This document shows, piece by piece, positions 1 to 64,000 of a stretch of 64,000 bases of DNA. The stretch is from Verrucomicrobiota bacterium. Lineage in GTDB: Bacteria > Verrucomicrobiota > Verrucomicrobiia > Verrucomicrobiales > Akkermansiaceae. How positions within the stretch are numbered: position 1 is the first letter of the stretch; each line of letters opens with the position of its first letter. Under the pieces are notes generated by a model. The model was not told the origin of the DNA, made no database searches, and saw only the letters and a list, made by a program, of their open reading frames with translations. The DNA lies in the NCBI GenBank assembly GCA_004293445.1, contig RDYP01000005.1:1-64000 (forward strand), in the 5' to 3' direction. The translations under genes were made by a program, and so were the position numbers.

Positions 1-444
1 CTACCCGGATCGACCCCGGGGTCAATACCTTTCGACACGTTTTTTGAGAAAACTTTCACCAAGCACCCAAGCCATTGATCACAAACACCCAAGACCACCA
101 CAACAAGTCACAGGAAGAAATCCAATCCCAACAATCAGAGCCCAGACCGCAAACAAAACGGCCACGTGGACACCTCGCAGCAGGCAAAACCACCGCCTCC
201 AGCAGAAGCCATCGATGAGCACGATCTTCTACTGTAGCTCGCAAATGGGTGCCGATGGCACCTCGATATCCTCCGAAATCGAATGGCTCACGCGGGAAAG
301 GCTTGCAGGGCGACTGGGCGCAATCGAACGCACAGGGACCCAGTCTCCAATCACTCGGCGCGCTTGCAGGATGGCAACGCAACTTTCAGAGCACGCGTCG
401 AAGGGATCCGCAAACCAGACGCCCCAAAACTCGACAGGATTGTC
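1..444. other. Left flank without a convincing gene
   Basis: No open frame here has credible protein composition: the plus and minus frames give basic or Cys/Trp-rich shadow peptides without domains, signal peptide or start context. A perfect 12-bp palindrome (GACCCCGGGGTC, 12-23) lies at the very edge and could belong to the terminator of a gene outside the window. Nothing else is visible. Confidence 0.5.
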
Positions 445-480
445 AAAAAAAGCCCGCCACGGAGCGAAGTCCGTGGCGGG
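445..480 (-). terminator. Rho-independent terminator of the pseudopilin gene
   Basis: A perfect 11-bp GC-rich stem (453-463 pairing with 470-480) with a 6-nt loop is followed, on the minus strand, by seven U residues (A run 445-451 on the plus strand). It sits about 37 bp downstream of the pseudopilin stop codon, so it closes that transcript. Confidence 0.85.
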
Positions 481-516
481 GCTGGAAAATCAAAAGCGAG
501 GATTTTTCCCCTTGGC

Positions 517-1098
517 TTACCAAGTCTTCACGTCATCGACGCCCAGCTTGCCGTCTTGGCCAAAACTGTAAACGATGGCGACCTTGTTACGAACCACGTT
601 GCCTTGGACGATGGGGTCTTCGATCTCGCCTTCGTATTCGATGTCGAACTTCACGTTGAAAGGCTTACCCCAAGCATCGTAGAGGCCCTCGATCTGTCCA
701 CCGGCACCGCCGTTGCTGTAAACCAAGCCACCCTTCTTGGCATTCTTGCTCTCCTTGACCGTGAGAAAGGCGAGCTTCCGCGGATTCTGCATCGTGCCGG
801 TGTCGTCTTCCTTACCCAAGAGAACCCGCAGCAGCTCGACGCCGGCTTCGCCCGAAGTCTGGATTTCCTCGGAAGATGCCTCGATCCCCGGCAGCTTGCT
901 GTATTCCTGATAATACTGCTCGATCGCTTGGTAGAGAGCGGTCGCGTCGGATTGAGTCTGCAAAGTCTTGGCTCTCTTGGTGACGAGCTGAATCCCACCG
1001 AAGCTCATCGCCGCGAGGACGACGATGATGGAGATAACGACGAGGAGCTCGACGAGCGTGAAGCCGCGGGAGCCGCGACGTTGGGAATAGGTTTTCAT
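517..1098 (-). CDS. Type II secretion/type IV pilin-like pseudopilin (GspG-like)
   Basis: 193 aa. The N-terminus is a class III (prepilin) signal: a short basic leader, then Gly12-Phe13 as the expected prepilin peptidase site, Glu17 at +5, and a hydrophobic helix FTLVELLVVISIIVVLAAM. The rest fits a GspG-type globular head, with a long helix rich in Gln/Tyr (about 45-75) and a C-terminal QDGKLGVDD stretch like the calcium-binding end of major pseudopilins. The ATG at 1098 was chosen because it gives the normal short leader; an upstream ATG would add 49 unlikely residues. It is monocistronic, divergent from RNase R, and followed by a strong terminator. Which pilus or secretion system it serves cannot be told here, because no assembly genes are nearby. 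Verrucomicrobia carry many such orphan pseudopilins. Confidence 0.85.
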   Translation of the reverse strand: MKTYSQRRGSRGFTLVELLVVISIIVVLAAMSFGGIQLVTKRAKTLQTQSDATALYQAIEQYYQEYSKLPGIEASSEEIQTSGEAGVELLRVLLGKEDDTGTMQNPRKLAFLTVKESKNAKKGGLVYSNGGAGGQIEGLYDAWGKPFNVKFDIEYEGEIEDPIVQGNVVRNKVAIVYSFGQDGKLGVDDVKTW

Positions 1099-1265
1099 AT
1101 CGTGTTCGGCTGAAATCGAAGCGACGGAAACGAAATCGGACAGAGATAGCAATCTCCCGTTTCGCGGCGGTCCGATTTTGAAAACGAATCCGCCCATGTT
1201 GTCTGCCAAGCGCTTTTCCGGCTCCCGCATTGCCATGAAGGCCATTGCGGTTCATTGTGACCACC

Positions 1266-3860
1266 ATGGAACGACAAGAACTGCGGAGCGCGCTGCTCCG
1301 CTTGATGGGTGGTAACGGCTACCGCCCCCTGAACAAGTCCGAGATTTCTCGCGATCTCGAGCTGAGCACACAGGAGCGCCCCCTGCTCCGACATGCGCTG
1401 GCCGCTCTGGTTCACGAAGGAAAAATCCTCGAAGGAAAGAAGGGCCGCTATGAACTCTTAGGATCCGCCAAACACGGCGGCAATTTGCTCCGCGGCAACA
1501 TCCGCTTTCTGCCACGCGGCCACGCATGGTTCTATCCCGACCTCGTCGATCCCGATAACCAGGCCACTGGCATCGATCTCAAGACCCACTCCCGAGTCCA
1601 CATCCCGCGCCGCGACACCGGCACCGCTCTTGAAGGCGATCGCGTCCTCGTTTCCTTCCAACTCCCACGCCCCGACCATCGTCGTCGGCCAGGCGGAAAA
1701 TCGCCACGTGAGGAGGAGCCCGACGCCCGCGGCCGAGTCGAAAAAGTCCTCGAACGCCGCAGCGGCCGCATTGTCGGCATCTTCAAAAAGAAGGGTAAAT
1801 TCGGCTGGGTCGAGACCGAGGACCCCGCGATGGACGGGCAGATCGATCTCAGCGCCGAGACCACCGCGGCACCCGGACAGTTGGTGGTCGTCGAACTCGA
1901 ACAATGGGAAAAACAGCGAACTCCACGCGGACGCGTGCTCGAAGTGCTCGGGTGGCCGGGGGATGCCGGCGTCGACATCATTGCAGTGATCCACCGCCAA
2001 GGCCTCCGCACCTCCTTCCCGGATGAAGTCATCGCCGAGACCCGCGCGGTTGCCGACGAAGTCGATCCGAAGGAAATCGCCCGCCGCGAGGACTGGCGCG
2101 ACCGACTGGTGGTAACCATCGACCCCGCCGATGCCAAGGACCACGACGACGCGATCTGGGTCGAAAAAAACAAGAATGGCTGGACCGTCGCCGTCCACAT
2201 CGCCGACGTCTCTCACTACGTGAAGCCTAGTACTTCACTCGACAAAGAAGCCTCTGAACGTGGTAACTCGACCTACCTCGTCGACCGAGTGTTGCCGATG
2301 CTTCCGCCCGAGTTATCGAATGGCATCTGCTCGCTCAAACCCCACGTCAACCGCCTCACCAAGTGCGCGGTGATCGAAGTTTCCAAGCACGGCAAGGTCC
2401 TCAAGAAGCACTTCTGCGACGCCGTGATCAACAGCCAAGCCAAACTGTCCTACGAGCAAGCCCAGGCCATTCTCGATGGCCAGCCAGCACCAAAACCGTC
2501 TCCTCCAGGACTCGAGGAAATGGTCCGCGAAGCGTGGAACATGGCCGCCGTGCTCCGTAAGAAGCGCTTCGCCGACGGCGCGCTCGACCTCGAAATGCCG
2601 GAGATCCGAGTCAAGCTCGACGACCAGGGACGCGCGGTGGAAGTCCACCAAGTCGAGCACAGCGCAAGCCATCAACTCATCGAGGAATGCATGCTGCTGG
2701 CCAACGAAACCGTCGCCCACCAGCTCAAGATCCGCAACAAGCCGACTATCTACCGAATTCACGAGGACCCCGATTTCGCCCGCCTCGCCGACTACTCGGA
2801 GGCCGCAAAGGCGCACGGCTACAAACCCGGCGATCTCAGCAATCGGGCGCATATCCAGGCCCTGCTCGACGCCGCGAAAGGCCGACCCGACGAGCACCTC
2901 ATCAAGCTCGGCCTGCTTAAGAGCCTCAAACGCGCCGCCTACTCGGCCGACCCGCTCGGCCACTACGGCCTCGCGAAAGGCGACTACTGCCACTTCACCA
3001 GCCCGATCCGCCGCTACGCGGACCTCGTCGTCCATCGCTCGCTACAGGCCTTCCTCACCAACCCGCCGAAGCAACTCGACAAGGTGCCCGGCCAAGTCGA
3101 GCTGGCAGAATTCGCACGCCACATCTCCAACACCGAACGCACTTCCGCCGAGGCAGAAAGCGAGACCAAGCAGATCAAGATGCTCGAATACCTCGATTTC
3201 TGCACCAAGCAGGATCCGCCACCCGTATTCGAAGGCGTGATCACCGACGTCCGCATGATGGGCCTCATGGTGGAGGCGAGCGAGATCGGCGCGCGCGGCG
3301 TGATCAAACGCGAGGACCTGCCGCGCGGCGACTGGCGCTTCGAGCAGTCGCAAATGCGCTACGTGTCCCGCAGCGGTCTCCATTACCAGCTCGGACAGAA
3401 AATCCGGATGGAAGTCGCACGCATCGATTTCCACGCGAAATTCGTCGACTTCAGGATTGCCGGCGATGCCCCGCCCGCAGCTCCCGACCCGATCGGCCGC
3501 AGCACGCCACGCGAGGAAGCTCGCCTTCGCCGTTCTGGCAAGGCACCGAAAAGCAAATCCGAGCGCTTCCAGCCCAAGTCAAAGCTCAAAGACAAGTCCA
3601 AGCCCGCGGACAAAAACCGCAGCAAAGTCGCAGGGCCAGCACCCGCCGCTCTTGAACGCGGCGAAACCACCCGGCCCACACCCTACTCCGCCAAGTCCGA
3701 TGGCCCGATTTCCAAATGGGCCGCGCGAGACCAAGCCGAAGGCACTCGCTCGAAGTGGTCCAAGCCGGGAAAATCCGTCGGAAGCAAATCCAAGTGGGCT
3801 GCTGCCAGTGACAGCCGCAAGCCCGCAAAAAAATCCCCGAAACGCCGACGCGGCAAGTAA
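1266..3860 (+). CDS. rnr: Ribonuclease R (RNB-family 3'-5' exoribonuclease)
   Basis: 864 aa. It degrades structured RNA 3' to 5' and helps rRNA and mRNA quality control. Order of parts: a winged-helix-like start (1-65, ending GRYELL), cold-shock/OB domains (about 70-260), the RNB catalytic domain with the metal-binding aspartates D286, D292, D294 and D295 (DPADAKDHDDA), the HYGLA and SPIRRYADL motifs of RNase II/R enzymes, an S1 domain (about 654-733), and a 131-residue Lys/Ser/Pro-rich tail (734-864). The ATG at 1266 fits the family start better than the TTG at 1245. The tail is longer than the E. coli basic tail and is probably disordered, perhaps binding RNA or helicases (inference). Confidence 0.95.
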   Translation: MERQELRSALLRLMGGNGYRPLNKSEISRDLELSTQERPLLRHALAALVHEGKILEGKKGRYELLGSAKHGGNLLRGNIRFLPRGHAWFYPDLVDPDNQATGIDLKTHSRVHIPRRDTGTALEGDRVLVSFQLPRPDHRRRPGGKSPREEEPDARGRVEKVLERRSGRIVGIFKKKGKFGWVETEDPAMDGQIDLSAETTAAPGQLVVVELEQWEKQRTPRGRVLEVLGWPGDAGVDIIAVIHRQGLRTSFPDEVIAETRAVADEVDPKEIARREDWRDRLVVTIDPADAKDHDDAIWVEKNKNGWTVAVHIADVSHYVKPSTSLDKEASERGNSTYLVDRVLPMLPPELSNGICSLKPHVNRLTKCAVIEVSKHGKVLKKHFCDAVINSQAKLSYEQAQAILDGQPAPKPSPPGLEEMVREAWNMAAVLRKKRFADGALDLEMPEIRVKLDDQGRAVEVHQVEHSASHQLIEECMLLANETVAHQLKIRNKPTIYRIHEDPDFARLADYSEAAKAHGYKPGDLSNRAHIQALLDAAKGRPDEHLIKLGLLKSLKRAAYSADPLGHYGLAKGDYCHFTSPIRRYADLVVHRSLQAFLTNPPKQLDKVPGQVELAEFARHISNTERTSAEAESETKQIKMLEYLDFCTKQDPPPVFEGVITDVRMMGLMVEASEIGARGVIKREDLPRGDWRFEQSQMRYVSRSGLHYQLGQKIRMEVARIDFHAKFVDFRIAGDAPPAAPDPIGRSTPREEARLRRSGKAPKSKSERFQPKSKLKDKSKPADKNRSKVAGPAPAALERGETTRPTPYSAKSDGPISKWAARDQAEGTRSKWSKPGKSVGSKSKWAAASDSRKPAKKSPKRRRGK

Positions 3861-3977
3861 TCGCTCGGGCGCGCGGTCCCTCGTTTTCCGAAAAGAAAGA
3901 CCGCACGCCTCATCCAATCTCCGTCCGCTGATCCGGACCATTGCCAAGAACCACCAAATCCGCTTCGATCCCGCCCG

Positions 3978-4988
3978 ATGAAATCCGCAAGCCTTCTGCT
4001 TCTCCTACCCACCCTCGCCCTCGCCCACCCCGATCACGGCAAACAGCCCGGCAAGGAACTGACCGAAGCCGTACGCACCGGCAACGGCGCTTGGCAATTC
4101 GAAGCCGTCCCGCACTGGGGCGAACTGCCCGATGGCAAAAACATCGGACCCACCCACGGCGGCGTGGTGGTCGATGACAAAACCGGTCTCATCTACGTGT
4201 CGACCGATGCCCCGCACGGCATCCTCGTCTGGCAACCGGACGGCAAGTTCGTCCAAGCGATCGCACCCGAGTGCCAAGGCTTCCACGCCATGGCGATCCG
4301 CGAGGAGAATGGCGCAGCCGCGATCTACGGAGCCCAACTTTCCGGTCCCAAGCCCCTGCGTATCTGCAAGATCGACACCAGCGGAAAAATCCTCCTCGAA
4401 ATCTCCCAAGCCACCGCTGGGGACGTCCAAGGCGGGTGGAACGGACTTACCGCCGTCGCCGTCGCGCCGGATGGCAGCATCTTCTGCTCCATGGGATACG
4501 GCGCCCAGTTCATTCACAAGTTCGACGCCGCCGGCAAGCACCTCAAGACCTTCGGCGGCAAGGGCAATGGCGACGGCCAGACCGAGACCAGCCACGGCAT
4601 GGCGCTCGACACGCGCTTCGGCGAACCCCGCCTGCTGGTCTGCGATCGCGCCAACCGCCGCCTGATCCACTTCGACCTCGAAGGCAACTGGATCGGCGTC
4701 CACGCCACCAACCTCCGCCTTCCCTGCTCGGTTTCGATTCATGGCGAAATCTGCGCCGTTGCCGAACTCGAGGCCCGCGTGACCCTCGTCGACAAAAACG
4801 GCGCACCCGTCGCCTTCCTCGGCGACAATCCAAACAAGGCGCAGTGGGCAGGCTTCGGCGTCCCGAAAGACCAGATGCAGCTCGGCATCTTCACCGCGCC
4901 CCACGGCCTGTCCTTCGACAAGGACGGCAACCTCTACGTCCAAGATTGGAACCAATCCGGCCGCGTGACCAAGCTTCGCAAGCTCTGA
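3978..4988 (+). CDS. Exported NHL-type six-bladed beta-propeller protein
   Basis: 336 aa with a clear signal peptide (MKSASLLLLLPTLALA, cleavage near residue 16), so it is exported. The mature part repeats short strands of the type GGVVVDDKTGLIYVST, AVAPDGSIFCSMGYG, GLSFDKDGNLYVQDW, which are NHL/peptidylglycine-lyase-like propeller blades. Such propellers bind ligands or act as lyases or lactonases; no catalytic set is certain here, so function stays open. It starts 117 bp after rnr and ends at a strong terminator, and may be its own unit. The convergent neighbour is the LolC/E-like permease. Confidence 0.75.
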   Translation: MKSASLLLLLPTLALAHPDHGKQPGKELTEAVRTGNGAWQFEAVPHWGELPDGKNIGPTHGGVVVDDKTGLIYVSTDAPHGILVWQPDGKFVQAIAPECQGFHAMAIREENGAAAIYGAQLSGPKPLRICKIDTSGKILLEISQATAGDVQGGWNGLTAVAVAPDGSIFCSMGYGAQFIHKFDAAGKHLKTFGGKGNGDGQTETSHGMALDTRFGEPRLLVCDRANRRLIHFDLEGNWIGVHATNLRLPCSVSIHGEICAVAELEARVTLVDKNGAPVAFLGDNPNKAQWAGFGVPKDQMQLGIFTAPHGLSFDKDGNLYVQDWNQSGRVTKLRKL

Positions 4989-5009
4989 TCGACGCAGCAG
5001 GCGTTTTCC

Positions 5010-5040
5010 AAAAGGGCGGGCCACACGGTCCGCCCTTTTT
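5010..5040 (+). terminator. Bidirectional rho-independent terminator
   Basis: The stem AAAAGGGCGG (5010-5019) pairs with CCGCCCTTTT (5030-5039), extended by three inner pairs including one wobble. It is flanked by A and T runs, so it can stop both the plus-strand propeller gene (ends 4988) and the minus-strand permease gene (ends 5048). Confidence 0.85.
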
Positions 5041-5047
5041 CGTGCCC

Positions 5048-6664
5048 TCACAGATTGCGCAACGACTTCGCGGCATCGCTGCGAGCCGCGAAGAAAGCAG
5101 GCACAAAGGCCGCCAGCGCACAGAGGATGAAGGCGCAGATGGCAATGATCGCCACCTCCAGCGGATTCACATGAGCGGGAAGCACCTTGAAGCCATGAAA
5201 GTCTTTCGGGAAAGGATCGAAGCCAAATTGGCGGAACAGCCCTTGGATCCCACCTCGCCAGTGAATCACCAGCAGGCCGCTACCGGCACCAAGCAGCGCC
5301 CCGAGAAAGCCAAGAATCATGCCCTGATACACGAAGACCTTCACGATCTGCCCCGGCGCTGCGCCCAGCGCTTTCATCACCCCGATCTCCCGCCGCTTCT
5401 GAATCGTAACGGTGAACATCACCGCCATCATCGAGAACGCCGACACCAGAATGATGAACGACAGCGCGAAATACATCATCATCCGCTGCTGGTTGATCAG
5501 TCGGGAAAAATCACCGAACTCCTCGATCCAAGTCACCACCTGCCAGCCGCCATCCATCACTCCCGCGAACTCACGGGCCATGCGATCCGCCTGATAGGCA
5601 TCGTCCAGCCGCACCGCAATCCCCTGCACCGCACCCTCCAATCCGGCGAGCTCCTGGGCCAGCGGCAGCGGCATGAAAATGTCGGGCGTCAGCGCCATCT
5701 GCGATGCCTGATACACGCCCACGACCTCCGCCTCTTTCGGCAGGACGATCTCCTTGAAGCTCTTGAGAATTTCCGCGTCCATTTTTTCGACATCCGTCGT
5801 CTCCAACAGCGCCAGAATTTCCGCCGCCTCGGCCGGCAACCCTGCATCCACCAGCAAGGTTCCATCGGCCTCCGGCTCCCCGTCAAAGAGCGCGAGGAAA
5901 CGACCCACAATCTCCTTCTCCGGCTCGCGGATCTCCGCGAGAAAGACATCGTAGAGCGGCTCGTAGATCGCTCGATAGGCAGCCTCGCCCAACGCCAGGC
6001 GATCGCCGCGAGGCACGAAGGCCGTTTTCAAAGCTTCCTTCGCCGCCGCCAGCGGAGCAGCGAATTCCTCGCGCACCGGAGGACGACGCGTGACCCGATC
6101 GATCCTCTCGACTTCTTCCAAATTCTGGGCAGAGAGGAATTTCACCTTATCCCCAGGCTGCAAAGCGAACTGACGTGCGATGATCGAGGAGACCACGACC
6201 CGGTCGTCCAAACCCATGTCCGCCGTGCTGCCGGGAAAAAGCTCGCGATCCAAGAGCTTATCGAGCCCCGCCACCTGGGCAGCATCCTCGGTATCGAGGC
6301 CGCGGAAAAAAACCGGCCGCTTGCGAGAGGTCGCATCCACCATCAGCACGTATTCCTGCACGAAAGCAGTGGCCGACTGCACACCGGGACGTTTCGAGAT
6401 TTCACCAGCGGTCGCCCGCCAGTCCGCGATGGGTTCGCGGAAGCCTCCGAAAGGGGCATACTCCAGCCGAACGTGAGGCGTGAACCCCAGCAAACGACTC
6501 TTCACCTCACGCTCCAAACCCGCGTAGACCGCCATTACCACAACCAGCACCAAAACGCCCAGCAGCACGCCCGTCACAGAAATCAGAGTCACGGCCGAAA
6601 GCGTCGCCCGGCGCGGATTGAGGTAACGCCAGGCAAGCATCAGGCTGAAGGAACGTCGGGCCAT
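5048..6664 (-). CDS. LolC/LolE-like lipoprotein-releasing ABC permease (FtsX/MacB fold)
   Basis: 538 aa inner-membrane protein. One transmembrane helix lies at about 22-46, a very large periplasmic domain follows (about 50-390), and three helices sit near the C-terminus (about 395-420, 435-465, 505-530). This is the LolC/E and MacB arrangement. The start MARRSFSLMLAWRYL and the cytoplasmic loop KRREIGVMKALGAAPGQI are hallmark LolC/E features. Usual LolC/E proteins have about 400-415 residues, so the periplasmic part is enlarged by over 100 residues. The partner ATPase LolD is not next to it, so it must be supplied from elsewhere if this is the lipoprotein exporter. Another FtsX-family export role is possible. 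Confidence 0.8.
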   Translation of the reverse strand: MARRSFSLMLAWRYLNPRRATLSAVTLISVTGVLLGVLVLVVVMAVYAGLEREVKSRLLGFTPHVRLEYAPFGGFREPIADWRATAGEISKRPGVQSATAFVQEYVLMVDATSRKRPVFFRGLDTEDAAQVAGLDKLLDRELFPGSTADMGLDDRVVVSSIIARQFALQPGDKVKFLSAQNLEEVERIDRVTRRPPVREEFAAPLAAAKEALKTAFVPRGDRLALGEAAYRAIYEPLYDVFLAEIREPEKEIVGRFLALFDGEPEADGTLLVDAGLPAEAAEILALLETTDVEKMDAEILKSFKEIVLPKEAEVVGVYQASQMALTPDIFMPLPLAQELAGLEGAVQGIAVRLDDAYQADRMAREFAGVMDGGWQVVTWIEEFGDFSRLINQQRMMMYFALSFIILVSAFSMMAVMFTVTIQKRREIGVMKALGAAPGQIVKVFVYQGMILGFLGALLGAGSGLLVIHWRGGIQGLFRQFGFDPFPKDFHGFKVLPAHVNPLEVAIIAICAFILCALAAFVPAFFAARSDAAKSLRNL

Positions 6665-6772
6665 GCCACTTGCGTAGCGATGCCCGGGCCTTTGGGCAAG
6701 GAACGACCACCGGCCAGCCCCGCATTGCCCTAGGTTGGATTCGCTCGCAGTGGTGGTCGCCCTTCCCCGCCT

Positions 6773-8200
6773 TCAAGGCAGGATCATGAACAGGCCGCCG
6801 GCACTGGCCCAATTCGCGACGGCGACCGGCACCCAGCGCCGCTCGTAACTCGCACCCCAGGAATCGGACACCGCGAACTCCTGCGTCGCCTCATTGTAGC
6901 CGACAATCATGCACACGTGGTGATTCGCGTCCTCCGCGGGCTGCTCCACCACCGACTCGGCCGCAGCAGCGATCTCTTCGGCCCAAGCGGTCCAATCGTC
7001 GACACCCTTGCGCTTGGCACTATTCGCATTGGCCATGTCGTTGTAGGGATCGAGCGATCGCATGGTCCACATCACTGGCACGCCCTGATCGATGTAGCGC
7101 TTCACGTCACGGATACGCAATTCCTTGACCGACTCGTCTTTCGTACGACGGCCCTTGTTGCGGACCTGCTGGCGGATTTCCTCAAGCAGGAACTCCACCG
7201 ACGTTCCGCCGCCCATGCCGCTCTGCCCGACCATCGCCAACAGATACATGTCCGCCTCGATCCCCGCGGTGCGCAAGGCCCGCTCGAAGGTCGCCGGAAC
7301 GCAGTAGCCTTTCGGCCCTTGATCCACCATCGGGATCTCGCCGAGGAACACATCGCCGTTCGGTTCCTTCACAATGTCATCAAGCAGACGCTGGCGGATC
7401 TCCCCGTCCTTGACCTTCTCGGTCTTACCACCGCCCTCGGCAAGCGAAGGCGGAACAATCGAAAGCGAAACGTATTCCCCTTCCTCGCTCGACAATAGCA
7501 GCGAATGCCCCCGCCAATCCCAGCGGCGGACCGTGCGGCGCGTCGCCCGCGAATCGCCAAAGCGCTGGGTCTTCGGCTCACCAAGCACTTTGGAAATCGA
7601 GGACTCCAAGGTCTTTTCATCGGCCTCCATCGCCTTGGCCAAGCTCGCGGCATCCGCCTCGCTACCGCCCTTGAAATGATCCTCACCGCTGCCCGCTCCA
7701 CTCTTGAAGTCGCCCTTGTTGGCATAGACCGCTGAAAAAATCGTCGGCCGTCCCTCCGCATCGGCATAGAGAGCGATCGAATAAGGCCGGGCCCCGAAAA
7801 GCCGATGTCCGTCGTCCGCATAGAGCCGCCAGCTCGCGCTGTGGCGGGTCTTCGACTCGGACCGCAGAGCGAGGGCCTCAGCTAGTTCCCCGGCCTTGCG
7901 CTCCTCGAATGCGGCATCCGAAAAGATCTCGAAACCCGCGCCGCGATTCAGCGCCTCGATTTCTCCGACGCTTTTCGCCAGTTCCTCTTCGAAGGCCGTT
8001 CGGGCCGCCGCAGGGATCCGCTCAGGAGCGACTTCGAAGCGCTTGCCGTCCGACTGACGTCGCAGCACGAAGCGATCCCCGACCTTCCCCTCGCAGCGGA
8101 CCTTGATTTCCTTGCCCTTGGCATCGGTGAGCGTGCGCCACGCGCCCGGCGCGGCGTGAAGCGGAAGCAATAAAGGCAACAGAGCAAGGAGGGCTTTCAT
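6773..8200 (-). CDS. Exported C39-like papain-fold cysteine peptidase with SHD1-like N-domain
   Basis: 475 aa. Signal peptide MKALLALLPLLLPLHAA. After it comes an SHD1-like beta domain (about 20-65; WRTLTDAKGKEIKVR and related strands), a middle domain (about 90-280), and a C-terminal papain-like domain. The likely catalytic Cys is C300 (KGYCVPAT), the His is H428 (NHHVCMIVGYN) and the Asp is D446 (SDSWGASY), in the order and context of C39-like peptidases. The ATG at 8200 was preferred because it alone gives a signal peptide. It is divergent from a serpin gene (start 8412) across about 210 bp, which suggests shared control (inference). Substrate unknown. Confidence 0.75.
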   Translation of the reverse strand: MKALLALLPLLLPLHAAPGAWRTLTDAKGKEIKVRCEGKVGDRFVLRRQSDGKRFEVAPERIPAAARTAFEEELAKSVGEIEALNRGAGFEIFSDAAFEERKAGELAEALALRSESKTRHSASWRLYADDGHRLFGARPYSIALYADAEGRPTIFSAVYANKGDFKSGAGSGEDHFKGGSEADAASLAKAMEADEKTLESSISKVLGEPKTQRFGDSRATRRTVRRWDWRGHSLLLSSEEGEYVSLSIVPPSLAEGGGKTEKVKDGEIRQRLLDDIVKEPNGDVFLGEIPMVDQGPKGYCVPATFERALRTAGIEADMYLLAMVGQSGMGGGTSVEFLLEEIRQQVRNKGRRTKDESVKELRIRDVKRYIDQGVPVMWTMRSLDPYNDMANANSAKRKGVDDWTAWAEEIAAAAESVVEQPAEDANHHVCMIVGYNEATQEFAVSDSWGASYERRWVPVAVANWASAGGLFMILP

Positions 8201-8411
8201 GGACGGATCAAAGGCGCAGGGCAGGACTGATACAACTCCCGAAGCGCCGCGCCAAGATACCGCAGTCTGAAAATCCCGGCAGTGCCCACGGCTCCGATCG
8301 CCGCGACGGCTTCCAGCCGCGTTCGTCAAAAAAGCGATGACTTTACCCAAGGATTTTCTCCCACTCGGGTCGAAAGATTCCCAACATGGGGAAACGCGGA
8401 ACGCCCGAACG

Positions 8412-9668
8412 ATGAAATCGATCCTCCTCGCAGCCTTTGGCAGCACACTCCTCGCCGCATTGCCACTTCACGCCGACAGCAGCGCTGCCGCGGACAGCAT
8501 CAACAGCTTCGGCATCGACCTCCACCGCCGGCTCGCGGCCAAAGGCGGGAACCTCGTGACCTCGCCATGGTCGATCGAGACCGCCCTGGCCATGACCTAC
8601 GCCGGAGCAGATGGAAAAACCAAAGAGGAGATGGCGAAGGTCCTTCATTTCGCCGATAGCGAGGACGCCGTGCATCAAGGCTTCGCCGATCTCGCGGCCG
8701 ATCTCGCCGCGCTTCGGCAAAAAAGCGTCAAACAAGCGCAGCAAGCGAAAAAGCACGGCGGGCCGACGACGCCGCTCGAACTGCATTCCGCCAACCGACT
8801 CTTCGGCCAGCAGGGCTATCCCTTCGAGAAGTCCTTCCTCCGACTCGTCGACAAAATCTACGGCGCTCCCCTCGAGTTGGTGGACTTCGAAAAGGCGGCG
8901 GATCAGCAGCGAAAACGCATCAATGCCTGGGTCGAAGACCAAACCAAGGCCCGCATCAAGGACCTGATCCCGGCCGGGTTGCTCGATCGCGAAACACGAC
9001 TGGTGCTCACCAATGCCGTCTATCTCAAGGCCGCTTGGGCAGAGGCCTTCCGCGAAGAACCGAAATTCGAATTTCATGCCGATGGCAAGACTCCCGTCAA
9101 AGTGACTGGACTCACCCGGACCGACTCGTTCGGTCATACGAAAATCCCCGGCGGAAGCGCGGTAACCATCCCCTACATCGGCGGCGGCTTACAATTCGTG
9201 ATCCTGGTGCCGGATGAAAGGAACGGCCTCGCCGCGTTGGAAAAGCAGCTGACGCCCCAAATTCTCGGCGCAGCGACCAAGGCCACACCACGTGAGCTGC
9301 TACTCCATTTCCCGAAGTTCAAGCTGGAGCCAGACCGGGTGATGCTCGCTGATGAGCTCATCAAGATGGGCATGCCGACCGCCTTCGACCGGCCACCGGG
9401 CAGTGCGGACTTCTCGGTCATGGCCCCGCGCAAGCCGGAAGATTACCTCTTCATCAGCCACGTCATCCACAAGGCCTTCATCGCCGTCGACAAGCACGGC
9501 ACCGAAGCCGCTGCCGCCACCGCCGTGGTCATGGCCAGACTCGCAGCAGAGCCAGTGGAGCGTCCGAAGCCGCTCGAAGTCCGCGTCGACCACCCCTTCG
9601 CCTTCGCCATCCAGCACGTCGCCAGCGGTGCCTGCCTGTTTCTCGGCCGGGTGAGCGATCCGCGATGA
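8412..9668 (+). CDS. Exported serpin (serine/cysteine protease inhibitor)
   Basis: 418 aa. The signal peptide is MKSILLAAFGSTLLAALPLHA. The serpin fold is clear: SINSFGIDLHRRL, NLVTSPWSIETALAMTYAGA, LTNAVYLKAAWAEAF and the C-terminal HPFAFAIQH with FLGRV. The reactive-centre hinge is of the inhibitory type: G363-T364-E365 then four Ala and T370, which permits loop insertion. Counting from the hinge puts P1 near L377 (R376 at P2), so targets could be chymotrypsin-, elastase- or papain-like. Serpins trap proteases by a one-way conformational change. It sits back-to-back with a cysteine-peptidase-like gene, a possible inhibitor/target pair (inference). It converges on prfC with a 6-bp gap. Confidence 0.92.
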   Translation: MKSILLAAFGSTLLAALPLHADSSAAADSINSFGIDLHRRLAAKGGNLVTSPWSIETALAMTYAGADGKTKEEMAKVLHFADSEDAVHQGFADLAADLAALRQKSVKQAQQAKKHGGPTTPLELHSANRLFGQQGYPFEKSFLRLVDKIYGAPLELVDFEKAADQQRKRINAWVEDQTKARIKDLIPAGLLDRETRLVLTNAVYLKAAWAEAFREEPKFEFHADGKTPVKVTGLTRTDSFGHTKIPGGSAVTIPYIGGGLQFVILVPDERNGLAALEKQLTPQILGAATKATPRELLLHFPKFKLEPDRVMLADELIKMGMPTAFDRPPGSADFSVMAPRKPEDYLFISHVIHKAFIAVDKHGTEAAAATAVVMARLAAEPVERPKPLEVRVDHPFAFAIQHVASGACLFLGRVSDPR

Positions 9669-9674
9669 GCTCCG

Positions 9675-11261
9675 TCATTTCACCAACCGCTCTGCCAAGT
9701 CCCAGTTCTCGTGGTAGCGCTTGAAGCTGCGCAGCGCCCAATCTCCTTCCGCGAGGACGACCCAGTGCCCAGCGGGATCGCGTGCCAGCGCGCTGCCGCT
9801 CGGCACGTCATCGGTGGGAGCATCGACACCGCCCACCGGCTCGCCGTCGGCCATCAGCCAGCGGATCATCTTCCACGGGCATTGCTCGACGATGACTTCC
9901 GCACCGTATTCCGACTCGAGCCGGTACTTGAGCACCTCGAACTGGAGCGGACCGATCGCACCTAGCAGCGAGGTCGTGCCGAAAGGGGTCTCGAAAAGCT
10001 GAGTCACCCCCTCGCGCACCAGTTGATCGAGACCCGCGCGAAAACGTTTCGCGGTGCCGGTGCTGCGGCCGCGAATGGTGGCGAAGCACTCAGGCGGGAA
10101 AATCGGGATCTCGTTGAACTTGATTGCGGGATCCGTGGTCAGCGTATCGCCAATCTCAAAGGGCTGATTTCCCACCAAGCCGACGACGTCACCCGCAAAG
10201 GCCTCGTCGACGATCTCGCGCTCCTGGGCGAACAGCTTCTGAGAATTCGAAAGTCGGATCTGCTTGGTGCCCGCACCGTGCCAAACCTGCATGTCGCGCT
10301 CGAACTTCCCGGAGACGATGCGGATGAAGGCCATCCGGTCCCGATGCTTCGGATTCATGTTCGCCTGGATCTTGAAAACGAAGCCGCTGAAGCGTTTGTC
10401 GTCGGGCTCGATCATCGTTTCGCCGGACTTCCGCCCTGCGGGCTGCGGAGCCATCGCGAGGAAACCATCGAGCAGGAGCTGAATACCGAAATTGTTCGCT
10501 GCGGAGCCGAAGAAAACCGGCGTGAGTTCGCCCGCCAAAACCCGATCCTGATCAAAGGGCGCGCCCGCGATATCGAGCAACTCCATTTCCTCGAGCGCCT
10601 TGTCCACCAAATCGCCATCCACGTGCTCGCGCACCGCAGGATCGCTCAGACCCATCACCGACACCGGTGCGCGATACGCTCCGGCCTTGGTCTTTTCGAA
10701 AAGATTCAGCGCGCCATCGCGCCGCTGGATCAGCCCACGAAAACGCGGACCATCGCCGAGCGGCCAGTTCATCGGGTGGGATGCGATGCCCAGCACATTC
10801 TCGATTTCGTCCACCAGATCGATCGGCGGGCGGGTCGGGCGGTCGAGCTTGTTGATGAAAGTGAAAATCGGGATTCCGCGCAGGCGACAGATTTCAAAGA
10901 GCTTGCGGGTCCGCGCTTCGACGCCCTTGCCGGCGTCGACCACCATGATCACGGCATCGACCGCAGTCAGCACGCGGTAGGTGTCCTCCGAGAAATCCTC
11001 GTGCCCAGGGGTGTCGAGCAGGTTGACATGAAAGCCGCCGTAGTTGAACTGAAGCACCGTCGAGGAAATCGAGATGCCGCGCTGCTTCTCCAACTCCATC
11101 CAGTCGGAGGCGGTCGAACGTCGGTCGCGACGAGAAGTGACCGAACCGGCAAGATCGATCGCCCCGCCATAAAGCAGGAACTTTTCGGTCAAAGTCGTTT
11201 TGCCGGCATCCGGGTGGGAGATGATGGCGAGAGTGCGGCGGATGGAAGAAGGATGGGACAC
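9675..11261 (-). CDS. prfC: Peptide chain release factor 3
   Basis: 528 aa from the GTG at 11261. RF3 is a translational GTPase that removes RF1/RF2 after peptide release. The G domain shows [13 protein letters not shown] (P-loop), DTPGHEDFSEDTYR (switch II) and NKLDRPTRPP (specificity). Domain II and the RF3-specific C-terminal domain follow (LGAIGPLQFEVL; WALRSFKRYHENWDLAERL at the end). The start is uncertain: the frame opens with a TTG at 11303, but the GTG gives eight residues before RRTLAIISHPDAGKT, close to the family's usual spacing. Neither has a Shine-Dalgarno. It is divergent from the response regulator (start 11397). Confidence 0.93.
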   Translation of the reverse strand: MSHPSSIRRTLAIISHPDAGKTTLTEKFLLYGGAIDLAGSVTSRRDRRSTASDWMELEKQRGISISSTVLQFNYGGFHVNLLDTPGHEDFSEDTYRVLTAVDAVIMVVDAGKGVEARTRKLFEICRLRGIPIFTFINKLDRPTRPPIDLVDEIENVLGIASHPMNWPLGDGPRFRGLIQRRDGALNLFEKTKAGAYRAPVSVMGLSDPAVREHVDGDLVDKALEEMELLDIAGAPFDQDRVLAGELTPVFFGSAANNFGIQLLLDGFLAMAPQPAGRKSGETMIEPDDKRFSGFVFKIQANMNPKHRDRMAFIRIVSGKFERDMQVWHGAGTKQIRLSNSQKLFAQEREIVDEAFAGDVVGLVGNQPFEIGDTLTTDPAIKFNEIPIFPPECFATIRGRSTGTAKRFRAGLDQLVREGVTQLFETPFGTTSLLGAIGPLQFEVLKYRLESEYGAEVIVEQCPWKMIRWLMADGEPVGGVDAPTDDVPSGSALARDPAGHWVVLAEGDWALRSFKRYHENWDLAERLVK

Positions 11262-11396
11262 GGTGGCGGGGGAAAGGTGAGGGAAAAGGCGGCCGATGAC
11301 CAAGCATCAATCGACGACACCCGACGAGCTTTCGCCGCGGTGGACTTCCCTGCCCATACGGAGCAGACTTCCAGCACTCCGCCACCCCGCCTGCCC

Positions 11397-12080
11397 ATGA
11401 AGATCCTGCTGGTCGAAGACGAACCGCAACTTGCCGGCCAAGTAAGCCGCGCCCTGACCAAGGCGGGGCATCATGTCGAATGGATCGGCGACGGGCCCTG
11501 CGCCCTGGAAGCCACGGAGCGGGAGGAATTCGAGCTGGTAGTGCTCGATGTGAACTTGCCCGGCTGCGATGGCTTCGAGGTCCTCGCAGGCATCCGCCGA
11601 GCCAAGCTGCCGGCTCGAGTTCTGATGCTCACGGCACGCTCCGAAGTCGGCGACCGGGTGGCGGGACTGCAAGCGGGGGCGGACGATTACCTGACGAAAC
11701 CTTTCGCGATGGAAGAACTGCTGGCACGCGTCGATGCCCTCGGCCGGCGTCGTGGCGACGCTCCGACTCCGCCGGAAACCCTCCTGCAGGTGGGGGCGAT
11801 CCGAATGGATCTGGCGAAGCGTCGGGTAACACGCGGCAACGAACGCGTGGAGCTCTCACCACGGGAATTCGAGGTGCTGGCCGTCTTCATGCAAGAGCCC
11901 GGCCGTACCTTCTCACGCGACGAGATCTGCGAAAGGATTTGGGAACGTGAACACGAGTACGACACGCGCACCGTCGAGATTTTCATCATGCGCCTGCGCA
12001 AAAAGCTCGATCGTCCGGGAGCGGAGTCGGTGATTGGCACGGTCCGCGGCGTCGGTTATCTCATGCAGCCGTCCCGATGA
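11397..12080 (+). CDS. OmpR/PhoB-family response regulator
   Basis: 227 aa. The receiver domain (1-115) has the acidic pocket E7-D8, the phospho-acceptor D51 (VVLDVNLPG) and K101 (DDYLTKPF). The winged-helix DNA-binding domain (about 130-225) has the typical VELSPREFEVLAVFMQEPG and VRGVGYLM segments. The ATG at 11397 gives the usual MKILLVEDEP start. It overlaps the sensor kinase gene by 4 bp (ATGA), so the two are translated together. The length and the QseB/TctD-like features suggest a regulator of envelope or metabolite responses, but the regulon cannot be told from here. Confidence 0.93.
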   Translation: MKILLVEDEPQLAGQVSRALTKAGHHVEWIGDGPCALEATEREEFELVVLDVNLPGCDGFEVLAGIRRAKLPARVLMLTARSEVGDRVAGLQAGADDYLTKPFAMEELLARVDALGRRRGDAPTPPETLLQVGAIRMDLAKRRVTRGNERVELSPREFEVLAVFMQEPGRTFSRDEICERIWEREHEYDTRTVEIFIMRLRKKLDRPGAESVIGTVRGVGYLMQPSR

Positions 12081-13429
12081 AAAAGTGGTCTCTCAAGGTG
12101 AAGGTCGGCGTCTATGCGGCTCTTGTCACCGTGGCCGCTTGGATGGCGGGCGCAGCGGCGCTGATGCCGGTTCTCTATTTCCACCAGATCGCACAACTCG
12201 ACACAGAGCTAAAAAACGACGCCGACGAGCTGTTCCGCGACTTGCAGAACTTCCGCGGCGCACCCGGGGATCCACGGCGGCCGCTGGACGCGAAGTTCAT
12301 TCCCCTATCACTGAGAAGCCGCTTCCTGATCGTCGAAGGCCCCGAAGGCCAAACGCTGTATCGATCGCCGAATCTCGGCGGCAAGGACCTTGGCAGCGGG
12401 CCCGCCAAGACCAGCACCCGCACGCTGTCCGGAGAAGCGTGCCGGATCGGGGCCTGGCAGGAAGGGCCCTACTTGATCCGCATCGGCAGCCGACTCGGCG
12501 ACATCGAACGCTTTCAGCAGGACCTGCGACGGGGCATTTTCATGTCACTCCCCGCGGTCGGATTGGTTGTTTTCATCGGCGGCCACTGGCTCGGAAGGCG
12601 GGCCGTCGCCCCGATGGCTGACCTCAGTGCGGCTGCCGCACGCATCAGTACCGCATCGCCCCAAGCACGCCTGCCCCTGCCCGCGGGCGATGACGAAATC
12701 GCGCGACTCACGGAAGTCCTCAATCACAGCTTCGACCGATTGCAGGCATCCTACCAATCCGCCACCCGCTTCTCAGCGGATGCCTCGCACCAACTCAAAA
12801 CCCCGGTGGCCGTGCTTCGGGCGGGACTGGACCACCTCTCCCGCGAACCCGGACTGAGCGGCCCACAGGCGGCGGAGATCGCAGTGCTGCGCCAGCAGAC
12901 CCGGCGGCTGACGGCCTTGATCGATGATCTCCTGCTCCTCGCCCAGGCGGATGCAGGACGACTGACACTTGAAGCCGAGGAGATCGATCTCGTCCCCCTG
13001 ATCGCTGCGGCGGATGACGACTTGCAAGCACTGGCCAGCGAACGGGAGATCCGTATCGAAACCGAATTGCCCACCGTCCTGATCGCGAAAGCGGATCGCC
13101 GCCGCGTGATGCTGGTCTTGCAAAACCTGATCGAAAACGCAGCGAAATACACGCCGGATGGCGGCACGGTGCGACTGCAAGCTCGGACCGAAGGGGATTG
13201 GGCGGTGGTACGGGTAGCGAACAGTGGAGCGGAAATCCCGGAGGAGTTACGGGAGGAACTCTTCGAACGCTTCCGACGCGGACCTGCCGTCGGTGAGAAT
13301 CTTCGCGGCCACGGGCTCGGGCTCAACATCGCCCGCGAACTGGTGCGCGCACACGGTGGCGAACTCAGACTGACCCGCGCCGATGGAGGCTGGATCGAAT
13401 TTGAATTCCGCCTGCCCGCTAAGTCCTGA
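12077..13429 (+). CDS. Sensor histidine kinase
   Basis: 450 aa. N-terminal transmembrane helix (about 10-32), a periplasmic sensor region (about 35-163), a second helix (about 164-182) and HAMP linker. The dimerisation/phospho-acceptor domain carries H238 in FSADASHQLKTP. The HATPase domain has the N-box LQNLIENAAKYTPDGG and G-box GHGLGLNIARELVRAHGG. It autophosphorylates and passes phosphate to D51 of the regulator encoded just upstream (ATGA overlap). The QseC/TctE-like architecture is typical of EnvZ-class kinases. The signal sensed is unknown; no cysteine or metal-binding cluster stands out in the sensor part. Confidence 0.93.
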   Translation: MKKWSLKVKVGVYAALVTVAAWMAGAAALMPVLYFHQIAQLDTELKNDADELFRDLQNFRGAPGDPRRPLDAKFIPLSLRSRFLIVEGPEGQTLYRSPNLGGKDLGSGPAKTSTRTLSGEACRIGAWQEGPYLIRIGSRLGDIERFQQDLRRGIFMSLPAVGLVVFIGGHWLGRRAVAPMADLSAAAARISTASPQARLPLPAGDDEIARLTEVLNHSFDRLQASYQSATRFSADASHQLKTPVAVLRAGLDHLSREPGLSGPQAAEIAVLRQQTRRLTALIDDLLLLAQADAGRLTLEAEEIDLVPLIAAADDDLQALASEREIRIETELPTVLIAKADRRRVMLVLQNLIENAAKYTPDGGTVRLQARTEGDWAVVRVANSGAEIPEELREELFERFRRGPAVGENLRGHGLGLNIARELVRAHGGELRLTRADGGWIEFEFRLPAKS

Positions 13430-13448
13430 AACCGGCACTTTTCCCGAC

Positions 13449-14420
13449 ATGCCGCGCTTTTCCAATCCTTGGATCCATGACGAACACCGCATCCGCGACG
13501 TCCTGCGGTGGAAGCTCGGGATTGCTCCGCAAGATCCATCATCCGGAGCCCCCGACGAACCTGCGAAATCTCGGCCCTTCACACCCGCTGCGGCTCCCAC
13601 GTCGGGCTGGCAGGCGACCTGGCTCGGCCACGCATCCTTCCTGCTACAAGGCTGCGGACGAAATCTCCTGATCGATCCGATCTTCTCCAACCACTGCGCC
13701 CCCCTCCCTTTCCCCTCGCTGAAGCGCCTCGTTCCACCCGCCTGCCGCGTCGAGCAACTGCCAGCCATCGATGCCGTGCTACTCAGCCACTCCCACTACG
13801 ACCACCTCGATCTGCCAAGCCTCCGCAAACTCGGCAAGCAGGTTCCACTGATCGTCCCCACAGGCCACGCAGGCTGGCTGGGCACGAGGGGCTTCGCCCA
13901 AGTACGAGAAATGTCGTGGTTCGATCGCGCGGAGATTTTTTCCGGCATCCGCGTCACCGCCACCCCGGCTCAGCACTTCACCGCCCGCACCCCCTTTGAC
14001 CGCAATCGCGGACACTGGTGCGGATGGCTCGTCGAGGGCGGAGGGGTGAAACTTTGGCACGCCGGCGACAGCGGCTACTGCCCAGCCTTCCGCGAAATCG
14101 GAGAACGACTGGGACCGATCGATTTCGGCATGATCCCCATCGGCGCTTACTCGCCCCGCTGGTTCATGAAGCCGATGCACCTAACACCGGAGGAAGCGGT
14201 CCGGGTCTTTCTGGAAACCGGCTGCCGCCAAGCCGCAGCGATCCACTGGGGCACCTTTCGCCTGACTGACGAACCGATGGGCGAACCCCCACAACGCCTT
14301 GCCGCGGAACTCGCTCGATGCGGCATCGCGCCTGCACGCTTCGTCGCCGGCGACATCGGCGAATCGTGGCGACTACCTCCCGCAACCGCTCAGCAGCGCG
14401 GGGATTCTGCCCTCACTTGA
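13449..14420 (+). CDS. Metallo-beta-lactamase-fold hydrolase (NAPE-PLD/UlaG-like)
   Basis: 323 aa. The metal site is plain: H114-S-H116-Y-D118-H119 (SHSHYDHLD), with further ligands in PAQHFTAR, HAGDSGY and AIHWGTF. The core start WLGHASFLL...LLIDPIFS and the long region before HSHYDH match the N-acylphosphatidylethanolamine phospholipase D-like/UlaG branch, so the substrate may be a phospholipid or a phosphorylated lactone (family inference). No signal peptide. The ATG at 13449 lies 19 bp after the kinase stop, so it may be transcribed with the two-component genes. Its stop overlaps that of the convergent gene by 8 bp. Confidence 0.82.
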   Translation: MPRFSNPWIHDEHRIRDVLRWKLGIAPQDPSSGAPDEPAKSRPFTPAAAPTSGWQATWLGHASFLLQGCGRNLLIDPIFSNHCAPLPFPSLKRLVPPACRVEQLPAIDAVLLSHSHYDHLDLPSLRKLGKQVPLIVPTGHAGWLGTRGFAQVREMSWFDRAEIFSGIRVTATPAQHFTARTPFDRNRGHWCGWLVEGGGVKLWHAGDSGYCPAFREIGERLGPIDFGMIPIGAYSPRWFMKPMHLTPEEAVRVFLETGCRQAAAIHWGTFRLTDEPMGEPPQRLAAELARCGIAPARFVAGDIGESWRLPPATAQQRGDSALT

Positions 14421-14898
14421 GAAAGTTGTTCACCCCTTCAGTCGCGGGATCCCAGTAGGCGACCGAGACCACCTTGCCCTTCTCGAGACCGAGCACCGTG
14501 ACCTTGCCCGTCTGCTCCGGGAAGTCCGCGATCAACGCCGCGTCGTCACCGAGAATGATGCGGTGACTGTATTTCTTCATCTTCGGCAGCGCGAACATCC
14601 GGCCGATTCCCGGCATGCCGTGAATGTTGGCGACGTAAACGGCTTGCTTCTCCGAAAGATGGTCCTTGCCGAGAGCTGTCAGCGCACCATTCGCCTTCTT
14701 GCCAGTATCCATGTCGTGACTCACCAGCAGGTAGCGCGTCGCCGCAGCATCGAATCGGTACTCCTGTTCGTGCTGATCCTTAGCCGTAAAGGCCTTGATC
14801 GTCGCACCCTCCACATAGGGCTCGGCACGCAGGAAACCCGCGCCCAAAACGACGCTGCACAAAACGACGAACGACTTTTTAATGAGACTGGTTTTCAT
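14413..14898 (-). CDS. Exported thioredoxin-like protein without cysteines
   Basis: 161 aa. The signal peptide is MKTSLIKKSFVVLCSVVLGAGFLRA. The mature protein begins AEPYVEGATIKAFTAKDQHEQEYRF and continues with strands and helices in an order like a thioredoxin fold (TRYLLVSHDMDTGKKAN, QAVYVANIHGMP), similar in outline to YtfJ-like periplasmic proteins. It has no cysteine, so it cannot be a thiol oxidoreductase; a binding or structural role is more likely. It is divergent from yceI with 102 bp between the starts, suggesting a shared control region. Fold assignment is by inspection only. Confidence 0.6.
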   Translation of the reverse strand: MKTSLIKKSFVVLCSVVLGAGFLRAEPYVEGATIKAFTAKDQHEQEYRFDAAATRYLLVSHDMDTGKKANGALTALGKDHLSEKQAVYVANIHGMPGIGRMFALPKMKKYSHRIILGDDAALIADFPEQTGKVTVLGLEKGKVVSVAYWDPATEGVNNFLK

Positions 14899-15000
14899 CG
14901 GTAACGGTATGGTTACGAAAGAGCACTCGGATTCGGTTCTTTGACCGCGACAGAACCTGTCGTCGGCGAGATGGTGGCGCAAGGAATTCTCCACACGAGC

Positions 15001-15546
15001 ATGAACCAAATCCTCACCTCCACCCTTTGCGCCTTCCTCGCCTTTGCCGCGAACGCCGGAGCCGGCACCCTGGCGATCGACAAAGCAAAGAGCCGCATCC
15101 AGGTTGATGCAAAGGCCACCGGTCATGAATTCACCGGCACCCTTTCCGATTTCACCGCTACGGTGAGCGGCGACGACACCACTCTCGCCCCCAGCGCAGT
15201 CGATCTGAAATGGAAGTTTGCCGATTTGAAAACCGAGGACGACAAGCGCGATGCGGAAATGCTGAAGTGGCTCGGCAAGGCAGGCGGCGAAGGCAGCTTC
15301 CGTTTCATCAAAACCTGGACCGACGCCGGCCAAACCTACGCCCAAGGCACGATCAAGATCCACGGCGTCTCGAAAACCATCGCCTTCCCTTACACCGCGA
15401 AAAAGGACGGGAGCTGGGTCAGCATCGATGGCAACGCCGCCCTCGACTACCAGGACTTCGGTCTCCCGATCATCCGCTCGATGGCCGTGATGACCGTCAA
15501 TCCCAAGCTCAACATTCGCTTCCACCTGGTCGGCGAATCGAAGTGA
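15001..15546 (+). CDS. YceI-family periplasmic lipid-binding protein
   Basis: 181 aa with signal peptide (MNQILTSTLCAFLAFAANAGA). The mature part is a YceI lipocalin-like barrel: LAIDKAKSRIQVDAKATGHEFTG in two steps, the FRF core, GTIKIHGVSKTIAFP and the closing DFGLPIIR and LNIRFHLVG strands. Family members bind a polyprenyl or ubiquinone-like lipid in a hydrophobic cavity. It is the first gene of a tight plus-strand run: only 13 bp separate it from a polyprenyl synthase, a meaningful pairing since the lipid bound by YceI proteins is an isoprenoid (inference). The ATG at 15001 was picked over one at 14941 because it alone gives a leader. Confidence 0.88.
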   Translation: MNQILTSTLCAFLAFAANAGAGTLAIDKAKSRIQVDAKATGHEFTGTLSDFTATVSGDDTTLAPSAVDLKWKFADLKTEDDKRDAEMLKWLGKAGGEGSFRFIKTWTDAGQTYAQGTIKIHGVSKTIAFPYTAKKDGSWVSIDGNAALDYQDFGLPIIRSMAVMTVNPKLNIRFHLVGESK

Positions 15547-15559
15547 TCCGCGCCGCAAA

Positions 15560-16486
15560 ATGAATCGCGAAAACTGGTGGAAAAGACGGGCCGGATGCGC
15601 CCGAGGCGTGCTCGAAGCAGCCCTGAGACAAGGGATGCCCGCTGTCGGAGAACCACGACTGGCCGCCGCCATGGGGGACCTTCTGGCAAGGCCCGGATCG
15701 CTGGTGCGGGCGGTCGTCGCCTACCTCGTCGGCATCGAAATGGGCATGCTGGAGGAATCCGCGCGCGCCATCGCCTGCGGAGTGGAATATCTTCACACCG
15801 CGTCACTGGTCTTTGATGACCTGCCTGCCATGGACGATGCCCGCACACGCCGCGGCGCGCCCTGCATTCACGTTGTCCACGGCGAAGCCGTCGCGATGCT
15901 CGCCGGCCTGGCGCTTGTGAATCGCGGCTACGCCCTGCTCTGGCAAGGGATGCGCGGGGCCCCGCTGGCACGACGCGATGAAGCTGGCCAACTCGTCGAC
16001 GAATGCCTCGGCATCAACGGCGTGATCGGCGGCCAAGCCTACGACCTCGCCGGCTGGCGCGGGCAGCAGGACCCCGCAGAGGTCGCTGCTGTCGCCGCGA
16101 AAAAAACCGGGGCCCTGCTGCGCCTCACCGTCGATCTGCCCGCTCTGTGCGGCCGCGGCAGCCGCCGGGAAATCCAGTTGCTCGACCGCCTCGCCCTACT
16201 GCGAGGACTCGCATATCAGGCGGCCGATGACTTGAAGGACGTTCTCCGGGATGAGGATGCCAGCGGCAAGTCCGGCGGCCGCGATGAAGAACTCGGTCGC
16301 CCGAACCTCGTCGCAGCAGAAGGCTACGCCGCCGCACTCCGACGCTTCGAGCGACTGCAGGAAACCGGTGACCGCGTCGAAGCCTCCCTGCCCGGCCCCC
16401 CGGAACGGTGGGAAATGCTGCGCTTGATGCGCGTCGATGCCCCGACGACAGGACTGGACCTTTCCATCGCTTCCGCCGCGGTCTAA
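15560..16486 (+). CDS. Polyprenyl diphosphate synthase (farnesyl/geranylgeranyl type)
   Basis: 308 aa. It condenses isopentenyl diphosphate with an allylic diphosphate. The first Asp-rich motif is DDLPAMDD with the following RRGAP; the second is DDLKD in AYQADDLKDVLRDE. GVEYLHTASLVFDDLP and the KKTGALL lysine are also typical. The two residues before the first motif (Leu-Val) and a small residue set suggest a C15-C20 product, but chain length cannot be settled by eye. No signal peptide. It lies between yceI (13 bp) and the ABC permease gene (11 bp) in the same direction, with ispG further along, so isoprenoid supply and the redox/transport genes may be co-expressed. Confidence 0.9.
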   Translation: MNRENWWKRRAGCARGVLEAALRQGMPAVGEPRLAAAMGDLLARPGSLVRAVVAYLVGIEMGMLEESARAIACGVEYLHTASLVFDDLPAMDDARTRRGAPCIHVVHGEAVAMLAGLALVNRGYALLWQGMRGAPLARRDEAGQLVDECLGINGVIGGQAYDLAGWRGQQDPAEVAAVAAKKTGALLRLTVDLPALCGRGSRREIQLLDRLALLRGLAYQAADDLKDVLRDEDASGKSGGRDEELGRPNLVAAEGYAAALRRFERLQETGDRVEASLPGPPERWEMLRLMRVDAPTTGLDLSIASAAV

Positions 16487-16497
16487 CACCTCGCGCC

Positions 16498-17604
16498 ATG
16501 TCCCTCTGGAGCCTGATTTTCACCAATCTTCGCCGCCACCGCGTACGCACCGCGATCGGCGCCACAGGCATCGCCCTCGGCGTCGCCACTATGCTGAGCG
16601 TGGTCGGTCTGCTGGGCGGTGCGGTGAAAATGTTCGAACGAATCCTTCGCAACGACGCGGAAATGGTGGTCTTTGAAAAAAACGTCTCAGACCTTTTTTT
16701 CAGCAACGTCCCAAGTCTCATCGTCGATGAGTTGGAGCAGCAGGCCTTCGTCAAAGAAGCGCAACCCGTGCTCTTCGCCATCGTCACCGCACCGGGACGG
16801 CCGGTAGTCACCTGCTTCGGGATCCGCGCGGAAGACGGCCGACTGAAGAAAGCGGAATGGCTGTCCGGGAGCGTGGACGGATTCCAAGGCACGGACGTGG
16901 TGCTCGGCGAGCGCGCCGCGGATTTCCTCGAGGCGAAGGCCGGCGACACCGTGGAACTCGGCCAAGGCAAGCACCTCGTAGCAGGCGTGGTCCGCATGGA
17001 GAACGGCTTCGAAAACGGGGGCGTTTTCATGCCGCTCGCCGCCTGTCAGCACGCCTTCCACAAAGAAGGCTTTTCTTCCGTGGTCACCGTGGCACTCGCC
17101 GATGGCTCCGACTCCGCGGAGGTGAAGGACTGGATCGCCCGCGAGCATCCGAAGATGACCGCACTCGAAAACGAAGAGTTCAGCCGCAGTTACTCGCAGT
17201 TTAAGATCCTCAAAACCACTGCGTGGGTCGTCGGCGGCTGCGCCTTCCTCCTCGGCGGACTCAGCGTCACCAACACGATGATTCTCTCCGTGTTCAGCCG
17301 CATCAAGGAGATCGCCATCGCACGGGTCTGTGGATTTTCCCGGACCCAGGTTGCCGGGATGATCTTCGGGGAATCGATCGCCGTTTGTGCCTTCGGCATT
17401 CTCGGGGGCTGGCTTCTGAGCATGGGCGGGCTACACCTCCTCCGAAGCATTCCGCAGCTCCAAGGATACATCGAACCGAACGTCGGCTGGCAGGAACTCT
17501 CGGGCGCCGCAGCGCTGGCAGTCGCCACCGCCTTGATCGGTGCCCTCTATCCCGCCTGGTACGCCGCACGCCTCAACCCAGCCCAAGCCCTCAGGTTCGA
17601 ATGA
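16498..17604 (+). CDS. MacB/FtsX-type ABC transporter permease
   Basis: 368 aa. One helix lies near the N-terminus (about 19-43, IGATGIALGVATMLSVVGLLGG), then a periplasmic MacB-PCD-like domain (about 50-235), then three helices (about 250-275, 295-325, 335-360). The cytoplasmic loop SRIKEIAIARVCGFSRTQVAG is the ATPase coupling segment of FtsX-like permeases, and the C-terminus ends PAWYAARLNPAQALRFE as in MacB relatives. It pairs with the ATPase gene directly downstream. MacB/Lol systems do mechanical work on periplasmic substrates rather than pump across the inner membrane. The substrate might be a lipid or lipoprotein, given YceI upstream (inference). Confidence 0.88.
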   Translation: MSLWSLIFTNLRRHRVRTAIGATGIALGVATMLSVVGLLGGAVKMFERILRNDAEMVVFEKNVSDLFFSNVPSLIVDELEQQAFVKEAQPVLFAIVTAPGRPVVTCFGIRAEDGRLKKAEWLSGSVDGFQGTDVVLGERAADFLEAKAGDTVELGQGKHLVAGVVRMENGFENGGVFMPLAACQHAFHKEGFSSVVTVALADGSDSAEVKDWIAREHPKMTALENEEFSRSYSQFKILKTTAWVVGGCAFLLGGLSVTNTMILSVFSRIKEIAIARVCGFSRTQVAGMIFGESIAVCAFGILGGWLLSMGGLHLLRSIPQLQGYIEPNVGWQELSGAAALAVATALIGALYPAWYAARLNPAQALRFE

Positions 17605-17609
17605 AAGGA
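17603..17609 (+). promoter_or_regulatory. Shine-Dalgarno that fixes the ABC ATPase start
   Basis: AAAGGAG lies 9 bases before the ATG at 17619. An in-frame ATG at 17601 exists but would place the motif inside the coding region, so 17619 is the better start. Confidence 0.7.
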
Positions 17610-17618
17610 GACCCCGCC

Positions 17619-18281
17619 ATGGTGGAAATCAAAGATGTTTGGAAAAGCTTCGACCGCGGTCGAATCGAAGTGCTCAAAGGCGTGGACCTGCAAGTCCGCC
17701 GCGGCGAAACCGTCGCGCTTTGCGGAACCTCGGGCTGCGGAAAATCGACCCTGCTGAACGTGATCGCCGGACTCGAGGACCCCGACCGCGGCAGCGTACG
17801 CACCGCGGGCCGGACGATCGGCGGCGAACGCGAACGCGTCGATCTGCTGCGGCACGATGTCGGCTTCGTCTTTCAACTCCATCACCTGATGCCCGACCTC
17901 ACGCTGGAGGAAAACTGTCTGGTCCCGGTGATTGCCGCGGGCGGCAAACGGGCGGACGCCTTGGCACGGCTTGCCGAACTGGCCGAGGCAACCGGAATCG
18001 CCGGCCAACTCAAACAAAGGGTCCGCGAACTGTCGGGGGGCGAACGCCAACGCGGTGCCCTGGTTCGCTCTCTGATGAACGAGCCCTCGCTCCTGCTCGG
18101 CGACGAACCGACCGGCGCCCTCGACGAAGCCAACCGAGAGCGGGTCTTCGCCATGCTCCTCGACCTCGTCCGCGCGAAAGGCCGCACGCTGGTGATGGCC
18201 ACCCACGATCTGGAACTGGCGATGCGCTGCGACCGAGTCATCCGGATGCGCGACGGCAGGATCATTTCCGACGCCGCGTGA
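17619..18281 (+). CDS. ABC transporter ATP-binding protein (LolD/MacB-type)
   Basis: 220 aa. All nucleotide-binding motifs are intact: Walker A GTSGCGKST, Q-loop FVFQLHH, signature LSGGERQRG, Walker B LLLGDEPTGALD and the switch His in MATHD. The size and the PTGALD form place it in the LolD/MacB/FtsE branch, matching the permease upstream. The start at 17619 has a good Shine-Dalgarno. Its stop overlaps the GTG start of the next gene (GTGA), so the transporter and the oxidase-like gene are translationally coupled. No outer-membrane or membrane-fusion partner is present nearby. Confidence 0.92.
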   Translation: MVEIKDVWKSFDRGRIEVLKGVDLQVRRGETVALCGTSGCGKSTLLNVIAGLEDPDRGSVRTAGRTIGGERERVDLLRHDVGFVFQLHHLMPDLTLEENCLVPVIAAGGKRADALARLAELAEATGIAGQLKQRVRELSGGERQRGALVRSLMNEPSLLLGDEPTGALDEANRERVFAMLLDLVRAKGRTLVMATHDLELAMRCDRVIRMRDGRIISDAA

Positions 18282-19497
18282 ACGCAGGACGACACGCACT
18301 GGGCTGGCTTGTGGCGGGGAATGCCGCCGGCCTCTGGCTTTCACTGCTGCTCCTTTTCCCCGGCCTGCAAAGCGGGGAATGGACCTACGGCCGCTGGATG
18401 CCCGTCCACCTCAACATCCAGCTTTTCGGCTGGACCGCACTGCCATTGGTCGGCTGGCTGCTCTCGATCTACGGCGCCTCCCGTAGATGGGCCGATGCCG
18501 CGATCTGGGGCTGGAGCGCTGCGCTCGCCGCCGGAGTACTTTCATGGATCGAAGGCTCGTCGTCGGGAAAAATCTTCCTCGATTGGAAAGGTGGACCCCG
18601 CATCGCCTTCGTCGCCGCACTCGGCTTTCTCTGGGCCGTGCTCGCGATCGCATGGTGGCGGGAATCCGGCCGACGCAGTGCCTTCCAACGCTGGCTCCAA
18701 CTGTCCGGGCTGATCGCACTGGCTGCCGTGCCATGGGGCATGTGGATCGCCGCCTCGCCCGATGTGTACCCGCCGATCGACCGCAGCACCGGCGGCCCCA
18801 CGGGCGCAAGCCTGCTCGGATCCACGCTGGTCGTGGTGGGCCTGCTGATACTGCTGCCACGGGCCTGCGGGCTGGAGGCGAAATCCCGGAGAACTCCTTG
18901 GAAAACCATCGGCTTTTTCGCCGCCTCGTGGCTGGTCTTCGGCATCGCGGAAAGCATCGGCGGAACTCACTCCGACCCCCTCCAAATTTTCGCTCTCGGC
19001 CTGCTGTTGCCTTGGCCCTGGCTGCTGCTGCGAGACTGGCGCGGCTTTCACTGGCCGCCGAAAGAACAGGGCTGGCGGCCTGCCACCCTGCTTTGGTGGG
19101 GACTGCTGGTGATCAGCGGGTTCCTCGCCTTCCTGCCCGACATCTTGGACCGCCTGAAATTCACCCACGCCCTCGTCGCTCACTCCCACTTGGCGATGGC
19201 TGGCTTCACCAGTTCGTTCTGCGCTCTCTTGCTGCGACTCTCCGGGGGGCGCTTCGGCAGCACGCTCTCGGTCACCGCGTGGAATGCCGCCGCGCTGGCC
19301 ATGGTCGTCGTCCTCGCCGCCACCGGCTGGGCGGAAAGCATGGGCGTCGATTGGATGGCCGAGCCACCTGCCTGGCGAATCGCCGCACTCGGTGCGCGCT
19401 CGCTTTGCGGACTGGTCATGCTCGCCGCCTCGGTCCATTGGTTTTTCACGTGGCGGGAAAACGACACCCCGCCATGCCATCCTTCATCCGATCATGA
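18278..19497 (+). CDS. Heme-copper-oxidase-subunit-I-like polytopic membrane protein, 3' end frame-disrupted
   Basis: About 395 residues of credible membrane protein from the GTG at 18278 (GTGA overlap with the ATPase stop). Roughly ten to eleven hydrophobic helices; His-bearing helices MPVHLNIQLFGW and THALVAHSHLAMAGF recall CcoN/NorB-type subunit I, as does the loop YPPIDRSTGGPTGASLLGS. The usual copper-site histidines were not all found, so it may not be a catalytic oxidase. As sequenced, the frame has no stop and stays open to 21670, running through the out-of-frame gene at 19494 as an Arg-rich, non-protein-like stretch. One extra A in the A4 run at 19458-19461 would instead end the gene at TGA 19495-19497, giving an ATGA overlap with the next start. 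Either assembly error, real mutation or frameshift. Confidence 0.55.
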
Positions 19498-19883
19498 AAC
19501 GCCTCGCCCTGTTCTGGAGTCTGGCCGTCGGCGCGATGGACGCGCTGACCGGCATCCTGTTGATGATCTCTCCCAGCCTGGTCCTGCGACTGCTCGGGAT
19601 TCCGATCCCACCGACGGAATCCCTAGTATTCCTCGGATGGATCGGAGCCTTCGTGCTGGCAACCGGTCTTTCCTACGCACTCTCTTGGCGTGGACCCGCC
19701 GCCGCGGAAACGACGTGGGCCTTCACCGCAATACTTCGGCTCTCGGTCGCAGCCTTCCTCACCGTGAAAATCACCTCGGGGCAACTGCCGGCTGCATGGA
19801 CGACGGTGGCGATGGCCGACGCGGCGGTGGCCCTCGTGCAGGGGATCTGCCTGAAAACGGGCTGCTGGAAAACTCCCGCTTAA
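19494..19883 (+). CDS. Small membrane protein of unknown function, four helices
   Basis: 129 aa, with four hydrophobic segments (about 5-25, 40-62, 70-92, 98-118), a short MKR start and no recognisable family. Codon choice (G/C third positions, normal residue mix) shows it is a real gene, although it lies in a different frame wholly inside the long open frame that spans its neighbours. Its ATG overlaps a TGA (19495-19497) that would end the upstream gene if one base were added there. The downstream cytochrome gene starts 32 bp after its stop. The position suggests a small accessory subunit of the oxidase-like module (inference). Confidence 0.65.
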   Translation: MKRLALFWSLAVGAMDALTGILLMISPSLVLRLLGIPIPPTESLVFLGWIGAFVLATGLSYALSWRGPAAAETTWAFTAILRLSVAAFLTVKITSGQLPAAWTTVAMADAAVALVQGICLKTGCWKTPA

Positions 19884-19915
19884 CCGCAGCGTGGCGCGCC
19901 GCTGGAGTGGTGGCG

Positions 19916-21670
19916 ATGACCTACGCGCATTTCCTCATCTTCGCCCAGTTCGCATGGGTCGAGCTGATGCGGAGTCACGGGGGCACTGCGCACTCGGAAA
20001 AAATCGCCCTCGGCACCATGGCCGCCGCGGGGATCGTGGCAGGCTTTCTCCGTGCCCGCCGCAGCACCGAACCCCACATCCTCAAACTCTCCCTCTTCGC
20101 CGCCGCACTCAGCGCAGGCATCGCCCCCTGGGCCGCGACCATGCCGATGGCTGCAATCCTCTCCCTCGTCTCCGGAGCTGCGATCGGTACCATGACCACC
20201 ACACTGGCCACTTTGTTGCCCCGCTGGTGTGGGATCGGCTGGGTCGGCCTCGGCACCGGGCTGGGTTACGCCCTTTGCAATCTACCACCCATCTTTCTCG
20301 CAAGCCCCGCTCAACAAGCCGGCATCGGCGCGGCATTCGCCCTGTTTGGCGCCCTGCTCACACCGAACCGAAGCGGCCTGCTCATCCGACAAAACCCGCC
20401 CCACTCGACCCACGGAACCCTCGCCGCAATCGCCGCCTTCACCGCACTGGTCTGGCTCGACTCCGCGGCATTCTTCATCATCCAGCACTCCCGCGACCTA
20501 AAATCCGCGACCTGGGGTGAACCGATGTTGTGGCGGAACGCCGCCGTCCATTTCCTCGTCGCGGCCGCCACCGGATTGCTGCTCAGACGCCGCTTCAACG
20601 CGGTGCTCCTCGCCGCCTGGGCCATCCTCGCGGTTGCCGCCATCGCCGTGAACCAGAGCGCCACCCGCAGCCTCGCTGGTTGGTGGTATCCCGCCGGCGT
20701 GTCGCTCTACTCGACCGCACTCGTCGCCTGGCCAGGATTTTTCTCCGTCGATCCCCGGCCTCACGTCATCGCCCGCCGCGCGGCATGGCTTTTCGCCATC
20801 GCCGGTTGGTTCGGCTCCGCCAACGGCATCGGCATGGTGCAGTCGCTTCAGAGAGTCCCCGAAATCTTCGTCATCATCGCTGGCATCGTCGTCCTCGCCG
20901 CTCTCTTTTTCAAAACAAGCCGCTGGCCCGCCGCGGCTCTGGCCGCCGCCATCCTCCTGATTGCCAACTCAAAACAACCCTCGCCCCAAACGCCCGCCAG
21001 CGCGAGCGAACGAGGCCGCGCGATCTACATTGCCGAAGGCTGCATCCACTGCCACTCGCGCTACGTCCGCCCCGCATCGCCCGACCTGACCCTCTGGGGA
21101 CCCGCCTCCGAGCCCGCCGCCGTGCTCGCGGAAAAGCCAGTGCTCATCGGCAACCGCCGCCAAGGCCCCGACCTCTCACACGTCGGAGCCAGGCGATCCG
21201 CCGCGTGGCTGAAGCTCCACTTCCTCGCGCCACAGGACTTCGCCCCCGGCTCACCCATGCCTTCCTACACGCATCTTTTCGACGACAGTCGGGGGGACGA
21301 TCTCATCGCATTCCTGCGCGATCTCCCCGCGGAAACCTTTCATGCCCGCGCGGCAGCGACCCTCTCTTGGACACCGGCAACCAGCGCTCCGATTCCTGAC
21401 GGAGCATCTCTCTATCAGCGCCACTGCGCCCTTTGCCACGGACCCGAGGCCCATGGCGACGGCAAGCTCGCCAATTCGCTCGCGAAAGCCCCCACTCGTC
21501 TCGATATCGGCCCCTTCATCCGCACCCCCAACGGCCCGGACCTCGAAACCCGAATCGCCCGCACCATCAAATACGGCATTCCCGGTACCGACATGCCCGG
21601 CCACGAAACCCTCAGCGACGCCCAAATCATCGCCATCGCCCGGCACCTGCAAACACTTCGCGGCAACTGA
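19916..21670 (+). CDS. Polytopic membrane (MFS-like) domain fused to CcoO-like and class I cytochrome c domains
   Basis: 584 aa. Residues 1-350 form about ten to eleven hydrophobic helices, resembling a transporter or MFS-like fold. After them comes a CcoO/FixO-type monoheme domain: heme site C376-I-H-C-H380 (AEGCIHCHSRYVRP), RRQGPDLSHVG, and a Met ligand region PGSPMPSYTHLF. A second heme site, C504-A-L-C-H508, with GIPGTDMPGHETLSD supplying a Met, makes a class I cytochrome c at 490-584. So the protein could carry electrons on the periplasmic face. The ATG at 19916 has GGAG 8 bases upstream; GTGs at 19907 and 19910 are alternatives. The frame upstream is open through to 18278. A CcoO domain normally stands alone behind one helix, so this fusion is unusual. 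Confidence 0.8.
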   Translation: MTYAHFLIFAQFAWVELMRSHGGTAHSEKIALGTMAAAGIVAGFLRARRSTEPHILKLSLFAAALSAGIAPWAATMPMAAILSLVSGAAIGTMTTTLATLLPRWCGIGWVGLGTGLGYALCNLPPIFLASPAQQAGIGAAFALFGALLTPNRSGLLIRQNPPHSTHGTLAAIAAFTALVWLDSAAFFIIQHSRDLKSATWGEPMLWRNAAVHFLVAAATGLLLRRRFNAVLLAAWAILAVAAIAVNQSATRSLAGWWYPAGVSLYSTALVAWPGFFSVDPRPHVIARRAAWLFAIAGWFGSANGIGMVQSLQRVPEIFVIIAGIVVLAALFFKTSRWPAAALAAAILLIANSKQPSPQTPASASERGRAIYIAEGCIHCHSRYVRPASPDLTLWGPASEPAAVLAEKPVLIGNRRQGPDLSHVGARRSAAWLKLHFLAPQDFAPGSPMPSYTHLFDDSRGDDLIAFLRDLPAETFHARAAATLSWTPATSAPIPDGASLYQRHCALCHGPEAHGDGKLANSLAKAPTRLDIGPFIRTPNGPDLETRIARTIKYGIPGTDMPGHETLSDAQIIAIARHLQTLRGN

Positions 21671-21786
21671 ATCTTACCGCAAAACCGTCGGCCTCCACCC
21701 GATCCTTCGAGGGGGCGAAAAAGGAAATCACCGAAGCACTCGCCGCCGTTGCCGAGTCGGGATTCATCGTGTATCTCCCGCCCGAC

Positions 21787-23574
21787 ATGAGCGACCACGC
21801 GCTGCTGCGATACTGCCCCGATCTCCTGGCCTACCAACGCCGAACCACACGCGAAGTGAAAGTCGGCAAGGTCGGCATCGGTGGTGACAACCCGGTCCGG
21901 GTGCAGTCGATGATCACGTCGGACACCCGCGACACACCCGCCTGCGTGGCCGAGGTGCTGCAACTCGCGGAGGCCGGTTGCGAAATCGTCCGGATCACCG
22001 CCCAAACAAAAATTTACGCTGCGAACCTGGAAAACATTGCCCGCGAAGTTCGTGCCGCAGGCTGCGACGTCCCCCTGGTGGCAGATATCCATTTCAAACC
22101 AGACGCTGCGCTGGAAGCCGCCAAATGGGTGGAAAAAGTCCGCGTCAATCCCGGCAATTACGCCGACAAAAAGAAATTCGAGATCCGCGAATACAGCGAC
22201 GACCAGTATGCGGACGAGCTCGAAAGGATACGCGAGGAATTCGCACCACTGGTCGAACTCTGCAAGTCCCTCGGCCGCGCGATGCGCATCGGCACCAATC
22301 ACGGCTCCCTGTCCGATCGCATCATGAACCGCTACGGCGATTCCCCACGCGGCATGGTGGAAAGCGCGTTCGAGTTCGCACGCATCGCCCGGGAAATGGA
22401 TTACCACAATTTCGTGTTCTCGATGAAGGCATCGAACCCGAAGGTGATGATCGAGGCCTATCGACTGCTGGTCGCGCGACTCCATCAGGAGGGTAGCGAC
22501 TGGAATTATCCGATCCATCTGGGAGTCACCGAAGCAGGCGACGGCGAGGACGGCCGCATCAAGAGCGCGATTGGTATCGGCTCGCTGCTCGCCGATGGCA
22601 TCGGCGACACCATCCGCGTATCGTTAACCGAGGACGCCATTCACGAGATCCCTGTCGCCCGCGCACTGGCGGCGCCCTTCCTGAACAAGCCTGCCCAAGC
22701 GGCCGGCCCCGCGCTTGAGGCTTCCTACGATCCCTTCTCCTATGAACGCCGTAAGTCGGAGACACTCGAAATCATGAATCACGAGCTGGGCGGCGAAAAG
22801 CCGGTCCGGGTCTTCACCAGTCAGGAGAAATGGAACGCGGTCGCACACAAAATCGCGAAGATGGGCGACTTCAAACCGGAGATCATCCTTGAAAAATCGG
22901 GCGTGGTGGAGATCGACCCGCGCGATGAAAACGCTCTAGCGGCGCTCAATAGCGCACCACAGGCGCGCCTCGTCACGGTGAAAGATGAAATCGGCCTCGA
23001 TGTCATCCCCGCCTTCCGGATGCTGGCCTGCCGTCTCGATGCACGGCATCCGATTCTCCTGAAGGACACGCTTTCACCTGCCGCGGGGGCGGTCGATTTC
23101 GTCGACACCCTCCTCACAGCCTCCCGCCACATCGGATCTCTGCTTTGTGATGGAATTGGCGACGCCATCATCGTCCAAGGCGAGCAGGCACCGGGTCAAT
23201 CACTACGACTCTCGTACAACATCCTCCAAGCCGCCGGCACGCGGATCTTCAAGACCGATTACGTCGCGTGTCCGAGCTGTGGCCGCACGCTTTTCAATCT
23301 CCAGCACACCACCCAGAAAATCCGCGCCGCCACCGGACACCTGAAGGGCGTACGGATTGCCGTCATGGGTTGCATCGTCAATGGACCCGGCGAAATGGCC
23401 GATGCCGATTTCGGCTACGTCGGCGGCGCACCGGGCAAGATCAACCTCTACGTCGGCAAACAGGCGGTGAAGTTCAACATCCCCGAAGGCGAGGCGGTGG
23501 AACGCCTGATCGATCTGATCCGCGAGCACGGGAAGTGGATCGACGCCCCCGCCGGGGAACCCGTGGAAGTCTGA
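21787..23574 (+). CDS. ispG: 4-hydroxy-3-methylbut-2-enyl diphosphate synthase, large form
   Basis: 595 aa. Converts MEcPP to HMBPP in the MEP isoprenoid pathway using a 4Fe-4S cluster. The TIM-barrel part includes YQRRTTREVKVG, QSMITSDTRDTPAC, LVADIHFKP and KVRVNPGNYADKKKF. The C-terminal iron-sulfur domain has CPSCGRTLF and GCIVNGPGEMADADFGYVGG. The inserted domain between them (about 290-440) makes it the long form found in plants, chlamydiae, Bacteroidetes and Verrucomicrobia, against about 370 residues in E. coli. The ATG at 21787 fits the family; the frame stays open further upstream without homology. It follows the cytochrome gene by 116 bp. Confidence 0.95.
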   Translation: MSDHALLRYCPDLLAYQRRTTREVKVGKVGIGGDNPVRVQSMITSDTRDTPACVAEVLQLAEAGCEIVRITAQTKIYAANLENIAREVRAAGCDVPLVADIHFKPDAALEAAKWVEKVRVNPGNYADKKKFEIREYSDDQYADELERIREEFAPLVELCKSLGRAMRIGTNHGSLSDRIMNRYGDSPRGMVESAFEFARIAREMDYHNFVFSMKASNPKVMIEAYRLLVARLHQEGSDWNYPIHLGVTEAGDGEDGRIKSAIGIGSLLADGIGDTIRVSLTEDAIHEIPVARALAAPFLNKPAQAAGPALEASYDPFSYERRKSETLEIMNHELGGEKPVRVFTSQEKWNAVAHKIAKMGDFKPEIILEKSGVVEIDPRDENALAALNSAPQARLVTVKDEIGLDVIPAFRMLACRLDARHPILLKDTLSPAAGAVDFVDTLLTASRHIGSLLCDGIGDAIIVQGEQAPGQSLRLSYNILQAAGTRIFKTDYVACPSCGRTLFNLQHTTQKIRAATGHLKGVRIAVMGCIVNGPGEMADADFGYVGGAPGKINLYVGKQAVKFNIPEGEAVERLIDLIREHGKWIDAPAGEPVEV

Positions 23575-23581
23575 GATCGCC

Positions 23582-23857
23582 ATGGCCGGCACGCTCACCG
23601 AAACCCGCGAGGACACGACGCTCGATGCTCCGTGGAACGTGCTCGTTCACGATGACCCGGTCAACCTGATGCCTTACGTGACCTGGGTGCTGATGAAAAT
23701 TTTCAGCTACCCGGAAAACCGCGCCGCGGCCCTGATGATGACAATCCATCGCCACGGCCGTGCCATCGTGTGGAGCGGCGAACGCGAACAGGCGGAATTT
23801 TTCGCCCAACAGCTTCAGGCCCGGCAACTCAAGTCCTCGATCGAAAGAACGGAATGA
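23582..23857 (+). CDS. clpS: ATP-dependent Clp protease adaptor ClpS
   Basis: 91 aa. ClpS delivers N-degron substrates to ClpAP (or ClpCP). Visible family features are the flexible N-terminus, WNVLVHDDPVNLMPYVTWVL (the Asp/Asn pair reads the substrate N-terminal residue), a following helix, and HRHGRAIVWSGEREQAEFFAQQL with the His that contacts ClpA. It starts 8 bp after ispG, and its TGA overlaps the start of the next gene (ATGA), so those two are translated together. Confidence 0.93.
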   Translation: MAGTLTETREDTTLDAPWNVLVHDDPVNLMPYVTWVLMKIFSYPENRAAALMMTIHRHGRAIVWSGEREQAEFFAQQLQARQLKSSIERTE

Positions 23858-24324
23858 AGGTCGCCCCATTGCTCAAAGGCGGGCTCCGCATCGATGTCGA
23901 AAGTCCGCTCGACTGGCGGATACTGCGAGGCATCACTCAAGATGCTCGCACCGGCGGGCTCGACTTGGCGGACCGTGTCTCCTCAGCAATGCTTGCCGAC
24001 CCGGAATCCGACGACTGGCGGGACTACGTGGTGCCGGATCTACGCGATGGCTTTGATGCCCAGCTTGCAATCATCGAGCGTGCGGTCGCCGACGCGGCGA
24101 CCACAGCGGCCGGATGCGAGGAGCCGGGTCGGATTTTTATCCACCCGGAAGAGGCCGAAGATTGGTTTGGCGGACTCAACCAAGCACGGCTCGCACTGGA
24201 GGAACGCCACAACCTGTCCGCAGCCATCGAATCGGAGATGACTCCTGGTCGGCGTTCGGCGTGGTTCCGTTCGCAATTCTACGCCGACATCCAAGGCATG
24301 CTTCTCACCCTCGTCATGCGCTGA
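23854..24324 (+). CDS. DUF2017-like protein coupled to clpS
   Basis: 156 aa, soluble and mostly helical (SPLDWRILRGITQDAR, WRDYVVPDLRDGFDAQLAIIERAV, WFGGLNQARLALEERHNL, SQFYADIQGMLLTLVMR). It resembles DUF2017, a family of unknown function that often follows clpS in actinobacteria. The 4-bp overlap with clpS and this recurring partnership suggest a link to N-degron proteolysis (inference), possibly as an adaptor or regulator. There are no catalytic motifs. It ends 3 bp from the convergent glycosyltransferase gene. Confidence 0.72.
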   Translation: MKVAPLLKGGLRIDVESPLDWRILRGITQDARTGGLDLADRVSSAMLADPESDDWRDYVVPDLRDGFDAQLAIIERAVADAATTAAGCEEPGRIFIHPEEAEDWFGGLNQARLALEERHNLSAAIESEMTPGRRSAWFRSQFYADIQGMLLTLVMR

Positions 24325-24327
24325 CAC

Positions 24328-25281
24328 TCATCCCGCGGAAAGCCGCTCGAAAGCGCACAAGACATCGGTCACTTCGAGTTCCAGCTGACAACGAAGATCC
24401 ATCCGGCACTTCGACGCGTGACAGGGCGAGCACTCCACCTTCCGCCGCACGATCGCGTGATGCCTTCCCAAGGGCCGCATCCACTCCGGTTCGCCCGGGC
24501 CGAAAAGCACCATGCAAGTCGTCCCCACGTGGGCGGCCAGATGAGGCACGCTGCCATCGGCGGCAATGCATAGCGCGCAGGACGCTAGATCATCCAGCCC
24601 CGGCAGGGTCCAGGCTTCAGCATGCGCCTCGGGCACCGCGGCCGCTAAAGCCTCGCCCCGCGGCCCGGACGTCGCAATCCACAGCGAACGACCGCGCTCG
24701 AGCAGTTCTTTCGCCAAGGCCACCCAGCGCTCCAGCGGCCATTCGAAATGCGCACCGAAATCCGAGTCCGGCACCAGTAAGACACGATCCATCGCGCGGG
24801 GAATCGACAACACCAGAGGGGTGAAATTCTCCGCCACCATGGTCTCGGCACCGAGATGCCCGGCAATGCCGAGATAGAAACGCACCCGATGCTCAATCGG
24901 TCCCGGCCTCGTCGCGACGTCGATCGGCACCGTCAATCGCTTCGCCACATCCTTCAGGTCCGGCCCGAAACGCCGGGCGATCTTCGCCTTCGCGCAGGCA
25001 TCGGCAGCGCGACCTGCTTCCCACACCAGAGAACTTTCGAAGCGGCCCAAAAGCGCGGCCAGCCTCCTCACCGAGACTTTTTCAGGATAAGGGATCAAGT
25101 CCCCGAAGCCACTGGCCAGCCAGAAACCGGCCTGTCGCTCCGGGCACAAAACGGTCAAGGAAACCCCCGCACGCTTCAGCGCCCGCATCGCCGGTACCGC
25201 AAGACAGGCCTCACGCCATGCATCCGGCGCAGCGACCAACAGCGAATCGCCATCGGCAAAAGACATCAATGCATCGGACAT
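24328..25281 (-). CDS. Family 9 glycosyltransferase (heptosyltransferase-like)
   Basis: 317 aa. The two-Rossmann layout of GT9 is visible: the N-half AWREACLAVPAMRALKRAGVSLTVLC reads the acceptor, and the C-half holds ASCALCIAADGSVPHLAAHVGTTCMVLFGPGEPEWMRPLG, the nucleotide-sugar site with the family's typical H-(L/I)-A-A and FG. CSPCHASKCRMDLRC near the end matches the Cys-rich tail often found in this family. It probably adds a heptose or similar sugar to lipopolysaccharide core. A 289-bp structured gap separates it from the upstream lactonase gene. Confidence 0.85.
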   Translation of the reverse strand: MSDALMSFADGDSLLVAAPDAWREACLAVPAMRALKRAGVSLTVLCPERQAGFWLASGFGDLIPYPEKVSVRRLAALLGRFESSLVWEAGRAADACAKAKIARRFGPDLKDVAKRLTVPIDVATRPGPIEHRVRFYLGIAGHLGAETMVAENFTPLVLSIPRAMDRVLLVPDSDFGAHFEWPLERWVALAKELLERGRSLWIATSGPRGEALAAAVPEAHAEAWTLPGLDDLASCALCIAADGSVPHLAAHVGTTCMVLFGPGEPEWMRPLGRHHAIVRRKVECSPCHASKCRMDLRCQLELEVTDVLCAFERLSAG

Positions 25282-25409
25282 GGAGCGATCTTAGGCCGAC
25301 GCATCCGGCATCGGCAAGTCATGGCCTCGCCACAAAGTCCACGCTCACGGCCTGGCCTCCACGACCCTCTCTTTTGCAGGCCTCAAACCCCGGCACCCAG
25401 ACACGAAAA

Positions 25410-25433
25410 GGGGCCGCGCACTCACGCGGCCCC
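25410..25433 (-). terminator. Strong hairpin, likely terminator on the minus strand
   Basis: GGGGCCGCG (25410-25418) pairs with CGCGGCCCC (25425-25433) across a 6-nt loop. On the minus strand it is followed by TTTTCG. It may end the lactonase transcript or a small RNA made from the interval upstream of it. Confidence 0.6.
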
Positions 25434-25550
25434 GATGAATTTCGTCATGAAATTTATTTCATCCCTGAGGGATCGCTCCCGTCGGACGAGCGAAAGATGG
25501 CTCGATCTTCCGATTCTGTCTTGTCCCTAAGATTTGGGACAGCGTCAGAG
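25434..25550 (-). ncRNA. Candidate structured non-coding RNA or 3' UTR (uncertain)
   Basis: Between the lactonase gene and the terminator-like hairpin lie four consecutive self-complementary elements: 25461-25473 (ATCCC/GGGAT), 25474-25492 (CGCTC/GAGCG), 25494-25509 (AAGAT/ATCTT) and 25522-25541 (TGTCCC/GGGACA). The string of hairpins ending at a GC-rich terminator is what a small RNA or an unusual 3' UTR would look like. No protein frame or known RNA family was recognised. Confidence 0.3.
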
Positions 25551-25570
25551 GGCCGATGAAGAGTCGTGCG

Positions 25571-26416
25571 TCAACCTGCAAAGGCATGGGCGGGTAGACC
25601 GCGAACCCCAAGGCCGCGGATCACGAAAAGGCGGCCGGCTTCGGCTTCCTCAACGCTTTTGTGAACACCCGTGGTGACATACAGATCCGCGAGGTCGGGG
25701 CCACCAAAGGCGCAGGCCGTGGTCTCCAGGCAGGGCAAATCGATCTTTCGCAGTTCCTCTCCCGTGATCGGGCTGAAGCAAGCGACGCAGGCCCCATGAC
25801 AAAAGGCGATCCAGAGATTTCCCTCGGCATCCATCGTCATGCCATCGGGCGAGGCCTCGTGATGCGCGGTCGAAACCACAGCGCGGGGATTTTCGATGCG
25901 ACCCGCTTCATAGTCGAAGGCTAGGACCTCCTTGCGCGGTGTATCGATGTAATAAAGCGTGCGCCCGTCAGCGCTCCACACGATGCCGTTGGAATTCGTC
26001 ACCGGACCGAAGGCCTCGTGAATCGTGAGATCGGGATCGAGCCGGTATAGCCGCGCATCACCCGTCTTTTTCACCAAGCTGATCGTTCCGGCAAAAAAGC
26101 GACCGTCCGGCGAGCACTTGCCGTCGTTGAAACGGTTGTCGGATTTCTCCGCTTCGGGATCGCCCAGCGCAGTCAGGGATCCGTCCTCAGCCAGGAAGTG
26201 AAAGCCGCTGTCGCCCGCAATCACGAAGCCACCATCCCGACGCGGGACCACCGTGCCGACACGCTCGCCGACATCCCAGCTGCGCTCCTCCCCGGTCGTG
26301 GGGTCGAAGCGAATCACCCGATGCCCTTCAATGTCCACATAGAGCAGAGCATTGTCCCACCAAAGCGGGCCTTCACCCCAGCGGGCGCGAAAGTTTCCTA
26401 CCGTCTCGATCACCAT
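25571..26416 (-). CDS. SMP-30/gluconolactonase-family lactonase
   Basis: 281 aa. A six-bladed propeller of the SMP-30/regucalcin type: GEGPLWWDNALLYVDIEG with the metal-binding Glu, NRFNDGKCSPDGRFFAGT with Asn, GPVTNSNGIVWSADG with Asn, and HHEASPDGMTMDAEGNLWIAF with Asp. These are the four divalent-metal positions. It probably hydrolyses a sugar lactone to the aldonic acid, in an oxidative sugar pathway. No signal peptide. The ATG at 26416 is chosen over 26491 because the family motif then begins normally at residue 14. It is divergent from the amidase gene. Confidence 0.88.
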   Translation of the reverse strand: MVIETVGNFRARWGEGPLWWDNALLYVDIEGHRVIRFDPTTGEERSWDVGERVGTVVPRRDGGFVIAGDSGFHFLAEDGSLTALGDPEAEKSDNRFNDGKCSPDGRFFAGTISLVKKTGDARLYRLDPDLTIHEAFGPVTNSNGIVWSADGRTLYYIDTPRKEVLAFDYEAGRIENPRAVVSTAHHEASPDGMTMDAEGNLWIAFCHGACVACFSPITGEELRKIDLPCLETTACAFGGPDLADLYVTTGVHKSVEEAEAGRLFVIRGLGVRGLPAHAFAG

Positions 26417-26564
26417 GCCGCGGACCTTAGAAAGCCGCGACGCGAGGCAAAGCGGAAAGTCCCGGCCACCGAAATCGAGTTTGTCACCCACGGCTGAAAT
26501 CGCTAATGAAACGCCGGGACAGCGCCGACCATTCCCATCGCCACCGCATCGCTTTTACTCGTTC

Positions 26565-27569
26565 ATGCCATTCACGCCTTCCATGTCCCGCCTGCTTGCC
26601 GCCGTGCTTTGCTGGACCGGATTGGTTGTGGCGGCTCATGCCCAATGGGATCTGAAAAAGATCCATGGTCGGGATTATGTGAATGTCGATGGCATGACGA
26701 AATTCTACGGCTTCGAATCGATCCGCCGGAACCGCAACGAGGTGGTGCTGGAAAACAAACGGGTCGTCATGAAGCTGCGCCTCGGAGCCCAGGAATGCCT
26801 GATGAATGGGGTGAAATTCGTCTTCAGCTACAAGGTCGAGGAGCAAAGCGGCCGCGCCTGGATCTCACGGATCGACCTCGCCAAACTGGTCGATCCCGTC
26901 CTCCGCCCGAACTTCATCGCCAATGCGGGCGACTTTCGCACCGTAATCATCGATCCCGGCCACGGGGGCAAGGATGCGGGCGCAACCAACGCGCTCGGCA
27001 CCGAGGCTCACTACAATTTGCAAGTCGCGCTCGCCCTGAAAAACCTGCTCTCCCAGCGAGGCTACAAAGTCCTGATGACTCGCGAGACGAATCGCTACCT
27101 CACGCTGCAAGAGCGCGTCGACTTCGCCAACCGAGTCCGCGACAATGCGATCTTCATCTCCATTCACCACAACTCGGGAGGGCGCGCGGCACGCGGGCTG
27201 GAAACCTTCACCCTGTCGCCCCTCGGAGTCGCACACTACGGACGGAACCTGAATTCGACCGACTTCCAGACACAAGCCGGCAACGGCCACGACTGCGCCA
27301 ACGTGGCACTCGCCACCGCCGTCCATGGCGCCGTCTCGCGCCGCCTCGGCAAGAACAGCTTCGATCGCGGGATCAAACGCGCGCGGTTCAGCGTTCTCAC
27401 AGGAGTGAAGCATCCATCGATCCTTCTTGAATGCGCTTTCATGAGCCACCCCTATGAAGCGCAGCTCATCCACAACGAAGCGTTCCGCAGGACCGTTGCC
27501 ACCGGCATCGCCGAGGCCATCGTCAAATACCGCTTCGCCGTGTCGCGGAAAAGCCGCAAGGCTCCGTAA
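26565..27569 (+). CDS. Exported N-acetylmuramoyl-L-alanine amidase
   Basis: 334 aa from the ATG at 26565 (or 328 from 26583; both leave a good signal peptide ending VVAAHAQ). An N-terminal domain (about 28-120; HGRDYVNVDGMTKFYGF, VFSYKVEEQSGRAWIS) resembles copper-amine-oxidase-N-like or AMIN-type binding modules. The amidase_3 domain follows with zinc ligands in VIIDPGHGGKDAGA, the Glu in GTEAHYN, ISIHHNSGG, and the catalytic Glu in LLECAFMSHPYEAQLI. It cleaves the lactyl-Ala bond in peptidoglycan, for daughter-cell separation or wall turnover. Confidence 0.92.
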   Translation: MPFTPSMSRLLAAVLCWTGLVVAAHAQWDLKKIHGRDYVNVDGMTKFYGFESIRRNRNEVVLENKRVVMKLRLGAQECLMNGVKFVFSYKVEEQSGRAWISRIDLAKLVDPVLRPNFIANAGDFRTVIIDPGHGGKDAGATNALGTEAHYNLQVALALKNLLSQRGYKVLMTRETNRYLTLQERVDFANRVRDNAIFISIHHNSGGRAARGLETFTLSPLGVAHYGRNLNSTDFQTQAGNGHDCANVALATAVHGAVSRRLGKNSFDRGIKRARFSVLTGVKHPSILLECAFMSHPYEAQLIHNEAFRRTVATGIAEAIVKYRFAVSRKSRKAP

Positions 27570-27601
27570 CTCGGCACAACCGCACCGAGCGAGTCCGGCG
27601 G

Positions 27602-28384
27602 CTACAGCCCTGGCACGCCCCGTGGCCGCGGGGTCAGGATCTCGGGCTCGCCGGAAGTGATCAGCACGGTGTGCTCGAAGTGGGCGGACGATTTCCCATC
27701 AGCGGTGATCACCGTCCATCCGTCATCGAGGATACGGACTCCGGCAACCCCGGCGTTTACCATCGGTTCGATGGCCAGCACCATGCCCGGCTCCAGGATC
27801 GGACTCTTCCCCTGAGGTCGGTAGTTCGGCACCTGCGGCTCCTCATGAAGCTCTCGTCCGACTCCATGCCCGACGAACTCGCGCACCACCGTGAAACCCA
27901 ACGGCTTGACGTGGGCCTCGACCGCACCGCAAAGCTCGGCAAGGCGCTCCCCGGCACGGGCATGGGCGATCGCCGCGAACAGCGATTCCTCGGTGGCGAT
28001 CAAAAGTCGCCGCACCTCGTCGGACACATCCCCGACCGCCACGGTCAGAGCGTTGTCGCCGATCCAGCCGCCTTTGACGATCCCGACATCAATCTTGACC
28101 GCGTCGCCTGCTTGGATTTTGCGCGGTCCGCCGATGCCGTGGACCACTTCTTCGTTCACGGAAATGCAAATCTGACCGCTGAACCCGCGATACCCGAGAA
28201 AGGCGCTCTTGCAGTCTCGCTCGCGCATCAATTCGAGCGCGAGCTGATCGATCTCCAGCGTCGTGCAACCCGGCCTCACCGCCTTGGCAAGCTCTTGGAG
28301 GATATCACTGGCGATTTCCCCGGCCACACGCATGCGGGCGATCTCGTGGGCGGTCTTGATTCGGATTCTATTCCTGCGGGCCAT
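27602..28384 (-). CDS. map: Methionine aminopeptidase, type I
   Basis: 260 aa. Removes the initiator Met. Metal ligands appear in the standard order: H in VVHGIGG (substrate), D in KIDVGI, D in GWIGDNAL, H in GHGVGRELHEEP, E in LAIEPMV and E in HFEHTVL. The start MARRNRIRIKTAHEIARM is the usual type I form. The ATG at 28384 lies inside the end of adk (17-bp overlap), so map is the last gene of the secY-adk-map tail. The genes that often follow it (infA, rpsM, rpsK, rpoA) are missing here, and the next gene runs in the opposite direction. Confidence 0.95.
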   Translation of the reverse strand: MARRNRIRIKTAHEIARMRVAGEIASDILQELAKAVRPGCTTLEIDQLALELMRERDCKSAFLGYRGFSGQICISVNEEVVHGIGGPRKIQAGDAVKIDVGIVKGGWIGDNALTVAVGDVSDEVRRLLIATEESLFAAIAHARAGERLAELCGAVEAHVKPLGFTVVREFVGHGVGRELHEEPQVPNYRPQGKSPILEPGMVLAIEPMVNAGVAGVRILDDGWTVITADGKSSAHFEHTVLITSGEPEILTPRPRGVPGL

Positions 28385-29021
28385 GGGAAATCTGGAGGAG
28401 TTCAAGCAAGCGCCGTTCCGCGCTGGAAGCATCACTTGCGGCATCCAAGCGATGCAGCAAGCCTTGCCTTTGATAAAAATCGATCACCGGCAGCACGTGC
28501 TCACGGTATTCCGCGAGGCGCCCGAAAAAGCCCGCCTCACTGTCGTCGGCACGAGGCAGCGCAGGTCCACCACAATTGGGACAGGCACCCGCAAGCGTGT
28601 CAGCCACGCGTCCCGACCATCGGCAATCACCACACTCGACCCGGTCGCGAACCCGGCGCAATAATTCACCCTCCGGCACTTCCAGCACGATGGCCGCCGT
28701 CAGCGATTGACCATTTGCGGCCAATCGTTCGGCAAGAAATTCCGCCTGCGCGAGACTCCGCGGGAAACCATCCAGCACCCAGCCACCCCTTTGCTGATCT
28801 AGCCATTCGCCCATGATCGGGCACATCAAAGAATCCGGCAGATACTCGTGGCGGGCCAGAATCGGCGCCGCCGCCCGCCCCAAGTCACTCTCAGCATCGA
28901 CCGCCGAGCGCAACAAGGCGCCGGTGCTCAAGAAAACGAGACCCAGACGACCCGCGAGAAAGCGCCCCTGAGTCCCCTTGCCAGAGGCCGGGGGACCGAG
29001 GAGAATGAATCGCTGCGACAT
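28368..29021 (-). CDS. adk: Adenylate kinase
   Basis: 217 aa. Interconverts ATP, ADP and AMP. P-loop GPPASGKGTQ, AMP-site motif LDGFPRSLAQAEFL, and a LID domain with a structural zinc knot made by CGDC and CPNC, as in many Gram-positive and other non-enterobacterial kinases. It lies between secY (24 bp upstream) and map (overlapping), the conserved end of the spc operon. Confidence 0.94.
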   Translation of the reverse strand: MSQRFILLGPPASGKGTQGRFLAGRLGLVFLSTGALLRSAVDAESDLGRAAAPILARHEYLPDSLMCPIMGEWLDQQRGGWVLDGFPRSLAQAEFLAERLAANGQSLTAAIVLEVPEGELLRRVRDRVECGDCRWSGRVADTLAGACPNCGGPALPRADDSEAGFFGRLAEYREHVLPVIDFYQRQGLLHRLDAASDASSAERRLLELLQISHGPQE

Positions 29022-29045
29022 GGTCGTGGCGGAAACCCGCCGGCT

Positions 29046-30527
29046 TCACTTGGCGATCCAAGCGGCAACTGCCAGCACCACGATCAGACCGATGACCGTC
29101 AAAAGATAAACCAATGCGGTTCCAGAAGCGGCATTGCCGGTCTGGGCGAGACGGTCGTAACGCCCCTTGAGCTTACCCTTGCGGAGGAAACCATCGTAGT
29201 GACGCTGGAGCAGGTGGGTCTCCACTTGGCGCATGATGTCCAGCACCACGCCGACCAAAATCAGCAGGCTGGTGCCGCCGAAAAACTGGAGGACCATCGA
29301 GCCCGGCGGCAGTTTCACCGCGGCACCCACAGCGGCCGGCAGGACGAAGATCAGAGAAAGGAAGATCGCGCCCGCGAACGTCAGGCGGGTCATCGTGAAA
29401 TCAAGGAAGTCCGCGGTCGGCTTGCCGGGGCGCACACCGGGGATGTAACCACCGTTGCGCTTCAGATCCTCCGAGACCTGCGAAGGCTGGAACATGGTCG
29501 CGACCCAGAAGTAGGAGAAGAAGAAGATGAAGAGACCACCGAGGATATAGTACCAAGTGCCGCCAGGCTGGAGCTCAGTTTGCAAGCGTACCGCCCACGG
29601 CGCACCCTTGAAGAACCAAGCAATCATCATCGTCGGCAGCGAAAGAATGGCCGTGGCAAAGATGATGGGCATCACCCCGGCATAGTTGACCTTCAGCGGG
29701 AGATACTGGGTCTGACCGCCGAACTGTTTACGACCAACCACGCGCTTGGCATACTGGACCGCGATCCGCCGCTGAGCTTGGGTGATGGCGATTGTTCCGG
29801 CGATCACGAGGAGAAGCATCGCAATCATCACGACCATCATGATCGAACGGAAGGCGTCGACATCGTCACCCGTGACGAAGTGCTGCCAGGTCAGCACCAA
29901 GGCACCCGGCAAAGCGGAAATGATGTTCACCGTGATGATGATCGAAGTCCCGTTGCCGAGGCCGCGTTCGGTCATCTGATCGCCGATCCACATCAGAAGC
30001 AAAGTGCCTGCCACGAGGGTGACCACCGTCAAGACCTGCCAGAGGCCGGAAGCCGAAGGCACCAGGTCGCCATATTTTTCGATCCCCTGCATGTAGAACA
30101 GGGTCTCGGGATTGGCCAGCGAGCGGGTAACGAAGTACCCCTGAACCAGCGCGATGATGATCGTGATGTAACGGGTATACTGGGTGATTTTTTGGCGACC
30201 GCCATCTTCCCGGGCAAGGCGCGCGAGTTTCGGAACGACCGCCGTCATCAACTGCACCATGATCGATGCCGAGATGTAGGGCATGATCCCGAGCGCAAAG
30301 ATACCCGCCTGCTGCAGACCGCCGCCAGCGAAGATGGTGAGCATCGCGCTGAATGCGTTGCCGCCATCCTTAGAAGCATTTTCCATCCACGCCTCGATGA
30401 CCGAGGCATCCACCCCTGGAAGGGTGATGTGCACCCCCAATCGCACGATGACGATCATGGCGAGGGTGAAGAGGATTCGGGCCCGGAGTTCCGGCACCTT
30501 CCAAGTATCTGCGAAAGCGGAGGTCAT
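29046..30527 (-). CDS. secY: Preprotein translocase subunit SecY
   Basis: 493 aa, ten transmembrane helices forming the protein-export channel. The start MTSAFADTWKVPELRARILFT is normal; the ATG at 30566 would add 13 residues. Typical segments: GIMPYISASIMVQLMT, VQGYF, GLGNGTSIII, QAQRRIAVQYAKRVVG, and a plug region after helix 1. At 493 it is somewhat longer than E. coli SecY (443), with extra residues around helix 2 and between helices 6 and 8. Position after rplO and before adk is as in most bacteria. Confidence 0.96.
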   Translation of the reverse strand: MTSAFADTWKVPELRARILFTLAMIVIVRLGVHITLPGVDASVIEAWMENASKDGGNAFSAMLTIFAGGGLQQAGIFALGIMPYISASIMVQLMTAVVPKLARLAREDGGRQKITQYTRYITIIIALVQGYFVTRSLANPETLFYMQGIEKYGDLVPSASGLWQVLTVVTLVAGTLLLMWIGDQMTERGLGNGTSIIITVNIISALPGALVLTWQHFVTGDDVDAFRSIMMVVMIAMLLLVIAGTIAITQAQRRIAVQYAKRVVGRKQFGGQTQYLPLKVNYAGVMPIIFATAILSLPTMMIAWFFKGAPWAVRLQTELQPGGTWYYILGGLFIFFFSYFWVATMFQPSQVSEDLKRNGGYIPGVRPGKPTADFLDFTMTRLTFAGAIFLSLIFVLPAAVGAAVKLPPGSMVLQFFGGTSLLILVGVVLDIMRQVETHLLQRHYDGFLRKGKLKGRYDRLAQTGNAASGTALVYLLTVIGLIVVLAVAAWIAK

Positions 30528-30570
30528 GAGAGAGAGAAGTGCGAAAAGCGACGGGCTTTTAAACACGGAA

Positions 30571-30592
30571 AGGAAGCGATCAAGCGCTTCCT
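30571..30592 (-). promoter_or_regulatory. Hairpin between rplO and secY
   Basis: AGGAAGCG (30571-30578) pairs with CGCTTCCT (30585-30592) over a 6-nt loop in the 101-bp gap between rplO and secY. On the minus strand it is followed by a TTCCGTGTTTAAAA stretch rather than a clean U run. It could act as a partial terminator or mRNA-processing site that sets secY expression relative to the ribosomal genes. Confidence 0.4.
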
Positions 30593-30628
30593 CACCGGAG
30601 ACCCGTCATGACGGATGGGAACCAAGCA

Positions 30629-31084
30629 TCAGGCCTCGACCGGAGTGGCGACGCTGCCACCGGCCTTCTCCACCTTTTCTTTGGCGGAGGCGCTGATGGT
30701 GTCGACCACGATGCTGAGCTTCTTGGTCAAGTCGCCGTGACCGAGCACCTTGACTTGGTCGCAGGCGCGATTGATGAGGCCCGCCACGCGGAGGCTCTCT
30801 TCGTTCACGACATCGCCATCGTTGAAGGCCTTTTCGATCTGGGCGAGGTTCACCACCTCGACCTTGGTCTTGAAATTGACGTTGTTGAAGCCGCGCTTGG
30901 GCAGGCGACGATGAAGCGGCATCTGACCGCCTTCGAAGCCGACGCGGGTTCCGCTGCCGGAGCGTGCCTTTTGACCCTTGTTGCCTTTGCAAGAAGTCTT
31001 GCCGTGGCCGGAGCTTTCGCCGCAACCGAGGCGCTTGACCCGGTGCTTGGCACCCTTGTTGGGGGCGAGTGTGTGAAGTTTCAT
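30629..31084 (-). CDS. rplO: 50S ribosomal protein L15
   Basis: 151 aa. Start MKLHTLAPNKGAKHRVKRLG, Gly-rich core CGESSGHGKTSCKGNKGQKARSG, FEGGQMPLHRRLPKRGF, and the C-terminal fold GHGDLTKKLSIVVDTISASA are all L15 signatures. It assembles late on the large subunit. The 95 bp between rpsE and rplO, where rpmD (L30) usually sits, contain no frame for L30 and instead fold into a large hairpin. Start matches the family. Confidence 0.96.
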   Translation of the reverse strand: MKLHTLAPNKGAKHRVKRLGCGESSGHGKTSCKGNKGQKARSGSGTRVGFEGGQMPLHRRLPKRGFNNVNFKTKVEVVNLAQIEKAFNDGDVVNEESLRVAGLINRACDQVKVLGHGDLTKKLSIVVDTISASAKEKVEKAGGSVATPVEA

Positions 31085-31108
31085 GTGAGACTAAAGATAA
31101 GATGACCG

Positions 31109-31173
31109 AAGACCGCGGATGGGAGGAAAACAGGACTCGTCGGAACTGAGCCCGGTCCTCCAGCCGTGGTCTT
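31109..31173 (-). other. Nested hairpin at the usual rpmD position
   Basis: AAGACCGCGG (31109-31118) pairs with CCGTGGTCTT (31164-31173) with one G-U pair. Inside, GGAGGA (31122-31127) pairs with TCCTCC (31156-31161), and a third smaller helix is possible. No U run follows, so it is not a standard terminator. It may be an RNA element for processing or control of rplO-secY. Confidence 0.45.
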
Positions 31174-31179
31174 AATGTC

Positions 31180-31860
31180 TTAGATTGCTTTTTCCTTCTT
31201 CTTGCCCCGGCCACCAAGAATTTGGTCGCGGGTGCGGAGTTGGGAGAGCGCCTTCAAGGTGGCCTTGACGACGTTGGAGTGGTTTGACGAACCAAGGGAC
31301 TTCGCGAGGATGTCGCGGATGCCCACGGCTTCGCAGACGGCGCGGACGCCGCCACCCGCGATGATCCCGGTTCCGGGAGAAGCGGGCTTGAGAAGCACCT
31401 TGCCACCACCGAATTCGGCGTAGATCTCGTGGGGAATGGTGCCGTCCACGATGTTCATCGGCTTGAGTGCCTTCTTGGCAATTTCGCCAGCCTTCTTGAT
31501 CGAGTCAGCGACTTCGTTCGCCTTGCCGAAGCCGAGGCCAACCTTGCCTTCGCGGTCGCCAGCGACGACGAGGGCGGAGAAGCTGAAACGACGGCCACCT
31601 TTGACGACCTTGGCGCAACGATTGATGAAAACAACCTTCTCAGCAAGCTGGGGTCCGTCGGACTCCGGTGCTTGACGATCATCGCGGCGAGGGCCGCGGG
31701 GACCGCGGTTTTGGCCACCCTGACCGCCACCGCCTTGACCATACTGCGAGCGCTGGCCGTATGGCGGGCGCTGCTGGCCTTGAGGTTGGGAAGCCGTCTG
31801 CGGCTGAGGCTGGGAATCGGGCGCCGAAGGCGTCGGAGTGGAATCTTGATGGGTCACCAT
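31180..31860 (-). CDS. rpsE: 30S ribosomal protein S5 with long disordered N-terminal extension
   Basis: 226 aa, against about 166 in E. coli. Residues 72-226 are ordinary S5 ([81 protein letters not shown]). The first 71 residues are Gln/Pro/Gly/Arg-rich (for example [20 protein letters not shown]) and surely disordered. The extension is in frame with no internal Met before the core, so it is part of the protein. It may help small-subunit assembly or bind RNA (inference). Confidence 0.94.
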
Positions 31861-31875
31861 GACGATAGCGCTGGA

Positions 31876-32232
31876 TTAGAATTTGAGGCCGGCTTCGCGG
31901 GCGGCATCCGCCAGCGCTTTGATCTTGCCGTGGTAGAGGTGGCCGCCGCGGTCGAAGACCACGGCGCTGATGTTGGCAGCCTTGGCGCGCTCGGCGACCA
32001 GAGCCCCCACTTGGGAGGCACAGGCCACGTTGGCAGCGGCGTTCTCGAAGCTCTTGTCGAGGGTCGAGGCGGCAGCAAGGGTGCGGCCGGCAACGTCGTC
32101 GATCACCTGGGCGTAGACGTGCTGATTGGAGTAATGCACGGCCAGACGGGGCCGGGCTGCGGTACCGGAGACCTTCTTGCGGATACGCGCGTGAATGCGC
32201 TCGCGGCCGGTCTTGCGTTTGATCTTGCTCAT
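31876..32232 (-). CDS. rplR: 50S ribosomal protein L18
   Basis: 118 aa. Binds 5S rRNA with L5 in the central protuberance. Signatures: [87 protein letters not shown]. Normal length and start, in the usual rplF-rplR-rpsE order. Confidence 0.96.
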
Positions 32233-32252
32233 GTTCGGGAGAAATTAGTGGA

Positions 32253-32792
32253 TTACTTGCCGACGCTCTTGCCTTCCTTGCGGCGGACCTTCTCGCCAAC
32301 GTAGCGGACACCCTTGCCCTTGTAAGGCTCCGGCGGATAGTAGGCACGCACGTCAGCCGCGAACTGGCCGACGAGTTGCTTGTCGATGCCTTCGACCTTG
32401 ATCTTGGTGTTCTCGTTCACGGTGACCGTGAGGCCGGCCGGGATCGGATGGAGGATCGGGTGCGACTTGCCGAGAGCAAGATCGAGATCCTGACCCTTGA
32501 CGGAGGCGCGGAGACCGACGCCGAGAATTTCCAGGTCCTTGACGAAGCCTTGGGAGACGCCGGTGATCATGTTGTTCACCAGGCTGCGAACAGTGCCGTG
32601 CAGAGCGCGGTGGGTCCGGCCTTCAGTGGCGCGAGCAACGACAACGGTGCTTTCTTCGCTTTGGATGGAGATGCCATCGGGCAGGGAGAGGTCGAGCTTG
32701 CCCTTAGGGCCCTCGACGAGAACTTTGCCGGCATCGACTTTCACGCTGACCTTGGCGGGCAGGGAGATCGGTTTGAGACCAACTCGTGACAT
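32253..32792 (-). CDS. rplF: 50S ribosomal protein L6
   Basis: 179 aa, two tandem alpha-beta repeats. Start MSRVGLKPISLPAKVSVKVD, middle LHGTVRSLVNNMITGVSQGF, and C-terminal PEPYKGKGVRYVGEKVRRKEGKSVGK with the GKG loop that contacts 23S rRNA near the factor-binding site. One of the few genes in the operon with a weak Shine-Dalgarno (AAAGGAA about ten bases upstream). Confidence 0.96.
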   Translation of the reverse strand: MSRVGLKPISLPAKVSVKVDAGKVLVEGPKGKLDLSLPDGISIQSEESTVVVARATEGRTHRALHGTVRSLVNNMITGVSQGFVKDLEILGVGLRASVKGQDLDLALGKSHPILHPIPAGLTVTVNENTKIKVEGIDKQLVGQFAADVRAYYPPEPYKGKGVRYVGEKVRRKEGKSVGK

Positions 32793-32821
32793 GGTATTTG
32801 GTTCCTTTCGCGTGTTGGGGT

Positions 32822-33220
32822 TTACCAGACGTGGCCGATGACTTCGCCGCCGAGTTGGCTGCGCTTGGCCTTGGCGCCAGTCATGACGCCCTTGGAAGTG
32901 GAGACGATGGCGATGCCGAGACCGTTGAGGACGCGTGGCATTTCATTGCCACCGCAATAGACACGGCGACCTGGCTTGGATACCCGCTTGAGATCGGTCA
33001 GCACGGGGCGGCCATCGACGTAACGGGCCTTGACCTTGAGCTGAGGATGAGCGGAGTCGGTGACGACTTCAAAGCCCCAGATATAGCCCTCTTCTTGGAG
33101 CACCTTGGCGATATCAGCCTTGATGCGGGAATAGGGGGCCAAAAACTGCTCATTGCCAGCGCGGCAGCAGTTTTTGAAGCGGGTAAGGAAATCGGAGATA
33201 GGATCGGAGAGAACGGCCAT
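32822..33220 (-). CDS. rpsH: 30S ribosomal protein S8
   Basis: 132 aa. Binds the central domain of 16S rRNA; in E. coli it also represses the spc operon. DPISDFLTRFKNCCRAGNEQF, VSKPGRRVYCGGNEMPRVLNGLGIAIVSTSKGVMT, and the ending RSQLGGEVIGHVW are family signatures. It directly follows rplE with only 30 bp between, so rpsN (S14), which normally lies there, is absent from this operon. Confidence 0.96.
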   Translation of the reverse strand: MAVLSDPISDFLTRFKNCCRAGNEQFLAPYSRIKADIAKVLQEEGYIWGFEVVTDSAHPQLKVKARYVDGRPVLTDLKRVSKPGRRVYCGGNEMPRVLNGLGIAIVSTSKGVMTGAKAKRSQLGGEVIGHVW

Positions 33221-33250
33221 GATGGTGGTTCCTTGAGAAGTTCAGGGGTC

Positions 33251-33835
33251 TCAGGCGGCGGCGCCTTCGGTGGATTCGTCGGCCTTCTTGAGGTCGCGGA
33301 ACGGAAGTCCCAGCTCAGTGAGCAGGGCGCGGCCCTCGTCGTCGGTTTTGGCCGAAGTGACGAAGATGATATCGAAACCGATGGTGCGCTTGATCTGATC
33401 GAGCTCGATTTCAGGGAAGATCGACTGGTCGGCGAAGCCAACGGCGTAGTTCCCGCGGCCGTCGAAATTCTTCGGCGAGATCCCGCGGAAGTCGCGGATG
33501 TTCGGCGCGGTGATGTTGATGAAGCGATGAAGGAACTCCCACATGCGAGGGCCGCGGAGAGTCACGCGGGCTCCGAGGGGCTCACCCTCGCGGAGCTTGA
33601 AGTTGGCAACGGCCTTCTTCGAAAAAGTGATCGACGGCTTCTGGCCGGTGATCTTGCCGATTTCGATCACGGCATCATCCACCGCGACCTTCCGGTCGGG
33701 GGCTTTGCCCATGCAGGAAGTGACCACGATCTTTTCGAGACGTGGAACTTGGTGGGGATTGGCGTAGCCGAGCTTCTCCTTGAGAGCCGGCACGACCTTT
33801 TCCTTATACTTGTTCAGTAGGACGGGTGTGCTCAT
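33251..33835 (-). CDS. rplE: 50S ribosomal protein L5
   Basis: 194 aa. Binds 5S rRNA. LLNKYKEKVVPALKEKLGYANPHQVPR, KIVVTSCMG, TGQKPSITFSKKAVANFKLREG, RVTLRGPRMWEFLHRFINITAPNIRDFRG and QSIFPEIELDQI with TIGFDIIFVTSAKTDDEGRALL are all typical. About 15 residues longer than E. coli L5 because of an acidic/Ala C-terminal tail. Followed directly by rpsH. Confidence 0.96.
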   Translation of the reverse strand: MSTPVLLNKYKEKVVPALKEKLGYANPHQVPRLEKIVVTSCMGKAPDRKVAVDDAVIEIGKITGQKPSITFSKKAVANFKLREGEPLGARVTLRGPRMWEFLHRFINITAPNIRDFRGISPKNFDGRGNYAVGFADQSIFPEIELDQIKRTIGFDIIFVTSAKTDDEGRALLTELGLPFRDLKKADESTEGAAA

Positions 33836-33894
33836 TTGATTTAGCGGGTCAGCGCTTGGTGTGTTGCGCTTAAGCGCGGGCCAGGACCGGAGTC

Positions 33895-34119
33895 TCAGCC
33901 CAGTTTCTTTACATTGGAAATGTGAACGGGAGCGTTCTGCTCGACGATACCGCCGTCAGGATTCTTTTCGGAGGCCTTGGTGGCCTTCTTGACGGTGCGG
34001 CCGCCCTCGACAACGACCTTGCCTTTTTCAGCATCGACGGAAAGCACGGTGCCGCGCTTGCCCTTGTGATTGCCGGCGATGATCTCGACTTGGTCGCCTT
34101 TTTTGACGTGAGTCTTCAT
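33895..34119 (-). CDS. rplX: 50S ribosomal protein L24
   Basis: 74 aa. The KOW motif is clear ([24 protein letters not shown]), followed by [15 protein letters not shown] and [13 protein letters not shown]-like ending ([14 protein letters not shown]). An early-assembly protein at the exit-tunnel side. The ATG at 34119 gives the usual MKTHVKKGD start; the frame's earlier ATG at 34173 would add 18 unlikely residues. Shorter than E. coli L24 (104) by its C-terminal part. Confidence 0.94.
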
Positions 34120-34153
34120 GGAAATGGATTCGGTGGGGAAGTGGAGCGTGGGC

Positions 34154-34519
34154 TCAGAGCACCTCGGGCGCAAGAGAGACGATCTTCATGAACTGCTTTT
34201 CACGCAGTTCGCGGGCGACAGGTCCGAAAATGCGGGTGCCTTTCGGGTTGTTGTCCTTGTCGATGACCACGATCGCGTTGCCGTCGAAGCGGAGAACCGA
34301 GCCATCGGAGCGGCGGATCGGGAAAGCGGTGCGGACCACCACGGCCTTCACGACCGAACCCTTCTTGACCGAAGCGGTCGGGATCGAATCGCGAATGTGA
34401 GCGGTGATGATGTCGCCAACCTGGGCGGTGCGGGAGCGCTTGCCGAGGACACCGATCATCTTGGCGGATCGGGCACCGGTGTTATCGGCGACCGTAAGAA
34501 GGGATTCCATCTGGATCAT
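34154..34519 (-). CDS. rplN: 50S ribosomal protein L14
   Basis: 121 aa. [26 protein letters not shown] is the standard opening; [27 protein letters not shown] and [28 protein letters not shown] complete the fold. L14 takes part in intersubunit bridges and binds the silencing factor RsfS in other bacteria. Normal length and place. Confidence 0.97.
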
Positions 34520-34568
34520 GGCAGAAAGGGAGTTTGTGTTGGGATAATCGGGCGGACCGGCCGAGCTC

Positions 34569-34841
34569 TTAGTGCGAGAGGACCTTCTCGAGCGACCAGC
34601 GCTTGAGTTTGGAGAGAGGGCGGGTTTCGACGATGCGGACCTTGTCGCCGATCTGGGCTTCGCCGTTTTCGTCGTGAACGTAGTACTTCTTGGACCGCTT
34701 GACGATCTTGTTGAAGCGGGGGTGCGGAACGCGTGCGATGTGCTCGACCACGAGGGTCTTGCTCATCTTGTTGGAAGTGACCACGCCGACGCGGGTCTTG
34801 CGGACGTGCGCGGTGGTTTCCTGCTGGGGCTGCTCGCTCAT
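34569..34841 (-). CDS. rpsQ: 30S ribosomal protein S17
   Basis: 90 aa, OB-fold. [51 protein letters not shown] and [17 protein letters not shown] are signature segments. An early 16S rRNA-binding protein. There is a short Gln-rich N-terminal addition. Confidence 0.96.
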
Positions 34842-34879
34842 GGAACTGATATCGCTGATGGTTGCTGGTGGCGGAGTGC

Positions 34880-35083
34880 TCAGGCCTTGTTGCGGCGTTC
34901 GGTAAGCACGGTTTGGACGCGGGCAGCCTCGCGGCGGACCACGCGGATGCGGGCGGCATTTTCAAGCTGCCCGGTCACCTTTTGGAGTCGGAGGGCGAAA
35001 TTTTCCTCCTTGAGATCGCGGAGCTTGGACTCGAGTTCCTTGATGGAGAGCTCGCGGATGTCCTTGGTCTTGGTGGTGGCCAT
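34880..35083 (-). CDS. rpmC: 50S ribosomal protein L29
   Basis: 67 aa, two-helix protein near the tunnel exit. [55 protein letters not shown] splits into the usual helices with the LRLQ/TGQLEN turn. Normal position between rplP and rpsQ. Confidence 0.95.
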
Positions 35084-35107
35084 GTCTGGGAATCGTTAAA
35101 AGGTTGC

Positions 35108-35527
35108 TCAGGCGTGCGGATTGCGGACGACGAAGCGGGTGGGCAGACCGAGCTTGTAGGAAGCGAGGCGCATCGCCTCCTTGGCCTGGGACTCGGGAAC
35201 GCCGGCGACTTCGAACAGCATGTTGCCGGGACGGATCACAGCGACCCAGGCCTCGACAGCACCCTTACCCTTACCCATCCGGGTTTCAGGTGGACGCGCG
35301 GTGATCGACTTGTGTGGGAAGATCCGGATCCAGACCTTTCCTTTACGCTTCAGGAAGCGGTTGATTGCGATACGGCAGGCTTCGATCTGACGGTTGGTCA
35401 TCCAACCGCGATCAAGTGCCTGAAGGCCGAAATCACCGAAGGCGACGGTGGTTCCACGTTGCGCATTGCCGGCGCGGCTGCCGCGGTGCGACTTGCGGAA
35501 CTTCGTGCGTTTGGGCATCAAGGGCAT
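35108..35527 (-). CDS. rplP: 50S ribosomal protein L16
   Basis: 139 aa. Core segments: [77 protein letters not shown]. The Met-free loop around the conserved Arg of RMGKGKG is the peptidyl-transferase-facing part. It has the best Shine-Dalgarno in the operon (AGGAGGA, 35535-35541). Start at 35527 rather than the ATG nine bases downstream because of that spacing. Confidence 0.95.
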
Positions 35528-35534
35528 GGCTCAG

Positions 35535-35541
35535 TCCTCCT
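35535..35541 (-). promoter_or_regulatory. Strong Shine-Dalgarno of rplP
   Basis: AGGAGGA on the minus strand, seven bases before the rplP ATG. It stands out because nearly all other genes in this operon lack any Shine-Dalgarno-like motif. Confidence 0.7.
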
Positions 35542-35573
35542 ATGGGAAAATGGTTCGAATTGAAATGGGCGGA

Positions 35574-36290
35574 TTAGTTGCGAGGGCGGCCCGGACCACG
35601 GTTATCGCGATTGTCGCGGCGGTCGCGACGGTCACCACCGCGCTCAGGGCGTGGGGAGCTACCATCGTCTTCCTTCTTGTTGACCCAGCACTTGATGCCA
35701 ATGACACCGTAAACCGTGCGGGCTTCGGCAAAGCCGTAGTCGAGAGGAACGCGGAGGGTTTGCAAGGGGACCTTACCCTCGCGATACCACTCGGAGCGGG
35801 CGATGTCGGCACCGCCGAGGCGACCGGCGCAGCGGATCCGGATGCCCTCGGCACCGAAGTCCATGGCAGTTTGCACGGCACGCTTCATGGCGCGGCGGAA
35901 AGAAATCCGTCGCTCAAGCTGGACGGCGACCTGCTCGCAGATCAACTGGGCATCGAGCTCAGGCTTGCGAATTTCGACGATGTCGATCTTCACCTGGGCA
36001 CCCTTGCAGATATCGGAGAGCTCCTTGGTCATGCGCTCGATTTCCGACCCCTTACGACCGATGATGAGACCGGGACGCGAGGTGTGCAGGGTGACGCGGA
36101 CGCTGTTCCAAGCGCGCTCGATGACCACGCGGGCAAGAGCGGCGAACTGCAAGCGCGAGCGCATGTAGCCACGGATCTTGAGGTCTTCGTGAAGCTTTTC
36201 GGCGTAATCCTTGCCGGCGGCGAACCACTTGGAGCGCCAGTCTTTGGAGACGGCGAGGCGGAAACCGATGGGGTTGACTTTTTGGCCCAT
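35574..36290 (-). CDS. rpsC: 30S ribosomal protein S3
   Basis: 238 aa. MGQKVNPIGFRLAVSKDWRS start, KH domain with RPGLIIGRKGSEIERMT, and the C-terminal RAMKRAVQTAMDFGAEGIRIRCAGRLGGADIARSEWYREG with GKVPLQTLR. It lines the mRNA entry site. The last about 28 residues are an Arg/Asp/Gly-rich repeat tail (DRRDRRDNRDNRGPGRPRN), not present in E. coli S3. The ATG at 36290 is the family start; the open frame upstream lies over the end of rplV. Confidence 0.95.
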   Translation of the reverse strand: MGQKVNPIGFRLAVSKDWRSKWFAAGKDYAEKLHEDLKIRGYMRSRLQFAALARVVIERAWNSVRVTLHTSRPGLIIGRKGSEIERMTKELSDICKGAQVKIDIVEIRKPELDAQLICEQVAVQLERRISFRRAMKRAVQTAMDFGAEGIRIRCAGRLGGADIARSEWYREGKVPLQTLRVPLDYGFAEARTVYGVIGIKCWVNKKEDDGSSPRPERGGDRRDRRDNRDNRGPGRPRN

Positions 36291-36315
36291 GATGAAGTGC
36301 GTTAGGTAGATTGAA

Positions 36316-36711
36316 TCAGGCTTCCGTGGTGGCGGCCTTGGTGGAGACGTTGACTCGCTTCGTCTTCGCGGCGACCTCAGGGGCTTCGGCGAGGGTGATC
36401 GAGATGTGGCTGGTGCGCTTGCGGATCGCTCCGGCAGAGCCCTTGGCACGCGGAGAGAAGCGCTTCAGGACCGGACCGGCACCAATAACGGCTTCCTTAA
36501 CGACCAGCGATTCGGCGCTGAGCGAGAAGTTGTTCTCGGCATCGGCCATGGCGGCCTTGAGGGTCTTGTTCAGGTGATAGGCAGCCTTCTTCGGAGTGAA
36601 GGTGAGAATGTCGAGGGCGCTCGACACGGGCAGCCCCTGGATTTCACGGGCGACGTCGCGCGCCTTCTTCGGGGAGAGGGCGACGTATTTGGTGGTGCTC
36701 TTGACTTCCAT
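36316..36711 (-). CDS. rplV: 50S ribosomal protein L22
   Basis: 131 aa. SPKKARDVAREIQGLPVSSALDILTFTPKKAAYHLNKTLKAAMADAENN is the standard N-part; VGAGPVLKRFSPRAKGSAGAIRKRTSHISITL-type sequence forms the beta-hairpin that lines the exit tunnel (here IGAGPVLKRFSPRAKGSA). A Thr/Ala/Lys-rich tail of about 18 residues is extra. It is separated from rpsS by an unrelated gene, unlike in other bacteria. Confidence 0.95.
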   Translation of the reverse strand: MEVKSTTKYVALSPKKARDVAREIQGLPVSSALDILTFTPKKAAYHLNKTLKAAMADAENNFSLSAESLVVKEAVIGAGPVLKRFSPRAKGSAGAIRKRTSHISITLAEAPEVAAKTKRVNVSTKAATTEA

Positions 36712-36753
36712 GGAATCGGGTCGGTGAGGGCGTTTGGAGATGGCCGTTTGGCC

Positions 36754-37464
36754 TTATTCAGTGATGAGAATGGCGGAGTCGCCGAGGCGAACCGTGCTTG
36801 CGCCGGATTCGAGCTCCTCGACAAAGGCACCGCATACGTTGCGGCGGACGTCGGCTACGATGGCGGAGCCGAATGGTTGTTCCCCGCGGGTGAGGCGGTA
36901 GGTGGTGCCGATGCGGGCACCCTGGCTTTCCCCGACGTTGAAGACGAGAAGGCCGCTTTCCGAATCGATGCTCACCACCTTGGCCGTTCCGGCGGAACCG
37001 GAGACTGCGGGGGCGGGCTTCTGGCGGAGTCCGAGGACTTCGTCAAGCTCCCTGATGGCAGTTTCTACACGAAGCCGGGATTCCGGGTCGGCGGCAACTG
37101 CCTGGCGGGTGAATTCAGTGGCGGCTGTGACCAAGCCGGTGGAAGCGCTTTCGAGGCTGGAGACGCGGCTGCCGAGGACCTGAAGGTCCGAAGTCGCCTG
37201 CACCAACCGCTCATCGCCGCCATCGAGCAAGTCGCGGCCGAGGGCTTCGAGACGCTGGCGAACGCGGGCGAGCTGCTCGGAGGCTTCCTTTTCGGCGCGG
37301 TTCGCCTCGAGGAGACTCTTTTCGAGCGACTCGTTTCGTTCGCGCAACTCCTCGAGACCGGCATCGAGGGCCCCGGCGCTCGTCTCCTGTGCGGCACAAA
37401 CCCACGCCCCCGCGGACAGTCCGAAGACCGTGGCGGCGAGAGTGCGTGTTTGTGAAGTGCGCAT
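36754..37464 (-). CDS. Exported coiled-coil protein inserted in the S10 operon
   Basis: 236 aa. Signal peptide MRTSQTRTLAATVFGLSAGAWVCA (cleavage near 24-26), then two long heptad-like helices (about 33-90: LEELRERNESLEKSLLEANR, EQLARVRQRLEALGRDLL; and about 88-145), then a C-terminal beta domain (about 160-236: VVSIDSESGLLVFNVGESQG, IGTTYRLTRGEQPFGSAIV, VRLGDSAILITE) like small SH3-like domains in planctomycete and verrucomicrobial envelope proteins. It lies between rpsS (25 bp) and rplV (42 bp), same strand, inside the ribosomal operon, where no such gene is usual. Composition matches its neighbours. A role in the envelope or in coupling growth to the cell wall is only a guess. Confidence 0.85.
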   Translation of the reverse strand: MRTSQTRTLAATVFGLSAGAWVCAAQETSAGALDAGLEELRERNESLEKSLLEANRAEKEASEQLARVRQRLEALGRDLLDGGDERLVQATSDLQVLGSRVSSLESASTGLVTAATEFTRQAVAADPESRLRVETAIRELDEVLGLRQKPAPAVSGSAGTAKVVSIDSESGLLVFNVGESQGARIGTTYRLTRGEQPFGSAIVADVRRNVCGAFVEELESGASTVRLGDSAILITE

Positions 37465-37489
37465 GAGACGAAGTCGGGGCGGCTATAGA

Positions 37490-37759
37490 TTACTTCTTGC
37501 CGATACCGCCGTGGGCGCGGAACAGGCGTGTCGGTGCGAATTCACCAAGCTTGTGGCCGACCATGTTTTCGGTGACGTACACCGGGACGAAGGTCTTGCC
37601 ATTGTGGACGGCGAAGTTGAGGCCGACGAAGTCCGGAGTGACCATCGAGGCACGGCTCCAAGTTTTGATCGGCTTCTTGTCGCCAGCGGCGGCAGCGGCG
37701 TCGATCTTGGCCAGGAGCTTCTGGTCGATGTACGGACCCTTTTTGAGAGAGCGGGGCAT
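37490..37759 (-). CDS. rpsS: 30S ribosomal protein S19
   Basis: 89 aa. [16 protein letters not shown] start, [47 protein letters not shown] ending the core in the usual EFAPTR form. Binds the 16S head with S13. Length and start are normal; what is unusual is that its downstream neighbour is not rplV. Confidence 0.96.
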
Positions 37760-37777
37760 GGGTGCTTGGGGTAAAGA

Positions 37778-38620
37778 TTAGCGCTTCTTGTTGTGGCGGC
37801 TTTCGACGATGAAGGTGCTGGTGACCTTCTTCGGCTTACGGGTCTTCTGGCCCTTCGCGTGGCCCCAGGGGCTCGTAAGGTGCTGACGACCACCACCGGA
37901 TTTGGACTTGCCTTCGCCACCACCGTTCGGGTGGTCGACGGGGTTCATGCACATGCCACGAACGGTCGGGCGAACGCCCTGCCAGCGGGTGCGGCCAGCC
38001 TTACCGGAAACCTCGTTCATGTGATCGCGGTTGCCAACAGCACCGATGGTGCAGAAGCAAAGTTCATTGAAACGACGGATCTCACCGGATGGCATCTTGA
38101 CCAGAGCCCAGCCGCCTTCGCGGTTGGAGAGGATGGCCTGCTGACCGGCGGAGCGAGCCACCTTGCCACCGTTGCCGGGGATCAACTCGATGTTGTGGAT
38201 CGCGGTTCCAAGTGGGACGCTCTTGAGAGGCATCGCATTGCCCACCTTCGGAGCGACCTTCTCGCCGGAAACCACAGTGGCTCCGGTCTCAAGGCCGGCT
38301 GGAGCCAAGATGTAGCTCTTTTGACCGTCCTTGTATTGAATCAAGGCGATGCGGCAGGTGCGGTTTGGATCATACTCGATGCCGACCACGGTGGCAGGCA
38401 CGTCGTATTTGCCGCGCTTGAAGTCGATCAGACGGTAGTGGCGCTTGTGGCCACCGCCGATGTGACGGCAGGTGATCCGGCCAGTATTGTTGCGGCCGCC
38501 GCTGCGTTTGAGCGGGGTGAGAAGGCTCTTCTCCGGCTTGTGCTTGGTGATTTCGTCAAAGGACGGAAGCACCTTGTAGCGTTCGGACGGTGTATTGGGT
38601 GTGAACTCCTTGAGAGACAT
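37778..38620 (-). CDS. rplB: 50S ribosomal protein L2
   Basis: 280 aa. Signatures: [29 protein letters not shown] in two parts, [24 protein letters not shown], and [21 protein letters not shown]. The first His of VDHP (E. coli His229 without Met) is kept; the second His of the E. coli HPHGGG motif is Asn here. L2 is needed for subunit joining and peptidyl transfer. Normal place after rplW. Confidence 0.96.
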
Positions 38621-38661
38621 GGCTCGCTTGAGGGTTGTTCGGGGTTAGCCGGGTTAAAAAA

Positions 38662-38946
38662 TCAGACGAGGTCGAGGGATTCGCCTTCCTTGAGGCGGAC
38701 GACTGCCTTCTTCCAATGGTTGGTGCGGCCCTCGTCGGCGCGGCGCTTGCGCCTGGCCTTACCGAGGTAGTTGAGAGTGCGGACGGCAGCGACCTTCTTG
38801 CCCAGGAGGGTTTCGACGGCACGCTTGATCTCGAGCTTGTTGGCCTTGCGGTCCACTTCGAGGATCACCTCGTTGTTGGACTCTTGAAGCATGGTGGCCT
38901 TCTCGCTGAGGCGGACGTTCTTGATGACTTGGTAGATGTCTTTCAT
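38662..38946 (-). CDS. rplW: 50S ribosomal protein L23
   Basis: 94 aa. MKDIYQVIKNVRLSEKATML, VILEVDRKANKLEIKRAVETLLGKKVAAVRTLNYLGKARR and the final VVRLKEGESLDLV match the family. It is the exit-site docking point for trigger factor and SRP. Normal length. Confidence 0.95.
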   Translation of the reverse strand: MKDIYQVIKNVRLSEKATMLQESNNEVILEVDRKANKLEIKRAVETLLGKKVAAVRTLNYLGKARRKRRADEGRTNHWKKAVVRLKEGESLDLV

Positions 38947-38964
38947 GGCGCGGTTCAGCGAAAA

Positions 38965-39573
38965 TTAGGCGGTGCGCTGGGCGAGGGTTTCGAAGGCGTC
39001 TTCCACCATCAGGATGGAATCCGCGTGGAGCAGCTCCTCGACGTTCAAGCTCTCGGCGGTGACCAACTGGGCCCAGCCGACGTTGCGGGCAGCGAGGTAG
39101 GTGGTTTCGTCAAAGGACTTGGCGACAACGAGCACCTTCTTCGGAGCGAAATCAGCGGTGATTGCAGCGATGAAGGACTTCGTCTTGCCGTCGGCGATCG
39201 AGAAAGAGGAGACCGTCTTGATCAGGCCTTCGCGGACGAGATCACCCAGAACGCGGCGCAGCGCGAGCTTACGGACGTTCTTCGGCACGTGCTTCGAGTA
39301 ATCCCGGGGACGGGGACCGAAGACCACGCCACCACCGACGAAGATCGGAGCGCGTTTGTCGCCGTGACGGGCGTTGCCGGTGCCCTTCTGCTTGTAGATC
39401 TTCTTGTTGTTACCACGGACTTCGCCGCGGGTCTTGGTGTTGGCGGAGCCTGTGCGACGGTTCGCGCGGTAAGCGGTAACGAGGTCGTGAACGGCTTGGG
39501 CGCCCTTATCGGGCTCGCCGAGGACGATGTTGGCGCCTTGGGCGTCGTCAGCAGTGAAAGTTTTCGCGGGCAT
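38965..39573 (-). CDS. rplD: 50S ribosomal protein L4
   Basis: 202 aa. VHDLVTAYRANRRTGSANTKTRGEVRGNNKKIYKQKGTGNARHGDKRAPIFVGGGVVFGPRPRDY contains the tunnel-lining loop; the globular part follows (LRRVLGDLVREGLIKTV, VLVVAKSFDETTYLAARNV). In E. coli it represses its own operon. Normal place after rplC. Confidence 0.95.
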   Translation of the reverse strand: MPAKTFTADDAQGANIVLGEPDKGAQAVHDLVTAYRANRRTGSANTKTRGEVRGNNKKIYKQKGTGNARHGDKRAPIFVGGGVVFGPRPRDYSKHVPKNVRKLALRRVLGDLVREGLIKTVSSFSIADGKTKSFIAAITADFAPKKVLVVAKSFDETTYLAARNVGWAQLVTAESLNVEELLHADSILMVEDAFETLAQRTA

Positions 39574-39614
39574 GACTGGGATGCGAGTGAGAGTTGAGGT
39601 TCTGACGCGCGGCC

Positions 39615-40256
39615 TCAGGCGGCGGCGGTCTTCTTCTTGGCGGGACGGATGGTGACAAAGCCGCCCTTGGAACCGGGAACGGCACCCGAGATAAGGATCA
39701 CACCGTCTTCGGGGCGGACTGCAACCACCTTGAGGTTTTGGACAGTGCGTGGCACATCGCCCATGTGTCCTGGCATCTTCTGGTTCTTCCAGACGCGACC
39801 CGGGGTGGAGCGGCAGCCGATGGCGCCAGTCCGGCGGTGCATCATGGAGCCGTGAGTCATCTTGAGACCGCCGAAGCCGTGGCGCTTGACAGCACCTTGG
39901 AAGCCACGGCCCTTACTGGTGCCGATCACGTCGACCCACTGTCCGGCGGTGAAGGTCTCCAGTCCGGGGTGAGTCGCCGGGGCGGCTTGGTTAGCCTCGA
40001 AGCGGAACTCCTGAATGAGGTATTTCGGGGTCGAGCCGTGCTTCTTGAAGTGGCCGAGCGAAGGCTTGTCCACGCGGGACTCCTTCTTGTCGCCGTAGCC
40101 GACCTGGACGGCGGAGTAGCCGTCGTTTTCGAGGGTTTTGACCTGAAGGCAGGTGTTGCCGCTCACCTCAATAACGGTGACGGGGATCATGGACTGGGTG
40201 GCCGCGTCGAAGAGACGGGTCATACCGAGTTTTTTGCCGAGGAGTCCGAGTGACAT
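39615..40256 (-). CDS. rplC: 50S ribosomal protein L3
   Basis: 213 aa. MSLGLLGKKLGMTRLFD start; WVDVIGTSKGRGFQGAVKRHGFGGLKMTHGSMMHRRTGAIGCRSTPGRVWKNQKMPGHMG includes the loop that reaches the peptidyl-transferase centre, with the Gln (GFQG) that is methylated in some bacteria. The ATG at 40256 fits the family; the frame's earlier ATG would add 25 residues over intergenic DNA. Confidence 0.95.
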   Translation of the reverse strand: MSLGLLGKKLGMTRLFDAATQSMIPVTVIEVSGNTCLQVKTLENDGYSAVQVGYGDKKESRVDKPSLGHFKKHGSTPKYLIQEFRFEANQAAPATHPGLETFTAGQWVDVIGTSKGRGFQGAVKRHGFGGLKMTHGSMMHRRTGAIGCRSTPGRVWKNQKMPGHMGDVPRTVQNLKVVAVRPEDGVILISGAVPGSKGGFVTIRPAKKKTAAA

Positions 40257-40305
40257 GGTGGACGTGAGATGGATGATTGGGAGAACGAGTGGATGCGGGA
40301 TCGAC

Positions 40306-40614
40306 TCAGATGCGGATGGCGATATCGACACCTGCTGGCAGGTTGAGCTTCTTGAGCTCGTCCACGGTGCGGGCGGTCGGGTCGACGATGTCGAGCACGC
40401 GCTTGTGAGTGCGGATTTCGAATTGCTCCATCGACTTCTTGTTGACGTGGACCGAGCGGTTCACGCTGAACTTTTCAATGCGGGTAGGGAGCGGGATCGG
40501 GCCGGCCACCTTGGCGCCGGTGCGCTTGGCGGTCTCGACGATCTCCGCTGCGGAGCGGTCGATCGCGCGGTGGTCGAAAGCGCGCAGGCGGATGCGGATC
40601 TTCTGGTTTTCCAT
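40306..40614 (-). CDS. rpsJ: 30S ribosomal protein S10
   Basis: 102 aa. [73 protein letters not shown] is a textbook S10. It also serves as NusE in antitermination. It follows fusA with a 44-bp gap; tuf, usually located there, is missing. Confidence 0.97.
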
Positions 40615-40658
40615 GGCGGTGGATGTGTGTTGAGAGTTCGGTTGGTTCTGGGTGCGCG

Positions 40659-42806
40659 TCAGTGGCCGCGGTCGGTGACAATTTCGGAAACGATGTTTCC
40701 CGGCACTTGTTCAAAGTGGGACGGGGTCATCGAATAAGAGGCACGACCGGACGAGAGGGTTCGGACCGCGGTCGAGTAACCGAACATTTCCTTCAAGGGG
40801 ACATTCGCGCGAATGACGGCGAGCTTACCCTTGTTTTCCATGTTCTGGATCTGCCCGCGGCGGCGGTTGAGGTCGCCCATCACGTCGCCCTGGTAGTCGT
40901 CCGGAGTGGAGACTTCCACGGCCATGATGGGCTCGAGGAGAATAGCTTGAGCCTTCTTGAAGGCATCCTTCATGGCGAAGATTGCCGCCATGGTGAAGGC
41001 GTTCTCGTTGGAATCGACTTCGTGGAAAGATCCGCCGAGGACATCGACGTGAACATCGATCACAGGATAGCCGGCAACAATGCCATTGATCATGGCCTCG
41101 TTGACGCCCTTGAAAACGGCATTGTGGTAGTCCTTGGGAATTTCGCCGCCGACAATCTTATTGTCGATGGTGAGACCCTTGCCCTTTTCGTTGGGTCGGA
41201 CGGCGAGGCGCACGTGACCGTATTGGCCACGGCCACCGGACTGCTTGACCAGCTTGCCTTCGCCGGGAGCGGAGGCGGTGATGGTTTCGCGGTAAGCGAT
41301 TTGAGGGGCGCCAGTGTTGGCCTCGACCTTGAATTCGCGGCGGAGTCGATCGACGATGATCTCCAGATGGAGCTCGCCCATCCCTGAAATGATCGTCTGG
41401 CCGGTTTCCTCGTCGGTTTTGACCTGGAAGGTTGGATCTTCCTCGGAGAGACGGGAGAGAGCGTTGGCGAGCTTTTCCTGATCGACCTTGGTCTTCGGTT
41501 CGACTGCCATCGAGATGACAGGCTCAGGGAAAGTCGGCGGCTCGAGCACGACGTCGTAACCTTCCTTGGCGAGGGTGTCGCCCGTGGTGACGTTCTTGAG
41601 GCCGACCATCGCAGCGATATCACCGGCGTAGCAGGCATTGATATCCTTGTGCTCGTTCGCCTGAATTTGGATCAGACGACCGACGCGCTCGGAGCGGCGG
41701 GTGCGTGGGTTGTAGACGGTGTCGCCTTTGCGAATCACACCGGAATAGACCCGGAAGAAGACCAGCTTGCCGACGAACTTATCGGCCCAAAGTTTGAAAG
41801 CGAGAGAGCAGAACTTCTCGTTGTCGCTGGTGTGGACCTCGATCTTGTGCTCCTCGTTGTCGGGGTCCATGCCGACCATGGCCGGCAGTTCGAGAGGGCT
41901 CGGAAGATAGTCGACAACGGCGTCGAGCAGATATTGCACGCCCTTATTCTTGAAGGCGGAGCCACCGGCGACGGGGACCAACTTGTTGGCGATCGTGGCA
42001 CGGCGGATCGCCTGCTTGAGGTCATCGCGGGTGATCGGCTCCTCCATGAGGAACTTTTCACCGAGGATATCATCGACGCTGGCGACGACGTCGACGAGTT
42101 CCGCGTAGGCCTCTTCAGCGACAACTTTCTGGGCGGCGTCGAGATCGAGGATCTCGTAGGTGGAACCGAAAGTCGCGTCATCCAGATAGCGGATGGCCTT
42201 TTGGTTGACGACATCGATTTGACCGGAGAGGGACTCCTCGGCTCCGATCGGGATCAAAATGCGAACGGCATTGGCACCGAGCTTCTCTTTGATCTCTTGG
42301 AAGACATTGTCGAAGTTCGCACCGACCCGGTCCATCTTGTTGACGAACACGATCCGGGGAACGTGGTATTTGGTAGCCTGCCGCCAAACCGTTTCGGTCT
42401 GGGGTTGAACACCGGCGACACCACAGAAAACGACGATCGCGCCGTCGAGCACCCGCAACGAACGCTCCACCTCGGCGGTGAAGTCGACGTGACCGGGAGT
42501 GTCGATGATATTGACGCGCTGCTTCTGGCCGACGAAGGACTTCGTGATGCCCTCCTCCTCGCGCTGCCACCACTCAGTGGTAACGGCGGCCGAGGTAATG
42601 GTGATGCCGCGTTCGCGCTCCTGCTCCATCCAGTCGGTCGTGGCGGCACCATCGTGCACTTCCCCGATCTTGTGAATCATCCCCGTATAGAAGAGGATGC
42701 GCTCGGTGAGCGTGGTCTTCCCGGCGTCGATGTGCGCCGCAATCCCAATGTTCCGCGTCCGCTCAAGCGGATACGGACGATCAGGATTGTTGTGATTGGA
42801 AGACAT
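40659..42806 (-). CDS. fusA: Elongation factor G
   Basis: 715 aa. The translocase GTPase. P-loop [19 protein letters not shown], switch [30 protein letters not shown] specificity motif, domain IV with [10 protein letters not shown]-type sequence and domain V with [15 protein letters not shown] and [18 protein letters not shown]-like end. Standard length for EF-G1. It sits in the str operon between rpsG and rpsJ. Confidence 0.97.
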
Positions 42807-42840
42807 GGTGGAGAGAGATCGGACGGACCTCGAATCGGAA

Positions 42841-43314
42841 TTACCAGCGGAAGTGGGCGAAGGCGCGGTTGGCTTGGGCCATCTTGTGAACGTCGTCGCG
42901 CTTGCGAACGGAGGAGCCCTGATTATTGGCGGCGTCCTTCAGTTCGTTGGCGAGAGCGACGTGCATCGGCGTGCCCTTGCGGCCACGGGCGTAAGCGACG
43001 ATCCAGCGCAGAGCGAGGGACTCGGAACGAGCGGGATCGACTTCGAGCGGGACCTGATAGGTAGCACCACCGACGCGGCGGCTCTTCACCTCAACGCGTG
43101 GCTTGGCGTTCTCGATGGCGCGGGTGACGACCTCGAGGGGATCGACGGTTTCGACGCCTTCGCTCGCCTTATCAATGGCGGCGTAGACGATGCGCTCTGC
43201 GAGGGAGCGCTTGCCGTCGAGCATCACCTTGGAAATGAGGTGGCCGACGAGGGAGCTGTCGTAGCGGGAGTCCCGGCGGTCGGGCTTGGTGAATGTGCGC
43301 TTGCGGCGTGACAT
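42841..43314 (-). CDS. rpsG: 30S ribosomal protein S7
   Basis: 157 aa. [81 protein letters not shown], and the beta-hairpin residues [41 protein letters not shown]. Initiates 30S head assembly. Normal order after rpsL. Confidence 0.96.
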
Positions 43315-43347
43315 GATCGTGATGGATGAGGTGTGACGGCGCGTGGC

Positions 43348-43764
43348 TTACTTCTTCTTGCCACCCTTGGCAGGAGCGGCAGCGGCCTGGCCCGGCTTCG
43401 GACGCTTGGCACCGTACTTCGAACGGCTTTGACGACGCTTGTCGACGCCGAGGGTGTCGAGCGAACCACGGACGATGTGGTAGCGGACACCCGGAAGGTC
43501 TTTCACCCGGCCGCCACGAACGAGAACGATCGAGTGCTCTTGAAGGTTGTGACCTTCACCGCCGATGTAGGCGATCACTTCGTAACCGTTGGTCAGGCGG
43601 ACCTTGGCGACTTTCCGGAGAGCCGAGTTCGGCTTCTTCGGCGTGCGGGTCATCACCTGGAGGCAGACGCCGCGGCGCTGCGGGCAATTGCTCATCGCCG
43701 GAGACTTCGATTTCTCGATCGGAGTCTGTCGTCCTTTTCGGACGAGCTGATTGATGGTCGGCAT
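43348..43764 (-). CDS. rpsL: 30S ribosomal protein S12
   Basis: 138 aa. First gene of the operon. [15 protein letters not shown] start; decoding-centre loop [22 protein letters not shown] with the wild-type lysine linked to streptomycin sensitivity, and [22 protein letters not shown] with the Asp that is often methylthiolated. It has a ten-residue insert before the Cys ([16 protein letters not shown]) and a Lys/Ala tail. The ATG at 43764 is the family start. Confidence 0.96.
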
Positions 43765-43929
43765 AGGATTCCTGCGTGTTTCGGTGTTCGCTGGGATGCG
43801 TCGCCGGGCAGGAAGCGAGAGAAATCCCTCGCAAGAGCCTGTTGTCCGGAGCTGCACCCGATAGTGTTTGGAGAATGAAGCGCACTGACTGGCTGAGAGC
43901 CGACGGTCAGGGAGCGATGTGGGGCGGCG

Positions 43930-43957
43930 AATCTAGGGATCGCGACCGACCTGGCAA
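43930..43957 (-). promoter_or_regulatory. Possible sigma-70-type promoter for the ribosomal operon
   Basis: On the minus strand, TTGCCA (43952-43957) is followed 16 bases later by TAGATT (43930-43935), five and four matches to consensus. An A/T-rich stretch upstream (43965-44015) could act as an UP element. It would give a leader of about 160 bases before rpsL. Confidence 0.4.
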
Positions 43958-44122
43958 GACCTATTTAGAAAAAATTTGCGCCGTTGATTTTGGTTAAGGA
44001 ACCCTGATTTTTTAGTCTTTTCGATGAAGGCCCATTGGGACTTTGAACCATGGCGCGAGATCCAAGCTGAGATTCGGCGCACAGATCGAGGATCGAGAGG
44101 ACGGCGCGGACCCGGCGCGCAG

Positions 44123-44143
44123 CGCTAGGAAAAAAGCCTAGCG
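44123..44143 (-). terminator. Hairpin downstream of the tRNA
   Basis: CGCTAGG (44123-44129) pairs with CCTAGCG (44137-44143); the loop holds six T on the minus strand. It lies 8 bp past the tRNA CCA end. The U run is in the loop rather than after the stem, so a processing or weak termination role is possible. Confidence 0.35.
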
Positions 44144-44151
44144 GATCATCT

Positions 44152-44226
<75 letters not shown>

Positions 44227-44437
44227 GTTCCAAGTGACACCCTTGCGGGCGGGCGGAGGCTCTAGCTTTCGCGAAGCGGACTGTCCACCGAAAAATCGCT
44301 TGAGAACTCGGGGTGTTGCGAGTCGCGCGCTCTTCGCGGGGATTCGAGCGGTCGGAGAACGGAGCGAAAAGGATCCGCCAACAGAGCTTGGAGCCCCCTC
44401 CCCTTGCGCGATGACGATCCGATGACAAGCTAGCCGA

Positions 44438-44941
44438 ATGAGTCCGCTTCGTTTCCTCGCCGCCGCCGTCGCCCCACTGGGGATCACGCTTTCCACTGCG
44501 GCGGCGCTCGAGCTTGGGGCTGCTTTGCCCGCGGTGACGGTGCTCGATCACGAGGGCCACGAGCTGCGGCTGGCTGAGAGCGCCGGCAGGGGTTGGACGC
44601 TGGTGTATTTCTACCCGAAGGCCGACACGCCGGGCTGCACCAAGCAGGCCTGTTCGCTGCGGGATGCCTTCGCGACCTTGAGCGAGCGGAAGGTCACGGT
44701 CTTCGGCGTGAGCATGGACGACGTCGCTGCCCAGAAAGCTTTCCACCAGAAGTATCGTCTGCCTTTTTTGCTGTTGGCCGATGAGAAAGGCGTGGTGGCA
44801 GATGCCTTCGGCGTCCCGCACGCGTTGGGATTTGCGAAGCGGCAGGCTTTTCTTTTCAAGGATGGCAAACTCGTCTGGCGGGACTTGTCGGCATCGACCG
44901 AGCAACAGGCCGCGGATGTGCTGTCACAGATCCAACCCTGA
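44438..44941 (+). CDS. bcp: Exported BCP/PrxQ-type peroxiredoxin
   Basis: 167 aa. Reduces peroxides. Peroxidatic Cys C67 lies in YPKADTPGCTKQACSLRD and the resolving Cys C72 follows five residues later, the atypical two-Cys PrxQ form. VFGVSMDDVAAQKAFHQKYRLPFLLLADEKGVVADAFGV is the usual continuation. The start MSPLRFLAAAVAPLGITLSTAAA is a signal peptide, so it probably works in the periplasm, whereas most BCPs are cytoplasmic. The next gene is lpxK, 93 bp downstream. Confidence 0.9.
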   Translation: MSPLRFLAAAVAPLGITLSTAAALELGAALPAVTVLDHEGHELRLAESAGRGWTLVYFYPKADTPGCTKQACSLRDAFATLSERKVTVFGVSMDDVAAQKAFHQKYRLPFLLLADEKGVVADAFGVPHALGFAKRQAFLFKDGKLVWRDLSASTEQQAADVLSQIQP

Positions 44942-45034
44942 CTCACACGCCACCTCGCTGCGGGTCGCGGGCAGGGCGTATCACGCGTTTCTCGCTTGGA
45001 ATACGAGGCGGTCCGGGTTCCCCTGCTCCCGCCG

Positions 45035-46246
45035 ATGAAAGAAACGCTGGCCGAACTGGAGCGCTGGGGGGCCGATGTGATTTTCGGCCGCGCCAAGGGC
45101 TTTCGTGCCAGCATGATGCGGGTGGCGATGAGTGCGCTTTCCGGAGTTTACCGAGTGCTGGTTCAGACCCGTTTGCTGGTCTTCCGCAAGCGCTGGATCC
45201 AACAGCATCATCTCGGAACTCTGGTCATCAGCATCGGTAATCTCAGCGTTGGCGGTACGGGGAAAACCCCGGTGGTCGAGCTGCTTTCACGCACTCTGCG
45301 CGATCGCGGACGGCGCGTCGCCATCCTCAGCCGAGGCTACAAAAGTCGCCGTCTGAAGCAGCCGCAGACTTGGAAGGACAAGGATGGCTCGAAATTTCCG
45401 GCCGAACAAATGCCCAAGCTGGTCTCCACGGGCCGGGCCTTGATGCTCGACTCGAAGTTCGCCGGCGACGAGCCCTTCATGCTCGCCCGGAACCTCGACG
45501 GCGTGGCGGTGGTCGTCGATAAGGACCGCGTCAAAGGTGGCCGCTTTGCCGTGGGCCAGCTCGGCGCCGATACGCTGTTGCTCGATGACGGCTTGCAGTA
45601 CCTGCACCTGTCGCACGCCATCGATATCGTGCTGATCGATCGCAGCTCGCCCTTCGGCACCGGTGCCCTGCTGCCGCGCGGCACGCTTCGCGAACCACCG
45701 CGCAATCTCTGCCGCGCCAGCTACATCCTGATCACCAAATGCGACGGTAGCCCGAACGATGCCTTGATCGCGGAACTTCGCCGCCACAACCGCGTCGCGC
45801 CCATCATCGAATGCGCCCACGGCCCGCGCTATCTGGAGGAACTCTTCACCGGAGAACGACAACCGCTCGAATTCCTAAAAGGCAAATGGACGGCCGCGAT
45901 CAGCGGCATCGCCGTGCCGGAAGGCTTCGAGCGCGGGCTGGAGAAACTTGGCGCGAGGGTCGAAATCCGCCGCCGCTTTTCCGATCACCACCGCTTTTCT
46001 CGCCACGAGATCGACAAATTCATGGCTCGCTGCATCGAGCGCGACATGGAACTTGTCGTCACCACGGAAAAGGATGCGGTTCGCTTCCCTCGTCCGAAAG
46101 AGCAGGCCGTGCCGATTTATTTCCTGCGCATCGAAGTCGAAATTCTGAAAGGCCACGATGCCTGGGATGACCTGATCACCCGGCTTTGCCATCCATCCGC
46201 ACCCGGCGATCCCATCCTGCGCCATCGCCACGCCTACAGCGGCTGA
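45035..46246 (+). CDS. lpxK: Tetraacyldisaccharide 4'-kinase
   Basis: 403 aa. Phosphorylates the 4' position of the lipid A precursor. P-loop SIGNLSVGGTGKTPVVELL, ILSRGYKSR, GDEPFMLARN, LLLDDGLQYLHLSHAIDIVLIDR, and the late DHHRFSRHEI and VVTTEKDAVRF motifs are all LpxK features, after an N-terminal amphipathic membrane-binding helix. About 70 residues longer than the E. coli enzyme, mostly at the N-terminus and between the P-loop and GDEP. It shows that the organism makes lipid A. The ATG at 45035 was chosen over TTG 44996. Confidence 0.93.
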   Translation: MKETLAELERWGADVIFGRAKGFRASMMRVAMSALSGVYRVLVQTRLLVFRKRWIQQHHLGTLVISIGNLSVGGTGKTPVVELLSRTLRDRGRRVAILSRGYKSRRLKQPQTWKDKDGSKFPAEQMPKLVSTGRALMLDSKFAGDEPFMLARNLDGVAVVVDKDRVKGGRFAVGQLGADTLLLDDGLQYLHLSHAIDIVLIDRSSPFGTGALLPRGTLREPPRNLCRASYILITKCDGSPNDALIAELRRHNRVAPIIECAHGPRYLEELFTGERQPLEFLKGKWTAAISGIAVPEGFERGLEKLGARVEIRRRFSDHHRFSRHEIDKFMARCIERDMELVVTTEKDAVRFPRPKEQAVPIYFLRIEVEILKGHDAWDDLITRLCHPSAPGDPILRHRHAYSG

Positions 46247-46272
46247 TCGTTCACGGATCGAGGATCGGCCAT

Positions 46273-47637
46273 TCAGCGCCAGCCATCGCCCGACGGCACT
46301 CGCTTCGAGCCTTTCACTTCCCGACTCCAAGCCTGCCAGTCGCGCTGCATATCCTGAACCTTTTCCGGGTACTTCGCCGCCAGATCTTGAGCTTCAGATC
46401 GGTCAGAACGGAGATCGAACAAGCCAGGCTGAGACAACTCGACCGCGCCCGAAGACTCACCAAATACCAGTTTCCAATCTCCTTTTCGGATAGCCCACTG
46501 ATCCTCGTATCCCCAGCATAACATCCGATGCGGATCGCCACCGCACCCTTTGAGAAAAGGAAGAAGATCAATTCCATCGAGTGGCCAAGCGGCGTCCGGC
46601 CGCAGCCCCGCGAGCTTCAGCGCGGTCGCAGTGAGATCCATCTGGATCACGGGCCGCGTCTCCATCCCGGGTTCCAGAACGCCGCTCCATTTCATGAACA
46701 TGGGCACTCGAATCCCTCCCTCCCACGTCTGTCCCTTACCCCCGCGCAAAGGCGTGTTCGTCGCGCCGTTCGGAGCGTTGCGCGTGATCGGTCCACCATT
46801 GTCACTCAAGAAGCAAATCAAAGTATCCTTCTCCAAGCCCGTCTCGTGCAGCGCAGCAAGCACCCGCCCGATGTTTTCGTCCATCGCCGCAAGCATCGCC
46901 GCATAGATCCGGCGACGCGGGTCCGCGATTTTTGAAAATCGTGCCAATCCATCCACCGGAGCCTCCAGCGGCGTGTGCACCGCATTGAAAGACAAGTAGA
47001 GAAAAAATGGCCGAGCACCATCCCGCTGCCCGCGAATGAAATCCACAGCCTCGCGCCCGAAGACATCGGTCACATACTCCTTCGGCTCCACCGCATCACG
47101 GTTGCGGAAAATCCCCGAATAGCGCATCCGCTCCTGAGACAACGCGGAGGTTCGATCCGGCAGATAGTGGCATTCTCCTCCAAGCACGCCGAAGAAGTGC
47201 TCAAAGCCACGCCGCAAGGGGTGATCGGCTCCTTCCTCCCCGAGATGCCACTTGCCGATCAAGGCGCAGCGATAACCCGCAGCAGAAAGATAGGAAGCGA
47301 TGGTCGGGACCTCTGCCACCAAACCCGAACCGCCGGGCCGCACCCAGTCGTCCACTCCGTCGCGCTGATGATAGCGCCCTGTCATCAATCCCGCCCGCGA
47401 GGGACTGCATACCGGGCCGGTCACGTAGGCATCCGTGAACCGAATCCCCGCCTTGGCAATCGAATCGATGTGCGGCGTTGGAATGTCCACGCAACCCTGC
47501 ACACCGCAGTCGGCATAGCCCAGATCATCGGCGACGATGAACAAGATGTTCGGCTTGCCCAGAGCGGACTGCCCGACAGATGAGGCGATGAGAAAGACGA
47601 GGCATCGGGCGAAAAAAGAGCGAAAGATGGCATTCAT
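46273..47637 (-). CDS. Exported sulfatase (arylsulfatase family, formylglycine type)
   Basis: 454 aa with a signal peptide (MNAIFRSFFARCLVFLIASSVGQSALG). PNILFIVADDLGYADCG supplies metal-binding Asp pairs; C77-S-P-S-R with AGLMTGRYHQR is the formylglycine-generating site (Cys type); GKWHLGEE gives the Lys and His of the active site; FLSDNGGPI gives the second metal Asp-Asn. It hydrolyses sulfate esters, probably from sulfated polysaccharides. Together with the fucosidases further along, this fits use of sulfated fucans or mucin-type glycans (inference). Its maturation enzyme is not in the window. Confidence 0.93.
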   Translation of the reverse strand: MNAIFRSFFARCLVFLIASSVGQSALGKPNILFIVADDLGYADCGVQGCVDIPTPHIDSIAKAGIRFTDAYVTGPVCSPSRAGLMTGRYHQRDGVDDWVRPGGSGLVAEVPTIASYLSAAGYRCALIGKWHLGEEGADHPLRRGFEHFFGVLGGECHYLPDRTSALSQERMRYSGIFRNRDAVEPKEYVTDVFGREAVDFIRGQRDGARPFFLYLSFNAVHTPLEAPVDGLARFSKIADPRRRIYAAMLAAMDENIGRVLAALHETGLEKDTLICFLSDNGGPITRNAPNGATNTPLRGGKGQTWEGGIRVPMFMKWSGVLEPGMETRPVIQMDLTATALKLAGLRPDAAWPLDGIDLLPFLKGCGGDPHRMLCWGYEDQWAIRKGDWKLVFGESSGAVELSQPGLFDLRSDRSEAQDLAAKYPEKVQDMQRDWQAWSREVKGSKRVPSGDGWR

Positions 47638-47902
47638 GGGAAAAGAAAGCGCGGGCCGGCGGTCATTGGTAATTTTCCCAGCCTCGACAATCTACGGTTT
47701 CGGTAAATCAAGTTCCGCGATTTTGCCGTCAAAACCCAGCCATGCGAAGCCCGCCCTCGTTCCTGCAAAGCCCTAACAGAAATCCGGCTGGTTAAGCACC
47801 TCATCGAAATAAGGGTTACCATCGAGGTCCCAAAGCCGAAGGCGACGGAAAGCAGGAGCAGCCCAATGTTTTCAAGCCCCCGACGCATGAATCAGTGGCG
47901 GA

Positions 47903-49477
47903 TCACTGGACCGGCACGACCCGGACTTTGCCGCTTTTCTCGACGATGGTGAACTGGCCGCCGGTGGTCTTGGCGAGTTCCTTCATGCCGGCGTTGGCCT
48001 TGGGCTCCATGAGGGCGACGGTGTTGACGACGATGCGCTTGGAGCGGGCCTTCTGGCCCAGGCTGCGGGCGAGCTTGACGGTATCGATGCCCTCCACCGC
48101 GCCATCGGTCATGAAGAAAATCACCTCCGGGGTCGGCTTCATGGCAAAGGCCATCTCAAGGGGATTGTCCCAGGTGGTGCCAGCGACCAAGGGGGTCTTC
48201 TTGATGTGGCCGAGCGATTTCTGGCGTTCCGCCGTGGTCCCGGGCAGCCAGTCGGGAACTTGGCGACGTCCCTTGGGACTCCACCGGTACACGTTGGACG
48301 GAGAAGTCCATTCGTAGCGGAAGCGAGCGTCCTTCACGGTGGCGCTTTTGCGATCCGAAGGCATCGACACATGATCTCCGGCGACCCACACCGGACCAGA
48401 GAAGAAGATCATCTGATACTGCATTCCGATCGACAGTTGCTCGATCGATTTCGCGAGCTCCTTCCGCATCAGACGATCGCGGTCGCCCTTCATCGATTGC
48501 GAAAAGTCGATCACGTAGGCGACCCGCTGTGCCTTGATGTTTTGTTGGAAAAACGAAGCTCCGCCGCCGCCCGTGCCATCGCCATCGCCGGTGCCCCAGC
48601 CTTCGCTGAAATCGTCCCCAACCCCGAATTCCATGGAGGGCTCGGTGACATCGAAGTCGGGAACCGGGACCGCGACCGGACTGGCCGTGGCCGCGGCGAT
48701 GACCCGCGAGCTGGAACTCGAAGGGCGGGAGGGCTTGCGCTGAATGCTGTCGGAGATCCGTTTTACCGGGGTCGGTTCATCGGCCGCGACGGCAGCCGAG
48801 TAGCTGACGATGACCGGCGACTCCTTGACCAAGGCGGGCAGGATGATGAAGGCGAGGATCAGAGAAACGAGGATGATCGACAGCAAGGCAATGATCATGC
48901 TGGCAACAGCGGACTGGCGGCGCTGACGGCGCAGGATGGCATCGGCCGCGTGGACCGAGAGACGCGACTCTGTCGACGGGTCGGAGACGGGAGCTGGCAC
49001 GGTCCGCAAGGCAGGGGCGACGGCTCGCGGGACGGCTGGCGTGAGGATGGGGGCGGCCGTTCCTAAAATCGGCTCCGCTTGGGCGACTGGCTCCGCTTGG
49101 GCGACTGGCTCCGCTTGGGCGACTGGCTCCGCTTGGGCGACTGGCTCCGCTTGCACGACCGGCTCCGCTTGCACGACTGGCTCCGCTTGGGCGACCGGCT
49201 CCGCTTGGGCGATCGGCTCCGCTTGAACGATCGGCTCCGCTTGAACGATCGGCTCCGCTTGAACGACCGGCTCCGCTTGGGCGAGGACTTGGATCGCGGC
49301 GAGGAGCTTTTTGCGGTGGCCGAGAGGATTGACGCCGCATTCTTTCAGGTCATCGGAGTCGAGGCCGAGTAAGGTTTCGCGGTCGATTTCCTGATCGAGA
49401 AAAGCTTGGGTGTATTGAGCGAGGCCGAGGCTTTCAAGCCATGCGGCGAGATCGAACGAGGAAGGCTTGGGTTTCAT
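47903..49477 (-). CDS. SAM domain - AQAEP repeat - TM - VWA-type protein
   Basis: 524 aa. Residues 5-65 form a SAM domain (FDLAAWLESLGLAQYTQAFL, LGLDSDDLKECGVNPLGHRKKLLAAI). Residues about 69-142 are twelve copies of a six-residue unit AQAEPV/I, encoded by an 18-bp tandem repeat. After a Pro/Ala linker, a transmembrane helix (about 190-215) leads to a C-terminal von Willebrand A-like domain (about 310-520): VIDFSQSMKGDRDRLMRKEL has the MIDAS-like DxSxS, with later Asp in MTDGAVEG. So the SAM/repeat part is probably cytoplasmic and the VWA domain exported. SAM domains are rare in bacteria. Function unknown; it may act in a scaffold or signalling complex. Confidence 0.8.
   Translation of the reverse strand: MKPKPSSFDLAAWLESLGLAQYTQAFLDQEIDRETLLGLDSDDLKECGVNPLGHRKKLLAAIQVLAQAEPVVQAEPIVQAEPIVQAEPIAQAEPVAQAEPVVQAEPVVQAEPVAQAEPVAQAEPVAQAEPVAQAEPILGTAAPILTPAVPRAVAPALRTVPAPVSDPSTESRLSVHAADAILRRQRRQSAVASMIIALLSIILVSLILAFIILPALVKESPVIVSYSAAVAADEPTPVKRISDSIQRKPSRPSSSSSRVIAAATASPVAVPVPDFDVTEPSMEFGVGDDFSEGWGTGDGDGTGGGGASFFQQNIKAQRVAYVIDFSQSMKGDRDRLMRKELAKSIEQLSIGMQYQMIFFSGPVWVAGDHVSMPSDRKSATVKDARFRYEWTSPSNVYRWSPKGRRQVPDWLPGTTAERQKSLGHIKKTPLVAGTTWDNPLEMAFAMKPTPEVIFFMTDGAVEGIDTVKLARSLGQKARSKRIVVNTVALMEPKANAGMKELAKTTGGQFTIVEKSGKVRVVPVQ
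49071..49286. repeat. Twelve tandem 18-bp repeats inside the SAM-VWA gene
   Basis: Twelve contiguous units of the type GGCTCCGCTTGGGCGACT start at 49071, 49089, 49107 and so on every 18 bp to 49286. Variation is limited to the four to six bases after CCGCTTG. They code the AQAEPV/I units on the minus strand. Such arrays usually vary in copy number between strains. Confidence 0.95.
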
Positions 49478-49499
49478 CTCGATGGCTTGCGGCGGGGGA

Positions 49500-50825
49500 T
49501 CAAGGCCCGGAGAACTCGATTTTCACGACATCGACCAAAGAACTGCGGAGCTGCTTTGGCAAGGCTAGGCGCAGGGTGCCGTTTTGGTAGGTGAAAGGGA
49601 CTTCACGTCCGCTGTGCAGCAGGATGGCACGGCGGGGCTTGGGGGCACCGGTCCAGACGGCCTCGTCGGGGCTCGACGCGAGGAAATGGAGGTAGGCGCT
49701 GCCCTTGCGGGTGGTGACCGGGACATTGACGCCGGTCGGGAAGGGTCCGGGGCCGGCGCCGATCACCGACTCGCGGCTGTGCTCCATCCAATCGGCCATT
49801 TCCTGCCACGCGGTCACTGCTTGCGGCGGCAGGCTGCCATCGCCCTTGGGGCCGACGTTTGCGAGCAGGTTGCCACCCCAGGCGCGGAGGCGAACAAGTT
49901 TCTCAAGGACTTCCGGCGCGCTGTCCCAGCCGTATTCCTCGGTATAGGACCACTTACCGGCGGGCCAGCAGGTTTCACAGGTCTCGAACCAGCCGGTGAA
50001 GCGCTTGTCGGGCAACTTGCCCTCGCTGTCGCCGTAGTCCCCTCCCCCGCCGTTGCGGCGGTTGACGACGATGCCCGGTTGGAGGCGACGGACTTCGGTG
50101 TTGGGAATCTCACCCTTGCCACCATCGAACCAAATGAGGTCGATCTTGCCGTAGTTCGATAGCAGCTCGGTGACCTGGCCCGCGACAAGCACCTTGCGCT
50201 TGGCATCGTGATCGGCGGGTTTCTTCGGCAGGGTGCGAGGCTGGTGGTCCATGCCGAGGATCGGACCGCGCATCGCGAAGGTCTTGTAGTCGCGATCGAA
50301 CCACCAATCGGGCGGCGAGTAGTAGAGGCCGACCTTCAGCCCGTGTTTGCGGCAGGCGGCGGTGAACTCCTTAACGAAATCGCGGCCGCCGAGGAACTGC
50401 TTCGTCCCGAGATCGCCGTGCGCCGAGGGCCAGAGGGTGAAGCCGTCGTGGTGCTTGGTGACCATGACGGCGTAGGTAAAGCCGGCCGCCTTGGCGAGGG
50501 CGAGCTGGGCATCGTAGTCGACGTGGTGCGGGTTCCATTGTTTCGCCCAGCCGTAGTAGGTGTTCGGGGTAACGGTGCGATCCTTCCACGGCTTGTTGGC
50601 GAGCATGCCCCAGGACAGATCGCCGGTGGCGCCGACCGAAGCGAGGCCCCAGTGGATGAAGAGGCCGAGACCAGCCTCGGGAAACCACTGGGCATCCGGA
50701 TGTTTGTTGGAGCTCGCGGGTTTCTGCGAAACCTGTTCAAGAGCGGCAGCCTGAGCGTCCGCGGCGGAGTCGGCGAGGACGACGGATGCGCTGCCTAACA
50801 AAAGGGTGAGGGCGAGGGCTTTCAC
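49500..50825 (-). CDS. GH29 alpha-L-fucosidase, exported
   Basis: 441 aa from the GTG at 50825 (GTGA overlap with the previous stop). Signal peptide [18 protein letters not shown]. The GH29 barrel is clear: GLGLFIHWGLASV, KHHDGFTLWPSAHGD, CRKHGLKVGLYYSPPDWW, LLSNYGKIDLIWFDGGKGE with the nucleophile Asp in WFDGG, and GGNLLANVGPKGDGSLPPQA. It removes terminal L-fucose with retention. Last gene of a four-gene operon with a GH95 fucosidase, so the two probably act on different linkages of the same fucosylated glycan. Confidence 0.93.
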   Translation of the reverse strand: MKALALTLLLGSASVVLADSAADAQAAALEQVSQKPASSNKHPDAQWFPEAGLGLFIHWGLASVGATGDLSWGMLANKPWKDRTVTPNTYYGWAKQWNPHHVDYDAQLALAKAAGFTYAVMVTKHHDGFTLWPSAHGDLGTKQFLGGRDFVKEFTAACRKHGLKVGLYYSPPDWWFDRDYKTFAMRGPILGMDHQPRTLPKKPADHDAKRKVLVAGQVTELLSNYGKIDLIWFDGGKGEIPNTEVRRLQPGIVVNRRNGGGGDYGDSEGKLPDKRFTGWFETCETCWPAGKWSYTEEYGWDSAPEVLEKLVRLRAWGGNLLANVGPKGDGSLPPQAVTAWQEMADWMEHSRESVIGAGPGPFPTGVNVPVTTRKGSAYLHFLASSPDEAVWTGAPKPRRAILLHSGREVPFTYQNGTLRLALPKQLRSSLVDVVKIEFSGP

Positions 50826-51919
50826 GGATTTCCGAGGACGGGAATGATGGGGATCTGGACGTTGCTGCTGATGCGGCCGTTCTTCTTGTAGCCGTCGGTC
50901 GCGCCGAAGAGATAGGTCGGTTCGCCGTCCTCGATCAGCAGGGCCGGGCGTTCGAGGTTGCTGTTGCTTTTCGCGCCACCGGCGAGGGCGAAGTGGTGCT
51001 CGATGATCTTCGGGTGAGTGGCAGGGTTCCAATCGAGTCCATCGTCGGACTGAAACAGGCAGATGCCGCCGGAGGATCCGGTGAAGCTGCCGACCACATC
51101 GCGGGTGACGGCGTAGTAGCGGTTGCCGTACTTGCGGCTGTGGAAGATGAAAGGGTCTTCGGCGACCATCCAGTGCTTGCCGGGTTTTTCGGCCTCGAAG
51201 ATCCGGCCGGGAGTCTTGATGTAGGGGCCTTCCGGCGACTTCGCGAGGGCCGCACCGTAGCGGACATTCCCGCCCATCTCCTTGCCCTTGATGTATTGCA
51301 CCGCCTTGTAAACCAAGAGCACACCGCCATCCGGCCGCATGCAGGCGGCGGGGTTGGTGACGCAGAGCGAGTCGAAGGACTTCTGGTCATCGGTGATGTC
51401 GACGATGGGCCGATCGAAGCGTTTCCACGGACCTTCGGGTTTCTCGGCGATCGCGAGCCCGATGCGCTGGTGGTTGCGATGCATCGGGTAACTTTTGCCG
51501 TCGCCGTGGTTGCCCATGTAGTAGAGGTAATACTTGCCGTCGTGGAAGAAGGCGTTGGCATTGTGGGTCACGTCGCCGTCCCAATATTTCTTGCCCGTGG
51601 CGGGGTTGGGATCGCGTTTTGGCAAGGCGACATTGACATGGGTGTAGGGCCCTTCCGGACGATCGGCGACGGCGTAGGCGATCTCCGAGTGAAGGGCCCA
51701 GCCGGGGGCGAAGCCGACTTTCACCGGCCAGCGGGAATAGAAGAGGTGGTACTTGGCATCGGGCCCCTTCACCGGCGCGCCGCACCACACGAAGTAATCC
51801 TTCAGCGCGAAGCGGTTGGCGGCGGGCAGCGCTTGGACCCGGGCACCGAGGTCGAGCTCGCGGGCGGAGAGAGGCGCGACGCAGGCGAGGCCGAGCAGGG
51901 CTGTTAGAAAGCGTTTCAT
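50822..51919 (-). CDS. Exported five-bladed-propeller glycoside hydrolase (GH43/GH117-like)
   Basis: 365 aa with signal peptide [21 protein letters not shown]. Propeller features: [114 protein letters not shown] and the repeated P-x-G-P-(W/Y) turns of GH43/62/117/130-type enzymes. Acids for catalysis are plausible in these loops but not assigned. Start and stop overlap the neighbours (ATGA and GTGA), so it is translated with the GH95 and GH29 enzymes and probably cleaves another bond of the same glycan. Family number uncertain. Confidence 0.75.
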
Positions 51920-54102
51920 GGGAGCTGGAGGGTGCCGCCGGGGGCGAGGGTGACGGTTTCGGTTTTGCCCATCGCGCGGACGCGGGCGCTACCGCCTTTC
52001 GGCGAGCGGAGGACGGCCTTGGTAAGCTTGCCGGCGCGCCAAGCGAGATCGACCTCGAAGCCACCGCGCGCACGGAGACCGGTGACGCTGCCGCTTTCCC
52101 AAGCCGCGGGTAGGGCGGGCAGGAGTTCGATCAGGTGGATGCCGTTCTCGCGGACATGGCTTTGCAGGAGCATCTCGGTCATGCCGGCGGTGGCACCGAA
52201 ATTCCCGTCGATCTGGAAGGGCGGGTGGGCATCGAACAGATTCGGATACACGCCACCGCTGCCGCCGGACTGCGGGGTAAGGAGGCCGCGGAGAATGCGG
52301 TGGGCGTGATCGCCATCGGCGAGCCGGGCCCAAAAATTGATCTTCCATGCACGACTCCAGCCGGTGCCGCCGTCACCGCGGGCATTGAGCGAAACCGTGG
52401 CGGCCTTGGCGAGTTCGGGCGTGCTGACAGGGTGGATCTGGCGGCCGGGATGGACGGCGAAGAGATGGGAGACGTGGCGATGCTTGTCGTTCGGATCATC
52501 CACGTCCTGCATCCATTCTTGGATCTGTCCCCACTTGCCGATCTTCGGCCCGAGGAGCTTGGCACGGAGCGCGATCACGCGGTCGCGGTAGGCGGCATCG
52601 ATGCCGAGTTCGGTGGCGGCGTCGATGTAGTTGGTAAAGAGGTCGTGAACGATCTGTTGATCGTAGGACGCGCCGGGCTGGGGCGTGCGGTCGCCTTCCT
52701 TGAGGCGGATCTTGCCATCCTTGCCCTTGACCGGGCCGTGCTCGGGCGACCAACCGGTGGGAGTGATGAGTTGGCCATCGGGGCCCTCGACGAGATAGCT
52801 TTCCCAGTATTCGACGAGTTCCTTGAGGGCCGGGTAGGCGCGTTGTTTGAGGAAGTCCTTGTCGCCGCCGAATTCGTAGCGGGTCCAGAGGTGCTGGGTC
52901 ATCCAAGCACTGCCGGGGCGGTGGATGCCCCAGGTCGAGTTGCCGCCCATCGGGTTGTTGGTGCTGTAAGCGATCCAGCCCTTGCCGGTGGCGATGGCGG
53001 GCTGGGCGTTCTTTTTACGGACGGTGGCGAGGTTGTGGAGCCAGTCGAAGTAGGGCTCGTGGCACTCGGCGAGATTCGTCGGCTCGGCGAGCCAGTAGTT
53101 CATCTCGATGTTGATGTTGGTGGTGTAGCCGGAATACCAAGCGGGCTTGAGGTCCTTGTTCCAGATGCCTTGGAGGTTCGCGGGCAGGCCGCCGGGGCGG
53201 GAACTGGCGATCATCAGGTAGCGGCCGTATTGATAAAAAAGAGCATCGAGCCCGGGATCGGCGGCGGGCGACTTGCGGTAGTCGGCGAGGCGGCGTGGCA
53301 CGGGAAACTGGTCGCGGCCGGGTCCGAGGTCGATCTTCACGCGGCGGTAAAGCTCGCGGTGATCGGCGAGGTGCTCGCTTTTGAGCTTTTCATACGGCGT
53401 GGCGGCGGCGGCCTTGAGGCGGGCTTCGATCTCCTTCGCAGGATGCGGGCCGCGCCATTTCCGGGCGGGGCTGTTAGAGAATGAAGTATCGGCGGCGAGA
53501 AGGACGATGAGGGAATCGGCGGCATCGACGAGCAGCGCCTGGCCATCCGGTTTGACGCTGCCGCCTTCGTGGCGAACGAGGACGGTCGATTGGTATTCGA
53601 GCCCGTTGCCGAGTTTGCCTTTGGCGCTGATGGATTTCCCTACAGCGCGGATGCTGGCATCGTGCATGTCGGTCAGGCGGAGTTGACCGCGGAGTGCGCC
53701 GGGCTTGTCGGCGCTGAAGCGGAAGACCATCACCTGCGCCGGGTGGCTGGAGAAGGCCTCGCGTGTGAAAGTGACGCCTCCGCGCGTGTAGCTGACACGG
53801 TGGACCGCCTCGTCGAGCGAGAGCTCACGCCGATAGTTCGACGACTCCCCCGCCCCGCTAAAATCCAGCAAGAGATCGCCGAAGGGCTGATAGGCACCCA
53901 TCTGGATCTCATCGCCGGTCCACAGGGTTTGCTCGTTGAACTGGATGTGTTCCTTGGCGACGCCGCCGTGGATCATCGCACCGAGGGCGCCGTTGCCGAT
54001 CGGCAGGGCCTCGTTCCAGTTGGCGGCGGGTTTGTCGTACCAGAGTGACTGCGCGTGAGCGGCAAGGCTCAGCGCGGCGGCGAGCGGGAGCAGAAGCTTC
54101 AT
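51916..54102 (-). CDS. GH95 alpha-L-fucosidase, exported
   Basis: 728 aa. Signal peptide [18 protein letters not shown]. An N-terminal beta domain ([35 protein letters not shown]-type opening, read here in pieces) is followed by an (alpha/alpha)6 barrel: [19 protein letters not shown] with the catalytic Asn pair, [10 protein letters not shown] with the Glu, and [18 protein letters not shown] with the Asp. These match the inverting GH95 enzymes that hydrolyse alpha-1,2-fucose. It begins 11 bp after the GH9-like gene and overlaps the following propeller gene. The family is known in Verrucomicrobia that eat fucoidan or mucin. Confidence 0.93.
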
Positions 54103-54113
54103 GGAAAAAGAGA

Positions 54114-56486
54114 TCAAGGTTTGAGGGTCGCGTGACGCCCGAGGTAGCCGAAACCGTGGCTCGCTTGGAGGGTGGTGCCGGGTTGGAACTGAAGACGCTG
54201 GTCTCCTTTGGCGGCGGCCTTGCCAGGGGCGAGCTTGATCCGACCGGTGAAGGTGCCGGCGCTGTTAGAATCCTCGGTGACAGTGACGCGTTCGACATCG
54301 CCCTGACCGCTGGCGATCGTGACAGTGCCGGATTCTGCCGTGCTGTAGTCGAAGTTCAGCGGGGCGGTCAGGCGGACGACCAGCTCGTCGCCTTGTTTGG
54401 CGAGTTCGACCTTCGACTCGCTCCACGCGAGATAGGCGAGGCTGATGTCGAAGGAGGCATTGAACTGCACCCAGCCTTCGGTCCAGCCGATGTCGCCCTT
54501 TTCGGGGTGGTAGGGATAGTGGGCGTTTTTCGGCGAGCCATCGATGACGAAGCGTGCCTCGGCGAGGCGGCCGATGCCACCGACGTGGAACTTGAACCAG
54601 CCGTGCTCCACGCCTTCGACCTCGCGTGGGGCGTCGAAGGAGAAGTGGCGACCTACGGGATTGCGGCCGAACATGCCGTCGAAGTGGGACCAGACGAGTT
54701 GGTCGAGGCGTTGTTGGTCGCTCTTGGCGGTGATGAACTCGCGGGCGGCGAGGATGGGTGCGGGTAGGCCGATGACGTTGCCGGGTTCGTTCCACTTCTG
54801 GGGAGAGTCGCCCATCGGCGTCCAGTTGTCGGGTTCGTCGCCGAGCTTGCGGAAATCCCAGAGATTGTCGGAGCGGCGAACCAGCACCTTGGCCCAATCA
54901 TTGAGTTTTTTCGCAAGTCCCTTCGGCGCGTGGTCGGGGTATTCGCGCAGCAGGTGACTGAGGCCGGTGACGGTGAGGAATTCGCTCATCCGCTGGCCCT
55001 TGGTCACGAGGGGATCGTTCCAGTCGAGGTTCTTGACCATCCACTCCGCCTGCTTGACGGCGGCGGCGAGGTAGAGGTCGGCATCGGGGCGCTTCTCGCG
55101 CTTGGCGACCTCGTGCATCAGCAGGTTCGGCTCGATCGAGAAGCCGGGCGGTAGCGAGCCCTTGGTGCTGCCGATGCGGGTTTTCAGCGCGAGCAGATTG
55201 TGCTCCGGGCTTTCGTCGTAGGGGTAACCATGATCCTTCTTGGGGTTCGCCCACGTTTTGAAAGCGTAGTCGCGGACCGCTTCGTAGTTCTGGCGTGGCA
55301 GCCAGGCTTCGAGAGTGGGCCAAGCGTAGAGGAAGTAGGCGAGCTGGGCCTTGAGGTGCTCGTGGCTGACTTTCCGGGTGACGATCACGTCGGCGCCCCA
55401 ATGAATGAGTTTGACGAGATCGGGAGCATCGTCGGCATAAGGTTCCAGCGCGCCCCAGAGTTTTTTGTTTTTAGGTTTCTCGTACTTCACCTGCCGCGGC
55501 ATCCGCTCGTAGGCGGAGGGATTCGAGATCCACTGCGGGACCAAGGTGTGGAGCTCCCACCCGAAATGGTGGTCGTCGCGCCAGCCGTAGGAACCGCCGC
55601 AGACATTGCGGTCGTTGCCCACGTGGTGGCGGCTATCGATCATGAAATTGACGGCATTTTGGTAGGACACGCGTTCCAGCCAGTTCGGACCGATGCGGAA
55701 GGGCACGGAGACCAGGCCGCCCGCTTCGACCACGTATTCGGCATCGCCGTCAGGATCGAAGGATGAGAAATCGCCGATTTTTCCATCGAGCTTGCCGGAG
55801 AAAAGAGCGGCACCCCCTTTCGCGGGGCGGACCAAGAAGGCCGATCCGTCGGCGAGGGTGGGCGCGGTGAAGCGCTTGGGCTTGCCGGTATTGAAGCCGC
55901 TTTGGTTGAGGTAGATCAGCGGGATGTCGGCTTGGTCGGAGCCACCGGCGACGGCGTGCGGGTCGGCGGCCTTGGGCAGTGGCGGGAGGTCGCCGACAGA
56001 CGAGGGCCAGATGACGAGCTCCTTCACCCGCGCGGAATTGTCGTGGGTGGCAGTGATCCAGAGGCGAAGCTTGTCGGTCTTGACGGTGACGGTCTGGTCG
56101 AAGGCGATGGCGAGGGCACTGGACTTGTTGCCGCTGAGCACGGCGGAGGGGATATCGATCCACTTTCCACCACTGAGAAACTGGACTTTGAAATCGGCGA
56201 TGGCGTCCTTGTTGCCGAAGCCGGTGAAAAGGTGGATGCCTGCGAGTTGCTGGACGGAACCCAGGTAGATGGCGAGCCAGGCCGGCTCCGCACTTGGTTT
56301 GCTGACCCAGCGCGAGGCGTCGCTGACCTTGCCGTCGATCGCATTGGCGGCGGCGTATTTCGGCAGTGCGGAACTGGCGGCCGCAGCCTTTGCCTTGAGC
56401 GGCTGAGGTGCCGGAGCGGCTAACAGGCTGACGCTGGTGAGGCAAAGCAAGGCGGGTGGCAGGGTGCGGAAGATGGATGCATTCAT
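54114..56486 (-). CDS. GH9-like glycoside hydrolase with N-terminal discoidin-type domain
   Basis: 790 aa. Signal peptide [24 protein letters not shown]. Residues about 28-165 look like a discoidin/CBM32 beta-sandwich ([38 protein letters not shown]). Then an Ig-like CelD_N domain (about 195-270; [19 protein letters not shown]), and a helical barrel with [19 protein letters not shown], close to the GH9 G-x-N-P signature. A C-terminal beta domain follows. The GH9 DAGDY-type catalytic Asp pair was not seen in the expected place, so the exact specificity is unknown. First gene of the four-gene fucose operon; the next gene starts 11 bp on. Confidence 0.72.
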
Positions 56487-56649
56487 GGGTTGGGAAAATG
56501 AGCAGTGGCGCGGATCAGGACCGCAGAGAGTTGGGAGATACGACGGCCGGCGACTGTGAATCTTCGGCCTTTTAGTTACCATGGGATAATCCGCATCCTT
56601 TCTGCGTTTATGCGCAATTCGTGAAGCTCGTTTTTGAATGCGGAAGGCT

Positions 56650-59600
56650 TCAAGGCGCGACGACGCGGAGGCGGACGAAACGGCGGCTGGCGGAGACCGC
56701 GGGGACGAGGGCTTCGACGGATTGCAGGGGAGCATCGACAAGCACGTTACCGGGACCGATCGGGGTCCAAGGAGTCGCATCCAGCGAGTCGTGGTATTCG
56801 ACGACGAAGGTGAGTCCGGCATCGAGGGCCGGCTTGCTGCGGGTGTAAGCGAAGCGGAGGTTGGCGCCATCGAGAACCAAGGACGTCACCGACCGAGTCA
56901 GGGCTTGGGGATTTTGACCGGTGGCGAATTCGAGCAAATTGGGCTCGCCGTCGGCATCGGCGTCAAAGTCATCGGCGGCACTGCCTGCATTGTCGTGGCT
57001 GCCGAAATGTTCGAAGCGCCAATTCTCGAGCGCGTTGTGGACGGCGGCGACCGAGAAGCTGCGATCGACCGGGAGTGCTGCGAGGTGATTGGCATCGCCC
57101 GACTGCGTGGCGCGGACCGTGACGGTACCGGCGCCGGTGAGAGTGATGAGGCTGCCGTCAAGGATCGCGGGGCCGTCGAGAATGCTAAGAGAAACCGGAA
57201 GACCGGAACTGGCGCTGGCGACAGGAGCGAAGGGCGGGTTGTCTTCGGCGAGGTCGGAAAGCGGCGCGAAATCGATGGTCTGCGCGGCCTTCGCAATGAC
57301 CAGCGTACCGGAGGCGCTGCCCGCGTGGTTCGGGTCGTCGATGCTGGCGACCACGGCATAAGAACCGGCGGCGATCGGAATGCTACTGGATCCATCGTAG
57401 GTCAGCACGACGGAGAGGCCTTCGGGAAAAGTGGTCACGGCGACGCCTTGCGGTTCGCCGCTGTAAGTCGTGGCCAGCTCGCCGAGGATCACCGTGGCGC
57501 TGGCTTTCGCGACCGAGAATGAGCGGTCGATATCGGGCGCCGGGGCGCGGGTGCTATCGCCGGGCTGCGAAGCGCGGACAGTGATCCGGCCAGCGCCGGT
57601 GATGCTGATTTGATCACCGTCGAGAGTGGCCGGGCCGCTGACGATGGTGAAGAAAACCGGGAGTCCGGAGCTGGAGGTGGCGGTGAGGCTGAGGGGTGGA
57701 TCGCCAAAAACACGATCGCCGAGCGGCGCGAAATCGATGCTTTGGGGCGAGGGCTCGATGACCAGAATGCCGGAGGCGGAGCCCTCGTAGAGATCATCAC
57801 TGACGACCGCGGTGACCTCGTAACTGCCGACTTCGTAGGGGGCGTTTTGTTCGCCGTCGTAACGAAGATCGACGCTACGGTTGGCGGGGTCGGTGGTGGC
57901 GGTGGCGGATTTCGCGGTGCCGTCGTGCACGTGCGCAAGGTTCGCCAAAGTCACGGTGGCGGCGGCTTTGGTGACGGTGAAGGATTGTTCGCTCGGGAGG
58001 GCGGGCAGGTAGTCGACGTTCCCGGCTTGGGTGGCGCGAATCGTGATGTCCCCGACGCCGCTCAAGCTGAGGAGATTGCCATCGAGGGTGGCGGGGCCGG
58101 AGACCACGCTGTAGCTGACGGGCAGGCCGGAGCTGGCAGTGGCGGTGAGGGCGATGGGGCTGCTGCCGTAAGAGCGATCGGCGACGGGATCGAACACGAT
58201 CGCCTGAGAATTTCCGGGCGATGGGGTGCTGTAGGTCAGCTGCACATTCGTGAACTGGGCGGACGCGTTCGAGGTGCCGATGTATTCACCACTGAACACG
58301 AAACCGGCGGCGGAGAAGGTCGGGCTGTAGCCGGTGGGCGTGGCTTGCGATCCGTTCAAGACGCCGTTGTTATTCGGCGTGTCGTCCGAGTAGGTGAAGG
58401 ACATCACCTTGGCATTGGTCGCGGTGTTGACGGCCTCGAAGGAGACGTCGACGCCGGTGGCGGTGCGGGTGATGGTTTCGGTGAAGCGGAGGGTGATGCT
58501 GTTCTGGGTTGAGTTCACGCCCGGGAGGCTGGTTTGCGGAGTGCGGGCGCTGTTCCCGGTGAAAGATGATCCATAGGAGCTGGTGCCGGTGCGCTCGTAG
58601 AGGGCGGCGGACGAACTGACCATGCCGCAGTAGCCGAGCCAGTCGGTGGTGACGGGGGCGGCGGGAGGGTTAAGCGGCGTCTGATTGCGGAAGAGGCCGA
58701 AGCGGAACCAGAGGCCCTTGTTATTCACCGGACGTGAATTGCTGTTTACCTGGACTGCGACGGTGCCGGTGAGCTTCAGGCTGTCGCCAGTGCCGACCAA
58801 CTGAACAGGCGAGAAGAATGCGTGAGCAGATCCTGCGAGACCGGCGTTGGCATTGGTTGGATTCCAGAGGGGACTGGAGCTCTCCGCGTCGGCAAGGGAG
58901 GAACTGGTAGCAAGCCAGTCGGTGAGATCGGTGGTGTAGCCGCGATTGCCGATGATCAGCGTGGCGTTGGCGCTGGCGACGTAGTCGGGGTCATCGACCA
59001 GCGCGGACACGGCATAGGTGCCGGGGGCGAGGGGTGGCTCCGCCGAACCGTTGTAGGTGACCGTTACCGCAAGGCCGGGGGGCTGGGTGCTGACGAGGAC
59101 GGGCTTGGGAAGGCCGTCGTAGGGAACTTCGAGGGCATCGAGGGTGAGGATGGCCGCAGCTTTGGCAACGGCGAAGCTGCGTTCGACATCCGCGGCCGCG
59201 AGGTGGTTGGCATCGCCCGGCTGGGAAGCACGAACGGTAACGACGCCGGCACCGTCGAGGCTCAGCAGAGTACCATCGAGCGAGGCGGGGCCGCTGACGA
59301 TACTGAAAGAGACCGGAAGGCCGGCGCTGGCGGAGAGGGCGAAGGAGGCATCGCCAAAGGTGCGGTCGGGCAGCGGGGCAAAGGTGATGCTCTGCGGGGC
59401 CTTTCCGATGACGAGGGTGCCGGAGGCGCTGCCTTGGTAAACGGGGTCGTCGATGCTGGCGACCACGGCGTAGCTTCCCGCAGCGCTGGGCGCAGTGGTG
59501 CCACCGTCATAGGTTAGAGTGGCTGTTAGACCGGGTGGGTTGGTGGTGGCGGTGACGGATTTCGCGGTTCCGTCGTAGATGACATCGAGCCCCACGAGAC

Positions 59601-62600
59601 CGAGGGTGGCGGAGGCCTTCACCACGGCGAAGGACTGTTCGACATCGGGCGCAGCGAGGAAGTTGAGGTTCCCGGCTTGGGAAGCGCGGACGGTGACGGT
59701 ACCGAGACCGGTGACGGCGAGGCTGTTTCCGGTGAGGGTGGCGGGACCGCTGACGAGGGTGTAGCTGACAGGCAGGCCTGAACTGGCGGTGGCGGCGAGC
59801 TCGAGGGTGGGCGCATTGACCGGGCGGTCGGCGATGGGATCGAAGGCGATCGTTTGCGGCTCCGCGGTGACGCCGGGGACGAAGGAGACCTGGATGTTGG
59901 AGAACTGAGCCTGAGCGCCGGTGCTGCCGATGTAGCCACGGGAAAACGCGAAGCCCGCGGTGTTGTAGGTGGGCACGTAGCCGGTGGCGGTGCCTTGCGA
60001 ACCGGTAAGCAGGCCGTTGTTGTTAGGTGTGGTGTCGGTGTAAGTGTAGCTGAGAAGGGACGTGTTGTTGTCGACTCGTTTGACAAGGTGGGTGGTGACG
60101 ACGGAGTTGGCGCTGCGGGTGATGGTGACTTCGAAGGACAACTCGGGATTCCCCGCGGGCGAAGCGGATCCGATCGCCGAGGGTGAGCCATCGGGCGTGC
60201 GTGCGGTGGCTCCGCTGCCGGTGCTGAAGAGTCCGTTGCCGGTGCGTTCGTAGAGGGAAGACGAGCTGCTTCCCATCGCGGTGAGACCGAGCCAATCGGT
60301 GGCGATGTTCGGTGCCTGTCCGCGATTGTCATAGAGGCCGAAGCGGAACCAGTTGCCTTGGCCGGAGACCGCAGCGCTGGTCATCTGCAGCCTACCCGTG
60401 AGCGTGATCTTGTCGCCGGGGTTGACGAGGGTGATCGGACTGAACTGCGTTTGGAGGGTGTTGGTGCTGTAAGAGTCGGTGGTGTCGTTTGGATTCAGCA
60501 GCGGGCTGGAGGAACTCTCTCCGCTCACCTTGCCGGAGATATTGGAAGCCCAGCCGCTGAGACCGGTGGCCGGCAGGGCGGGCTGGCGGATGAGGAGCGT
60601 GCTGGTGGTGGAGCCCTGATGATTGGGATCGGTGATGGTGGCGACGATGGCGTAGCTACCGGCTCGCGAAGGTGCGGTGCTGGATCCGTTGTAGGTGAGC
60701 GAAACGGCGAGTCCGGCGGGCGTGGTGGCGACCGTGGGGACCTTTGGCGTGCCATCGGCGCTGGGGCTGAGATTCCCTAACAAGATGGTGGCGTTCGCCT
60801 TGGACACCACCAGCGTGCCGGTGGCGGAGCCGGTGATCGTGGGATCGTCGATGACCGCGCTGACCGCATAGCTGCCGACGTTGGTGGGCGCGGTCGTGGA
60901 GCCGTTGTAGGTGAGGAGGACCGGCAAGCCGGCGGGGATGGTGCTAGCGGTGACGATCCGCGGCGTACCGGTGTAGCTTTGAGAGAGCGTGCCGAGGGTG
61001 ATGGTCGCAGTGCTGATGCCGTTGAACTCGTCATTGCCGACCAGCTCGATGTCATCGAGCGAGAAGGCAATCGGGCTGACTCCATTGACCACGCGGCTTT
61101 CGATGCGCAGTCCTGTTAGATCCGTGATGTTGGCCAAGCCGAGGTCCGCGAAGGGCACGACGACGCGTTCCCATCCGGCGGTAGCGGGGACGGGGATCGG
61201 AGCGGCTTCAAGGGCGATGCCGCCACGCGAAGCTCCGACTTGCAGGGGTGGCGGCGCAGCACTCCCGGCGTTGATCCAGAACGCGAGGGCGGCGAAGCCT
61301 TCGAGCGAGCGGCTTGCGCAGGTGAGCGAGAGGCCCTTGCCACTGCCGGAGGCGACCGAAACCGCGAGGGTGCCGCGGCGGACGGGGCTGGTGCTCGCGA
61401 GCGAGGTGCCGGCGGGGCTGGCGTTGGACCAAGCGCTATCGAGGGCATCGTCAAAGATCACCTGCGATGGGATCGAAGCCGGAGCAAGGGGATTGGCGAT
61501 ATCGCCATACACCACGCCGCGGCCGCTGGTGGCGAGGTAGAGCCGACCGTACATGCGGGGGTCTCCGGCGATGTCGTTTTGGTAGCCGAAATTGTGGAGG
61601 CTGTCGTTGATACGGGTCCAGGTGGCACCGGTGTCGTCGCTGCGAAAGAAGCCGACGGTGGTGCCGACTTTTCCCCAGATGAAGACCGTGGGATGAGCGG
61701 AGCCGGGCTTGGCTTTGCCGAAGTCGAACTGATAGACCTCGGCAACGGCGGAGAGTTTGGTGAAAGTGGCGCCGAAATTGGTGCTGCGGTAGAGACCGCT
61801 GGCACCGGCGCGCGCCCAGATATGGCCGTTGTGGCCGGGCACAGTGCGGAACTGAGCGAAGGCGGAATTCACTCCAGTGGCGATGGTGGAGAAAGACGCG
61901 CCGCCATCGGACGAAGTGAGCAGGCGTTTCTGAGTGTTGTCCCAGAGATAGAGGCGATTGCCATCGACCCGGTCGGCAAGCGGGGTGAGCGTATTGTGCA
62001 GGTAATTGCGACGGATTGTGTGGTTCGCGGTATCCGCGACATAGCAGTTCAGGCCGTCCGGGGTCACGGCGATGCCGGAGGGGCTATTGAAGCGGGCGGT
62101 GGTGCCCGATCCACTGGCACTGCCGGGATTTCCGGCGAGGCCGGCGACGGTGCTGACCACTGCGGCGGAAGTGATCTTGCGGATCGTGTGATTGCCGCTG
62201 TCGGCGACGTAGAAAATCCCCGAGGCATCGATGGCGATGGCTTTCGGTGTGTTGAAACGGGCGGCGGTCGCGGTGGCATCGGTGCTGCCAGAGCTTCCTG
62301 CCAAACCGGCGAAAGTCGTGACTTGGCCTGCGGTGGAAATCCGTCGGATTGCGTGATTTCCGCTGTCGGCGACGAAGAGATTGCCACTGGCGTCGAGCGT
62401 GATGCCACGCGGGTTGTTGAAGCTGGCGGCGCTGCCGGTGGCATTCGTGGTGCCGGAGACGCCGGGGCTGCCAGCGATGGTGGTGACCACGCCAGAGGAG
62501 GTGATTTTCCGGATCGTGTGGTTCGCGGAATCGCACACGTAGAGATTGCCCGAGCCATCGATGGCGAGTCCGGCGGGCGAGTTGAAGCGGGCGTTCGTGC

Positions 62601-64000
62601 CGCTGGCGTCCGTGCTTCCCGGAACGCCCGGGCTACCCGCGATGGTGGTGACCACGCCAGAGGAGGTGATTTTCCGGATTGTGTGGTTCGCGGTGTCGGC
62701 GACGAAAACGTTCTTCGCGGCGTCCACGGCGATGCCTGCAGGCGAGTTGAAGCGGGCGTTCGTGCTGGTGGCATCGGTGCTGCCGCTGACGCCCGCGCCC
62801 CCGGCCATGGTATTGACCCCGCCTCCGGCGGCCACGCGGCGGATGCTGTGGTTGTCGGTGTCCGCGATGTAACGCACGCCGGAGCTGTCCAGCGCGATCG
62901 CCGACGGTGAATTGAAGCGGGCGTCGCCGCCGGTCGCGTTGGTCGTGCCCGGAGTTCCAGCGGATCCGGCGAGGATGCTGACGGTTTGCGTGCCATTGCT
63001 GGTGGCGGCGGAAAGGCCTGTCGCAGAGACGGTCCACGTCGCGCCGTTGTCGGTGGAGAGGTAGGCGGGTGCATTCGGTGGGCACCAAAGGAGGCGCTGT
63101 CCATCGGTGGAGAGGACGACGCGATTGTGGCCGTTGATGATCGGAGCGGGCGTGGTCGGAAAGGCCGCCCAAGTGGCAGCGGCGTCTTGCGAAAACAGGG
63201 TGGTTCCGCTGTTTTGGCGGATCATTTTGGATGGGGCGAGATAGGCCCCGGTGATGACGCTGGTGGATCCGCTGCCGGGACTGAGTGCCCCGCGGCGCGG
63301 CGAGCGGTTCAGGTCATCGTGGCGGAAACCGGTGTAGTCGCCGATCACGCTGACCAGCGGGGGTCCGGCGGTGGGGCTGTGAAGACCGAGGGGCACGGCT
63401 TCTTCGAGGCCGTCGTTGAAGAAGGTCCAAGTGCGGGTGCTACCGGAAGCGGCGAGGTTGGTGGTTTGGAAGAGACCGAAGCCGGTGTTGAAGATCGCAC
63501 GAGCGGAATTGTGGGGGTCGATGTCGATGTCGGTGATCCAATGGGGCGCGGGGGTGGCCCAAGGGGAATTGCCAAGGGACTTGGTAGCGTTGCGGAGGGC
63601 GGCGGTCCAGGTGGCACCGCCGTCGGTGGAGCGGTAAACCTCGTCGCCCGGCCACCAGCGGAGGAGGGTACTGACCACGACGTGCCCGGCCACGCGGGGA
63701 TCGGCGCTGATGCCGGCGAAAAAGCCCTGCCCGGTGGGTGGCAGGATGGAGGTCCAGGTGGAGCCGTCGGCGGACATTTTCCAGACGCCGTGATTTGAGG
63801 CGTAATTGCTGGGGCCCGTGGCATTGCCCCAGGTCGAGTAGAAAACCCCGGCGGCGTCGAAGGAACCTTGCAGGGGCATCATTTCCGCACCGGGGGTCTT
63901 TCCCGGGTGATTGGGGACCTCGGTCCAGGAATCGCCGTTGTTGTCGGTGAACCAAAAGCTTTCGCCGGTGAGGGTTTTGGCGGCGGCGTAGAGGCGCCGC
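56650..64000 (-). CDS. Giant exported protein: GH74-type propeller interrupted by NHL repeats, plus MBG/Ig modules (5' end outside window)
   Basis: At least 2,450 residues are visible; the reading frame continues through the right edge (YAAAKTLTGESFWFTDNNGD), so the start is missing. Order from the N-side: GH74-type beta-propeller (64000-62985; YRSTDGGATWTAAL, WITDIDIDPHNSARAIFNTG, VIGDYTGFRHDDLNRSP), six NHL repeats (62984-62000), then the rest of the GH74 propeller (to 61470; WTRINDSLHNFGYQNDIAGD, GRLYLATSGRGVVYGD). Next a beta-sandwich possibly binding carbohydrate (61460-61040), MBG-type repeats, and two copies of a 235-residue domain (60575-59880 and 58950-58220) separated by more MBG/Ig modules. 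The end has a DFDADADGEPNLLEFATGQ segment and a beta C-terminal domain like those on secreted verrucomicrobial proteins. Likely surface or extracellular; may act on or bind plant-type beta-glucans (family inference). Confidence 0.85.
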   Translation of the reverse strand, partial: RRLYAAAKTLTGESFWFTDNNGDSWTEVPNHPGKTPGAEMMPLQGSFDAAGVFYSTWGNATGPSNYASNHGVWKMSADGSTWTSILPPTGQGFFAGISADPRVAGHVVVSTLLRWWPGDEVYRSTDGGATWTAALRNATKSLGNSPWATPAPHWITDIDIDPHNSARAIFNTGFGLFQTTNLAASGSTRTWTFFNDGLEEAVPLGLHSPTAGPPLVSVIGDYTGFRHDDLNRSPRRGALSPGSGSTSVITGAYLAPSKMIRQNSGTTLFSQDAAATWAAFPTTPAPIINGHNRVVLSTDGQRLLWCPPNAPAYLSTDNGATWTVSATGLSAATSNGTQTVSILAGSAGTPGTTNATGGDARFNSPSAIALDSSGVRYIADTDNHSIRRVAAGGGVNTMAGGAGVSGSTDATSTNARFNSPAGIAVDAAKNVFVADTANHTIRKITSSGVVTTIAGSPGVPGSTDASGTNARFNSPAGLAIDGSGNLYVCDSANHTIRKITSSGVVTTIAGSPGVSGTTNATGSAASFNNPRGITLDASGNLFVADSGNHAIRRISTAGQVTTFAGLAGSSGSTDATATAARFNTPKAIAIDASGIFYVADSGNHTIRKITSAAVVSTVAGLAGNPGSASGSGTTARFNSPSGIAVTPDGLNCYVADTANHTIRRNYLHNTLTPLADRVDGNRLYLWDNTQKRLLTSSDGGASFSTIATGVNSAFAQFRTVPGHNGHIWARAGASGLYRSTNFGATFTKLSAVAEVYQFDFGKAKPGSAHPTVFIWGKVGTTVGFFRSDDTGATWTRINDSLHNFGYQNDIAGDPRMYGRLYLATSGRGVVYGDIANPLAPASIPSQVIFDDALDSAWSNASPAGTSLASTSPVRRGTLAVSVASGSGKGLSLTCASRSLEGFAALAFWINAGSAAPPPLQVGASRGGIALEAAPIPVPATAGWERVVVPFADLGLANITDLTGLRIESRVVNGVSPIAFSLDDIELVGNDEFNGISTATITLGTLSQSYTGTPRIVTASTIPAGLPVLLTYNGSTTAPTNVGSYAVSAVIDDPTITGSATGTLVVSKANATILLGNLSPSADGTPKVPTVATTPAGLAVSLTYNGSSTAPSRAGSYAIVATITDPNHQGSTTSTLLIRQPALPATGLSGWASNISGKVSGESSSSPLLNPNDTTDSYSTNTLQTQFSPITLVNPGDKITLTGRLQMTSAAVSGQGNWFRFGLYDNRGQAPNIATDWLGLTAMGSSSSSLYERTGNGLFSTGSGATARTPDGSPSAIGSASPAGNPELSFEVTITRSANSVVTTHLVKRVDNNTSLLSYTYTDTTPNNNGLLTGSQGTATGYVPTYNTAGFAFSRGYIGSTGAQAQFSNIQVSFVPGVTAEPQTIAFDPIADRPVNAPTLELAATASSGLPVSYTLVSGPATLTGNSLAVTGLGTVTVRASQAGNLNFLAAPDVEQSFAVVKASATLGLVGLDVIYDGTAKSVTATTNPPGLTATLTYDGGTTAPSAAGSYAVVASIDDPVYQGSASGTLVIGKAPQSITFAPLPDRTFGDASFALSASAGLPVSFSIVSGPASLDGTLLSLDGAGVVTVRASQPGDANHLAAADVERSFAVAKAAAILTLDALEVPYDGLPKPVLVSTQPPGLAVTVTYNGSAEPPLAPGTYAVSALVDDPDYVASANATLIIGNRGYTTDLTDWLATSSSLADAESSSPLWNPTNANAGLAGSAHAFFSPVQLVGTGDSLKLTGTVAVQVNSNSRPVNNKGLWFRFGLFRNQTPLNPPAAPVTTDWLGYCGMVSSSAALYERTGTSSYGSSFTGNSARTPQTSLPGVNSTQNSITLRFTETITRTATGVDVSFEAVNTATNAKVMSFTYSDDTPNNNGVLNGSQATPTGYSPTFSAAGFVFSGEYIGTSNASAQFTNVQLTYSTPSPGNSQAIVFDPVADRSYGSSPIALTATASSGLPVSYSVVSGPATLDGNLLSLSGVGDITIRATQAGNVDYLPALPSEQSFTVTKAAATVTLANLAHVHDGTAKSATATTDPANRSVDLRYDGEQNAPYEVGSYEVTAVVSDDLYEGSASGILVIEPSPQSIDFAPLGDRVFGDPPLSLTATSSSGLPVFFTIVSGPATLDGDQISITGAGRITVRASQPGDSTRAPAPDIDRSFSVAKASATVILGELATTYSGEPQGVAVTTFPEGLSVVLTYDGSSSIPIAAGSYAVVASIDDPNHAGSASGTLVIAKAAQTIDFAPLSDLAEDNPPFAPVASASSGLPVSLSILDGPAILDGSLITLTGAGTVTVRATQSGDANHLAALPVDRSFSVAAVHNALENWRFEHFGSHDNAGSAADDFDADADGEPNLLEFATGQNPQALTRSVTSLVLDGANLRFAYTRSKPALDAGLTFVVEYHDSLDATPWTPIGPGNVLVDAPLQSVEALVPAVSASRRFVRLRVVAP
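62000..62985. repeat. NHL-repeat coding array with 165-bp near-direct repeats
   Basis: Six NHL units of about 55 codons. Parts are almost identical at DNA level: a stretch of about 50 bases starting at 62476 recurs 165 bp later at 62641 with one difference. Recent internal duplication is likely. Confidence 0.85.

Follow-up and report, generated by a model that had tools for sequence, protein, structure and literature searches.

A conserved gene for an exported-type protein precedes rplV in the S10 ribosomal gene cluster of most Verrucomicrobiota examined

The stretch of DNA analyzed here (hereafter the window, 64,000 nucleotides from a member of the Akkermansiaceae, phylum Verrucomicrobiota) carries an S10 ribosomal gene cluster in which rpsS and rplV are separated by a further gene. 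In E. coli K-12, the same two genes are 14 bp apart and have no gene between them. The first-pass annotation had placed a 236-aa gene at this point, on the same strand as its neighbors, and the coordinates of the open reading frames agree in every particular: the gene, here called X, begins with ATG, has an open frame, and lies 25 nt from rpsS and 42 nt from rplV, with all three genes on the minus strand (Table 1). A full-length search of the window's own genome returned X as the single match. X is under purifying selection, its dN/dS being 0.31-0.37 against four relatives (L031, L032, L034 and L035; G, C, L, f and g numbers are our labels for genomes, contigs, loci, families and genera), and in comparison with L031 and L032 the C-terminal domain shows the least nonsynonymous change. 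An Rfam scan of positions 33000-44500 found tRNA only.

Table 1. Gene X, its parts and its neighbors, in window coordinates
Feature	Position	Strand	Basis
rpsS (S19)	37490..37759	-	PF00203 match
rpsS-X gap, 25 nt, without promoter-like or terminator-like site	37465..37489	-	scan
Gene X, 236 aa: exported-type protein, middle rich in heptads, C-terminal domain conserved	36754..37464	-	open frame, family-wide homologs, purifying selection
N-terminal signal segment of X, residues 1-26	37387..37464	-	sequence; 35/36 family members hydrophobic here
First coiled-coil stretch of X, residues 30-80	37225..37377	-	heptad periodicity, p 0.0035 vs shuffles
Second helical stretch of X, residues 81-150, less certain coiled coil	37015..37224	-	periodicity, p 0.002 vs shuffles, residues 80-150
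Conserved C-terminal domain of X (probably beta), residues 160-236, phylum-wide part	36757..36987	-	alignments A1, A2, A4; family-left-out HMM
X-rplV gap, 42 nt, without promoter-like or terminator-like site	36712..36753	-	scan
rplV (L22), conserved neighbor of X	36316..36711	-	PF00237 match, G000:C4:36391-36696
rpsC (S3), following gene in run	35574..36302	-	ORF, named by eye; order kept in relatives

Two other features of the window were recorded in passing. In E. coli, the rpsN gene (S14) separates rplE from rpsH; here it is missing from that place (window 32822-33835), rplE and rpsH being only 30 nt apart. The ribosomal run stops after rpsH, and the next long open reading frame is on the opposite strand and has no Pfam match. 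Positions 46273-63882 include a 2410-aa open reading frame that encodes NHL repeats as well as six MBG_3 stretches. GH95, GH43-like, alpha-L-fucosidase and sulfatase genes lie nearby, and the region resembles a locus for the degradation of a glycan rich in fucose.

X has the appearance of a Sec-exported protein. When the N-terminus was scored by a 13-residue mean of at least 1.6 within the first 45 residues, a criterion used in place of a dedicated signal-peptide predictor, a hydrophobic segment was present in 35 of the 36 family proteins whose starts had been chosen by position alone, which supports the signal peptide originally proposed. Over a set of 92 proteins the segment was found in 90, against 3 of 92 when residues 46-90 were scored, although the starts in alignment A2 (56 of the 80 loci L086-L165) had been chosen partly by hydrophobicity. 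Since 37 of the 92 still scored as hydrophobic after their first 45 residues had been shuffled, this result is partly explained by composition. In X itself, a likely signal peptidase I site can be read by eye near VCAA-Q within the signal segment. We rejected the idea that X is a lipoprotein, as inspection by eye showed no lipobox in X and the Cys close to the cleavage region is not a conserved residue.

Of the two long coiled coils proposed for the rest of the protein, the first stands and the second is less certain. Both stretches show a 3.5-residue hydrophobic periodicity (Table 1), but the second contains two prolines and five glycines, and we therefore regard the first as a good coiled coil and the second as a helical stretch of lower certainty. 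The small beta domain that had been proposed corresponds to a strongly conserved C-terminal region of about 75 aa, its beta character being putative. Within the window's family this region leads only narrowly, with a mean column identity over 36 proteins of 0.60 (residues 160-230) compared to 0.51 and 0.58 for the helical stretches and 0.40 for the signal segment. It is the part of the protein that aligns phylum-wide: across 67 domains one glycine is invariant and three more are nearly so. X proteins range from 112 to 402 aa, and the sampled members from f3, f5, f9, f12, f13 and f37 consist of barely more than a signal segment and the C-terminal domain (112-130 aa in the short lineages). Since some lineages have been reduced to approximately these two elements, the C-terminal domain appears to be the core, and probably the working part, of the protein.

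By its strand, its short gaps and its conserved position, X can be taken as a presumptive member of the S10 operon. Between positions 36200 and 37900 we found no terminator-like site (shuffled sequences averaged 2.3) and no promoter-like site, the latter scan being for the sigma-70 consensus only (shuffles gave 0.2); with these shuffled values, only the absence of terminators carries some weight. Measured against ribosomal genes, X has a codon adaptation of 0.53; the ribosomal genes themselves, each omitted in turn, reach 0.60-0.80, and the 26 other long open reading frames of the window have a mean of 0.435, with 20 of them below X and 6 above. The short same-strand gaps fit co-transcription, and the scan and codon results are compatible with it and with a moderate codon adaptation; they are proof of neither co-transcription nor high expression. 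The first-pass annotation held that X must share the ribosomal transcript; we would infer, in softer terms, that it probably does so, and that its level may be tied in this way to ribosome synthesis.

If the position of X were meaningful, the first-pass annotation had argued, it should be conserved across Verrucomicrobiota, and this is largely what was observed. Homologs of X are present in 112 of 117 genomes of the window's family, including all 92 of those with a completeness of 90% or more and a contamination of 5% or less (16 of 16 genera), and the order rpsS-X-rplV, on one strand, is seen at 54 of 54 family loci readable on both sides, the window included. These neighborhoods (L001-L055, of which 54 show the order and L054 is cut by a contig end) come from 49 of the 112 matched family genomes, the best 30 and a further 19 added for diversity, plus L031 and L032; among the 54, L033, L034 and L035 repeat L012, L016 and L007, judging by the lengths of their contigs. 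The X of L031, a MAG titled Akkermansia muciniphila, is 75-77% identical to that of the window; X identity for genus g3, which we take as Akkermansia, is 32-46%, and the L031 label may be wrong.

Outside the family, a profile made from the family proteins gave matches in 132 of 288 phylum genomes, many of them inside the rpsS-rplV gap. For a sample of 119 non-family genomes from 38 families, picked by rplV score and not by X from among the better-scoring rplV matches listed (families f22, f23, f33 and others lie outside it), the stretch before rplV was compared with a domain HMM lacking the rows of that genome's own family, these rows being dropped from a common alignment, A4, that was itself built with all rows. 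X lies directly before rplV in 83 of the 119 genomes and in 29 of the 38 families (worst E 1.5e-8), while the same HMM test applied to the reverse strand gave 0 of 119. The distance from the end of X to the first aligned residue of rplV runs from a slight overlap up to 172 nt. This count leaves out ten loci chosen via an X or rpsS match, nine of which have X, as well as L163-L165, where no rplV was found. The domain also occurs in six of the loci dropped from A2, whose starts are awkward or whose ends are cut (L102, L104, L131, L135, L161 and L162). Together with the family genomes and loci counted above, the 83 genomes rule out a chance insertion. On a small tree of 168 columns with midpoint rooting, which includes the ten loci excluded from the 119 count, X is placed at the root and 10 changes are needed, compared to a mean of 33 and a minimum of 27 for shuffled data.

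X is linked to rplV more than it is to rpsS. Where rpsS is contiguous with rplV, X is found in 39 of 64 genomes; where no rpsS is found upstream, X is still at rplV in 44 of 55. The loci of these 55 of 119 genomes include L109-L118, L134-L139, L290-L300 and others. Five split genomes, picked for having X, were read on both halves, and X was at rplV in all five and at rpsS in none; G156 is a split genome without X at rplV. The S10 cluster of these five is broken exactly between rpsS and X-rplV, an unusual place for a break in so highly conserved an operon. In two of the five, L290 and L294, the next upstream open reading frame is on the opposite strand, so that X leads the rplV unit there.

These figures bear directly on gene-order inertia, the main rival to the reading preferred below. 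The order of ribosomal operons is conserved for its own reasons, and part of the conservation of X may consequently be inertia. In its strict form, X would have landed before rplV in an ancestor and been kept because breakage of S10 is costly, with no functional tie between the genes. The existence of lineages in which X has been lost or moved is consistent with such a frozen accident, and the split clusters may trace to one or a few events, in which case the 44 of 55 genomes are not independent. Nevertheless, X stays with rplV where the cluster has been split and its sequence is under purifying selection; furthermore, co-transcription would couple the expression of the genes whether or not the coupling was selected. 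We consider a frozen accident unlikely, if the most serious of the competing explanations.

The 36 of 119 sampled genomes with no X before rplV are unevenly distributed. They comprise the whole samples of f4 (4/4), f17 (5/5), f24 (7/7), f39 (2/2) and genus g66 of f16 (10/10), the single-genome families f14, f36, f47, f53 and f60, and part of the samples of f10 (1/3), f27 (1/2) and f19 (1/2). Where rpsS is adjacent in these genomes, the rpsS-rplV gap is mostly 22-129 nt, with larger gaps in f39 and f47 (212-240 nt) and in f14 (580 nt, with no domain). A whole-genome search of the 36 for the domain located it elsewhere in 9 of 10 g66 genomes, in 4 of 4 from f4 and 2 of 2 from f39, and in the lacking genomes of f19, f27, f47 and f60. 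The same search found none in f17 (5/5), f24 (7/7), f14, f36, f53, the f10 genome and one g66 genome, nor in two small f7 genomes that were added to it. Outside g66, the matches could be either moved X genes or members of a related family; the f4 match at L182 looks by eye like the related family. Six g66 genes, three from the ten sampled genomes and three from further g66 genomes, were read and are X-like with varied neighbors. Second matches in other genomes likewise belong to the related same-domain family or are g66 X-like genes in varied places. The window's own genome has a tandem pair of other proteins sharing the C-terminal domain (L287:6193-7834, on G000:C7), each with an N-terminal hydrophobic segment and a long helical stretch, which adjoin an ABC exporter-like open reading frame (by eye), and related same-domain genes, often paired, are present in other genomes (L166-L169, L171, L178).

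Because g66 lacks X at rplV and yet has the domain elsewhere in nine of ten genomes, the position is not required, and because no domain was found in f17, f24 and the single f10, f14, f36 and f53 genomes, the protein is dispensable there. The arrangement that the first-pass annotation had named as evidence for a chance insertion (rpsS and rplV adjacent and X elsewhere) thus exists in part: the two genes adjoin without X in some lineages, and X-like genes lie elsewhere in one genus. Taken together, the 36 genomes without X and the one genus with X elsewhere make the position look ancestral and not obligatory. In the sampled phylum, X before rplV looks like the ancestral state, from which X was lost several times and, in one clear case, relocated.

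What the C-terminal domain resembles can be described only loosely, as no confident Pfam family was obtained for any of the 67 domains. FlgT_C (PF16538) matches 8 of 67 C-terminal domains at E <=0.1 (best 0.0022) and 5 of 67 full-length members at the same threshold; the window protein shows no match at a limit of E <=1, and the families listed for X include no further FlgT domain. In a profile search of the PDB, the full protein gave mostly coiled-coil matches and the domain on its own gave two weak matches, both to proteins named as LysM-domain proteins. One weak profile match is to the C-terminal part of TsaP (PDB 3jc8); it covers 36 positions of the domain, and the E for the chain is 0.004. 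TsaP, a periplasmic protein associated with secretins, differs from X in having LysM where X has a coiled coil or nothing: LysM was found neither in the window protein nor among the 25 most frequent of the 120 families seen in the 67 members. By description, and not by sequence or position, X may be likened to the CT421.2 homologs, reported as a PVC-wide protein of unknown function that is present in Verrucomicrobia (PMC3444138), both being lineage-marking.

A more specific identity was also considered, in which X would belong to MreC, or stand close to it, and function with the rod elongation machinery. MreC is laid out as an N-terminal hydrophobic segment, a coiled coil and then a beta domain, and the layout of X is similar; of the NCBIfam MreC models, one matches 3 of 67 members (best 1e-4) and another two match 2 and 1, and the MreC Pfam family (PF04085) matches 2 of 67 domains (best 0.0083). 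However, the window's own genome has a separate MreC at G000:C21, with an upstream open reading frame that reads as MreB by eye, whereas X lies in the S10 cluster and not in an mreB neighborhood. A profile comparison of A4 with the family's MreC was not significant (probability 3.5%, E 0.012, 15 columns), and the two g3 genomes searched, G002 and G028, have no MreC match and nonetheless have rpsS-X-rplV (L037, L051). The MreC searches and the non-significant profile comparison led us to reject X as MreC, and the idea seems to us scarcely credible.

The reading that we prefer, and hold to be reasonably probable, is that X is an ancestral envelope protein, periplasmic or membrane-anchored, which is co-transcribed with the S10 genes ahead of rplV-rpsC and whose supply follows ribosomal protein synthesis. 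The S10 message would yield X alongside L22 and S3, the signal segment would direct the export of X, and the C-terminal domain would act in the periplasm, with the coiled coil, where present, serving as an oligomerization element or a spacer. The faint likeness to FlgT_C and TsaP suggests that X could have a structural or assembly role in the cell wall or the outer membrane, and that the need for it would scale with growth rate. With the message under ribosomal control, the amount of such a factor would follow the rate of ribosome synthesis. The gene, its place, its conservation and that of its C-terminal domain, and the export-type N-terminus are established by the data above; a shared transcript, coupling to growth rate, the cell location and a part in envelope assembly are inferences from them.

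The proximity to rplV could also be imagined to matter in the opposite direction. L22 is a protein of the ribosome exit tunnel, and X might be a leader gene regulating rplV. One form of this would be a SecM-like arrest, with the translation of rplV controlled through the export of nascent X. A gene with a signal segment directly before the L22 gene, the short gaps and the leading position of X in L290 and L294 are all what such a leader would predict. On the other hand, the conserved part of X is the domain of about 75 aa and not a C-terminal arrest motif of the SecM type, the tails of X varying in both sequence and length; the distance to rplV also varies, as described above, and X-like proteins persist away from rplV in g66. 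Because conservation lies in the domain and not in the tail, and because g66 keeps X-like proteins off rplV, a SecM-like leader is very unlikely. A related and similarly improbable idea, which we mention for its consequences, is that control resides in the gene order itself: as nascent X is exported at the Sec translocon, it would pull the X-rplV-rpsC message to the membrane, or would act as a sensor of export capacity, and would thereby set the output of these ribosomal proteins. If this were true, envelope export capacity would gate ribosome synthesis across a phylum.

How bacteria match the growth of their envelope to ribosome-driven growth in biomass is an open question, and X is kept before rplV in most sampled lineages, even when the operon is split, which makes it a concrete candidate whose role as a hard-wired link between them can be tested. 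X also defines a conserved protein with no confident family assignment in 29 of 38 sampled families beyond the window's own. That most Verrucomicrobiota examined carry X before rplV suggests that an envelope part may be made in step with ribosomes. Among the matches listed in the open-licence PMC literature, titles and the beginnings of abstracts contain no report of a gene between rpsS and rplV. On those matches, the presence of a widely conserved exported-type gene inside the S10 operon would be new, while non-ribosomal genes in ribosomal operons as such are already known. Bacterial examples are secY, adk and map in the spc and alpha operons, which are likewise non-ribosomal genes made with ribosomal proteins, and secY provides an envelope-related precedent. 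The comparison has its limits: secY encodes the translocon itself, whereas X looks like a protein that is exported, lies in the part of S10 before rplV, and has been traced within one phylum.
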